A stretch of DNA of 35,988 nucleotides from Candidatus Wolfebacteria bacterium (lineage in GTDB: Bacteria > Patescibacteriota > Minisyncoccia > Phycocordibacterales > NVSU01): the NCBI GenBank assembly GCA_002401345.1, contig NVSU01000003.1, positions 31,520 to 67,507 of the forward strand. The letters are read 5' to 3'. The position numbers and the translations under genes were made by a program. This document shows, one piece after another, positions 1 through 35,988 of this stretch (its first letter is position 1; the number at the start of each line of letters is the position of its first letter). A model generated the notes under the pieces. That model had not been told where the DNA came from and did no database searches. It saw only the letters and a list, made by a program, of their open reading frames with translations.

Positions 1-107
1 CCTATTGCATCAAAACCTATTTGCATAGAGTTGCAATCTTCATCATAAATCTTAGGATATTTAATAGGGTCTGGTGTGTTTGGATTGATAGCTATAGGTA
101 CATTCAA
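1..107 (-). pseudogene. Open fragment left of the IS, possible severed 3' part of the interrupted gene
   Basis: Read on the minus strand from position 107, one frame stays open for about 35 codons to the window edge. It contains a proline/asparagine-rich stretch (PIAINPNTPDP) and then an acidic stretch (YDEDCNSM). It has no plausible start of its own and abuts the IS30 element. I infer that it may be the continuation of the membrane-protein gene truncated on the other side of the IS (1119-1601): removing the IS together with 2 bp of duplicated target would join the two frames. The flanking dinucleotides do not match perfectly, so this is tentative. No family is recognised. Confidence 0.35.
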
Positions 108-1105
108 TCAGTAAGTGCAACACTCTCATTAAATACTTCTAATGGTGTCTTCCATCCAAGGCGTTTCCTTGGACGATTATTCAACATATATTCTACCATA
201 GTGATCTGTTCATCCGTTACATTGGCAAAGTCGGTGCCTTTTGGAAAGTACCACCTAATGAGTCCGTTGGTATTTTCATTACTACCTCTTTCCCAAGAAG
301 AGTATGGATGAGCAAAATAGACAACTGCATTCAATGTGTCAGTGATTTCTTTGTATCCGGCATTTTCACTGCCATTGTCTACAGTGAGTGTTCTTCTCAA
401 CTTACATGGCAATATATTCAGTCTGTGTACTACTGCGCTCGTAGTTTCGTGAGAAGTGCCATTCTTGATTTTTGAAATGAAGACGAGCCCTGTTTTTCTT
501 TCAACAAGTGTATTGAGTCCAACCTTGCTTTTTCTGGATACAACAGAATCACCCTCCCAGTGACCAATCTCTTTTCTCTGTTCGATATGCTCTGGACGCA
601 TATCTATGGAAATACCTTTTGCACTAAAGATTCTTTGACCTTTTCGCATTCCTTTCTTTGTTCTCCTTCTGTGTCTGCGTTTTAGATATTGTCGCAAATC
701 ATGATATCCGGGTTTCATGTATCCATGCCCTCCACGATAGACTTGGCTGTAAATGTACTGATAGATCGCTTCATGTGAGATTGATTCAGAGGGATATTCT
801 AAATGAAGACGACCTGCTATCTGCTCAGGAGAGAGTCCTGCTTTAAGTCCAGAAACTACATATCGTCTAACAAACCCACTCTTGAGGCGGAGTTTTCTTC
901 CTCGATTCTTTCTTTGTTTTAATGCTTTCTCATGAGCCAGGCGTGGTGTATATTTCCTTTGAAGAGGGATATTTCTTGTGATCTCTCTTGAGATCGACGA
1001 AGGAGAGCGTTCAAGTTCTCTTGCAATGGCTCTTACTGACTCCTTATTCCACAGCATTTCTTGTATTTTTTCGCGCTCCCTGACGCTTAAATGTTGATAT
1101 TTCAT
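104..1105 (-). CDS. IS30-family transposase
   Basis: DDE transposase of 333 aa, normal length for IS30. The N-terminal helix-turn-helix (about residues 5-45, LSVREREKIQEML then SVRAIARELERSPSSISREI) should bind the terminal repeats. The catalytic core carries WEGD with Asp186, TVDNGSE with Asp243, and the ERGSNENTNGLIR block with Glu277, giving the family's DD(33)E spacing, followed by FPKGTDF. All three catalytic residues are present, so the enzyme looks intact. The final residues SVALTD run across the left inverted repeat, and the stop codon lies just outside the element. A hairpin covers the start region. Confidence 0.95.
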   Translation of the reverse strand: MKYQHLSVREREKIQEMLWNKESVRAIARELERSPSSISREITRNIPLQRKYTPRLAHEKALKQRKNRGRKLRLKSGFVRRYVVSGLKAGLSPEQIAGRLHLEYPSESISHEAIYQYIYSQVYRGGHGYMKPGYHDLRQYLKRRHRRRTKKGMRKGQRIFSAKGISIDMRPEHIEQRKEIGHWEGDSVVSRKSKVGLNTLVERKTGLVFISKIKNGTSHETTSAVVHRLNILPCKLRRTLTVDNGSENAGYKEITDTLNAVVYFAHPYSSWERGSNENTNGLIRWYFPKGTDFANVTDEQITMVEYMLNNRPRKRLGWKTPLEVFNESVALTD

Positions 1106-1139
1106 AACACTTGATATATTACCAAGTGTTGCACTTACT
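110..1139 (-). mobile_element. IS30-family insertion sequence with 15-bp terminal inverted repeats
   Basis: Positions 110-124 (AGTAAGTGCAACACT) and 1125-1139 are perfect inverted repeats flanking a single IS30-type transposase gene. About 1.03 kb is typical for the family. The GTGCAACACT-type end matches IS30-family termini as I remember them. No clear target-site duplication is visible; the family usually makes 2-3 bp. The transposase reading frame runs through the left repeat and ends on a TGA supplied by flanking DNA at 104-106. The ORF of the neighbouring membrane protein runs into the right repeat and stops inside the element, so the insertion truncated that gene. Confidence 0.9.
1106..1130 (-). 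promoter_or_regulatory. Hairpin directly in front of the transposase start codon
   Basis: The 25 bases before the transposase ATG form AACACTTG, a 9-nt loop, and CAAGTGTT, an 8-bp perfect stem that overlaps the inner part of the terminal repeat. Such hairpins in insertion sequences can block translation from read-through transcripts; that role is inferred here. A possible -10 (TAATAT) lies in the loop. Confidence 0.5.
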
Positions 1140-1601
1140 TGTTGAACCTAGGATAAAACTTGTGGACAAACCTTCTATTCTGTATTTATAAATATGAAGT
1201 TCAATAGCACCTATACTAACTTTTAATCTTTCCCAACCTGATAGTTTCCCATCTTCAGAAACATCCAGCTTGTAACCATATTTTTGTCCCACAAGCACAT
1301 CTAGCTTGCTTGCTAATTGAAAAATATCACTCCCATTAGGGACCTTATCTGGCATAAAAGAATCAATCCTTTCTTCAAAAATTTCGAATGTAGATTTTTC
1401 ATTGACCTTCTCTCCTACTGCTTCTTCAATATTTTCAGTAGTTTCGGTAGCTTCACTAAAAAAAGTAGTCCGCTCTATTGACAATTCACCTCCAGTAAAA
1501 AGAAAGAGCAAGAGAAAAATCATTGCCAAAAATAATCCTACAAAAAGTCCTTGCGCAAACGCTGCTTCTTTTCTTTTGTTGTCGTATTTGGGCTTCATCA
1601 T
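1119..1601 (-). pseudogene. Membrane-anchored protein truncated by IS30 insertion
   Basis: An open frame of 160 codons starts with a basic N-terminus (MMKPKYDNKRK) and one strong membrane segment at about residues 17-37 (FVGLFLAMIFLLLFLFTGG). An acidic, Glu/Thr-rich linker and a mixed C-terminal region follow. The last codons (S-K-C-N-T-W-stop) lie inside the IS30 right end, so the natural C-terminus has been lost and replaced by IS-derived residues. An open fragment on the far side of the IS (1-107) may be the missing part. It is not a recognised family; a single-pass protein with an extracytoplasmic domain is the simplest description. No ribosome binding site is visible. Confidence 0.6.
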
Positions 1602-1727
1602 ATTAAATTTTAAATGTTCTAGATTTTAAATTAACTACTATCACTCTACAATAAAATTCCTATTTTGACAATAGCTTCAGAATATCTGCGCACGTATGAT
1701 CATGAATCACTTTATAACTTTTAACTT

Positions 1728-1762
1728 GCCCGGCCTCGACTCGCCGTCTAGGCGAGGCGGGT
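1728..1762. repeat. GC-rich palindromic islet overlapping the comEC stop
   Basis: A GC-rich patch in AT-rich DNA contains the hairpin CTCGCC-gtcta-GGCGAG (1740-1756). The comEC stop codon lies in the loop, so the last residues of ComEC (T-R-L-A) are encoded by the palindrome. It resembles the GC-rich elements in nusA (16403-16432) and before tig (20970-21003), which share CCCGC, TCGCC and CGAGGCGAG blocks. Confidence 0.6.
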
Positions 1763-3262
1763 TACTTTCGACTTAAATATATACCACCCAATACCCATAT
1801 ATATGAGTATCACTAAAATTAACGGGAACGAAGTTATTGTGAGTGAGGCAAATGAGAGATTGGAAAAGAACTCAACAAGCAGAATTATATAATGGAGGAA
1901 GAAAAATGAAATCCACGCAAATGGTACTGCAATGATCGGTGCGATGAACCCTACTACCCCAGTAATAAAGCCAGACAACATAGTGGCAGGAATAACGGGC
2001 AGGGCTAATAAGTTTACAACTGGAGCTACTAATGAGAGTGTACCCATTGAATAGAGAATAAACGGAAGCACGAAAAGTTGAGTGGCAAGCGTTGCTGCAA
2101 AAATGCCTCGTATATCAAAAAGTTTTGGAAGAAACTTTACATACGATTCAAATCGTGGAGCAAGATAGATAAGTCCGATCGTCGCAAGAAAAGATAATTG
2201 GAACGATATATCATGAATAAGTATCCATGGATTCTGAAGAAGCATAATAACTCCCGCAATAATAAGTGCACGAGTAATTTCATATGTCCTCCCTGTTGCC
2301 CGTGCAATCAATACCAATATAGCCATGATGCTTGCACGAACAATCGTCGCACCTGCTCCTGTCATAAGTGCAAATAATATAATACTGACTACTCCCACAG
2401 AAAGTGCGGCTCCTCTGGCTAAAAAATAACCGAAAAATCTCATAATCGCTTCAGCAACTATTGTGACATTGTATCCGGAAAGCACCACAATATGAATGAG
2501 TCCTGTATCTATAAAATCTTGTTTGAGATTTTTTCCTAATGATTGTTTTGTCCCAAGAAGTACTCCACTTAAAAGCGCATTCTCTGGTTCTTGAATGACA
2601 CGTCCTGTATTTTTTAAAAAAGAATCTTTAAGAGAAAACAGTGCACGGCGAATCCGATTTCCATGACCCGTCGAAATCAACCCAATGTCAGCAAATCCGA
2701 TTTGATAGAAAATATCATCCTTTGCTAAATATGATACGTAGTTAAATTCTTTCCCAATTTCATTTTTAAAATTTTGAGGCTTCTTTAATATACCCTCAAC
2801 TGAAATCCTATTTCCAAAACTATATGATGGAAACGATTCAGTGGTCACAATAATTCGTGCATCAATTTCATTGTCGAGTGTGTCTTCAATAAATGTGTCC
2901 ACGTCAACAATGAGCTTCGTATGTCCGTCTCTCACATCTGGCTCCTCTGAAATAATTCCTTCAACAGTGACCCTCTCTCCAACATGCTCCTCCAGTACTA
3001 CGTCTCCATGAAATCTATCTGACACATGAAATCTTGCAATACCAAACCCAAATGCATATAAAAAGAGCGACAAGAGAATTAACACAATGCCACCACCTGA
3101 ACGAAATGATTCTTTTCTAATTATAAAAAAAGAATAAAAAAGTATCGCAAGTGCGATACTAAAAATAAAAAAAATAAATGGCCATCCGATGGTAAAAAAT
3201 GAACGTACTCCAACACCAAGTACGAACCCTCCACTAACTACATAGAGCCACGAATGAGACAT
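1748..3262 (-). CDS. comEC: ComEC/Rec2-family DNA uptake channel, short form
   Basis: Polytopic membrane protein of 504 aa. Three hydrophobic segments at the N-terminus are followed by a soluble OB-like region (about 80-180), then the competence domain with many membrane helices, including the characteristic HIVVLSGYNVTIVAEAI stretch near residues 256-272. In known systems ComEC forms the inner-membrane pore for single-stranded DNA during natural transformation. Full-length ComEC has a C-terminal metallo-beta-lactamase-like domain (total about 750 aa); here the protein ends after the last helices, so that part is absent. It is the last gene of a recJ-rnhA-comEC block, but 165 bp and a structured leader separate it from rnhA, suggesting its own control. 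Its final residues come from a GC-rich palindrome. Confidence 0.9.
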   Translation of the reverse strand: MSHSWLYVVSGGFVLGVGVRSFFTIGWPFIFFIFSIALAILFYSFFIIRKESFRSGGGIVLILLSLFLYAFGFGIARFHVSDRFHGDVVLEEHVGERVTVEGIISEEPDVRDGHTKLIVDVDTFIEDTLDNEIDARIIVTTESFPSYSFGNRISVEGILKKPQNFKNEIGKEFNYVSYLAKDDIFYQIGFADIGLISTGHGNRIRRALFSLKDSFLKNTGRVIQEPENALLSGVLLGTKQSLGKNLKQDFIDTGLIHIVVLSGYNVTIVAEAIMRFFGYFLARGAALSVGVVSIILFALMTGAGATIVRASIMAILVLIARATGRTYEITRALIIAGVIMLLQNPWILIHDISFQLSFLATIGLIYLAPRFESYVKFLPKLFDIRGIFAATLATQLFVLPFILYSMGTLSLVAPVVNLLALPVIPATMLSGFITGVVGFIAPIIAVPFAWISFFFLHYIILLVEFFSNLSFASLTITSFPLILVILIYMGIGWYIFKSKVTRLA

Positions 3263-3305
3263 GATAGATTTTCTTAGCGAACAAGGCGAGTTTATTGAAA
3301 ATCAT

Positions 3306-3370
3306 CACCCCGTGAAATCTTTTACCCACGGTAAAAGAAAAAATCCTTGATTTTTATATTTCACTGGGGT
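3306..3370 (-). promoter_or_regulatory. Three-way-junction leader element before comEC
   Basis: On the minus strand the outer arms ACCCCAGTGAAAT and ATTTCACGGGGTG enclose two adjacent hairpins: AAAAATC-aag-GATTTTT and CTTTTACC-gtg-GGTAAAAG. The 3' arm ends 43 nt before the comEC ATG. The same architecture, with unrelated hairpin sequences, occurs before nusA and hppA. A conserved cis-acting RNA or a dispersed palindromic element would both fit. The role is unknown. Confidence 0.65.
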
Positions 3371-3427
3371 CAATAAATATATTCCTTATTCTTACTACTA
3401 CTAAAAATAACGTAAATGTTTCAGATA

Positions 3428-4156
3428 TTAAAATAATGTGCGCTGCCACTCCTCGATTATTTTCTCTTCATCAATTTTTGAAATAGCTTTTTTAAACTTT
3501 GCGCCAGACACTCCCTTTACTCTATTTTCAGTATCAGCCCAACTCGCATGAATCTCAACTCGCCCATCAACCATACTCACATATGAGAATGGTTTTTTAT
3601 GTGAACGTTTTGGATGATCATGGGAAATTTCCGGCACTTTCAAAATAGATTCACCAAGCAATGCATCATATGTTTCTAATGATCCATTAAATAGCTCAAG
3701 TGGTTTCTTTTCGGAAAAACTTGTCGCTATAAGATCTGCTCTCTCATTTCCTACAATTCCATCGTGACCTTTTATAAGATTCCATTCGAGTGCATCTGCT
3801 CCTATCAATTCAATTACCTGAATCATGTCTTGCCATAAATCTTGATTAAGGACTTCTTGCTTATTCGCTGTTTTCCATCCATTCTTTTTCCATCCATACA
3901 TCCATCCCGTGGAACCCTTCAACACATAACTTGAGTCCGTATAGATCGTTGCTTTGTTTTTAACATCATCAGATATAGATTGTAGTGCCTTGATAACTGC
4001 AGTGAGCTCCATTCGATTGTTTGTCGTTTCTTCACTATATCCTCCGAGTTCAGTTACCTGTGATCCTCGTATCACAATCGAACCATAGCCGCCAGGTCCT
4101 GGATTACCGCGTGAACTTCCGTCTGTAAAAATAATTAAAGTATCTTCTTTGCTCAT
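3428..4156 (-). CDS. rnhA: Ribonuclease HI with C-terminal extension
   Basis: The RNase HI fold occupies residues about 1-150 with the full active site: Asp12 (FTDGSS), Glu50 (NNRMEL), Asp74 (YTDSSYV), His131 (KGHDG) and Asp141 (NERAD). It degrades RNA in RNA/DNA hybrids, such as Okazaki primers and R-loops. At 242 aa it is about 90 residues longer than the usual enzyme; the extension (about 150-242) holds a basic patch (HPKRSHKKPFSYVS) and a terminal helical region and is not recognised. It starts 10 bp after the recJ stop, so the two are surely cotranscribed, consistent with joint roles in repair and primer removal. No ribosome binding site precedes the ATG; a TAAAAT box lies 7 nt upstream. 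Confidence 0.93.
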   Translation of the reverse strand: MSKEDTLIIFTDGSSRGNPGPGGYGSIVIRGSQVTELGGYSEETTNNRMELTAVIKALQSISDDVKNKATIYTDSSYVLKGSTGWMYGWKKNGWKTANKQEVLNQDLWQDMIQVIELIGADALEWNLIKGHDGIVGNERADLIATSFSEKKPLELFNGSLETYDALLGESILKVPEISHDHPKRSHKKPFSYVSMVDGRVEIHASWADTENRVKGVSGAKFKKAISKIDEEKIIEEWQRTLF

Positions 4157-4166
4157 ACAATATATT

Positions 4167-5981
4167 TTATCCTATTATATCTACAATTCGTAATCGTAAT
4201 TCGGTTTTGCCGCCAAATGTTGATCTCTCCATGGTTGCGATTAAATCAATAACACTTCCTTCACTGAGTGATCCGCCAGCTGGCGGACCAAAACTATTCT
4301 CATCCGCAAAAAATTTAATCGCACGAAGTGTTTCACTGTTTCGTTTTTTAAATTTTAAATCAAGATGATTCTTCTCTTTTCCAAATGTCTTCACAGAATC
4401 TATCATAACTCCTTTAAATAAAAATGTTGGTTGAGGATTATCCATTCCAAAGGGTGCGAGACGTGCTATGTCTCGATAATTTTGAATATTCACATCATCG
4501 AGTGTAAGTTCTCTGTCAATAAGTACTGTTTCCTTTTCAACGTTGTCAATTTTTGTTTTGTTATAGGCGTGTAACAATTCTTCCTCCAAAAAATGTATTT
4601 TATCTTGGGAAACAGAAAAACCGCCCGCACGTTCGTGACCACCAAACTCAGGGAGGGTGGTTGAGTCTACTTTCGACATCATTGTGACTACATTTACACT
4701 TCCATCAGACCTACACGACCCCTTAATCATATCTCCACCTTCCTTACCCCACACAAACACCGGCTTATTAAAATTTTCACACAGACGTGCGGCCACAAGT
4801 CCCACCACACCTATCCTCCATTCCGGGTCTCCAATAACAATAATTTCTTTTTCTTCTCTTTTTTTAAGAGTTTTATTTACGTTACGCATGATATTCGTAA
4901 CAAGTTTCTTTCTTTCATCATTTATCGATGAGAGATGTTTCGCAAGTTCAACTGCTTCAACTTCATTATCTGCAGCGAGCAGTTCAAATGCACTGCGCGG
5001 AGTTCCCATGCGTGATGCAGCATTGATTCGGGGAGTGACCATAAAGACCACATCATCCTCAGAAATTGTAGGTGCAAAAAGATACATTTTCTTAAATAGT
5101 TTCTGTAAGCCAAGTCTTCTATTCTTTTTCATAACCTTTAATCCAAAAAAAGCGAACGCGCGATTTTCTCCGCGCAATGGAACCATGTCAGAAAGTGTTG
5201 CGAGTCCAACCATATCAAGAAGCCATTTTTCCCATCCTTCACTTATTGTAATATCATTTTCCGTTTCATTTATTTTTATAATAAGCGCTTGAACAAGTTT
5301 AAATGCAACCCCTGAACCACAAATCATGTCGTATGGATATGAGTCACTCTCTTTTTTAGGATTCAATATCGCAAATGCAGGAGGGAGTTCTTCTTTGCCT
5401 TTATTATTTTTCTTAGGCAAGTGATGATCTGTAACAATAACATCCATACCACGCGAGTTCGCGTATTCAACCGCACTCGCATTACTTATGCCGAGATCAA
5501 CTGTAATCAAAAGTGATGTTCCTTTTTTTGAAATTGTATCGAGTGCCTTAGTATTTAATCCATACCCCTCTGTATGACGATCTGGAATATATACATCGAA
5601 ATTTTTATGTTTAATTTTCTTGAAGAAATCATGCAAGACAACACTCGCAGGAATACCATCACAGTCATAATCTCCGTAGATAGTAATATGTTCATTTTCT
5701 TTTACGACACTGAGAATTCTTTCAACTGCGATATCCATATCGTGGAGTAAATATGGATCATGAACATCACGTTCATATGAGGGATTCAAAAAAATCTCTG
5801 CATCTTCAGCAGAGGTGATATTTCGTGCAAAAAGTAATTGTGAGATAAGTTCTGAATAATTCTTTAAATTCTCTTTCACAGTATCAGGAATTATTTCAGC
5901 AAAAGAATAATTTTTTCCGTCAGCGCTTATGTTATTTTTGGTCGCAATTTTTTTTTCCATATATTTTCGAGCGAGGAGCAT
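4167..5981 (-). CDS. recJ: Single-stranded-DNA-specific exonuclease RecJ
   Basis: DHH-family 5'-3' exonuclease of 604 aa acting in recombination and mismatch or base-excision repair. The metal-binding motifs are visible: YGDYDCDG (about 102-109), VTDHHLP (183-189, the DHH triplet), CGSGVAFK, and GGHERAGG in the DHHA1 region, followed by the OB-like C-terminal part. Residues 566-570 (PPAGG) lie in that C-terminal part and are encoded by the palindrome TCCGCCAGCTGGCGGA, which also occurs elsewhere in the window; it looks like an in-frame insertion. Translation may start at Met8 (5960) rather than Met1, because the first seven residues are not typical. Operon with rnhA. Confidence 0.95.
   Translation of the reverse strand: MLLARKYMEKKIATKNNISADGKNYSFAEIIPDTVKENLKNYSELISQLLFARNITSAEDAEIFLNPSYERDVHDPYLLHDMDIAVERILSVVKENEHITIYGDYDCDGIPASVVLHDFFKKIKHKNFDVYIPDRHTEGYGLNTKALDTISKKGTSLLITVDLGISNASAVEYANSRGMDVIVTDHHLPKKNNKGKEELPPAFAILNPKKESDSYPYDMICGSGVAFKLVQALIIKINETENDITISEGWEKWLLDMVGLATLSDMVPLRGENRAFAFFGLKVMKKNRRLGLQKLFKKMYLFAPTISEDDVVFMVTPRINAASRMGTPRSAFELLAADNEVEAVELAKHLSSINDERKKLVTNIMRNVNKTLKKREEKEIIVIGDPEWRIGVVGLVAARLCENFNKPVFVWGKEGGDMIKGSCRSDGSVNVVTMMSKVDSTTLPEFGGHERAGGFSVSQDKIHFLEEELLHAYNKTKIDNVEKETVLIDRELTLDDVNIQNYRDIARLAPFGMDNPQPTFLFKGVMIDSVKTFGKEKNHLDLKFKKRNSETLRAIKFFADENSFGPPAGGSLSEGSVIDLIATMERSTFGGKTELRLRIVDIIG
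4272..4287. repeat. GCCAGCTGGC palindrome inside recJ
   Basis: A perfect 16-bp palindrome, TCCGCCAGCTGGCGGA, is read in frame as P-P-A-G-G. The same core appears at 16235, 16324, 16444, 27202, 29684 (one change) and 33864. Confidence 0.75.
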
Positions 5982-6026
5982 GTGTACGTTTACTTACACA
6001 ATGTCTGAGCAGAGTAACCATATGCG

Positions 6027-6056
6027 TTGCATATAGTGGTCATTTTAACATATAAT
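6027..6056 (+). promoter_or_regulatory. Promoter of the HIT-family gene
   Basis: A -35 TTGCAT (6027-6032), an 18-bp spacer and a consensus -10 TATAAT (6051-6056). Transcription would start near 6063, after the first in-frame ATG (6058) but before the one at 6070. This argues for initiation at 6070 with a leader of only a few nucleotides. Confidence 0.7.
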
Positions 6057-6069
6057 TATGAACGTATAT

Positions 6070-6429
6070 ATGTCTGACATTTTTTGCAAAATTATAAATA
6101 AAGAAATTCCCGTACACATCGTATATGAAGACGATTCATTTTTAGCATTCCTAGATATCAATCCACGTGCTGCAGGTCATGTCCAAGTAATCACAAAGAC
6201 ACATTATCGATGGGTATGGGACGTTCCACAAATTGGAGACTATTTTGAAGTTGTGAGAAAAATTGCCAAAGCTCAACAAAAAGCATTTGGTGTTGAAATG
6301 ATTCGAAGTCAAGTATTTGGAGATGAAGTCCCTCATGCACACGTGTGGGTATGGCCCGGTGAATCAACTACTGATGACCCTCAAGATTTCGAGGCTAATG
6401 CAAAAAAAATTATAGATGCATTGAAATAA
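6070..6429 (+). CDS. HIT-family nucleotide hydrolase/transferase with altered triad
   Basis: Histidine-triad protein of 119 aa. It begins MSDIFCKIINKEIP, matching the usual family N-terminus; an in-frame ATG at 6058 lies too close to the -10 box. Strand and helix motifs INPRAAGHVQVITKTHY follow the family. The triad reads P-H-A-H-V-W-V-W-P, so the third His of HxHxH is replaced by Trp; the central His, which is the nucleophile in the family, is kept. HIT enzymes cleave AMP- or nucleoside-linked substrates; the specific substrate cannot be told. Monocistronic, with its own promoter and a bidirectional terminator at 6431-6460. Confidence 0.88.
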   Translation: MSDIFCKIINKEIPVHIVYEDDSFLAFLDINPRAAGHVQVITKTHYRWVWDVPQIGDYFEVVRKIAKAQQKAFGVEMIRSQVFGDEVPHAHVWVWPGESTTDDPQDFEANAKKIIDALK

Positions 6430-6430
6430 A

Positions 6431-6460
6431 AAAACCATCCAATACATATCGGATGGTTTT
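6431..6460. terminator. Bidirectional terminator
   Basis: AAAACCATCC, a 10-nt loop, and GGATGGTTTT. It lies between the convergent ends of the HIT gene (plus) and the small membrane protein (minus), with A/T runs on both sides. Confidence 0.8.
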
Positions 6461-6469
6461 TAGGAATTA

Positions 6470-6805
6470 CTATGAAGCGTCACGAAACTTACTGAACTCG
6501 TCTCTTTTTTCACTTGCCTCTTGTTCTAATGACTTTAATTTCACTCCGGCCTTATTAAGGCGATAGAAAAATAAGACGGCTATAGACACAGGAATGATCC
6601 CTACTAAAGCTATTTCATATGACGTGTATAACTGCTCCCACAGAACTATGATATAGACTCCAGATATAGCCATGGAGAGCATTAACCTCTTAAGGTTTTT
6701 TCTAAATGCCTTGAAATAAAATATTTGCTCATCTTCAAGTTCATCAACCTCTCTGTCAATTCTACTCCTGTCTTCCTGGACTGATATTTCCGTTGGATTA
6801 TTCAT
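6470..6805 (-). CDS. Small two-helix membrane protein with coiled-coil ends
   Basis: 111 aa. A charged, Asp/Glu/Arg-rich N-terminus (about 8-28) is followed by two membrane segments at about 41-57 (LMLSMAISGVYIIVLW) and 64-82 (EIALVGIIPVSIAVLFFY), then a charged helical tail (LKSLEQEASEKRDEFSKF) likely to form a coiled coil. No family recognised. It lies 57 bp beyond pgk on the same strand and may be at the end of the tpiA-pgk transcript, or have its own promoter. The AT-rich region before it holds no ribosome binding site. Confidence 0.7.
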   Translation of the reverse strand: MNNPTEISVQEDRSRIDREVDELEDEQIFYFKAFRKNLKRLMLSMAISGVYIIVLWEQLYTSYEIALVGIIPVSIAVLFFYRLNKAGVKLKSLEQEASEKRDEFSKFRDAS

Positions 6806-6862
6806 TTGTTTCTAATTTTATGTTCTATTTTTAGTATAGGGAATTATCTTCATTAAATCAAT

Positions 6863-7984
6863 TTACTGCTTTAATGCCTCGATTCCAGGAAGTGTTCCCT
6901 TTTGTAGAAATTCGAGCATCGCCCCACCTCCAGACGATACAAATGAAAATGAGTCTTCAAGTTTTAATTTTGAAATAAGTGCAACTGTGTCTCCTCCACC
7001 AACAATAGTTTTGGAATCACTCTGCGATAAGACCTTCACAAGATTTTCTGTGGAGTCTTTAAATCCGTGTTCATAGTAGCCCAGTGGTCCATTCCATAAG
7101 ATAAAGGTGGAGTTCGAAACAAGTTTTTCTAGTTCCTTAAAAGATTCAGGGCCAATATCAACTATCATTTCATCTTTCTCAACTTCATTGAATTTTTTAA
7201 CTTCTATCTTGTCCTCCTTCATAACTACCACATCTGATGCGAGAATAATTTTTTTATTTTTAAGTACATTATGCAAATCATATGCCTGATCTGACACAAG
7301 AGATGTTCCAACCTCAAAACCCTCCTCTTTATAAAAAGTATTCACAAGTGCTCCTGTTATATATATATGATCAGCGGCATCTAGAAATTTCTCAATAAGA
7401 GGAATCTTTGTTTTAAATTTAGCACCACCGATAATAAACAGAAATGGATGATCCGGCTTTTCTAATACCTTCTTTAAATTCTCAACCTCCTTATCAAATT
7501 GGAGACCACTGTATCCATCAATATACTGTGGAACTCCTACTATTGATGCATGCATTCTATGAGACACTGAAAATGCTTCATTTACATATATATCAGCAAA
7601 TGAAGCAAGTGCTTTTGCAAATGTTTCATCGTTTGAAATTTCACCTTCATTACCCCTAAGATTCTCTAGGAGAATCACCTCACCGTTACTCATTGAGTTG
7701 ATCGCATGTTCAACTTCCTCACCAGTCGTATGAGAAATAAATGTGTGATCAATATATTTAGAAATAGTAGGGACGATTGGCTGAAAACTCATCTGTGAGT
7801 CTCTACCCACATGACTTATTAAGATAATCTTTGCTCCATGCTCCTTTAAAAACTTAATCGTAGGAAGTGTCGCTCTGATTCGAAAATCATCAAGTACCAC
7901 TCCATCTTGAATTGGCACATTAAAATCTACTCGGACAAGCACTTTTTTTCCTTGGAGACTCTCTATTTCCTTTATTGATTTCAT
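6863..7984 (-). CDS. pgk: Phosphoglycerate kinase
   Basis: Glycolytic enzyme converting 1,3-bisphosphoglycerate and ADP to 3-phosphoglycerate and ATP. Motifs: RVDFNVP (18-24), ISHVGRD (56-62), VNEAF with SHRMHAS (134-146), GGAKFKTKI (186-194), WNGPLGYYE (297-305), GGGDTVAL (329-336) and SSGGGAMLEFL (350-360). At 373 aa it is slightly shorter than the common 385-400 aa. Its ATG overlaps the tpiA stop by 4 bp (ATGA), so translation is probably coupled. The usual SHLGRP is SHVGRD here, a mild variant. Confidence 0.96.
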   Translation of the reverse strand: MKSIKEIESLQGKKVLVRVDFNVPIQDGVVLDDFRIRATLPTIKFLKEHGAKIILISHVGRDSQMSFQPIVPTISKYIDHTFISHTTGEEVEHAINSMSNGEVILLENLRGNEGEISNDETFAKALASFADIYVNEAFSVSHRMHASIVGVPQYIDGYSGLQFDKEVENLKKVLEKPDHPFLFIIGGAKFKTKIPLIEKFLDAADHIYITGALVNTFYKEEGFEVGTSLVSDQAYDLHNVLKNKKIILASDVVVMKEDKIEVKKFNEVEKDEMIVDIGPESFKELEKLVSNSTFILWNGPLGYYEHGFKDSTENLVKVLSQSDSKTIVGGGDTVALISKLKLEDSFSFVSSGGGAMLEFLQKGTLPGIEALKQ

Positions 7985-8754
7985 AATTCGTTTGCACCAT
8001 TCAAGATATCACTAAATGTCTTCCCGTCTAAACTTGCTCGTCCCACCAATAATCCATCCACACCACCTTCTCTCAAAAACATTTTTGCATTTGCCGGTGA
8101 GACTGATCCTCCATAGAGCATCATCATTCCCTCTATTGCAGATGCTCCATACAAATCTGAGAGTGTCTTTTTTATAAACAAAATCATCTCGAGCGACTCT
8201 TCTGGATTCGCACCCCTTGTAGCGTCTTTCCCAATCGCCCAAATAGGCTCGTATGCAATCACAACTTTTTTTATTGCTGATTTAGGAATTCCTGCAAGTG
8301 ATTCTTTAAGTTCTTCTTTTACAAAATTAAGATACAAACTATTCTCATCTCTCACTGTTTCGCCCACACAAAGAATGGGAGTGATATTGTGTTTAAATAC
8401 TGCCTTTACCTTTTTATTTACAATCTCATTAGTCTCTCCAAGTGCCCGTCGTTCTGAATGACCAAGAATTACATACGACACATTATTTTTTGAAAGCATC
8501 AATGGAGAAATTTCTCCCGTGAATGGACCTTTTTCTTCCCAAAACATATTTTGTGCTCCAACGACAACACGATGTCCACCTACTAATTGCTGAAGTGTGT
8601 CTATATAAAGAGATGGAGGACAGACGACAGTTTGAACATTACGAAGCTTTGATCCAGTTTTTTTGATGGCAGAGAAAATTTGCTTCGCCTCACGTGCTGA
8701 CTCCGGATTCATTTTCCAATTTCCTACTATTAATTTTTTATTTGAATCTATCAT
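7981..8754 (-). CDS. tpiA: Triosephosphate isomerase
   Basis: TIM-barrel enzyme of 257 aa interconverting dihydroxyacetone phosphate and glyceraldehyde 3-phosphate. Active-site residues: Lys14 in GNWKMN, His99 in GHSERR, Glu169 in AYEPIWAIG; the phosphate-binding YGGSV is at 214-218. First gene of a tpiA-pgk operon. A 42-codon ORF upstream (8751-8879) starts like tpiA and overlaps this start by 4 bp, so translation of tpiA may depend on reinitiation. The promoter and a leader inverted repeat lie beyond that ORF. Confidence 0.96.
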   Translation of the reverse strand: MIDSNKKLIVGNWKMNPESAREAKQIFSAIKKTGSKLRNVQTVVCPPSLYIDTLQQLVGGHRVVVGAQNMFWEEKGPFTGEISPLMLSKNNVSYVILGHSERRALGETNEIVNKKVKAVFKHNITPILCVGETVRDENSLYLNFVKEELKESLAGIPKSAIKKVVIAYEPIWAIGKDATRGANPEESLEMILFIKKTLSDLYGASAIEGMMMLYGGSVSPANAKMFLREGGVDGLLVGRASLDGKTFSDILNGANEL

Positions 8755-8879
8755 ACTTCATATTCATTTTCTCCCGATAAATAATAATCTCTCAAAAATA
8801 TATTTATCGAGGATCCTCGATCCGCTAAAGCGAGATCGGGACAGTTACCCACTATTAATTTTTTATCGATTTTTTTCAT
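8751..8879 (-). CDS. Leader ORF that copies the tpiA N-terminus
   Basis: A 42-codon frame begins M-K-K-I-D-K-K-L-I-V-G-N, against M-I-D-S-N-K-K-L-I-V-G-N for tpiA. The shared codons differ mainly at third positions (GTG/GTA, GGT/GGA, AAC/AAT), so the copy once evolved as protein-coding sequence. After GN it runs into a GC-rich palindromic patch (perfect 16-bp palindrome at 8807-8822) and ends on a TGA overlapping the tpiA ATG. A promoter with good spacing puts transcription start within a few bases of this ATG. It may be a remnant of an earlier tpiA start displaced by a repeat insertion, possibly now a coupling leader peptide. Compare the ORF before tig. Confidence 0.5.
   Translation of the reverse strand: MKKIDKKLIVGNCPDLALADRGSSINIFLRDYYLSGENEYEV
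8807..8843. repeat. GC-rich palindromic islet before tpiA
   Basis: ATCGAGGATCCTCGAT (8807-8822) is a perfect 16-bp palindrome, followed by CCGCTAAAGCGAGATCGGG. It stands out in base composition and lies inside the tpiA-like leader ORF. Confidence 0.55.
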
Positions 8880-8888
8880 GTTCTTATA

Positions 8889-8917
8889 ATTTTACCCCGT
8901 TAGAGATAAAACGTAAA
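8889..8917 (-). promoter_or_regulatory. Predicted tpiA-pgk promoter
   Basis: Minus strand: -35 TTTACG (8912-8917), 17-bp spacer, -10 TAAAAT (8889-8894). Transcription would begin at about 8882, essentially at the leader ORF ATG (8879). The spacer contains one arm of the leader inverted repeat, so a factor binding it could affect initiation. Confidence 0.5.
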
Positions 8918-8944
8918 CCATACATTCCTTAACTCTAATGGGGT
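8894..8944 (-). promoter_or_regulatory. Leader inverted repeat before tpiA (TTAGAG type)
   Basis: Arms ACCCCATTAGAG and CTCTAACGGGGT enclose a weak inner stem (AATGT/ACGTT). The ACCCC/GGGGT ends match the elements before nusA, comEC and hppA, while the inner part of the arms is the TTAGAGAT variant shared with yraN. Function unknown. Confidence 0.5.
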
Positions 8945-8955
8945 GTATCACAAAA

Positions 8956-8979
8956 AAACCCGCTCATATGAGCGGGTTT
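8956..8979 (-). terminator. Terminator of the surface-protein operon
   Basis: AAACCCGCTC-atat-GAGCGGGTTT, followed on the minus strand by a T run. It lies just after the last gene of the five-gene operon. Confidence 0.85.
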
Positions 8980-8995
8980 ATGAATATATTAAATG

Positions 8996-11086
8996 TTAGT
9001 CACAATCAGTATTAGTTCCCCAACACACACGGACCATTCCGTCTCCGCCATTTCCGCCATTTCCTCCAAATTTAGCATCATCTGAAAATTGTGGAAATGA
9101 GAAACCTGACGGAGAAAAGTCTCCACCACTTCCGCCACCTGCACCTCCTCCAGGAAATGCACCTCGACTTCCATTTACACCATCACCATCTATCACTGCA
9201 GGTCCTCCTGCTAATGCGGTGTTGAAGTAAAACACGTTACCTGCCTTACCACCCCAACCACCTGCCATATAAGCTAATTCATTACCATCATTATTATGAG
9301 AACCCAATGATCCATCTTCTCCATTTTCATTAAAGCCAGACGTGCTTCCTGAAAAACTTCCTCCTAGTCCATTTGATGCAAAGGGATTACTCCCACTTTC
9401 TCTTCGACTAGAAATTCCACCACTACCTCCTGTACCTCCTGTGGCTTCAATAAACACTCCTGACTTACCGAAACTACTTGTTGATCCATTTCCTCCGTTA
9501 CTACCACTACACTTCTCACATCCCCCTATGCCTGCTGTACCCCCTCTACCAACGACTACTTCAAATACGTCTCCATCAGTTACTGAAAATGTCTGAGTAA
9601 CAAAAGCACCTCCTCCACCTCCTCCACCTCCGGCACCATTCCAAGGTGCTACACCACCATCTTCAACACTACCTCCTCCACCTCCTCCACCTCCGGCACC
9701 CCATACTGCAACCTTAAGTGAATTAACACCGAGACTTACAGGTACAATAAAAGATCCTGAGGTTTTGAATGTTTGAGAACCAGTTCCTCGATCTAATACT
9801 GTTATATCTACTGAAGCAACAGCAGTTCCTCCAACACTTGAACATGACAATATAAATGTTGTTGGCGAAGAGGCAAAAAATGGTGCATATGTATTGGTAC
9901 CTGATCGTGGCACGCTTGTTGAATCAGTACCATCAATAAAATCAAATGAGCTAGAAAAACCCATACTAGATACATATTCCTGAATAGAACACGTAGACCC
10001 AATATTTGGATCATTCGAGAACCACTCAAGTGTAACTATGTCTCCAGAAAATATTGTAGATGGACTTGCAGTAATAACTGCCTGCGCAGGGCAAAGCACC
10101 AATCCACCTCCTGATCGAGAACACAGTGGCCATTCTCCTGATACTGTTTGATCGGTTAAGTTTGCAACAACATTTCCTGTTATCCGCGTATCGCCGTACA
10201 CCAATAGAACTGGTTCTTCATCTGGCTCTCCAACAGTCACTCTTACTCTGCTTTTATCTACTCCTGTAAATGTATCTGTAGAAAATGAATATACTATTCC
10301 ATTATTTGATCGTCCTAAACATACTGCACTATATGTAGTTGAAGATGATGGACTCACTGTCTGTGATCCAGAAAGAGAAGTAGTAGCACCAAACCAATCA
10401 AGATTAGTGGGTATGCTGTTTTTATAACAACCAAGCGGAGTATGACCAGATTTTATACCAGGGACAATGGTATCGGTTCTAATAGTCACGTTAGCCCCTT
10501 GTGGAGATGAAACTTCAAAACACAGAAAGTCTTCATCTGCGACACCGCCATGATGAGATTTTGCTGTCAGACAACTGACACCTGGATCAAAATGATTGTC
10601 GAAATTAGTGTCATGATGTCCAACAGTAAAACTAATATCAGTAGTCTCTCCAAAAGCAATAGTATCATCAGACGCAGTAATTTCTACAAATGCATTCCCA
10701 CTAACCTCATTTCTATTAAGCGCTGCTACTGCTCTTTGTGCTTTAAACACATTTGCCAATGGTTTTAAAACATTTTTGAGTGCAAATCTATTGTCTGAGA
10801 TTTCTTGGGCAGTTTGAAAACCACCTAGACCAGCTTCTGTTCCAATGGTCGTCTTCGCTAAAAACAGTGAGTTGTCTTCTGTTAAGAGTGCATCAACAGC
10901 AAGTGCTGAAGACTTCAGTTGTGGATCAACGTGTGTATTTACTGGAGCTGGAATATTCGAACTTGGCGGTGAAGAAAATGGATCATTCCATACTCCTGCA
11001 TATGACACACTTGATAGCATAAAGGCACTGAGTACAAGCACCTTCAATGCATTTTTTATATTCTGTTTTTTATTATTATTTTTCAT
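8996..11086 (-). CDS. Large secreted glycine-rich surface protein
   Basis: 696 aa with a signal peptide (hydrophobic core about 13-28, ending VSYA). Residues 31-70 form a module shared with the next two genes (W-x-D-P, then PAPVN, DPQLKSSALAVDALL). A central region (about 110-440) looks beta-rich; about 340-435 resembles the Ig-like repeats of the 489-aa protein (ASPSTIFSGDIVTLEWFS with paired Cys). The C-terminal part (about 455-690) is glycine-rich, with three runs of Gly, and ends MVRVCWG. Last and largest gene of the operon. Localisation at the cell surface or outside is inferred. No enzymatic motif is visible. Confidence 0.8.
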   Translation of the reverse strand: MKNNNKKQNIKNALKVLVLSAFMLSSVSYAGVWNDPFSSPPSSNIPAPVNTHVDPQLKSSALAVDALLTEDNSLFLAKTTIGTEAGLGGFQTAQEISDNRFALKNVLKPLANVFKAQRAVAALNRNEVSGNAFVEITASDDTIAFGETTDISFTVGHHDTNFDNHFDPGVSCLTAKSHHGGVADEDFLCFEVSSPQGANVTIRTDTIVPGIKSGHTPLGCYKNSIPTNLDWFGATTSLSGSQTVSPSSSTTYSAVCLGRSNNGIVYSFSTDTFTGVDKSRVRVTVGEPDEEPVLLVYGDTRITGNVVANLTDQTVSGEWPLCSRSGGGLVLCPAQAVITASPSTIFSGDIVTLEWFSNDPNIGSTCSIQEYVSSMGFSSSFDFIDGTDSTSVPRSGTNTYAPFFASSPTTFILSCSSVGGTAVASVDITVLDRGTGSQTFKTSGSFIVPVSLGVNSLKVAVWGAGGGGGGGGSVEDGGVAPWNGAGGGGGGGGAFVTQTFSVTDGDVFEVVVGRGGTAGIGGCEKCSGSNGGNGSTSSFGKSGVFIEATGGTGGSGGISSRRESGSNPFASNGLGGSFSGSTSGFNENGEDGSLGSHNNDGNELAYMAGGWGGKAGNVFYFNTALAGGPAVIDGDGVNGSRGAFPGGGAGGGSGGDFSPSGFSFPQFSDDAKFGGNGGNGGDGMVRVCWGTNTDCD

Positions 11087-11100
11087 ACTATATTTTTAAA

Positions 11101-12258
11101 TTATGGAGCGATCCATGACACTACTACTCTTCCTGGATTACCAGAAGATCCATTAACTATACTTGTGCCTCCATTGCCCCCTCGGCCTAGTGTAGGATTT
11201 CCTAAATCACCTCCATCTCCACCAAAACCTCTACCAGAAATTATTGGATGAGATCCGGTAGCAAAAAAAGTTTCTCCAGTCGTACCTCCACTTCCACTTC
11301 CATTAGATACATTTCCATATGTGGCTGCCCCACCTGCACCACCACCAAAAGGTACTTCAAGTAATCTATTTAAAATCGAATCAAAGAGAGCGAACTCTGC
11401 CCCTTCACCACCTCCCGCACGAGCAATTATTGTTCCATTTATAGATCCGTCGATGGATCCATCGGTCGAGGCAAATATACTGTCTCCTCCATCACCTCCT
11501 TCTCTATTAGCTATAGGAGTTAATATTCCACCTGTCCCAGGAGCCCCTGGCACCACTTCAAATACATCAAAAGGAGTTACGCTTAGTTGTGATTTTGAAT
11601 ATGCTCCTCCTCCACCTCCGCCACCAGCACCACTTATGTTCGTACCTCCCTCTGGATATTGAAGATTGGCTACTCCTCGTCCACCACCACCACCAGCACC
11701 CCACACTTCAATCACAAGAGAGTTTACTTGTGCTGGAACCACAAAACTATTATTAGTACATGATGAACAATCCCCACTGTGCGTTCCAGGAATAAATATT
11801 TCAGTACTAAAAGTGAGACTACCTGGATTAAATTGCCGTGTGCACGTGATCAATTCATGAGTATTCATATCGAGACATAGAGACTGACGCTGAGAACTCG
11901 ACGTTGGCTGAAGCGAGTCAATAAGCACTACACCATTACTCACCTTTATTCCCTTTATATGATTTCCTCCAGATATATAATCGAATATATTTAATGCTTC
12001 AACTCCTGGAATAAGAGTCTCTCCAACAGACACAGTTCCCGATGTAGATGCAATTTGAGATCCACCCGTAACAAGCAATCCATCCAATCCAAGATCACCT
12101 GATTTAATTTGTGGAGTCGATCCTTCATTTATCGGAATAACAGCATTATCGTTAGTAGAAGTTCCTTGTGGGGCACTCCATGCAGCGTAGGAAATACCAC
12201 CCACCATAATAAAACCGAGGAATAATATTTTTATTGATGTTTGTAATGTTTTATTCAT
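11101..12258 (-). CDS. Secreted glycine-rich protein, shorter relative of its neighbour
   Basis: 385 aa. Signal peptide about 8-25 (IKILFLGFIMVGGISYA), then the shared module (AVIPINEGSTPQIKSGDLGLDGLLVTGGSQI, about 39-69), a Cys pair motif (LCLDMNTHELITC, about 127-139), and a glycine-rich C-terminal domain (about 185-380) ending GRVVVSWIAP. The C-terminal closing motif parallels MVRVCWG in the next gene. It lies 14 bp upstream of the 696-aa gene and 17 bp after the 140-aa gene, so it is cotranscribed. Probably an exported structural or adhesive protein; no catalytic motif seen. Confidence 0.78.
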   Translation of the reverse strand: MNKTLQTSIKILFLGFIMVGGISYAAWSAPQGTSTNDNAVIPINEGSTPQIKSGDLGLDGLLVTGGSQIASTSGTVSVGETLIPGVEALNIFDYISGGNHIKGIKVSNGVVLIDSLQPTSSSQRQSLCLDMNTHELITCTRQFNPGSLTFSTEIFIPGTHSGDCSSCTNNSFVVPAQVNSLVIEVWGAGGGGGRGVANLQYPEGGTNISGAGGGGGGGAYSKSQLSVTPFDVFEVVPGAPGTGGILTPIANREGGDGGDSIFASTDGSIDGSINGTIIARAGGGEGAEFALFDSILNRLLEVPFGGGAGGAATYGNVSNGSGSGGTTGETFFATGSHPIISGRGFGGDGGDLGNPTLGRGGNGGTSIVNGSSGNPGRVVVSWIAP

Positions 12259-12275
12259 ATATATCTATTTAAAAA

Positions 12276-12698
12276 TTAACATGAGACAAGTTCTCCATTA
12301 TCAACACATACTGGTTGTGATTGATTCTCTGTGTGTGAAAGTGAGTCAATTGAAAGTACACTTGTCACAGTATTGCCAAATACAGTAAGAGCATTATTGA
12401 GACCATTTACAGTTGAGCCGATTGAACTTAAAGACTGAGGTTGTCCAAATGTTGTATTTCCATTAATTTGAGTCTCCCCAAAGACAGAAATACCATCCAA
12501 TGCAAGTCCTGCACTTTTTATTTGATCTACTGTTCCTACATTAATAGGTGTGTCGATATTTTGATCAGGAGGACTTCCGGGTGCTGCATCCCAAGGATTA
12601 TTAGAACTAGGTGTATGTGCCTGAGCAAAGCTAATTACCACACTCAAGATAAGTGCAATCATAACTATTTTTGTAAGTTCTATTGTTCGCTGTTTCAT
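12276..12698 (-). CDS. Small secreted protein carrying only the shared surface module
   Basis: 140 aa if started at the ATG at 12698 (MKQRTIELTKIVMIALIL); an upstream in-frame ATG at 12755 would overlap the preceding gene and place 19 extra residues before the signal peptide, so I reject it. After the signal peptide (cleavage about AQA-HT) it has WDAAPGSPPDQNIDTPIN, then DQIKSAGLALDGISVFG, and ends with a Cys pair (VCVDNGELVSC). It is thus the N-terminal module of its two downstream neighbours without a glycine-rich tail, and may be a minimal subunit of the same surface structure. Confidence 0.75.
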   Translation of the reverse strand: MKQRTIELTKIVMIALILSVVISFAQAHTPSSNNPWDAAPGSPPDQNIDTPINVGTVDQIKSAGLALDGISVFGETQINGNTTFGQPQSLSSIGSTVNGLNNALTVFGNTVTSVLSIDSLSHTENQSQPVCVDNGELVSC

Positions 12699-12711
12699 AA
12701 CTATGTATATA

Positions 12712-14181
12712 TTAAAATTCTTCAAAAATCGGAATTCCTGCTCCAGACGGCTCAATTCCCCCTACAGATATTCCAACCGTATCGCCTACTGTCTGACCTG
12801 CATTATTTGTACATTCAATTGTAAAGTTAGTAGGTTGAGTCACCCCTATGGATGCTGTTCCTATTTGTGGTGAGGGAACTACAGAGTTCCACGCAACATG
12901 AGATGGCACAGAACTTGTACTACAACTATTCACATTGTTGGGAAGCCACGTTAAATTAGCTGTTCCACCTCCAATCGGTAAACTCGTAGTGTCAGACACA
13001 AGAGTAACAGATGGTCGAGCTGGTGCCTGCTGAGTCACTGTCACCGTAGCTGGGAATTGAAGATTTGTACAATTAATACTAAATGAGGTTTGAGGGAACG
13101 GCACTGACACATTTGATTGAGGCGATGCATTAAATAAATTAGTACCCATTGTAGATGTATCAATCGATCCAATCCATCCTATGCCCCCTCCCCCTCTTTG
13201 ACATGTTCCAAGTGCACTTGGGTCAGGTGACCACCAGAAAAGATTTGTTACAAATGGTGCAGGAAGTAGTGCAGTAGATGGATTTGCGATGAGGAAAAGC
13301 GTCGCAGGAATCATCACATCTGCAACTCGAACCTCTACACTATCACTTATTGCTAATCCATCATCACCAGTACACGTAAGTGTATATGTAGTGGTTTGAG
13401 AAAGTGAAACTGATTCACCAACTAGATCTATTTCAGATCTTGAGCCTGTCCAGCTACCATCTGTACTGCTCGCAGTACAACTTCCTACTTGAATATCTCG
13501 TGACATCCATGTTAAGAGTGAAGTGCCCCCACTAGATGGAAGTGTGAGGGGGTTAGCAACTAAATTTAAACTTGAACCCAATGGAACTGAAATGGATACA
13601 TCTACAAGATCAATCCACCCCACCACATCAGATCCCCATGCAAACCCAACGAGCTTGCGGTTTATCTTGTCATATGTGACTCCTCCATTTCCTGAAAGAT
13701 CTGGTGAGCTATGATTTGTTCCTGAAAGCTGAATACATCCATCCCAGTCTCCAGACCTTAATGCATCAGGTTCATCACCTGAAAGTGCTCGTATCCACCC
13801 ACTAACTTCTCCTGTGGATGCATCTATATTCGCCCCGACTCCGGATGGACAGCTTGCAACATCATTTTCATTAAAACTTATCCATCCAATATTAGAAGAC
13901 CATGCATATCCCGAAAGATCCCCCGATGAATTAACAACAGACACATTATATGTAGAACCACTAAAACTTATCCACCCAATAGTGTCTGACCACGCCCACC
14001 CTGAACCACCAGTTTCACCTGGTGAAAGCTGTTGAGTCAGTTGATTTTGTTGTTGTTGCAATGGCAAATGAGATGTCGCTCGGGCTGATTGAGTGAAGGA
14101 ACCTGAAAGTACTGCTGCAATTCCAACAACAAATAGTGCAATACCAACATATATCAAATTTTTTTTTCGAGTGGTGAACAT
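12712..14181 (-). CDS. Surface protein with WS/GWI repeats and Ig-like domains
   Basis: 489 aa. Membrane or signal segment about 8-30. Residues 60-192 contain repeats of the type G-x-A-W-S-x-x-I-G-W-I-S-F (61-73, 91-103, and a degenerate one at 179-191). Three Ig-like modules follow at about 205-286, 294-383 and 390-473, each with a tryptophan and a Cys pair (235/270, 327/371, 420/457) that could form disulfides outside the cell. No anchor is visible at the C-terminus. Similar W-S/G-W-I proteins are, to my knowledge, frequent in Parcubacteria and uncharacterised. Second gene of the operon, 5 bp after the first. Confidence 0.8.
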   Translation of the reverse strand: MFTTRKKNLIYVGIALFVVGIAAVLSGSFTQSARATSHLPLQQQQNQLTQQLSPGETGGSGWAWSDTIGWISFSGSTYNVSVVNSSGDLSGYAWSSNIGWISFNENDVASCPSGVGANIDASTGEVSGWIRALSGDEPDALRSGDWDGCIQLSGTNHSSPDLSGNGGVTYDKINRKLVGFAWGSDVVGWIDLVDVSISVPLGSSLNLVANPLTLPSSGGTSLLTWMSRDIQVGSCTASSTDGSWTGSRSEIDLVGESVSLSQTTTYTLTCTGDDGLAISDSVEVRVADVMIPATLFLIANPSTALLPAPFVTNLFWWSPDPSALGTCQRGGGGIGWIGSIDTSTMGTNLFNASPQSNVSVPFPQTSFSINCTNLQFPATVTVTQQAPARPSVTLVSDTTSLPIGGGTANLTWLPNNVNSCSTSSVPSHVAWNSVVPSPQIGTASIGVTQPTNFTIECTNNAGQTVGDTVGISVGGIEPSGAGIPIFEEF

Positions 14182-14186
14182 TATTT

Positions 14187-14492
14187 CTATAGTGAATTAA
14201 GAATGTCTAATTTTTCTTCTTCAGTAAGACCTTGTTCATTGTTTAATGAATTTAGATTGGATAAATTTTCTAATATATTTTTTTGCTCTTCTTCAGAAAA
14301 CCTAGATTCATCAGAAGCATCTGAAAGATCATCCAATATCTCAAACTTTTGTTCTTCCGTTAATTCCGGAGCTTTTAATCTATTGTAAAAAAAATACGAA
14401 GCAATTATCGCAAGAATTATTAGAGTAACAACTAAGTACAACGTTGTATGTTTCTTTGGGCTAATATGTAGTGGTGATTTCTCTTGATTCAT
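14187..14492 (-). CDS. Membrane-anchored protein with three EEEK-type repeats
   Basis: 101 aa from the ATG at 14492; the in-frame ATG at 14543 would add a Tyr/Phe-rich stretch unlike an N-terminus. Cytoplasmic N-terminus, one membrane helix (YLVVTLIILAIIASYFF, about 18-35), then three repeats of a 13-residue motif: LTEEQKFEILDDL, FSEEEQKNILENL and LTEEEKLDILNSL. These acidic helices could bind a partner or one another. First gene of the five-gene surface operon, which suggests a role in export or assembly; this is inference from position only. Confidence 0.7.
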   Translation of the reverse strand: MNQEKSPLHISPKKHTTLYLVVTLIILAIIASYFFYNRLKAPELTEEQKFEILDDLSDASDESRFSEEEQKNILENLSNLNSLNNEQGLTEEEKLDILNSL

Positions 14493-14695
14493 ATGAAATA
14501 GAAAAAATTTATACGTGTACCCGTAATCACAACCAAGGAGCAAAATAAAAACGTGAGTGCCCTTTATTCGAGTGACGCGATTATATACTTTGTATATATT
14601 TTAACACTTCGTGTGCATTCACACCAATATACATACGTCTTTTTGTGGATAAATAAGCGCAACTGAAGATGAAATTATTTTTCACCGCCAGATTG

Positions 14696-14772
14696 ATCCA
14701 GTAGTGAAATTTTGCAAAGTAAATATGAAGAATGGATCAACATTGATATATTTTAAAATTCTACTACTGGAT
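14696..14772. repeat. Inverted repeat overlapping the nusA promoter
   Basis: ATCCAGTAGTGAAATTTT (14696-14713) and AAAATTCTACTACTGGAT (14755-14772) are complementary except at two positions. The right arm touches the -35 box of the nusA promoter. Further upstream, 14544-14695 has no gene; it holds the promoter region of the divergent surface operon and a single TGTGGATAA at 14645-14653. Confidence 0.5.
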
Positions 14773-14800
14773 TGACATTTACAACAAATTGGCATAAAAT
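14772..14800 (+). promoter_or_regulatory. Strong nusA promoter
   Basis: Consensus -35 TTGACA (14772-14777), exactly 17 bp, then -10 TAAAAT (14795-14800). The start would be near 14807, leaving a leader of about 275 nt before nusA. Confidence 0.75.
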
Positions 14801-14811
14801 GAATTCACGAA

Positions 14812-14839
14812 AGTCCGTTATGAAACGGGCTCTTTTTAT
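14812..14839 (+). terminator. Terminator-like hairpin at the start of the nusA leader
   Basis: AGTCCGTT-atga-AACGGGCT followed by CTTTTTATT, only a few bases after the predicted start. No plus-strand gene lies upstream, so it cannot be a normal gene terminator. Attenuation of nusA, perhaps by NusA itself, is a reasonable guess. NusA feedback control of its own operon is known in other bacteria. Confidence 0.5.
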
Positions 14840-14875
14840 TAAGAAAACAAGGAATAAAGTGACTATGCTTTTCTT

Positions 14876-14960
14876 AACCCTGTTAAATCTTTTGCCTTAG
14901 CAAAAGATCTTATACAAACAAAGTTTAGATTTTATTTGTATAAGATATTTGACTAGGGTT
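14876..14960 (+). promoter_or_regulatory. Three-way-junction leader element 1 before nusA
   Basis: Arms AACCCTGTTAAAT (14876-14888) and ATTTGACTAGGGTT (14947-14960) enclose two perfect hairpins that abut without spare bases: CTTTTGC-ctta-GCAAAAG (14889-14906) and a 12-bp stem ATCTTATACAAA/TTTGTATAAGAT (14907-14946). It is the first of two tandem elements of the same design. Confidence 0.65.
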
Positions 14961-14972
14961 GATTATGAAGAT

Positions 14973-15045
14973 CACCCCAGTGAAATATCTTGCTAAATGC
15001 AATTTAACAAGACGATCTACCGGACGTAGATCATTTCACAGGGTG
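14973..15045 (+). promoter_or_regulatory. Three-way-junction leader element 2 before nusA
   Basis: Arms CACCCCAGTGAAAT (14973-14986) and ATTTCACAGGGTG (15033-15045). Inner hairpins: TCTTG-c-TAAAT-gca-ATTTA-a-CAAGA, and GATCTAC-cggac-GTAGATC. The 3' arm ends 38 nt before the nusA ATG, the same distance as at hppA. Confidence 0.65.
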
Positions 15046-15083
15046 ATGATTTAAATAGTCGTTTCACTTCTTTAAAATCAATC

Positions 15084-16547
15084 ATGTTAGATCTAAAAAC
15101 AATGAAATCAGCGCTTCAACAACTCGAAGAGGAGCGAAAAATACCTAAGGAAAAAATAATCGAAGCAATCGAGCAAGCCCTTGCAGCAGCCTACAAAAAA
15201 GATTATGGAAAGAAAGGACAAATTATTCGTGCTCACTTCGACATGGACTCAGGAAAAACTGAATTTTCACAAATTAAAATAGTTGTAGATGATTCACTTG
15301 TAAGAATAGTTGAAGAAGGAGATGAAGAAGAGGAAGAGGAAGTGGTTGAAGAAGGAGATGAGAGAGTACGATTCAATCCAGAACATCACATTCTTATAGA
15401 AGATGCCCAAAAAATTAAAAAAGGTGTAGAACTCGAGGAAGAAATTATATTCCCTCTTGAAGCACAGGATGATTACGGACGAATTGCCGCCCAAACTGCA
15501 AAACAAGTTATCATTCAACGTATCCGAGAAGCAGAACGAGGTTCTATTCTTGATGAGTATGGAGACAAAGAAGGAGAAATCGTAAATGGAATCGTTCAAA
15601 AAATTGATCGAGGTAATGTATTTATCGATTTTAACAGAGCAACTGGTGTACTTCCCTCATCTGAGCAGATTCCTGGAGAGAGATATCATCAGGGAGGTAG
15701 AATTCGAGCATATCTATATCAAGTAGAAGAATCGCCACGAGGAATTAACTTACGACTATCGCGAACTCATCCTAAGTTAATTGAAAAATTATTTGAGATC
15801 GAAGCACCAGAAGTTGCAGGTGGTGTGGTTGAAATAAAAAGCATTGCACGTGAACCTGGTAATCGATCAAAAATTGCTGTTATGTCTCATGATGAAAACA
15901 TTGATCCAGTAGGATCTCTTGTGGGACAACGTGGAATACGTGTCACAACAGTTATGAATGAACTCAATGGTGAGAAAATTGATATTATTGAATGGGATGA
16001 AGATCCAGCAAAGTTCGTTGCTGCCGCACTGTCTCCTGCTAAAGTATTGGATATTGAAATAGACGAGGAAGAGAAAAAAGCAACAATTGAAGTTGTAGAT
16101 GACCAACTTTCTCTTGCAATTGGAAAAGGAGGACAAAACGTTCGGCTTGCAGCAAAACTTACTGGATGGAAAATCGATATTCAAGGAATGGAAGGTGAAA
16201 AAGATGAATCTACTGATGAAGATAAAGAGAATCAGCCAGCTGGCGGAGATGAATCAGAAACAGAAACTGCTAAAGAAGAAAATCCACCAGCAGACGTAGA
16301 AGAAAAGAGTACATCAGCGAATCCGCCAGCTGGAGGAGTGGAAAAAGATTCAGACAACAAGGAGAATCCGTCAGCTGACGAAGAGGAAACAAAAGATGAC
16401 GACCCGCTTCGCCAAAGCTCCAGCGAGGCGAGCAAAGAGAATCAGCCAGCTGGCGAAGAGGAAAAGGAATCATCTCCTGAAGAAGAACCTAAAGATCCTA
16501 AAGGAAGCTCGCCCGATGCTTCTGAGGAAGCGTCTAGGGAAAAATAA
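15084..16547 (+). CDS. nusA: Transcription termination/antitermination factor NusA with repeat-built acidic tail
   Basis: RNA polymerase-binding factor controlling pausing, termination and antitermination. N-terminal domain about 1-130 with an extra acidic run (EEGDEEEEEEVVEEGDE, 77-93); S1 domain about 163-228 (VNGIVQKIDRGNVFIDF); KH1 about 260-320 (VGSLVGQRGIRV); KH2 about 328-368 (LAIGKGGQNVRLAAKLTGW). The tail (370-487) is highly acidic and holds five copies of an ENQPAGGDE-like repeat (ENQPAGGDE, ENPPADVEE, ANPPAGGVE, ENPSADEEE, ENQPAGEEE), three of them encoded by the GCCAGCTGGC palindrome, plus DPLRQSSSEAS from a second GC-rich element. It has no acidic repeat of the E. coli type; the tail looks made by repeated insertion of palindromes. 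Long structured leader. Confidence 0.95.
   Translation: MLDLKTMKSALQQLEEERKIPKEKIIEAIEQALAAAYKKDYGKKGQIIRAHFDMDSGKTEFSQIKIVVDDSLVRIVEEGDEEEEEEVVEEGDERVRFNPEHHILIEDAQKIKKGVELEEEIIFPLEAQDDYGRIAAQTAKQVIIQRIREAERGSILDEYGDKEGEIVNGIVQKIDRGNVFIDFNRATGVLPSSEQIPGERYHQGGRIRAYLYQVEESPRGINLRLSRTHPKLIEKLFEIEAPEVAGGVVEIKSIAREPGNRSKIAVMSHDENIDPVGSLVGQRGIRVTTVMNELNGEKIDIIEWDEDPAKFVAAALSPAKVLDIEIDEEEKKATIEVVDDQLSLAIGKGGQNVRLAAKLTGWKIDIQGMEGEKDESTDEDKENQPAGGDESETETAKEENPPADVEEKSTSANPPAGGVEKDSDNKENPSADEEETKDDDPLRQSSSEASKENQPAGEEEKESSPEEEPKDPKGSSPDASEEASREK
16230..16463. repeat. Cluster of GC-rich palindromes inside the nusA tail
   Basis: Copies of (A/C)GCCAGCTGGCG lie at about 16234, 16323 and 16443, and two decayed ones at about 16282 and 16368 (CCGTCAGCTGACG), each preceded by GA(A/G)AATC. 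A second element, CCCGCTTCGCC..CAGCGAGGCGAG (16403-16432), matches in 26 of 30 bases the reverse complement of the patch before tig (about 20970-21000). All are read in frame as P-A-G-G or R-Q-S type residues. Confidence 0.75.
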
Positions 16548-16564
16548 ACTACTCAGTACAATAA

Positions 16565-16595
16565 AAAACACCCATCACATGTGATGGGTGTTTTT
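16565..16595 (+). terminator. nusA terminator
   Basis: AAAACACCCATCAC-atgt-GATGGGTGTTTTT, 18 nt after the nusA stop, with a T run. Confidence 0.85.
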
Positions 16596-16620
16596 ACTTA
16601 GACGTCCGACGTCTAAGTAA
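16594..16620. repeat. Palindrome ACTTAGACGT-ccg-ACGTCTAAGT, copy 1
   Basis: A perfect inverted repeat directly after the nusA terminator. Its 23-bp core recurs exactly at 17878-17900. Confidence 0.7.
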
Positions 16621-16647
16621 ATGATGATTTTTTTACAGTGCATAAAA

Positions 16648-16672
16648 AAAGCATCCGATTAACGGATGCTTT
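16648..16672 (-). terminator. Terminator of the 179-aa secreted protein gene
   Basis: AAAAGCATCCG-ttaat-CGGATGCTTTTTTT on the minus strand, starting at the stop codon of the upstream gene. The T-run side continues into GTGCATAAAAAAAGC-type sequence that recurs at 17294. Confidence 0.8.
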
Positions 16673-17211
16673 TACTTATACATTTCTGGACGTGCCAAAA
16701 GAAGTGATACGCCAAGCCCCAAAATAGGCTGAGTCGCATTTTGAAAGATATTTACCTCAGCCATAATGCCGATGTGCGACTCCTTGTGTCTATATTCAAT
16801 TATGTATGCATGATGGTATCCATATGCGATTGCAAAATCATATCTGAGACTAAAGGGAACATTTAATAAATAATTGCCATCAATTCTAAAAAATATACCT
16901 GCCCCTCCAAACTCTTTTACCGAAAATCTATATGAGGAACGATTCAAACTTAGAATCTTGGTTTCAGAATGAAAGCTTATACTCAATCCTGCAATTAACC
17001 ATTGTTCTCCTATTCCTCCGGAGATTTTTGTATAAAACCACGTATCATAACCTTTCTTGAAAGGACTAATTTTTTCTGAACCTACACTTAATGACATATA
17101 ACGGTGCATGAATGTGTGTTCATTAGACACTGTGTCTTCACGAGCTTGAGCCACAACTAGAGATTTGGAAAGTAAAAAAATAGCAACGAGAGAAAATTTA
17201 AAATTTCTCAT
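16672..17211 (-). CDS. Secreted beta-rich protein, outer-membrane-barrel-like
   Basis: 179 aa with a clear signal peptide (MRNFKFSLVAIFLLSKSLVVAQA). The mature part alternates polar and hydrophobic residues in many short strands rich in Tyr, Phe and Gly (YRFSVKEFGGAGIFFRI; SLRYDFAIAYGYHHAYI; ILGLGVSLLLARPEMYK), as in small beta-barrel proteins. That would be odd for a CPR cell, which is thought to lack an outer membrane; a secreted beta-sandwich is an alternative. No family recognised. Monocistronic with its own terminator. Confidence 0.65.
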   Translation of the reverse strand: MRNFKFSLVAIFLLSKSLVVAQAREDTVSNEHTFMHRYMSLSVGSEKISPFKKGYDTWFYTKISGGIGEQWLIAGLSISFHSETKILSLNRSSYRFSVKEFGGAGIFFRIDGNYLLNVPFSLRYDFAIAYGYHHAYIIEYRHKESHIGIMAEVNIFQNATQPILGLGVSLLLARPEMYK

Positions 17212-17305
17212 GATATGTTGTGTTTTGAGTTGACAAAATAAGATCTGAATTAATTCTACAAACAGAATAGCTTTTTGTCAAATATTATTTACGGTGCATA
17301 AAAAA

Positions 17306-17328
17306 AGCCGACAACGATTGTTGCCGGC
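17306..17328 (-). terminator. Terminator hairpin GCCGACAAC type, copy 1
   Basis: GCCGGCAAC-aatc-GTTGTCGGC with a T run on the minus strand, after the small minus-strand ORFs at 17390 and 17557. It resembles the hairpin at 17943-17967. Confidence 0.7.
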
Positions 17329-17389
17329 CCTACCCCTTGTCGGTCGGGTAAGTAGTATTGTTACAAACAAATTTGTTTGTCAGTAAGAC

Positions 17390-17485
17390 TTAGTTCCACC
17401 AGGTGATATCTTTTTTGAGCTCTTCTTCTTTTTCTTTGGGTTTGGAAGAGATTACGCTCCCACTTGTGACGTCTTTTCTTTTCAT
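17390..17485 (-). CDS. Possible 31-aa charged small protein
   Basis: A 31-codon frame, MKRKDVTSGSVISSKPKEKE followed by EELKKDITWWN, lies alone between a terminator and the next small gene. Composition is strongly charged with a terminal Trp-Trp-Asn. It shares its direction with the surrounding small-protein genes and is followed by a terminator. There is no recognisable family and no ribosome binding site, so it may be chance. Confidence 0.4.
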   Translation of the reverse strand: MKRKDVTSGSVISSKPKEKEEELKKDITWWN

Positions 17486-17556
17486 GATTTCTGAGTTAAG
17501 GATTAATATCTAATTGCTGATTTTACTATATCATAATTGAACTAATCACCATATTT

Positions 17557-17757
17557 TTAACAAAAATTTGCAGGCTTTTCAAAATAGTGTACAACAGCGG
17601 CACCAAGAAGACATACCGATGCTACCACACTCGAGATAATCAATTTATCAAAAGTGCCATCAGCTGGAATACCCCAACAGAATACAACACCTACTACTAT
17701 AGTGAATACAATAAAAGGAGCTGATGCGGCTAAAAATGCATATTTAACTAATTTCAT
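17557..17757 (-). CDS. Small two-helix membrane protein
   Basis: 66 aa from the ATG at 17757 (MKLVKYAFLAASAPFIVF); an in-frame ATG at 17778 would add MHINNRK. Two membrane segments (about 5-28 and 38-58) joined by a short loop (GIPADGTFDK), with a short His/Lys tail. Its opening resembles that of the 74-aa gene further upstream (MKLLSYILLYLGLG), and both are flanked by the same kind of terminator, so they may be distant duplicates. Function unknown. Confidence 0.6.
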   Translation of the reverse strand: MKLVKYAFLAASAPFIVFTIVVGVVFCWGIPADGTFDKLIISSVVASVCLLGAAVVHYFEKPANFC

Positions 17758-17873
17758 TTTTCTATTATTAATGTGCAACGCACAAGTTTGACTTTGAATT
17801 TTCTGGAGTTATTTTATAATAAAAATCTCATATTGTCAACTAATCGTAATCGTCACAAAACTCGTGTCCTACT

Positions 17874-17904
17874 CTCTACTTAGACGTCCGACGTCTAAGT
17901 AGAG
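17874..17904. repeat. Palindrome ACTTAGACGT-ccg-ACGTCTAAGT, copy 2
   Basis: A 31-bp perfect inverted repeat, with arms extended to CTCTACTTAGACGT. The core is identical to the copy at 16596-16618. Confidence 0.7.
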
Positions 17905-17942
17905 CGATTTTCTTAAAAAGTTTTTTGCCTTAACAATAAAAA

Positions 17943-17967
17943 AGCCGACAACGTGATGTTGTCGGCC
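17943..17967 (-). terminator. Terminator hairpin GCCGACAAC type, copy 2
   Basis: GCCGACAAC-atcac-GTTGTCGGC on the minus strand, followed by a T run. A second small stem (TTACC/GGGTAA) lies beside it, as at 17330-17350. It ends the 74-aa gene. Confidence 0.7.
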
Positions 17968-17992
17968 TTACCTTTTTGGGTAAGAAATTTTG

Positions 17993-18217
17993 TTAATCTC
18001 CCTTTTCGTGTAAATAACGAGAAGCAATTGATCCAACCAACAGTGCTGTACTTAAACCACAATAGAAAATAGGTGGTAGTTGAGCAATGACTTCAAATAC
18101 TAGATCGCCGCCATTAAGGATGCGATAAATTATACAGAAATACATAATCCAGATTAAAATTAGAACTCCAAGCCCTAAATATAAAAGAATATAAGATAAT
18201 AATTTCATCTTTTTCAA
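17993..18217 (-). CDS. Small two-helix membrane protein
   Basis: 74 aa: a basic start (MKKMK), a long membrane helix (LLSYILLYLGLGVLILIWIMYFCIIY, about 6-31), a short loop with NGGD, a second helix (about 47-66, IFYCGLSTALLVGSIA) and a charged tail HEKGD. No family recognised. It lies in a run of short minus-strand membrane-protein genes, each with its own terminator. Confidence 0.6.
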   Translation of the reverse strand: MKKMKLLSYILLYLGLGVLILIWIMYFCIIYRILNGGDLVFEVIAQLPPIFYCGLSTALLVGSIASRYLHEKGD

Positions 18218-18367
18218 TTTTAATGTACAAAAGTACGAGTTAGTTTAAATATTGTTTCGGTATTATACTATCATGAAAAAGGCATATTGTCAACTCTTTG
18301 AAATCATTCATTTATATAGTATTCTAGACACATTATAAATTAAATAACAAGGTGTATGTAGTGATAT

Positions 18368-18424
18368 ACCCCAGTAAAATAGCGACTATGTCGCATTCTT
18401 GCAGGTCAAGAATTTCACGGGGTG
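18368..18424 (+). promoter_or_regulatory. Three-way-junction leader element before hppA
   Basis: Arms ACCCCAGTAAAAT and ATTTCACGGGGTG; inner hairpins GCGAC-tat-GTCGC and ATTCTTG-caggt-CAAGAAT. The second hairpin shares three bases with the 3' arm, so the two pairings could compete. The 3' arm ends 38 nt before the hppA ATG. A TAAAAT box sits 4 nt before that ATG. Confidence 0.65.
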
Positions 18425-18462
18425 CTTAATTTTAATATTCACTACATTCATTTAAAATTAGC

Positions 18463-20445
18463 ATGACATTATTTATCTTTATAAGTGCCGCTATAGCTAT
18501 CCTTTATGGATTATTTCTTGCATATAGAATTATTCTATTGCCTGCAGGAAATGAAAAAATGAGATCAATCGCATCTGCGATTCAAGAAGGTGCATCTGCA
18601 TACTTAAACCGACAATACAAAACAATCGGTATAGTAGCAATCGTACTCTTCATTATTATTGGATTCATTAACACACTCGGATGGACTACTGCCCTTGCAT
18701 TCCTTGTTGGTTCAGTACTTTCAGCAGCTGCTGGATACATTGGTATGAACGTGTCTGTTCGAGCAAACGTACGAACAGCAGAAGCAGCACGGACAAGTAT
18801 GAGTAAAGCATTTAATGTTGCAGTTCGGGGAGGAACAGTAACAGGAATGCTTGTTGTTGGTCTTGCACTTCTTGGAACAGCTGCATTTTATTTTATAACA
18901 AAGGATATTAATGCATTAATCGGTCTTGGATTTGGTGCATCTCTTATTTCTATCTTTGCTCGACTTGGTGGAGGAATATTTACTAAAGCAGCTGACGTTG
19001 GAGCGGACCTTGTCGGAAAGGTTGAAGCAGGAATTCCCGAGGATGATCCTCGAAATCCTGCAGTAATCGCTGATAATGTTGGAGACAACGTTGGAGATGT
19101 CGCAGGTATGGCAGCTGATCTCTTTGAGACATATGCGATCACCTCAATTGCCGCAATGATCCTTGGTGGACTTCTTCTAAGTGATTTCTCAAATGCAATC
19201 ATCTACCCTCTTGTATTAGGAGCAATATCAATCTTTGCTTCAATACTTGGAACGTTCTTTATTCGACTAGGAAAGAACAACAATCCTATGCAGGCATTGT
19301 ACAAAGGACTTATTGCATCAGGAATATTAGCTGCTATTGGTTTCTATCCTGTAACAAACGCATTGATGAGTGGAAATGGAGTATATGGTGTATCCAATCT
19401 TTATTTCGCAGCACTCATCGGTCTTGTAATCACAGGAGCACTTGTAATGATTACAGAATACTTTACTTCAACAGAACGTAAACCTGTCCAAGATATTGCG
19501 AGAGCGTCAGTAACTGGTCATGGAACAAACATTATTGAAGGTCTTGCGGTATCAATGAAATCAACTGCACTACCAGTACTCGTTATTGTTGCGGGAATTC
19601 TTGGCTCATTCGCATTCGCTGGACTTTACGGAATAGCTGTCGCTGCAGTAGCCATGCTTTCAATGGCAGGAATAATTGTTGCAATGGATGCCTACGGACC
19701 AATTACAGATAATGCCGGAGGAATTGCTGAGATGGCTAAAATGGGTGAGAGTGTACGTGCGATAACAGATCCGCTCGATGCTGTTGGAAATACAACAAAG
19801 GCTGTTACAAAAGGATATGCAATAGGTTCGGCTGCACTCGCTGCACTTGTACTCTTTGCTGACTTCACTCACACTATTCCTGATACCATTACATTTGCGA
19901 TTGATAATCCATTTGTACTCGCAGGACTTCTTATCGGTGGATTACTTCCGTATTACTTTAGTGCCCTTTCAATGGAAGCTGTAGGACGAGCTGCGGGAGC
20001 TGTAGTAGAAGAGGTGCGAAGACAATTCAGAGAGAAACCAGGAATAATGTTAGGTACTGAACGACCTGATTACAAAAGAAGTGTTGATTTAGTAACAAAA
20101 TCAGCAATCAAAGAAATGATCGTTCCAGCACTTATACCTGTTGTTATTCCAATTCTTGTAGGATTTACTCTTGGAATAGAGGCACTTGGTGGTCTTCTGA
20201 TCGGTGCACTTATTACAGGAATATTTGTTGCAATATCAATGACCTCAGGCGGAGGTGCATGGGATAATGCAAAGAAATATATTGAAGATGGTCATCATGG
20301 AGGAAAAGGATCTGAAGCACACAAAGCTGCAGTCACAGGTGATACTGTGGGAGATCCATATAAAGATACGGCTGGTCCTGCGATCAACCCAATGATTAAG
20401 ATTCTTAACATTGTTGCACTTTTGATTGTTGCACTCCTTCTCTAG
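18463..20445 (+). CDS. hppA: Membrane-bound H+-translocating pyrophosphatase, K+-independent type
   Basis: Polytopic integral membrane protein of 660 aa that couples pyrophosphate hydrolysis to cation export. The signature [20 protein letters not shown] and [13 protein letters not shown] are present (about 184-216), as are the C-terminal metal- and PPi-binding motifs ([26 protein letters not shown]). The type-defining position reads [10 protein letters not shown] with Lys446 and Thr449; Lys and Thr there mark K+-independent H+ pumps, whereas Ala marks K+-dependent ones. It would let the cell store energy from PPi released in biosynthesis. Followed by a small membrane-protein gene on the same strand. 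Confidence 0.96.
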
Positions 20446-20545
20446 TATCATACGTTCCTTAATGTAGTTGTCCCGCTTATAGTAGCGCTTCTAATATAAG
20501 GTGATATACTATACACACTTATTAATAATAATCTATTAAATAAAC

Positions 20546-20845
20546 ATGAACACACATAAATCAGGAAATGCCCTCGTTGGCATCATTATTATCATCATAA
20601 TTCTTATCATTGGTGGAATCTTACTATTTAGATCAAATGTACAAGACACAGCCCCAGATACACAAGTCGACACTACAGTTGAAAGTCCAGTTGATCCAGT
20701 AGATCCAGAAGTTGAGAGTGACTTGAGTCAAATTGATGTGCTTGATGATTCAGAATTAATCGACAGCATAGAATCTTTTGATGAAAACCTAGGACTATCT
20801 GAATTTGATGATCTTGATCTATTAGATCTAGATACAACATTTTAA
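20546..20845 (+). CDS. Small membrane-anchored acidic protein
   Basis: 99 aa. A short basic N-terminus (MNTHKSGN), one very hydrophobic helix (ALVGIIIIIIILIIGGILLF, about 9-28), then a proline/acidic linker (SPVDPVDPEVES) and an acidic Leu/Asp-rich end (FDDLDLLDLDTTF). The layout recalls the TM plus acidic repeat protein at 14187-14492. No family recognised. It lies 100 bp after hppA and ends before a strong terminator. Confidence 0.65.
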   Translation: MNTHKSGNALVGIIIIIIILIIGGILLFRSNVQDTAPDTQVDTTVESPVDPVDPEVESDLSQIDVLDDSELIDSIESFDENLGLSEFDDLDLLDLDTTF

Positions 20846-20860
20846 GTTAAGACTTTTCTT

Positions 20861-20889
20861 AAAAACCCCAGCATTGCTGGGGTTTTTTT
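20861..20889 (+). terminator. Terminator after the hppA region
   Basis: AAAAACCCCAGC-att-GCTGGGGTTTTTTT. Its T run supplies the first bases of the next promoter's -35 box. Confidence 0.85.
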
Positions 20890-20916
20890 GACAAATATAT
20901 ATGCTCCCTGTAGACT
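20888..20916 (+). promoter_or_regulatory. Promoter upstream of tig
   Basis: -35 TTGACA (20888-20893), 17 bp, -10 TAGACT (20911-20916). Start near 20923, one base before the ATG of the leader ORF at 20924. Confidence 0.65.
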
Positions 20917-20923
20917 AATGTCT

Positions 20924-21061
20924 ATGACTAAAGTAGAAACCCCAGAACCACAAAGCTTCGCTTTGGGTACTCGCCTCGCTGACGTTCTGGCGAAGCGGGC
21001 GGGGCAGGAAGTAACAAAGCCAAACCATTTAATAGTATTTAACACATACATATTACTATAA
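20924..21061 (+). CDS. Leader ORF that copies the trigger-factor start
   Basis: A 45-codon frame opens M-T-K-V-E (ATGACTAAAGTAGA), against M-T-K-I-E (ATGACTAAAATAGA) for tig, which begins 5 nt after its stop. In between it reads through a GC-rich palindromic patch (S-F-A-L-G-T-R-L-A-D-V-L-A-K-R-A-G). It lies exactly where a leaderless transcript would begin. The design parallels the tpiA leader ORF: gene-like start, GC-rich palindrome, stop at the real start. It may be a displaced original start, a coupling peptide, or coincidence. Confidence 0.45.
   Translation: MTKVETPEPQSFALGTRLADVLAKRAGQEVTKPNHLIVFNTYILL
20953..21004. repeat. GC-rich palindromic patch before tig
   Basis: It contains AAAGC-ttc-GCTTT, then CTCGCCTCGCTGACGTTCTG and GCGAAGCGGGC. 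The reverse complement of about 20970-21000 matches the element within nusA (16403-16432) in 26 of 30 bases. Confidence 0.65.
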
Positions 21062-21066
21062 ACAAT

Positions 21067-22143
21067 ATGACTAAAATAGAGATCAAAAAGAATAAAAATA
21101 GTGAAATAGAGATTATAGGAGAAATTGCTGAAAAAGAGTTCGAATCATACCGAAAGGACGCCGTTACTCATCTTGGAAAAGAACTTGAAGTGGATGGATT
21201 TAGAAAAGGCCACGTACCTGAGAACATTATCGAATCAAAACTCTCCGACATGTTAGTACTAGAAGAGATGGCTCATCGTGCTATTAGTAAAGAATATCCT
21301 ACAATACTCGCAGATAATAAGATTGATGCAATAGGACGACCTGAAATCTCACTTACAAAACTCGCTAAAAATAATCCTCTCGGATTCACTATTCGAACTG
21401 CAGTAATGCCAGAAATCACACTTCCCGACTATGCCTCCATTGCTAAAAAAATACCTTTTTCAAAAGAGTCCACCGATGCGACTGATGAAGATATCGAAAA
21501 TACAATACTACAAATAAGAAGGATGAGAGCACAATCTCAAGCCCAAGCTCAAGCGAAACAGAAAGAGAAAGAGAAAAAAGAAGAAGGTACCCCTACTCCT
21601 CCTGCAAAAATAGAGGATAAAGATTTACCTCCACTAGATGATGAACACGTTAAATCATTGGGAAACTTTAAAGATGTTGCTGATTTTAAGATACAACTAA
21701 AGGAAAATATTAAAAAAGAGAAAGAAACAAAGGAGAACGACAAGCGACGACTAAAAATAATAGACGGCATTATAGAAAAATCCACCGTGGAAGTACCTCA
21801 ACTTCTCGTAAATATGGAATTGGATAAAATGCTTCATCAACTCAAAGGAGATATCGCAAATTCTGGTCTCACATTTGAGGACTATCTAAAGCATCTCAAA
21901 AAAGAAGAAGCTGATATTCGAAAAGACTGGGAAAAAGATGCACGCAAGAGAGCTGAAGTCTCACTTATCATAAGTAAAATTGCACTTGCTGAAAATATAA
22001 AGGCGGACGAAAAAGAAGTTGAACATCAACTCAAACACCTTCTTGAACACCACAAAGGAGCAGATCCACAGGGTGCACGCGCCTATATCGAAAATATACT
22101 TATCAATAAAAAAGTATTCGCTTTTCTGGAAGATCAGAAATAG
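21067..22143 (+). CDS. tig: Trigger factor without PPIase domain
   Basis: Ribosome-associated chaperone of 358 aa (common form about 430). The N-terminal ribosome-binding domain (1 to about 115) carries the docking loop as GFRKGHVP (44-51). The C-terminal helical arm domain runs from about 195 to 358 (VKSLGNFKDVADFKIQLKEN onward). Between them, where the FKBP-type peptidyl-prolyl isomerase domain belongs, there is only a charged Gln/Lys/Glu/Pro linker (about 152-190, AQSQAQAQAKQKEKEKKEE). The isomerase activity should be missing; the chaperone function, carried by the other domains in E. coli, may remain. Confidence 0.9.
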   Translation: MTKIEIKKNKNSEIEIIGEIAEKEFESYRKDAVTHLGKELEVDGFRKGHVPENIIESKLSDMLVLEEMAHRAISKEYPTILADNKIDAIGRPEISLTKLAKNNPLGFTIRTAVMPEITLPDYASIAKKIPFSKESTDATDEDIENTILQIRRMRAQSQAQAQAKQKEKEKKEEGTPTPPAKIEDKDLPPLDDEHVKSLGNFKDVADFKIQLKENIKKEKETKENDKRRLKIIDGIIEKSTVEVPQLLVNMELDKMLHQLKGDIANSGLTFEDYLKHLKKEEADIRKDWEKDARKRAEVSLIISKIALAENIKADEKEVEHQLKHLLEHHKGADPQGARAYIENILINKKVFAFLEDQK

Positions 22144-22152
22144 GAATTAAAA

Positions 22153-22178
22153 AAAACGAAGTCTTGCGACTTCGTTTT
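22153..22178. terminator. Terminator between tig and the 192-aa gene
   Basis: AAAACGAAGTC-ttgc-GACTTCGTTTT. It lies between convergent genes and could serve both. Confidence 0.8.
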
Positions 22179-22182
22179 ACTT

Positions 22183-22761
22183 TTACAAAACTCCTATTGT
22201 AATAAGACCTGCATATATTATGCCTGTAGTTAACATGGCAACAGTTCCAACTCTAAGAGCACGAACAAACTTTGATGCGACCGCGCGCTTCACGTATTCC
22301 TTGTACATACCCTTTGGATCATAGACCCGGCCTGAAAATCTATCACCGAGTTTTTCTTTAATCACTCCATCTCCATCAAGATCAAAAATCCATTTTTTTG
22401 TATCCATCTCAGTAACTCTTGCATATACAATGTATTTTTCGAAAAGCGTCTCATAGATAGCTATCTCAAATGCGATGCCATTAAGCGTATCTTTAAGAAT
22501 TTTAACAGGGAGTGAAACCACATCACCAAACGTTTGTTTTGTTGAAAGTGTATCCGGTTTCCATTCTGCACCCTTTCGCATACTTTTTTTAATAAGTTTA
22601 ACCATAGGATAAAATGGACCTGGATGCTCTCTGCTTTTAATTGTATCCTTTCTTATGGAGTTAATTTCACTGTCCTCCACCTTCAAAACACCACTCGCGG
22701 AGCAAATAAATGCATTTGATAAAAATAATCCAATAAGTACACAAATTTTTTTTGCTTTCAT
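22183..22761 (-). CDS. Exported protein with C-terminal membrane helix
   Basis: 192 aa. Signal peptide (MKAKKICVLIGLFLSNAFICSASG), a mixed alpha/beta central part, and a hydrophobic C-terminal segment (about 170-191, VAMLTTGIIYAGLITIGVL) likely to anchor it. FDLDGDGVIKEKLGDRF (about 126-142) looks like an EF-hand-type calcium loop (D-x-D-x-D-G), though only one is present. No family recognised. The sequence before the start contains GGAGG-like bases (AAAGGAGGCACTAATG on the minus strand), one of the few good ribosome binding sites in the window. Confidence 0.65.
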   Translation of the reverse strand: MKAKKICVLIGLFLSNAFICSASGVLKVEDSEINSIRKDTIKSREHPGPFYPMVKLIKKSMRKGAEWKPDTLSTKQTFGDVVSLPVKILKDTLNGIAFEIAIYETLFEKYIVYARVTEMDTKKWIFDLDGDGVIKEKLGDRFSGRVYDPKGMYKEYVKRAVASKFVRALRVGTVAMLTTGIIYAGLITIGVL

Positions 22762-22763
22762 TA

Positions 22764-22778
22764 GTGCCTCCTTTAATA
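22764..22778 (-). promoter_or_regulatory. Clear Shine-Dalgarno sequence
   Basis: AAAGGAGG lies 7 nt before the ATG of the 192-aa exported protein. It is notable because nearly all other starts in the window lack one. Confidence 0.7.
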
Positions 22779-22892
22779 TTAAACAACATTAATTTCTGAT
22801 CCTATTATGGCAATAAATAAGTATTTTGTCAATACTACCTAGATTTCATTTTTGTTATACTGACTACATTATTCTTAAATAAACTCAAAGTT

Positions 22893-23483
22893 ATGTTAAT
22901 TCCTACCGTTATAGAAAAAACTCAATTTGGCGAACGAGCGTATGATATTTACTCTCGCCTTTTAAAAGAACGTATTATCTTCATAGGTGGTCCAATCGAT
23001 GACTATACTGCAAATATAATTATTGCTCAGCTGCTTCACTTGGAACAAGAAGATCCTAAAAAAGATATATCTCTCTATATTAATTCACCAGGTGGAGGCG
23101 TACTCGCAGGTCTCGCTATTTTAGATACTATGAATCACGTTAAACCCGATATTTCAACAGTTGCAGTCGGTGTTGCTGCTTCAATGGGAGCTGTGATCCT
23201 CTCAGCTGGTCAAAAAGGAAAGCGCTTTACACTTCCCAATGCGGAAATATTAATTCATCAACCACTTGGGGGCACAGAAGGTCAAGCAACGGACATAGTG
23301 ATTGCTGCAGAACAAATTGTTAAATTAAAAGAACGATTAGCAAAAATACTTGCAGACAATACAGGTCAAACTCTTAAGAAAATAAAAGATGATGGTGACA
23401 GAGACTTCTGGATGAGTTCTGATCAGGCAAAAAAATATGGAATTGTTGATAAAATTCTCGAAAAACCTAAAAGCAAAAAATAA
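22893..23483 (+). CDS. clpP: ATP-dependent Clp protease proteolytic subunit
   Basis: Serine peptidase of 196 aa forming the tetradecameric barrel that works with Clp ATPases. Catalytic triad: Ser97 in ASMGA, His122 in LIHQPLGG, Asp171 in [15 protein letters not shown] (62-70) lines the substrate site. It starts directly with mature-like sequence ([20 protein letters not shown]), so any propeptide is minimal. Single gene followed by its own terminator; the ATPase partner is not in this window. Confidence 0.97.
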
Positions 23484-23489
23484 TAATTA

Positions 23490-23519
23490 AAAAAACTACT
23501 CAATAGAGTAGTTTTTTTA
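23490..23519 (+). terminator. clpP terminator
   Basis: AAAAAACTACTC-aata-GAGTAGTTTTTTT, right after the clpP stop. Confidence 0.85.
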
Positions 23520-23582
23520 ATTATTCGACAAAATCATAAATTATGATATTATTGGTTCATATCGTTTTTAAAATTAATATCT

Positions 23583-23722
23583 CGTTTACAAGAATATTTC
23601 CTAAAGTTCAGAATCGAATGTTTTAATCAAATTATGTATACAAATTACCAAAAAACTTCACCCGTAATTCTACATACACCACAGTACTTAAAACAACTTA
23701 TATAAGGGGTTGTATTCTTGTG
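23583..23722 (+). promoter_or_regulatory. Long leader with terminal inverted repeat before rny
   Basis: TTACAAGAATA (23583-23593) and TATTCTTGTGA (23712-23722) are complementary in 10 of 11 positions and enclose about 120 nt, including AAGGGGTTG next to the 3' arm. The arrangement recalls the other leader elements but the arms differ. Nothing else is recognised between clpP and rny. Confidence 0.3.
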
Positions 23723-23738
23723 AGCGTCTACATTGCTT

Positions 23739-25265
23739 ATGAGTGTAACATTTATATTTATTGCCATAGGGGCACTCGCACTAGGTATCGGCCTAGGCTA
23801 CTATTTGCGTCTCATTATTTCAATGGGTAAAAAGGGTTCTATGGAACTCGAAATAAAGCAAATGATGCTTGCTGCAAAAGAGGAATCACAAAAGATTCTT
23901 GATACTGCAGTATCAAAGTCTGAGAAAGTTTTAGCAGAATTAAAAGCAGAAGAAAAAGTAAAAGAATCTGAATTCAAGAAAACAGAAGACAGATTTATAA
24001 GAAAAGAAGAGCTTTTAGATGCACGACAAGGAGATCTTGATAAAGAGATTGAGAGTGTAAAGGAAAAAGTCGAGGAAATTAAAAAAATTAGGGAACAGGC
24101 AGATTCTCTCGAGAAGGAGCGACAAGTTCAATTGGAAAAAATAGCTCAATTAACGTCGAGTGAGGCGAAAGAGGAGCTGATGACGTCAATTGAAAAAATG
24201 AACGAGGAGGACTTGGTTGTACGAATGCAGAAATTAGAGAAAGAGTCATCTGAAAAGCTCGACAGACGAGCTAAAGATATATTGGCAAGTTCTATCCAGC
24301 GACTTTCCTCTTCAACAGCCTCAGAATTCATGACTACCATGGTATCTATTCCCTCTGATGACATCAAAGGTAAAATTATTGGAAAAGAAGGAAGAAATAT
24401 TCGTGCATTTGAGCGCGCAGCTGGAGTTGAGCTGGTAGTAGACGACACACCAGGATCAATTGTTATTTCATCATTTGATCCGATTCGAAGACAAGTTGCA
24501 CGAGTCGCATTAGAAAACCTTATTTTAGATGGAAGAATTCAACCTGCTAAAATTGAAGAAATGGTTGCGAAGGCACAGGAAGAGATAAATAAAATAATCA
24601 AAGACAAAGGCGATCAGGCAGTGTATGAAACGGGAATATTTAATTTAGACCCTCGTATTATCGCTATTGTTGGAAGACTATACTTTAGAACGAGTTATGG
24701 ACAAAATGTACTCCAACACAGCATAGAAATGACTCACATTGCCGGTATGATCGCTGAGGAGCTTGGTGCAGACGTTCAGGTGGCCAAAGCAGGTGCACTT
24801 GTGCATGACATTGGTAAAGCACTTGATCATGAGGTACAAGGAACACACATTGAAATAGGAATTAGAATACTTCAAAAATTTGGTGCTGATCAAGCAATCA
24901 TAGATGCGATGAAATCTCACCACGATGATTACCCACATGAAACAATTGAATCAACCATTGTGACTACCGCTGACCATATTTCAGGAGGACGACCGGGTGC
25001 CCGACGAGACACAGTGGAAAATTATCTAAAACGACTTGCAGAACTTGAAGCAATTGTCGATGGATTCGATGGTGTAGAAAAATCATATGCACTTCAGGCT
25101 GGTAGAGAGATTAGAATATTTGTAACACCAGAAAACATTTCAGATCTAGAGACAAAGAAAATGGCGCGAGAGGTTGCGCTCAAAATCGAAAAAGAACTCA
25201 AATATCCGGGAGAGATTAAAGTCACCGTGATACGTGAAACACGAATCGTAGAATTCGCTCGATAA
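23739..25265 (+). CDS. rny: Ribonuclease Y
   Basis: Membrane-anchored endoribonuclease that initiates mRNA decay. I place the start at the ATG at 23739 (508 aa, MSVTFIFIAIGALALGIGLG); a TTG two codons earlier is possible. N-terminal membrane helix about 2-24; long charged coiled coil about 35-195; KH domain about 205-270 (KIIGKEGRNIRAFERAAGV); HD domain about 320-420 with His356-Asp357 in VHDIGKA and SHHDDYPHE. Length and domain order match the family. Single gene with a long upstream leader and a terminator at 25286. Confidence 0.97.
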   Translation: MSVTFIFIAIGALALGIGLGYYLRLIISMGKKGSMELEIKQMMLAAKEESQKILDTAVSKSEKVLAELKAEEKVKESEFKKTEDRFIRKEELLDARQGDLDKEIESVKEKVEEIKKIREQADSLEKERQVQLEKIAQLTSSEAKEELMTSIEKMNEEDLVVRMQKLEKESSEKLDRRAKDILASSIQRLSSSTASEFMTTMVSIPSDDIKGKIIGKEGRNIRAFERAAGVELVVDDTPGSIVISSFDPIRRQVARVALENLILDGRIQPAKIEEMVAKAQEEINKIIKDKGDQAVYETGIFNLDPRIIAIVGRLYFRTSYGQNVLQHSIEMTHIAGMIAEELGADVQVAKAGALVHDIGKALDHEVQGTHIEIGIRILQKFGADQAIIDAMKSHHDDYPHETIESTIVTTADHISGGRPGARRDTVENYLKRLAELEAIVDGFDGVEKSYALQAGREIRIFVTPENISDLETKKMAREVALKIEKELKYPGEIKVTVIRETRIVEFAR

Positions 25266-25285
25266 TACTCCTAAATGTAAATAAA

Positions 25286-25316
25286 AAAATCCCTCGATAA
25301 AAATCGGGGGATTTTG
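25286..25316 (+). terminator. rny terminator
   Basis: AAATCCCTCGAT-aaaa-ATCGGGGGATTT, followed by TGTTTT. An almost identical hairpin ends the 178-aa gene (25966-25996). Confidence 0.8.
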
Positions 25317-25328
25317 TTTTAGATAAAT

Positions 25329-25841
25329 CTAGTGAAAAAGTTTCATATCCTTCTTTGGATAAATTAATTTATATATTGAGAGTCCCAAAAAAACATATAC
25401 AAGACCAAGAACAATACCAGATGCAATTGTAAATATGAGACCAAAATAAAAGATAGACATAAAATAATAATCGTCAGATTTCATTTGAAAATATTCTATT
25501 GCACCAGCTGTCATAAGGCAGGCAATTGGAAACTCTATGATCATTTTTGGATCGTCTCGAAATAAATCATCCAATAATATTCCAAAAAATATAGCTAATG
25601 TACCACTAACGATTAAAAATAAGTGATTATAGTGTTTTTTCCCGTTTTTATCAGTAAATATTTTATCCAGCAAATTTGGATAAGGTACCCAAAAAATCCC
25701 TATTAGAACATCCCATGCTCGTGATATTCCCATTTCAGATACTGGGATACTATTATATTTAAGATAATAAATCATCAAATATAAACCAAAGCATATAGAT
25801 ACAGCAAGAGACCAAAGTAAAGTAAATTTGCTTATTTTCAT
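25329..25841 (-). CDS. Multi-pass membrane protein of unknown function
   Basis: 170 aa with about five hydrophobic segments: 7-26 (TLLWSLAVSICFGLYLMIYY), about 44-55, 74-92 (HLFLIVSGTLAIFFGILL), about 103-116, and 128-158 (SIFYFGLIFTIASGIVLGLVYVFLGL). Loops are charged (DKIFTDKNGKKHYNH, LDDLFRDDPK). A basic tail (YPKKDMKLFH) fits a cytoplasmic C-terminus. No family recognised. It begins with ACAATGAACTATTTAATA-like upstream sequence on the minus strand also seen before the 178-aa gene (AACAATGAGCTATTTAGT), so the two may share a duplicated control region. Confidence 0.65.
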   Translation of the reverse strand: MKISKFTLLWSLAVSICFGLYLMIYYLKYNSIPVSEMGISRAWDVLIGIFWVPYPNLLDKIFTDKNGKKHYNHLFLIVSGTLAIFFGILLDDLFRDDPKMIIEFPIACLMTAGAIEYFQMKSDDYYFMSIFYFGLIFTIASGIVLGLVYVFLGLSIYKLIYPKKDMKLFH

Positions 25842-25965
25842 AACAATGAACTATTTAATAAAGATTGAGCTGTATTAAATTTCTGAAATCATTATAACAC
25901 GGTTTTATGAAAAATCAACCTCTTTTTAGTCTATGTATCAATTACATAAAGAAGGCAGAATAAAA

Positions 25966-25996
25966 AAAATCCCTCGATGAAAATCGGGGGATTTTG
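25966..25996 (-). terminator. Terminator of the 178-aa gene
   Basis: AAATCCCCCGAT-tttc-ATCGAGGGATTT with a T run on the minus strand. A near-copy of the rny terminator 680 bp away, oriented to serve the minus strand. Confidence 0.75.
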
Positions 25997-26010
25997 TAAT
26001 TATAGACCAC

Positions 26011-26547
26011 CTAGTTATTCACTAGTTCGATTCTAAGTTGCATAGTTGCTTCATATTGTTCTGTAACAACTTTATATGCTTCAGAAGATGTGTCCTCTAT
26101 ACAATCAGAAAACAATATACAACTCCCAATAATATTAATAAGTTTAGTCTGACTTTTTATGAATCTTGAAGTTTCCCACACTGTCCATGAACGTTCCATC
26201 ATAAATGAAAAAGATTCAGGAAGTTTTGTTAATGATTCATGTGTAGGTGAATACGCTGGATGACTCATTATTAATACAATATATTCTTGAAATGCAGCCT
26301 GGGAACTTTTTACTCCATCTCTATATTCCATTAAACATTGTATTAGAGAGTCTCCATTCTTTTTCTTACAATCCCAACTATCCAAAGATGACATGTATTG
26401 GGTCATGATGGCATAATCCAATGTATCTCTTATTTGATTTTCTAATTCAACCAAAGAATCACTTTTTACGTCAGAAGCGTATGCGTTTGCTGTGTTAAAT
26501 ACACCAATAAAAACAATGCTAATCAATATAAATATGAGATTTTTCAT
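26011..26547 (-). CDS. Secreted helical protein of unknown function
   Basis: 178 aa with a signal peptide (MKNLIFILISIVFIGVFNTANAYA, cleavage near 23-25). The mature part is helical and has four cysteines (in WDCKKK, IQCLMEY, SCILFSDCIED) that could form two disulfides outside the cell. No known domain recognised. Its stop is 15 nt before a terminator, so it is monocistronic. It resembles many short exported CPR proteins only in general character. Confidence 0.65.
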   Translation of the reverse strand: MKNLIFILISIVFIGVFNTANAYASDVKSDSLVELENQIRDTLDYAIMTQYMSSLDSWDCKKKNGDSLIQCLMEYRDGVKSSQAAFQEYIVLIMSHPAYSPTHESLTKLPESFSFMMERSWTVWETSRFIKSQTKLINIIGSCILFSDCIEDTSSEAYKVVTEQYEATMQLRIELVNN

Positions 26548-26658
26548 AACAATGAGCTATTTAGTGAGTATATTAGTCAAAAATTTCTATATTAACTATA
26601 ACATGATTTTGTGAAAGATCAACTTCTCACTAGTGTATATAACAGTTGCATGAAAAAA

Positions 26659-26782
26659 CCCTTATTATATAATAGGAAGGAAGTATTTATATCATTCTGT
26701 CCGTCTCGGACGGGCGGTACGGATACGAACACAATTGGTCGAAACCATTTTTAACAATAATTTTTACCAATAAACATAAGGG
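26659..26782 (+). promoter_or_regulatory. Leader inverted repeat with GC-rich hairpin before HU
   Basis: CCCTTAT (26659-26665) and ATAAGGG (26776-26782) could close a leader that contains CCGTC-tcg-GACGG (26700-26712) and TTGGT/ACCAA pairings. The 3' arm ends 27 nt before the HU start. It may be a weaker relative of the nusA/comEC/hppA elements, or coincidence. Confidence 0.3.
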
Positions 26783-26809
26783 ATTGTAAAAAAATCTCTT
26801 ACAATACAT

Positions 26810-27085
26810 ATGAACAAACAAGCACTTGCAGAATGGGTTCAAGGAGAACTCGATGGGACAAAAGCTCAAGCTGAGCGACTAGTTGATGGTCTTTTCGGAG
26901 CTATCACAGATGCCCTAAAGGAAGGAAAGGAGGTTTCTATTGCCGGATTTGGAGCTTTCACCGCTAAAATGCGGGCAGCTCGAACAGCTCGAAACCCTCG
27001 AACTGGAGAGCCAGTAGAAGTTCCAGCAAAACGAGTACCTAAATTTAAGGCTGCTAAAGCTCTTAAAGACGCTGTAGCAGAATAA
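26810..27085 (+). CDS. hup: HU-family DNA-binding protein
   Basis: 91 aa, normal length for HU. N-terminal helices (MNKQALAEWVQGELDGTKAQ onward), the conserved GFGAFTAKMRAARTARNP at the base of the DNA-binding arm, TGEPVEVPAKRVPKFKAAKALKDAV at the end. It bends and compacts DNA as a dimer. The arm is rich in Arg and Ala (RAARTARNPRTG). The only nucleoid protein gene seen here. It has a long AT-rich leader and a strong terminator. Confidence 0.95.
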   Translation: MNKQALAEWVQGELDGTKAQAERLVDGLFGAITDALKEGKEVSIAGFGAFTAKMRAARTARNPRTGEPVEVPAKRVPKFKAAKALKDAVAE

Positions 27086-27121
27086 TGTATTCTCTCTTTT
27101 GAGAGTACATGAATTTCTATA

Positions 27122-27161
27122 AAGAAAAAACCATCCGCCAATTGGTGGATGGTTTTTTCTT
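27122..27161. terminator. Terminator between HU and the tRNA-Gly repeat region
   Basis: AAGAAAAAACCATCCGCC-aatt-GGTGGATGGTTTTTTCTTT, an 18-bp stem usable from both sides. On the minus strand it directly follows a tRNA-Gly 3'-end copy. Confidence 0.85.
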
Positions 27162-27163
27162 TG

Positions 27164-27360
27164 TGTGCGGGTGGGGAGAATCGGTCACGAATTACTAATT
27201 CTCCGCCAGCTGGCGGATCATAAGTATTCTCGACCCCGACTCGCTGTTGCTTCGCAACATAGCTCCGTCTTTCGATTCCCCACGTACACAAAGAAGCTTG
27301 TGTACTCCTACCCAACACATAAATGAAAATCACCCGGCAAACGCCGAGTGATTTTCATTT
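27164..27360 (-). repeat. tRNA-Gly-end repeat unit R1 with terminator-like hairpin
   Basis: Positions 27164-27183 repeat exactly the last 20 nt of the tRNA-Gly(TCC) region (27546-27565). On the minus strand, GTGGGGAATCG (27273-27283, reversed) can pair with CGATTCTCCCCAC near 27171-27183, closing a structured stretch that includes GTTGC-gaa-GCAAC and the GCCAGCTGGC palindrome (27202-27217). About 60 nt (27181-27238) match unit R3 near the other tRNA-Gly gene with four differences, all C/T on the plus strand. A terminator-like hairpin (27321-27359, AAATGAAAATCAC/GTGATTTTCATTT) bounds it. It may be a mobile palindromic element targeting tRNA-Gly, or a small structured RNA. Confidence 0.65.
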
Positions 27361-27541
27361 TGTGCGGGTGGGGAGACGCTTCGCTATCTCACTCCTTGGA
27401 AACCCACGGTTTTCCAACGGACTACGTCCTGCCTTCCTCCACAGGGAAACTAAAGTTTCCCCGACCCCCTTCCTGTTCGATTCTCACAATCTCGCAACAG
27501 TAGCAAAAATAAAACACTGCATTAATGCAGTGTTTTATTTT
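27361..27541 (-). repeat. tRNA-Gly-end repeat unit R2 with terminator-like hairpin
   Basis: 27361-27375 repeats the last 15 nt of the tRNA-Gly(TCC) region. Between it and the tRNA lie inverted pieces (GTTTCC/GGAAAC, GGAAACC/GGTTTTCC), an inverted T-loop copy (GTTCGATTCTC at 27475-27485), and the hairpin AAAACACTGCATTAATGCAGTGTTTT (27509-27537), which is probably the true tRNA-Gly terminator. No protein frame here is convincing. Confidence 0.55.
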
Positions 27542-27547
27542 ACTATG

Positions 27548-27618
27548 TGCGGGTGGGGAGAATCGAACTCCCGTCCTCTGCTTGGAAGGCAGATATTCTA
27601 CCACTAAACTACACCCGC
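27548..27618 (-). tRNA. tRNA-Gly (anticodon TCC)
   Basis: 71 nt. Acceptor GCGGGTG/CACCCGC with discriminator A; anticodon loop CTTCCAA in stem TCTGC/GCAGA; T arm GGGAG-TTCGATT-CTCCC. No encoded CCA, in line with the CCA-adding enzyme at 30853. Partial copies of its 3' end lie downstream at 27361 and 27164. Confidence 0.95.
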
Positions 27619-27662
27619 AATATTTCTTATTCTACTATTAATAATGTCAAAATCAGCCTCTT

Positions 27663-27735
27663 TCGGGACACTGGGATTCGAACCCAGAATCGCTCGCTCC
27701 CAAAGCGAGTATGTTAGCCGTTACACCATGTCCCG
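27663..27735 (-). tRNA. tRNA-Pro (anticodon TGG)
   Basis: 73 nt. Acceptor CGGGACA/TGTCCCG; anticodon loop TTTGGGA in stem CTCGC/GCGAG; T arm CTGGG-TTCGAAT-CCCAG. No encoded CCA. It lies 44 nt upstream of tRNA-Gly(TCC) on the same strand, so the two are probably one transcript. Confidence 0.95.
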
Positions 27736-27794
27736 TATAAAAAATACTTTATCATCGTAGCATACTTAGTCGAAAAAACAATTATCCATTAAAA

Positions 27795-27823
27795 AAACCC
27801 GCTCATATAAAATGAACGGGTTT
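27795..27823 (-). terminator. Terminator of the cold-shock operon
   Basis: AAACCCG-TTCAT-ttta-ATGAGCGGGTTTTTTT on the minus strand (one mismatch in the stem), just after the 132-aa gene. Confidence 0.75.
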
Positions 27824-27841
27824 GTGTTGATCTAAATCTGA

Positions 27842-28240
27842 TCATTGATAACACAATTCTTCTGAACTACCAAAACCAGGATCCACAGTGATAGAGAAAC
27901 CTTCGTCTCCAAAAAATTCCTGTGACACGACTTCTCTTTCGGGCACAGTAGAGATTTCTCTTATATCCCCTTTTCCGGTCATATCAATCCACTTTCTGAC
28001 GATGCTTTCATAGGTTACAATAGTGTGATCATAAACCTCACCTGTCTCCATATGATTCGCTTGACTGGCCTGACTTGTAAAAGGTGCAGGATTAAAATCA
28101 CCGGATCCTACTAAATCAGAGAGTTCTTCTGCGAGCCTATGGTAAGAGGAATTTGATTCCTCATTCCCGGTAATTTCATAGATAAGCTCATGAACTTTTT
28201 CATCAACGATAACAGGGTCCCCCATCAGATCAATCTTCAT
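27842..28240 (-). CDS. Unknown acidic protein coupled to the cold-shock gene
   Basis: 132 aa, no membrane segment or signal peptide, clearly acidic (many Glu/Asp; ends FGSSEELCYQ). No family recognised. Its start overlaps the end of the cold-shock protein gene by 11 nt, so translation is likely coupled and the two products may act together. It could be a partner or regulator of the RNA-binding protein; this is inferred from gene order alone. Confidence 0.65.
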   Translation of the reverse strand: MKIDLMGDPVIVDEKVHELIYEITGNEESNSSYHRLAEELSDLVGSGDFNPAPFTSQASQANHMETGEVYDHTIVTYESIVRKWIDMTGKGDIREISTVPEREVVSQEFFGDEGFSITVDPGFGSSEELCYQ

Positions 28241-28493
28241 AAATCATTTGCGGCTTTGGATCGGCTTCTGGTGTAACGACAGCATCCTTTCTCATTACTT
28301 GAACAGCCTTTCCGCCTTTATTGTTTTCCTCAACATTGAACTTTAGTTCGTCTCCCTTTTTCAACTGAGGAAACTTAACCATAATAAGATTAGAAAGGTG
28401 AAAGAAAATGTTATCCTTCGCACCTTTACGCTCAATAAATCCATATCCATTTTCATGTAATGTAGCGATGGTACCTGTCTCTGAATGTTTCAT
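28230..28493 (-). CDS. Cold-shock-domain protein
   Basis: 87 aa. The cold-shock domain covers about 5-68: TGTIATLHENGYGFIER with an RNP1-like motif (GYGFIE) and NIFFHLS as RNP2-like. These bind single-stranded RNA or DNA and melt secondary structure. A short C-terminal extension (VTPEADPKPQMIYED) follows. It begins MKHSETGTIATL, which lacks the usual K-W-F-N, so it is a divergent member. Operon with the overlapping 132-aa gene. Confidence 0.88.
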   Translation of the reverse strand: MKHSETGTIATLHENGYGFIERKGAKDNIFFHLSNLIMVKFPQLKKGDELKFNVEENNKGGKAVQVMRKDAVVTPEADPKPQMIYED

Positions 28494-28626
28494 GTCAAAT
28501 AAGTTTTAGTTAGTATAGATTTTTTAATTTACGTTATAGGAAGTTGGAGATAAAATCTCCGATTCCTTCTGGTTCTACATTATCATAATATTGACTGATT
28601 GTCAAGTATATTGTGGAAGCAAAACT

Positions 28627-29031
28627 CTATATTATAAGATTTTCTATACTTTTAACCTTTGCTTTCTTATTTTTCACATCCAGAAACACCAAAAGTGCAT
28701 CAACTTGCCACTCCACCCTATCCATTACATTTTTCTCCAGCAAATAAGATTGTATTGTTCTCGCCATACGTCCCAGTTTATGTGCATCAATCTTCTCCTC
28801 GGGTCTAAATTCTTCATTATTAACAACACTAACATCACTTAGATCAGTAGACTTGGTTTTTACCTCAATAAAATGAAGAACGTTTGATTTACTTGCAATA
28901 ATATCAATTTCTCCCCATTTTTTGGTGAAATTACGTTCAATTACACTATATTTATGTTTCACGAGAAACCTACACGCCAAATCTTCGCCAATTTCTCCTA
29001 TTTTCTGTGTTTTTGAGCTAAATTTCTTCAT
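28627..29031 (-). CDS. YraN/UPF0102-family nuclease-fold protein
   Basis: 134 aa. Residues 11-60 carry the family signature: IGEIGEDLACRFLVKHKY, then ERNFTKKWGEIDIIA and HFIEVKTKS, with Glu41, Asp43, Glu56 and Lys58 in the arrangement of the restriction-endonuclease-like fold. The family resembles archaeal Holliday-junction resolvases; its role in bacteria is not settled. The start ATG directly follows one arm of a 14-bp perfect inverted repeat (29030-29043). Single gene. Confidence 0.9.
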   Translation of the reverse strand: MKKFSSKTQKIGEIGEDLACRFLVKHKYSVIERNFTKKWGEIDIIASKSNVLHFIEVKTKSTDLSDVSVVNNEEFRPEEKIDAHKLGRMARTIQSYLLEKNVMDRVEWQVDALLVFLDVKNKKAKVKSIENLII

Positions 29032-29154
29032 CCCGTTAGAGATAGGAAATCAATGATTTCCGTAAATTACTATTATATATCATATAAAAAAATAAATTAT
29101 ACACTGATTTAACAGTATAATGGCTAAACATAACGTTGTGATCTCTAACGGGAT
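29030..29154 (-). promoter_or_regulatory. Leader inverted repeat abutting the yraN start
   Basis: ATCCCGTTAGAGAT and ATCTCTAACGGGAT are 14-bp perfect arms about 97 nt apart; the downstream arm runs into the ATG itself. A hairpin GGAAATC-att-GATTTCC lies inside next to the 3' arm, and ATTATAC/GTATAAT pairing with a TATAAT box further in. The CCCGTTAGAG arm matches the tpiA leader. Melting or binding of this repeat could control yraN initiation. Confidence 0.6.
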
Positions 29155-29616
29155 TCATATTACCTATAATTATACAATATTCTCAAGTAACATAGAAATT
29201 ACATAGATATACCTAATGTTACCCATGAAACACAAATATATGTTTCACGTGATACATTCTTCTGCGTTTCATGGGTAACATATATCACTTATTCAATAGA
29301 AAACAATGTAATATTTCCCTTCGGTATTTATTAGACTCAAAATGTGTTTTATTATTGGGTGTCTCAGAATAAAGCCTTATTTTTCAACGTTTATTTGATA
29401 TTTTGTATGTATATTCAGACACTGACTTATATATAAAATGTCCTTATTTATGTCTTTTATAAACAGTATCAACATGTTTATCCACACTATATTCTCTATA
29501 GAATATACAGAATATAGTGAAATATATCTCTAAGGGACATGTATTTCATGATGTCCTTTATACATACGTTTTCTACCTGTACTACATAGCTCAGATATTT
29601 TATCGGAGCAAAGTAG
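29155..29616. other. Noncoding AT-rich stretch with clustered inverted repeats
   Basis: No convincing gene on either strand. It holds ATGTTACCCATGAAAC (29216-29231), repeated inverted and perfectly at 29266-29281, with the near-palindrome TGTTTCACGTGATACA between; GTGTCT/AGACAC arms about 60 nt apart; ACTATATTC/GAATATAGT; and GGACAT/ATGTCC. A single DnaA-box-like TTATCCACA lies at 29478-29486. It might be a control region, a decayed element or a structured RNA. Confidence 0.45.
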
Positions 29617-29857
29617 TGCGGATACCAGCCTCGACTAGACGACGAGTCTAGGCGGGGGGAGATTGGTCACGAATTACTAACTCTCCGCCAGTTGGCGGAT
29701 CATAAGTATTCTCGACCTCGGCTCACTATCTCGCTTCACTTGATATAGTTGCGCCTTTCAATTCTCCACATAAGTAAAGCAGTTTACTTATTCTTATTCG
29801 AGACATAAATGAAAATTACCCAGCTATCGCTGGGTAATTTTCATTTTGTGCGGACCG
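29617..29857 (-). repeat. tRNA-Gly-end repeat unit R3 with terminator-like hairpin
   Basis: Counterpart of R1, next to tRNA-Gly(GCC). Short copies of the tRNA 3' end (GTGCGGATA at 29617, TGTGCGGA at 29847) frame a block (29663-29720) that matches R1 in 54 of 58 bases, with the palindrome at 29684-29699. The closing stem is GTGGAGAATTG against CCAATCTCC here, instead of ATCG/CGAT in R1, so pairing is kept while sequence changes in step with the local T loop (TTCAATT against TTCGATT). The hairpin at 29807-29846 matches the one at 27321 in design. Confidence 0.65.
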
Positions 29858-29897
29858 CTTGAAGCGAGTCTCGCACATCTGTTTTTTATTATGTTTG

Positions 29898-29968
29898 TGC
29901 GGATAGGGAGAATTGAACTCCCGTCTCATCCTTGGCAAGGACGTATTCTACCACTTAACTATATCCGC
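29898..29968 (-). tRNA. tRNA-Gly (anticodon GCC)
   Basis: 71 nt. Acceptor GCGGATA/TATCCGC with discriminator A; anticodon loop TTGCCAA; T arm GGGAG-TTCAATT-CTCCC. No encoded CCA. Partial copies of both its ends flank it on each side. Confidence 0.95.
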
Positions 29969-30002
29969 AAGTGAGGAGTAAAACGAATTGTGTAACAATT
30001 CA

Positions 30003-30063
30003 CGACTACTAAGAAAATAAAAAATGGAAGCTTGTTTATATTTTTTTATTTTCTAAAGTAGTC
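30003..30063. repeat. Long imperfect hairpin upstream of tRNA-Gly(GCC)
   Basis: CGACTACT, an A/T-rich stem, and AGTAGTCG: about 22 paired positions around a short loop containing AAGCTT. It lies between the tRNA and copies of its 5' end. Confidence 0.55.
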
Positions 30064-30089
30064 GAAAAATGAATATGATTCATTTTATC

Positions 30090-30225
30090 CGAATGCCGCG
30101 GATATATCGTAACGTAGTGTAGATATATCCGCAAGTGAGGAGCTAGTGGAAGACTGCAAGTCTTACACATTGTCCGAATGCTGTGGATATATCATAACGA
30201 AGTTGATATATCCTCAGTTAATAAA
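30090..30225. repeat. Copies of the tRNA-Gly(GCC) 5' end arranged as palindromes
   Basis: ATATCCGCAAGTGAGGAG (30125-30142) is an exact 18-nt copy of 29961-29978, the tRNA 5' end with flank. It forms one arm of the perfect inverted repeat GCGGATATATC/GATATATCCGC (30098-30132). A second, decayed copy (GGATATATC/GATATATCC, 30185-30213, preceded by the same CCGAATGC) follows and runs to the end of the MazG-like gene. Confidence 0.6.
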
Positions 30226-30227
30226 TT

Positions 30228-30536
30228 TTACTTCTTTTTGTACCTATCTTTATCTCTACCATAACACTTATCCATCACACGAGAGAAACTTTCATCCAAA
30301 TCAATACCGTGTGAATTTGCCAAACATATTAGTATAAACATAACGTCTGATATTTCATCTGCGAGCTCTTTGATATCTTCTGAATCTTTCTTCTTCTTTT
30401 GACCGTACAGATGATTAAGCTCGCGTGCAAGTTCTCCAACCTCTTCTGTAATGTGTGTCATTATCTCTAATGGCTTAAAATAACCTGCCTTATGTAGCTT
30501 AATCCAGTCATCAACTTCTTTCTGTTTTGCTTTCAT
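30228..30536 (-). CDS. MazG-like nucleotide pyrophosphohydrolase
   Basis: 102 aa, all-alpha. TEEVGELAREL (about 30-40) and ELADEISDVMFILICLANSH (57-76) give the E-x-x-E ... E-x-x-D metal-binding pattern of the MazG/dUTPase-like superfamily. Members remove non-canonical or excess NTPs by releasing pyrophosphate; this short single-domain type is of unknown specificity. It ends KDRYKKK. Single gene; its end borders the tRNA-derived repeats. Confidence 0.85.
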   Translation of the reverse strand: MKAKQKEVDDWIKLHKAGYFKPLEIMTHITEEVGELARELNHLYGQKKKKDSEDIKELADEISDVMFILICLANSHGIDLDESFSRVMDKCYGRDKDRYKKK

Positions 30537-30577
30537 AGTATTTTTTCAATAAATTTGAGATAAATAATTATACAATG

Positions 30578-30649
30578 TGCTCTCGGAGGGACTCGAACCC
30601 CCAATAACGGTTCCGAAGACCGTTGTGATATCCATTTCACCACGAGAGC
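30578..30649 (-). tRNA. tRNA-Arg (anticodon TCG)
   Basis: 72 nt. Acceptor GCTCTCG/CGAGAGC with discriminator A; anticodon loop CTTCGGA in stem ACGGT/ACCGT; T arm with GGTTCGAGTCC. No encoded CCA. It lies just upstream of the MazG-like gene on the same strand. Confidence 0.93.
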
Positions 30650-30690
30650 AGTGAGATTTTTATTATACACTAATTATGAGATCAATAAAA

Positions 30691-30815
30691 AGTAATATAC
30701 AATTATAGTTAATAATTGTAATATACCCATATATGAATACACATCTCACAGTTCCAGAAGAAGCCCGCCCGGATGAAAACCCGTTCGGACGGGTTTCACG
30801 GGCCTTGCCCATCCG
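30691..30815. repeat. Hairpin and GC-rich palindromes in the leader of the CCA-adding enzyme
   Basis: ATACAATTAT/ATAATTGTAAT (30693-30722), then a GC-rich block: GCCCG..CGGGC around AAACCCG-ttcgga-CGGGTTT (30775-30800), followed by CCCATCCG. Base composition is unlike its surroundings. No promoter is clear. Confidence 0.45.
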
Positions 30816-30852
30816 TAGCTTTAGTGATAGAGGATAACAGAAAACATTTCAC

Positions 30853-32328
30853 ATGAAACAAAAAATATTAAAAATACCTGATGAGGTAATAAATATAACT
30901 GAAACATTAGAGGATGCTGGTTTTGAGGCGTACCTGGTTGGTGGTTGTGTTCGAGATTTACTGCGAAACAAAGAACCAAAAGACTGGGACATAACTACAA
31001 ATGCAAAACCAGAACAGATTGAAGCACTATTTGAAAAAACAGTGTATGAAAATACATTCGGAACAGTCGTTGTGGTTCAGGAAGATGTTATTCGTGAAAC
31101 ACTTAGAAACATAGAAGTGACACCATATAGACTTGAAGCCAAATATAGTGACAATCGTCATCCAGATTCTGTGTCATTCAGTGACAACATAGAGGATGAT
31201 CTTAAAAGACGAGATTTTACTATAAATGCTATAGCATACAGTCCTTCTAAAGGACATATAATCGACCTTTATAAAGGACAAGAAGATATAAAGGACAAGA
31301 TAATTAGAGCTGTTGGCGATCCAGAAGAGAGATTTACAGAAGATGCACTGCGCATTGTACGTGCAATACGCTTTTCTGCGGAACTTGGTTTCACAATTGA
31401 AGAACAAACTGAAAAAGCAATAACTAAAACTGCGAACCTGCTTGAGAATATTGCCATGGAGAGAATAAAAGATGAATTTTCAAAGATGGTCATGTCAGAA
31501 AATCCTATGGATGGAATGATCTTAATTAATAAATTAAATGTCTTGAAATATATTCTTCCGGAAAGTGGGGAGGGGATTAAGATAGAGCAAAATGCATCTC
31601 ATATATATGATGTGTGGGAGCACAGCATTAGAGCTCTTCAGCATGGGGCAAAGAGGGAATTCCCATTACACGTTCGTATAGCAGCCCTTTTACATGATGT
31701 AGGGAAACCACGCTCACGCGCATGGTCAAAAGAAAAAAAGGATTATACATTCTATGGTCATGAAGTTATCGGAGCACGAATGACAAAAAAAGCACTTGAG
31801 CGTCTAAAGTTTCCAAGAAAAATAATTGATACAGCTACCAAGCTTGTACGAAATCATATGTTCTTCTCAGACATCGATCAGATAACTCTCTCGGCAGTGA
31901 GGAGGCTCATTCGAAATGTTGGAAAAGAAAATGTGTGGGATCTTATGAAAGTGCGCGCATGTGATCGAATAGGAATGGGGAAGCCAAAGGAAGCACCTTA
32001 CAGACTACGTAAGTATAAATCAATGATCGAAGAAGCAATGCGAGCACCAGTGTCTGTGGGTATGCTCAAAATTGATGGCGACATAATCATGAAAATCACA
32101 GGAGAAAAGCCGAGTCGCAAAATAGGCTATATTCTACACTCCCTTTTGGAGGAAGTACTTGATGACCCAGAACTAAATACTGAAGAATATTTAGAAAGAA
32201 AGTCCAAGGAATTAATTAAACTCCCCGAGGATGCACTCAAGACACTTGGTGAAGCAGGAAGAGAAAAGAAAGAAGAGGAGGAGGAAAAGGAACTCGCAAA
32301 AATTCGAAAGCGTCACTTTGTAAAATAA
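30853..32328 (+). CDS. CCA-adding tRNA nucleotidyltransferase with HD domain
   Basis: 491 aa. Nucleotidyltransferase core of class II: YLVGGCVRDLL (27-37) and KDWDIT with the metal-binding Asp44 and Asp46; RRDFTINAIAY (about 119-129) and EDALRIVRAIRFSAELGF typical of CCA/poly(A) polymerases. An HD phosphohydrolase domain follows (HVRIAALLHDVGKPRSRA, His281-Asp282). It adds or repairs the 3' CCA of tRNAs; since the four tRNA genes here lack CCA, it must add it in full. The C-terminal tail is highly charged (REKKEEEEEKELAKIRKR). A poly(A) polymerase role cannot be excluded. Confidence 0.94.
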   Translation: MKQKILKIPDEVINITETLEDAGFEAYLVGGCVRDLLRNKEPKDWDITTNAKPEQIEALFEKTVYENTFGTVVVVQEDVIRETLRNIEVTPYRLEAKYSDNRHPDSVSFSDNIEDDLKRRDFTINAIAYSPSKGHIIDLYKGQEDIKDKIIRAVGDPEERFTEDALRIVRAIRFSAELGFTIEEQTEKAITKTANLLENIAMERIKDEFSKMVMSENPMDGMILINKLNVLKYILPESGEGIKIEQNASHIYDVWEHSIRALQHGAKREFPLHVRIAALLHDVGKPRSRAWSKEKKDYTFYGHEVIGARMTKKALERLKFPRKIIDTATKLVRNHMFFSDIDQITLSAVRRLIRNVGKENVWDLMKVRACDRIGMGKPKEAPYRLRKYKSMIEEAMRAPVSVGMLKIDGDIIMKITGEKPSRKIGYILHSLLEEVLDDPELNTEEYLERKSKELIKLPEDALKTLGEAGREKKEEEEEKELAKIRKRHFVK

Positions 32329-32330
32329 AT

Positions 32331-32357
32331 ATATAAGAGACTTTATCTCTTATATAT
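32331..32357 (+). terminator. Hairpin after the CCA-adding enzyme gene
   Basis: ATATATAAGAGA, a short loop, and TCTCTTATATAT, starting 3 nt after the stop. No long T run, so termination is uncertain. Confidence 0.5.
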
Positions 32358-32445
32358 TCCCATCGCTCCTAGACCGTTCGGTACGGACTCAGGTCGGACG
32401 TTATGAAAATAAATTTTCATACGCTCCTCACTTGAAAATATAAAA

Positions 32446-32475
32446 AAACCCGGACACATATGTGTGCGGGTTTTG
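32446..32475. terminator. Terminator of the 45-aa gene
   Basis: AAAACCCG-gac-ACATATGTGT-g-CGGGTTTT with A/T runs both sides. It may serve both the CCA-adding enzyme gene and the minus-strand small gene. A GC-rich patch (GACCGTTCGGTACGG) lies at 32372-32386. Confidence 0.7.
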
Positions 32476-32492
32476 AAAATCTTCTTCAGGCA

Positions 32493-32630
32493 TTAACTTG
32501 CTTTTGGAGAGTTCTTTTTCACGTTAGATATATCTATGTATAACATATACATAGGAATACTTACTAATGTAACTACAAGTACTCCAATCTGAAGAACTGA
32601 ACTATTCAATATAACTGATAACATTTCCAT
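32493..32630 (-). CDS. Small single-helix membrane protein (45 aa)
   Basis: A 45-codon frame starts MEMLSVILNSSVLQIGVLVV and ends with a Lys-rich tail (VKKNSPKAS). Residues about 9-32 form one membrane helix. It lies 18 nt before a good terminator and just downstream of a strong TATAAT-like box and a 45-bp palindrome, so it is likely a real gene. No family recognised. Confidence 0.6.
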   Translation of the reverse strand: MEMLSVILNSSVLQIGVLVVTLVSIPMYMLYIDISNVKKNSPKAS

Positions 32631-32666
32631 GATTAAGTGAATTTTGTTGTTCGAAAATTATATTTT

Positions 32667-32711
32667 GTACTCTCTATCACTATAATGCAACATTATAGTG
32701 ATAGAGAGTAC
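32667..32711. repeat. 45-bp palindrome with 21-bp perfect stem
   Basis: GTACTCTCTATCACTATAATG (32667-32687), loop CAA, and its exact reverse complement (32691-32711). No T run follows on either side, so it is not a simple terminator. It lies upstream of the 45-aa gene. Each arm contains a TATAAT box, one per strand. Confidence 0.8.
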
Positions 32712-32836
32712 TGCGGTAAGTAAGCCACAAAAGCCTTATAAATAAAGTCTTTTAAGTGATTTACGTCCCTTCTACACTATATGACGTGGCATATCGTAAA
32801 CCATTACACCATTCCCAATTTATACTGTAAATAAAA

Positions 32837-32864
32837 AATAGCCCCGACGTACGTCGGGGCTATT
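32837..32864. terminator. Terminator of the 91-aa gene
   Basis: AATAGCCCCGAC-gtac-GTCGGGGCTATT, 22 nt after the minus-strand stop, with an A run on the plus-strand left side (T run on the minus strand). Confidence 0.75.
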
Positions 32865-32886
32865 GGAAACTTCTGCTCCTTTTCTG

Positions 32887-33162
32887 TTACACTCGAGACA
32901 ATGTTGCAATCATTGATTTCGACATCCCATTATTAGAATGAGGGTGAACACGCTTTCCTTCGCGAGTATCAATACCTCTTTCATTTTTAGAATAGCTAAC
33001 AGATTTTTCTGCGGCCTCCCTTTGCTTCACAGGATTCTTTCGAATCCATCCTCTCTGGCGATTCTTTCGAATCAATTCAATAAGAGATTTTTTAATCTCT
33101 TTTCTGAAACAAAGTGCCAAGCCAATAACAGCAGCACTTGGTGCTAAAAAATTTACCCACAT
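32887..33162 (-). CDS. Small basic protein with N-terminal membrane segment
   Basis: 91 aa. A short hydrophobic stretch (WVNFLAPSAAVIGLALCF, 2-19), then a strongly basic, helical region (RKEIKKSLIELIRKNRQRGW IRKNP) and a polar tail with HPHSNNG. No family recognised. It is followed by a terminator. The composition (many Arg/Lys) is unlike shadow frames in this AT-rich DNA. Between it and xth (33163-33400) I see only a short hairpin (GACTCAC-atat-GTGAGCC at 33311-33327). Confidence 0.55.
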   Translation of the reverse strand: MWVNFLAPSAAVIGLALCFRKEIKKSLIELIRKNRQRGWIRKNPVKQREAAEKSVSYSKNERGIDTREGKRVHPHSNNGMSKSMIATLSRV

Positions 33163-33400
33163 TACTTCACTTATTTAATTGTTAATGAACCAGTTAAAAT
33201 GTACTACATTGCACATGAGTCATACATTCTATACAAGACAGTATATTTGTCAAGCGTATGTGTGGATACTAAAATCACCATATAAATAAAGGCTTAAATG
33301 ACGCAAATGAGACTCACATATGTGAGCCCCATTTCAGTAGTGTGCTTCATTTCTAATGATATAAAGCCACGGATAAATTGAAAATTTATCTAATTTAAAG

Positions 33401-34180
33401 TTATTTCAACTCAAGTACTATTGGCGCATGATCAGATCCAAACACATTACCTAAAATTGATGCCCCCTTCAGACGTTTCACAAGATCTGCACTCACAAAA
33501 AAATAATCAATACGCCATCCTACATTCCTGTCTCGAGAAAATGTTTTCATATCCCAGTACGAGTACATATCTTTTTTCTCTGGATAGAAATGACGGAACG
33601 TGTCGACGTATCCCTTATCAACTACCTCATCGATCCATGCGCGCTCTTCTGGCAGGAAACCGGTGTTCTTCTCGTTCGGCTTTGGTCGAGCAAGATCTAT
33701 TTCCTCATGTGCGGTATTTATATCTCCGCAGAAAATAATACTTTTGCCTTTTTTCCTCAATTTTTCAATAAAACCGAGAAATGCGTCATAAAAATCAAGC
33801 TTATATGCTAATCTCTCTGGACCACCGCCACCATTAGGGAAATATACGTTTATGAGAACAAATTCGCCAGCTGGCGAACTATAATGAGCAACGAGCATTC
33901 TTCCTTCGTCATCAAATTTCTTTATTCCCATTCCATATTCAACCTTTTCAGGCTCGATCTTCGAGTATAGTGCAACACCACTATATCCCTTTCTTTTTTT
34001 TGATGAGGCGAAGTAAGAGAAATATCCTTTTGGATTTCTCACTTCATCTGCAAGTTGATCTGCCTCTGCTTTAGTTTCTTGAAAACAAAAAATATCAGAT
34101 TTAATCTTTAAAAACTTCTCCCAATATCCCTGATTATAGAGAGCTCGAAGCCCATTCACATTCCAGCTAATTAATTTCAT
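33401..34180 (-). CDS. xth: Exodeoxyribonuclease III / AP endonuclease
   Basis: 259 aa, usual length. Active-site motifs of the EEP family: Asn7 (SWNVNGLRA), Glu35 (FQETKA), Asp153 and Asn155 (CGDINTAH), GWRIDYFF (221-228), and Asp250-His251 (GSDHAPI). It incises abasic sites and trims 3' ends in base-excision repair. Residues 101-107 (SSPAGEF) are encoded by a TTCGCCAGCTGGCGAA palindrome of the dispersed family. A TATAAT box lies 6 nt before the ATG, so the transcript may be leaderless. Confidence 0.96.
   Translation of the reverse strand: MKLISWNVNGLRALYNQGYWEKFLKIKSDIFCFQETKAEADQLADEVRNPKGYFSYFASSKKRKGYSGVALYSKIEPEKVEYGMGIKKFDDEGRMLVAHYSSPAGEFVLINVYFPNGGGGPERLAYKLDFYDAFLGFIEKLRKKGKSIIFCGDINTAHEEIDLARPKPNEKNTGFLPEERAWIDEVVDKGYVDTFRHFYPEKKDMYSYWDMKTFSRDRNVGWRIDYFFVSADLVKRLKGASILGNVFGSDHAPIVLELK
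33864..33879. repeat. GCCAGCTGGC palindrome inside xth
   Basis: TTCGCCAGCTGGCGAA, a perfect 16-bp palindrome read in frame as S-P-A-G-E in a surface-loop region. Confidence 0.7.
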
Positions 34181-34202
34181 ATTTTGATTATACTATTATT
34201 TT

Positions 34203-34955
34203 CTATGATTCATCAGGAATGGACTTCCAAATGATCTCAAATAATTCTTTATGCATTTTAATTATACTTTTGTTTTCTATCACTATCGCCATAATAGGTG
34301 GATGAAGTTGTTGAATTACTAGCTTTTTCGATGTCAAAACAAGATTTGTAGATAACATGGTTTCTTTTGGTAATATTTTTACTTGCTCATTATAATTCTT
34401 TTCAAATCTTTTATGATCGCGAGCAATTTTTGAATCTTGAAATAAAAGCCTTGTATTAATATTCAATTTTGCTCGTTTCTCTATAAAAGACTGAAAGAAT
34501 TTTGGGTCCAATTCAAACCATCGTTCTTGACTACCTATAACTAAGTAATCTTCTTTAGGCCTAACTTCTTTCAAAAGACTTTCATATATTGATTTAACTG
34601 ACTCTAATCCCTCGTGGTATTTAATAAAACTCTCACCCCCACTTAAATTATATAAAGCCAAAAATTCCGGAAGATTGTTCTTAAACTCATCTTTTCTTTT
34701 TTCTAAAACTGATTCTAACTTCTCCGGATTTTCTGCAACATATAACTGCTTTATTCCTTTTAGTTCAATATTTAGTAATCCTTTTTGTTTCAAAGACTCA
34801 ACAATTGAATACACGGTCGTTCTTTTCATTTCCGCAGAACGAGAAATACTTAGCACTGTTGTCGGCCCAAGAGAAAGAGTAGCAAAGTATACTTTAGCTT
34901 CATTTTCGCTTAAACCGATATCTTTTAGTGTTTCAATTAATTTATTATCTGCCAT
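34203..34955 (-). CDS. TrmB-family transcriptional regulator
   Basis: 250 aa. N-terminal winged helix (about 5-75: LIETLKDIGLSENEAKVYFA, then TTVLSISRSAEMKRTTVYSI and VESLKQKGLL) followed by a coiled dimerisation helix (KLESVLEKRKDEFKNNL) and a C-terminal sensor-like domain of the TrmB type. Such proteins often bind sugars or other ligands; the ligand here is unknown. It is transcribed away from an unknown 230-aa gene, and the shared intergenic region carries two inverted repeats that are likely operators, so it probably controls itself and that neighbour. Confidence 0.85.
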   Translation of the reverse strand: MADNKLIETLKDIGLSENEAKVYFATLSLGPTTVLSISRSAEMKRTTVYSIVESLKQKGLLNIELKGIKQLYVAENPEKLESVLEKRKDEFKNNLPEFLALYNLSGGESFIKYHEGLESVKSIYESLLKEVRPKEDYLVIGSQERWFELDPKFFQSFIEKRAKLNINTRLLFQDSKIARDHKRFEKNYNEQVKILPKETMLSTNLVLTSKKLVIQQLHPPIMAIVIENKSIIKMHKELFEIIWKSIPDES

Positions 34956-34960
34956 GTCTC

Positions 34961-34994
34961 ATAAATATGTCGATATATCCGACAACATATTTAT
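34961..34994. promoter_or_regulatory. Likely operator 1 of the TrmB-like regulator
   Basis: ATAAATATGT..ACATATTTAT (perfect 10-bp arms) with nested TGTCG-atatatc-CGACA. It sits directly upstream of the regulator start. Confidence 0.6.
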
Positions 34995-35031
34995 CTTACA
35001 TATTAACATATTAATGCATATTTAATAAGTA

Positions 35032-35050
35032 TTGTCGACATAAATGACAA
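35032..35050. promoter_or_regulatory. Likely operator 2 of the TrmB-like regulator
   Basis: TTGTCGACATAAATGACAA, with TTGTC/GACAA arms and the same TGTCG core as operator 1, on the side of the 230-aa gene. Confidence 0.5.
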
Positions 35051-35120
35051 ATTTTTACATTTATAGCATAATTTATACAGATACTTAAATCAAATTCTTT
35101 AACAATTTAAATCTAAAACT

Positions 35121-35813
35121 ATGAGCAACTTTGCACAAATTATTGAAAAAACAAATCCGGGGGTTTTTCACATTCACATTGATAGTACAACAACCTCTGA
35201 GGATTTACACAAGAGGGCTCAGGGCGAGCTAAGTTTCATTTCACATGATTTCACTGGTCATCCTGATGGATATGAACATTTTGAGCCAACAGCTCACTCC
35301 TCTTTAGTTTTAAACACAAAAGAGGAGTTCAGTTTAATCTGGGAGCAATTGAGATTTATGATTGAGGCAGAAGGGAAAGATTTTGTTGGGTATATCGAAG
35401 GCGAATATATTCCTAATGACATATTCATTCCATACAAGCCAATCAAATTATTTTTTCCACCTCCATTCATGGTCACGAGGAGGAGACTATCTGCTGACGA
35501 GAATTTTCGACAAACAGAGTTTCATCTTGTTCTTGATTACGACAACTCTGACGAACGAGTTATCAAAGGACTTCTTGAAATCGGACTATATGGTGCTCTT
35601 CTAGAAAAGAAAGACCACACAGCCATAGTCCTTACTATGCAAGGATTCATCAGGGACATTCATCCCCTGCAAGCTGTTGTAGAAAAGTACTTGCGAGAAG
35701 TTGGCGGTGTTGTGCGTTGCACAATAAAAGAAGAGCGTGCCATAAGGAATCAACTGTTCAACATGAATGTTGGGGATTTACCTAAAATTGCCTATGAGGT
35801 AACTTACATCTAA
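35121..35813 (+). CDS. Unknown soluble protein, divergent from the TrmB-like regulator
   Basis: 230 aa with no signal peptide or membrane segment. It is mixed alpha/beta with several aromatic, His-containing stretches near the start (FHIHIDSTTTSED, HPDGYEHFEPTAHSS) and a proline-rich middle (FIPYKPIKLFFPPPFM). No catalytic motif or family is recognised. The divergent arrangement with a regulator and shared operators suggests it is the regulator's target. Followed by a strong terminator. Confidence 0.75.
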   Translation: MSNFAQIIEKTNPGVFHIHIDSTTTSEDLHKRAQGELSFISHDFTGHPDGYEHFEPTAHSSLVLNTKEEFSLIWEQLRFMIEAEGKDFVGYIEGEYIPNDIFIPYKPIKLFFPPPFMVTRRRLSADENFRQTEFHLVLDYDNSDERVIKGLLEIGLYGALLEKKDHTAIVLTMQGFIRDIHPLQAVVEKYLREVGGVVRCTIKEERAIRNQLFNMNVGDLPKIAYEVTYI

Positions 35814-35833
35814 GATTAATACATCTCCAAATC

Positions 35834-35862
35834 AAAACCCCGCTTAATAAGCGGGGGTTTTT
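35834..35862 (+). terminator. Terminator of the 230-aa gene
   Basis: AAAACCCCGCTT-aat-AAGCGGGGGTTTTT with a T run. Confidence 0.85.
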
Positions 35863-35918
35863 ATTTCTTCTTGCTAAGGTAAGACTCAGTGCTGAATTAA
35901 CACCTGAAACGCACACAC

Positions 35919-35964
35919 CCGTGGTGTAGAATAGTTTTGTTAACAACTAATCAAATACCACGGG
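35919..35964 (+). promoter_or_regulatory. Leader inverted repeat directly before the last gene
   Basis: CCCGTGGT (35919-35926) and ACCACGGG (35957-35964) are perfect arms; the second ends one base before an ATG, as at yraN. A possible promoter (CTGAAA, 17 bp, TAGAAT) overlaps the first arm. Confidence 0.45.
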
Positions 35965-35965
35965 C

Positions 35966-35988
35966 ATGTCTACACATATTAAACGAGA
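35966..35988 (+). CDS. Start of a gene cut by the window end
   Basis: Only MSTHIKR is visible. The leader inverted repeat and promoter-like sequence in front suggest a real start. Nothing can be said about its function. Confidence 0.4.

Follow-up and report, generated by a model that had tools for sequence, protein, structure and literature searches.

The two copies of a repeat of about 60 nt that lie beside tRNA-Gly genes in the window (the whole stretch of 35,988 nucleotides that was analyzed, part of the 0.9-Mb Candidatus Wolfebacteria genome G000) belong to a family of tiny mobile DNA pieces that is undescribed and, in Patescibacteria, very common. We consider it probable that these are very small, non-autonomous integrative DNA elements with a folded attachment site resembling that of integron attC, and with a recombinase that would act in trans. 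A typical unit is 125-270 bp long, with up to ~20 units in a small genome, and consists in order of a tRNA 3' half, a linker or terminator, a complementary arm, a three-way-junction core ending in GTGACC, and the displaced original 3' half. In a literature search of incomplete coverage, no description of the family was found.

Organization of the two tRNA-Gly loci and spread of the family

As proposed in the initial annotation, the blocks at 27181-27238 and 29663-29720 are identical at 54 of 58 bases (the next-best ungapped match to the 58-nt block, on both strands of the whole window, is 34), and both are located 3' of a minus-strand tRNA-Gly gene, tcc at 27547-27618 and gcc at 29897-29968, each identified by ARAGORN and as Rfam RF00005. 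The closing stem also tracks the T arm of the local tRNA as had been claimed: on the minus strand, a stem of AATCG/CGATT accompanies a tRNA T loop of TTCGATT at the first locus, and one of AATTG/CAAT accompanies TTCAATT at the second. The 58-nt block is an imperfect palindrome (query positions 9-61 match their own inverse at 78%). Although the repeat is real, its proposed length of ~58 nt is too short, as the core spans ~90 nt and is accompanied by a guide arm, a hairpin, a terminator and a copy of the tRNA 3' half. A covariance model (R1) that we built from 20 homologs matches 27172-27282 at 105.9 bits and 29654-29768 at 78.0 bits, both far over chance.

On the minus strand, the tRNA 3' half is followed by a palindromic terminator and by part of the acceptor strand in inverted copy. 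Then come the optional hairpin H1, an arm with complementarity to both T loop and T stem, the ~90-nt core with GTGACC at its end, and the tRNA 3' half once more as a direct copy. All of the features that follow lie on this strand and, apart from the tRNA genes and the R1 matches, were read from the sequence. At the first locus, the tRNA-Gly(tcc) gene, with its T loop and 3' half at 27548-27567, is followed by a palindromic terminator (27506-27541) and then by an element, B (27361-27487), that belongs to the same array and has a core of a second, unrelated family (27377-27475; similar sequences are present in 25 of 60 relatives). Its guide arm, GTGAGAATCGAA (27476-27487), is complementary to the tRNA-Gly T loop, and the copy of the tRNA-Gly 3' end that comes after it (27361-27376, an exact repeat of 27546-27561) opens the next unit, A. 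The palindromic terminator of unit A (27321-27360) has a near copy at 29807-29846; beyond it are the partial inverted copy of the tRNA-Gly acceptor strand (27307-27317), the H1 hairpin (27282-27306), an optional insertion that separates the inverted acceptor part from the T-arm part and occupies the same place in many relatives, and the guide arm GGGGAATCGAA (27271-27281), complementary to the T arm of tRNA-Gly(tcc). The core itself (27183-27270), which is the 105.9-bit match, comprises helices P2 and P3 of the three-way junction and ends in GTGACC. Finally, a displaced copy of the tRNA-Gly 3' half, GATTCTCCCCACCCGCACA (27164-27182), is an exact repeat of 27546-27564.

The second locus is similarly arranged. 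Next to the tRNA-Gly(gcc) gene is GCGGTCCGCACA (29847-29858), probably the remnant of a decayed earlier unit, followed by the palindromic terminator of the second unit (29807-29846), its H1 hairpin (29772-29789), a guide arm, GGAGAATTGAA (29757-29767), that matches the T loop TTCAATTCTCC of tRNA-Gly(gcc), the core (29665-29756) and a degenerate displaced copy of a tRNA-Gly 3' half (29651-29664).

The family has five copies in G000, both window repeats included. With the first locus as query, G000 yielded full-length matches at four sites, two of them beside tRNA-Gly and one each beside tRNA-Cys and tRNA-Leu, and 28 of 60 relatives gave weaker matches. R1 detected copies in 234 of the 297 genomes of the order, where the counts per genome are in many cases to be read as "at least", and none in the remaining 63; across the phylum, 49 of 380 genomes were positive, other classes included. 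An exact core pattern retrieved 114 stretches from GTDB genomes, nearly all titled Patescibacteria, Paceibacterota, Parcubacteria, Yonathbacteria, Kaiserbacteria, Nomurabacteria or similar, or belonging to untitled bins, whereas a search of viral contigs with one exact pattern gave no copies. One of the 114 stretches is titled Cytophagales; it lies on a 3.5-kb contig that may be misbinned.

Insertion point, target genes and guide arm

Orthologous filled and empty sites locate the insertion in the T loop, after C56 and thus between C56 and G57, and indicate that the 3' half retained by the gene is now part of the unit. The tRNA-Phe gene is empty in G105, where it runs into ATATAAAAAATCAGCC, and filled in G252, where it is followed by a different terminator, an inverted arm, a core, and then a slightly altered copy of the original 3' half with the original flank. 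The same is seen at tRNA-Lys(ctt), empty in G105 and filled in G027, and at tRNA-Leu(gag), empty in G386 and filled in G448: in both cases, the original 3' end and flank come after the core. The tRNA-Leu(gag) unit is minimal, at ~125 bp and with no terminator hairpin. Over 77 loci, the identity of the direct copy to the tRNA was 0.86-1.0 from G57 to the tRNA 3' end and fell to 0.48 and lower beyond it; to the left of the copy is the GACC of the core where the tRNA has TTC. The mean run shared by the direct copy and the local tRNA is 9.9 nt, against 4.36 for permuted partners.

The arm likewise belongs to the gene beside it. Among 129 elements, the mean complementary run between arm and T arm is 7.26 nt, compared with 4.36 nt when partners were permuted (500 permutations; maximum permuted mean, 4.72), so that the idea that the element copies its neighbour's T arm was right in effect. 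At positions that distinguish the tRNA from the displaced copy, the arm agrees with the former 100 times and with the latter 8 times, which argues against a stem whose two strands maintain their pairing with each other in situ.

Placement beside a tRNA, which the initial annotation had proposed to check for every copy, was found for 131 of 188 unique elements, located at most 100 nt 3' of tRNA or tmRNA genes of 40 kinds. In G105 (752,630 bp in one contig, 72 kb of it masked), which has 20 copies and 36 predicted tRNAs, 13 copies have a tRNA no more than 100 nt away on their 5' side, three are additional members of arrays, one follows the tmRNA, and the remaining three are beside degenerate, distant or unrecognised tRNA-like ends. 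Copies away from tRNAs, which the initial annotation had regarded as evidence against its proposal, do exist in part: family B sites are at the 3' ends of tRNA and tmRNA genes and also of the protein genes rpsI and rpmG, and the arm at rpsI in G010 carries the sequence of that gene. The rule is therefore that the arm matches the 3' end of the target gene, not that it matches a tRNA. Two copies at tRNA-Glu in G105 have arms that match the tRNA 3' terminus and trailer and not the T arm, and this counts against the explanation that we prefer.

How a unit acquires its gene end can be approached at rpsI. Of 13 arm positions compared in G010, 12 agree with the upstream gene end and 5 with the displaced end; the displaced end encodes P-H-W-S-K-R-stop, the same tail in other codons. 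G016, from a different family, has the same upstream rpsI end and its own displaced end, and in G093, an empty relative from the same family as G010, the codons of the rpsI end are nearer to the displaced end of G010. This comparison of three genomes favours a unit that brings its own gene end and matching arm, while leaving room for local copying in the case of the tRNA copies.

Such copying is the basis of an alternative that we regard as unlikely, though worth weighing, in which only the core is mobile. Each insertion would then generate two copies of the local tRNA 3' half, one direct and one inverted, through fold-back copying or target-primed synthesis from a cut in the T loop, and the terminator palindrome would be the turning point. 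This scheme would account for direct copies that stop exactly at the tRNA 3' end, for young units that form one long palindrome (as at the G105 tmRNA locus, from the T loop through the terminator to the arm), and for the finding that units at different tRNAs within one genome often share a near-identical core while their arms differ and their linkers are unrelated. This last combination is not predicted by a pure cassette model, which needs core exchange or gene conversion in addition. However, the rpsI units of G010 and G016 have an upstream end that agrees with the arm and is common to two host families, with displaced ends that are host-specific alleles; the minimal tRNA-Leu(gag) unit has no terminator palindrome in which to turn; reverse transcriptases show no correlation with the family; and two tRNA-Arg genes share a whole unit. 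These two genes, tRNA-Arg(gcg) and tRNA-Arg(tct) of G105, have units that are nearly identical from the T loop through the core, and together with an exact tandem unit in G488 they indicate that whole units move. The tRNA-Ala units of G105 and G027 differ by a swap of the top of P3 but are otherwise orthologous, and this, with the homogenised cores, points to gene conversion or core exchange on top of insertion.

A proposed folded DNA strand as attachment site

The three-way junction of the core is supported by very strong covariation: 102 cells were changed on both sides, whereas shuffles gave 35 and slid structures no more than 29. Isolated mismatches in P2 and P3 were nearly evenly divided between G-T (23) and A-C (25), whereas tRNAs from the same loci, treated by the same procedure with only their stems counted, gave 141 G-T and 7 A-C, and the comparison was unchanged with stricter flanks. 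As helices kept as RNA are expected to be biased toward wobble pairs while those folded as DNA, or copied from arm to arm, are not, DNA-level hairpins are favoured, and folding of the core as DNA fits these sequence comparisons better than folding as RNA. An apparent G-T excess in one count of P3 comes from a single conserved G-T position.

With the preferred explanation of an integrative DNA element, the observations could be connected as follows. A unit inserts site-specifically between C56 and G57, in the T loop of its target tRNA or tmRNA gene, and supplies a replacement 3' half such that the gene stays intact and the original 3' half is pushed downstream. Beside the join is the conserved forked hairpin of the core, preceded by the arm complementary to the 3' half that was brought in. 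In the free unit, circular or single-stranded, the end of the core would abut the unit's own tRNA half, and one strand could fold, with P2 and P3 as the fork, such that the arm pairs with the tRNA half and recreates the duplex T-arm site presented to a recombinase by an intact gene. Joining of this folded site to the T arm of a tRNA gene would be the work of a recombinase provided in trans. With a duplex of this kind, it would be understandable that the arm has to match the target of the unit, whatever that target is. The mobile form would be folded single-stranded DNA, the units would circulate as free DNA, and the recombinase may be a tyrosine recombinase such as the host Xer. Counting against this explanation, no free form of a unit has been seen, viral contigs gave no copy with the one exact pattern, and no recombinase gene follows the distribution of the family.

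The initial annotation had also suggested an RNA that must match its neighbour, and this is not supported, given core helices with no RNA-like G-U preference and an arm that follows the tRNA and not the downstream strand. More generally, a structured non-coding RNA that pairs with, senses or processes the neighbouring tRNA would be consistent with the strong covariation, the conserved non-canonical positions and the presence of an arm complementary to the T arm in the same transcription unit, but we judge it improbable in view of the 23 to 25 ratio of G-T to A-C. Moreover, the element sits behind a strong palindromic terminator, its copies form tandem arrays and turn over between relatives, and the sister family behaves alike at a protein gene, rpsI. 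Only tRNAs reach the Rfam gathering score in the window, where other matches are weak and below threshold. An RNA ribozyme, a group I or II intron, a retron and a tmRNA-like RNA were rejected on the same grounds of Rfam match and wobble preference and on the lack of a reverse-transcriptase correlation. Least probable of all is a terminator or tRNA-maturation module maintained by the host. In its favour, terminators are nearly always part of the unit and about half of the G105 tRNA genes carry a unit, with some units common to orthologous tRNAs. Against it, 63 of 297 genomes of the order show no unit, orthologous sites that are empty function with a simple terminator, a terminator is missing from some units, and the arrays and displaced copies are signatures of insertion.

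Relationship to known systems and candidate recombinases

Genomic islands in tDNA (Islander) are kilobases in size, have a T-loop/T-stem sublocation within tRNA or tmRNA genes, and regenerate the 3' end of the target (PMC4383910). The units described here likewise split a tRNA or tmRNA gene in the T loop and regenerate its 3' part (as at tRNA-Phe, tRNA-Lys and tRNA-Leu), leave a displaced fragment that marks the far end (77 loci) and form tandem arrays; they differ in being 125-270 bp long, in having no integrase gene, in numbering up to ~20 per small genome, and in carrying a conserved forked hairpin with a target-complementary arm.

In an integron attC site, a folded strand with certain conserved unpaired bases, the box where recombination occurs is paired with a second box upstream of it; integrons are arrays of units, and their sites are homogeneous within a genome. 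The units described here resemble them in their conserved unpaired bases, in forming arrays and in having sites that are homogeneous within a genome, and the three-way-junction covariation with no wobble preference, together with the complementary outer boxes, suggests a folded strand here too. Unlike attC, the units have no RYYYAAC/GTTRRRY boxes, the junction (GTGACC followed by a GATTC-like sequence) varies with the tRNA, and the target is a tRNA T arm, so that the paired box varies by tRNA; unlike integron cassettes, they have as a rule no gene cargo. The attP of CTX phage is a forked ssDNA hairpin that recreates a duplex recombination site, and the phage has no recombinase of its own and exploits Xer. 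By analogy, the forked-hairpin logic proposed here would be similar, again with no recombinase within the element, although the units target the T arms of many tRNA genes and not dif, and have no phage genes. REP/BIME, RUP, BOX and MITEs are short, non-coding, palindromic, present in many copies and presumably moved in trans. The units share these properties with them, and are set apart by the strict choice of target, the replacement of the target 3' end, the target-matched arm and the absence of a Y1 correlation.

A bolder reading, which we offer tentatively and regard as less likely than not, is that these units are a phylum-wide, tRNA-based counterpart of the integron, in which folded single strands would exchange units, the arm and not a fixed sequence would set the attachment site, and the recombinase would come from the host or from other mobile elements. 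If the integrative-element explanation is correct, hundreds of small Patescibacteria genomes hold unannotated integrative elements at a large share of their tRNA genes, and mobile DNA partly supplies the tRNA 3' ends of these bacteria. The units would also provide attachment sites in a natural series that spans ~40 kinds of tRNA and tmRNA, with one arm tracking the target throughout, making it directly testable how folded-strand recombination sites gain and change specificity. The family would likewise explain tRNA-derived fragments and tandem tRNA-like ends that annotation may take for genes or pseudogenes.

No recombinase gene tracks the family: Y1 transposases, tyrosine recombinases, large serine recombinases and reverse transcriptases are each missing from some element-rich genomes or present in element-free ones. 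Y1 (PF01797) has no match in the element-rich genomes G113, G161, G142, G222 and G010, and as it is missing from many such genomes we rejected mobilisation of the IS200/605 or RAYT type; large serine recombinases were rejected as movers because they do not track the family. Reverse transcriptases were not found in the element-rich genomes G105, G113, G161 and G205. Tyrosine recombinases, counted together whatever their type (IntI or Xer), number about one per genome in nearly all genomes, element-bearing or element-free, and this single enzyme is presumably the housekeeping Xer. There is no integrase gene within the units, most of which, at 125-270 bp, are too small for any gene. Gene blocks of 1-4 kb do occur between tRNA and core in G448, G170 and G105, but we rejected integron-like cargo as their origin: their junctions lie at short repeats of the tRNA 3' terminus, and they look like independent islands with their own att repeats. 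In G530, a 9-kb island at tRNA-Glu has a large serine recombinase beside the tRNA and a core at its far end, a layout that suggests that the island has its own junction.

The family of element B

Element B, which lies on the minus strand at 27361-27487 in the array 3' of tRNA-Gly(tcc), combines a core unrelated to that of the first family with a design that is alike. By sequence similarity, its family is present in 25 of 60 relatives, and members are also located at the 3' ends of rpsI (uS9) and rpmG (bL33).

Islands and gene blocks adjoining units

In genome G530, a 9-kb island at tRNA-Glu (8172-17299 of locus L208, G530:C1:400000-419999) encodes a large serine recombinase, the end of which overlaps the tRNA antisense, together with an N6 DNA methylase and a DUF2779 protein; a unit adjoins its far end. 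The tRNA-Gln(ctg) array of G448 (L205, on G448:C12, 6900-12100) has units separated by blocks of genes for a DUF4145 protein, an HNH endonuclease and a hydrolase-like protein, and in its sister genome, G386, a unit lies immediately 3' of tRNA-Gln(ctg).

tRNA-like sequences and tRNA duplication

In two congeneric species (G105:C1:129763-129900 and locus L047), a unit lies between a broken copy of tRNA-Ser(gct) and the intact tRNA-Ser(gct) that follows; the duplication of this tRNA seems to have been accompanied by a unit. Also in G105, at about 714.3-714.6 kb of C1, an unrecognised sequence, AATGTCCTTACGGGGC..., ends as a tRNA-Gln-like 3' half directly before a unit; it may be an island end, or a tRNA that is degenerate or contains an intron. 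A sequence with a similar start occurs in locus L033.

Palindromes and an inverted motif pair

Each of the four full-length copies in the own genome has a G+C-rich palindrome, TCCGCCAGCTGGCGGA, in its P3 loop (window 27206-27220 and 29688-29702). Palindromes resembling it seem to occur within protein-coding stretches, at about 4272-4301 and in the ORF at 15084-16547, where they would encode PPAGG-type peptides and appear similar to an in-frame palindromic insert. Elsewhere in the window, CCCGTTAGAGAT (about 29030-29046) and its inverse ATCTCTAACGGGAT (about 29138-29156) flank one gene start in inverted orientation; a similar motif is found close to gene starts at about 738 kb in G105, and it may be a repeated promoter or leader element.
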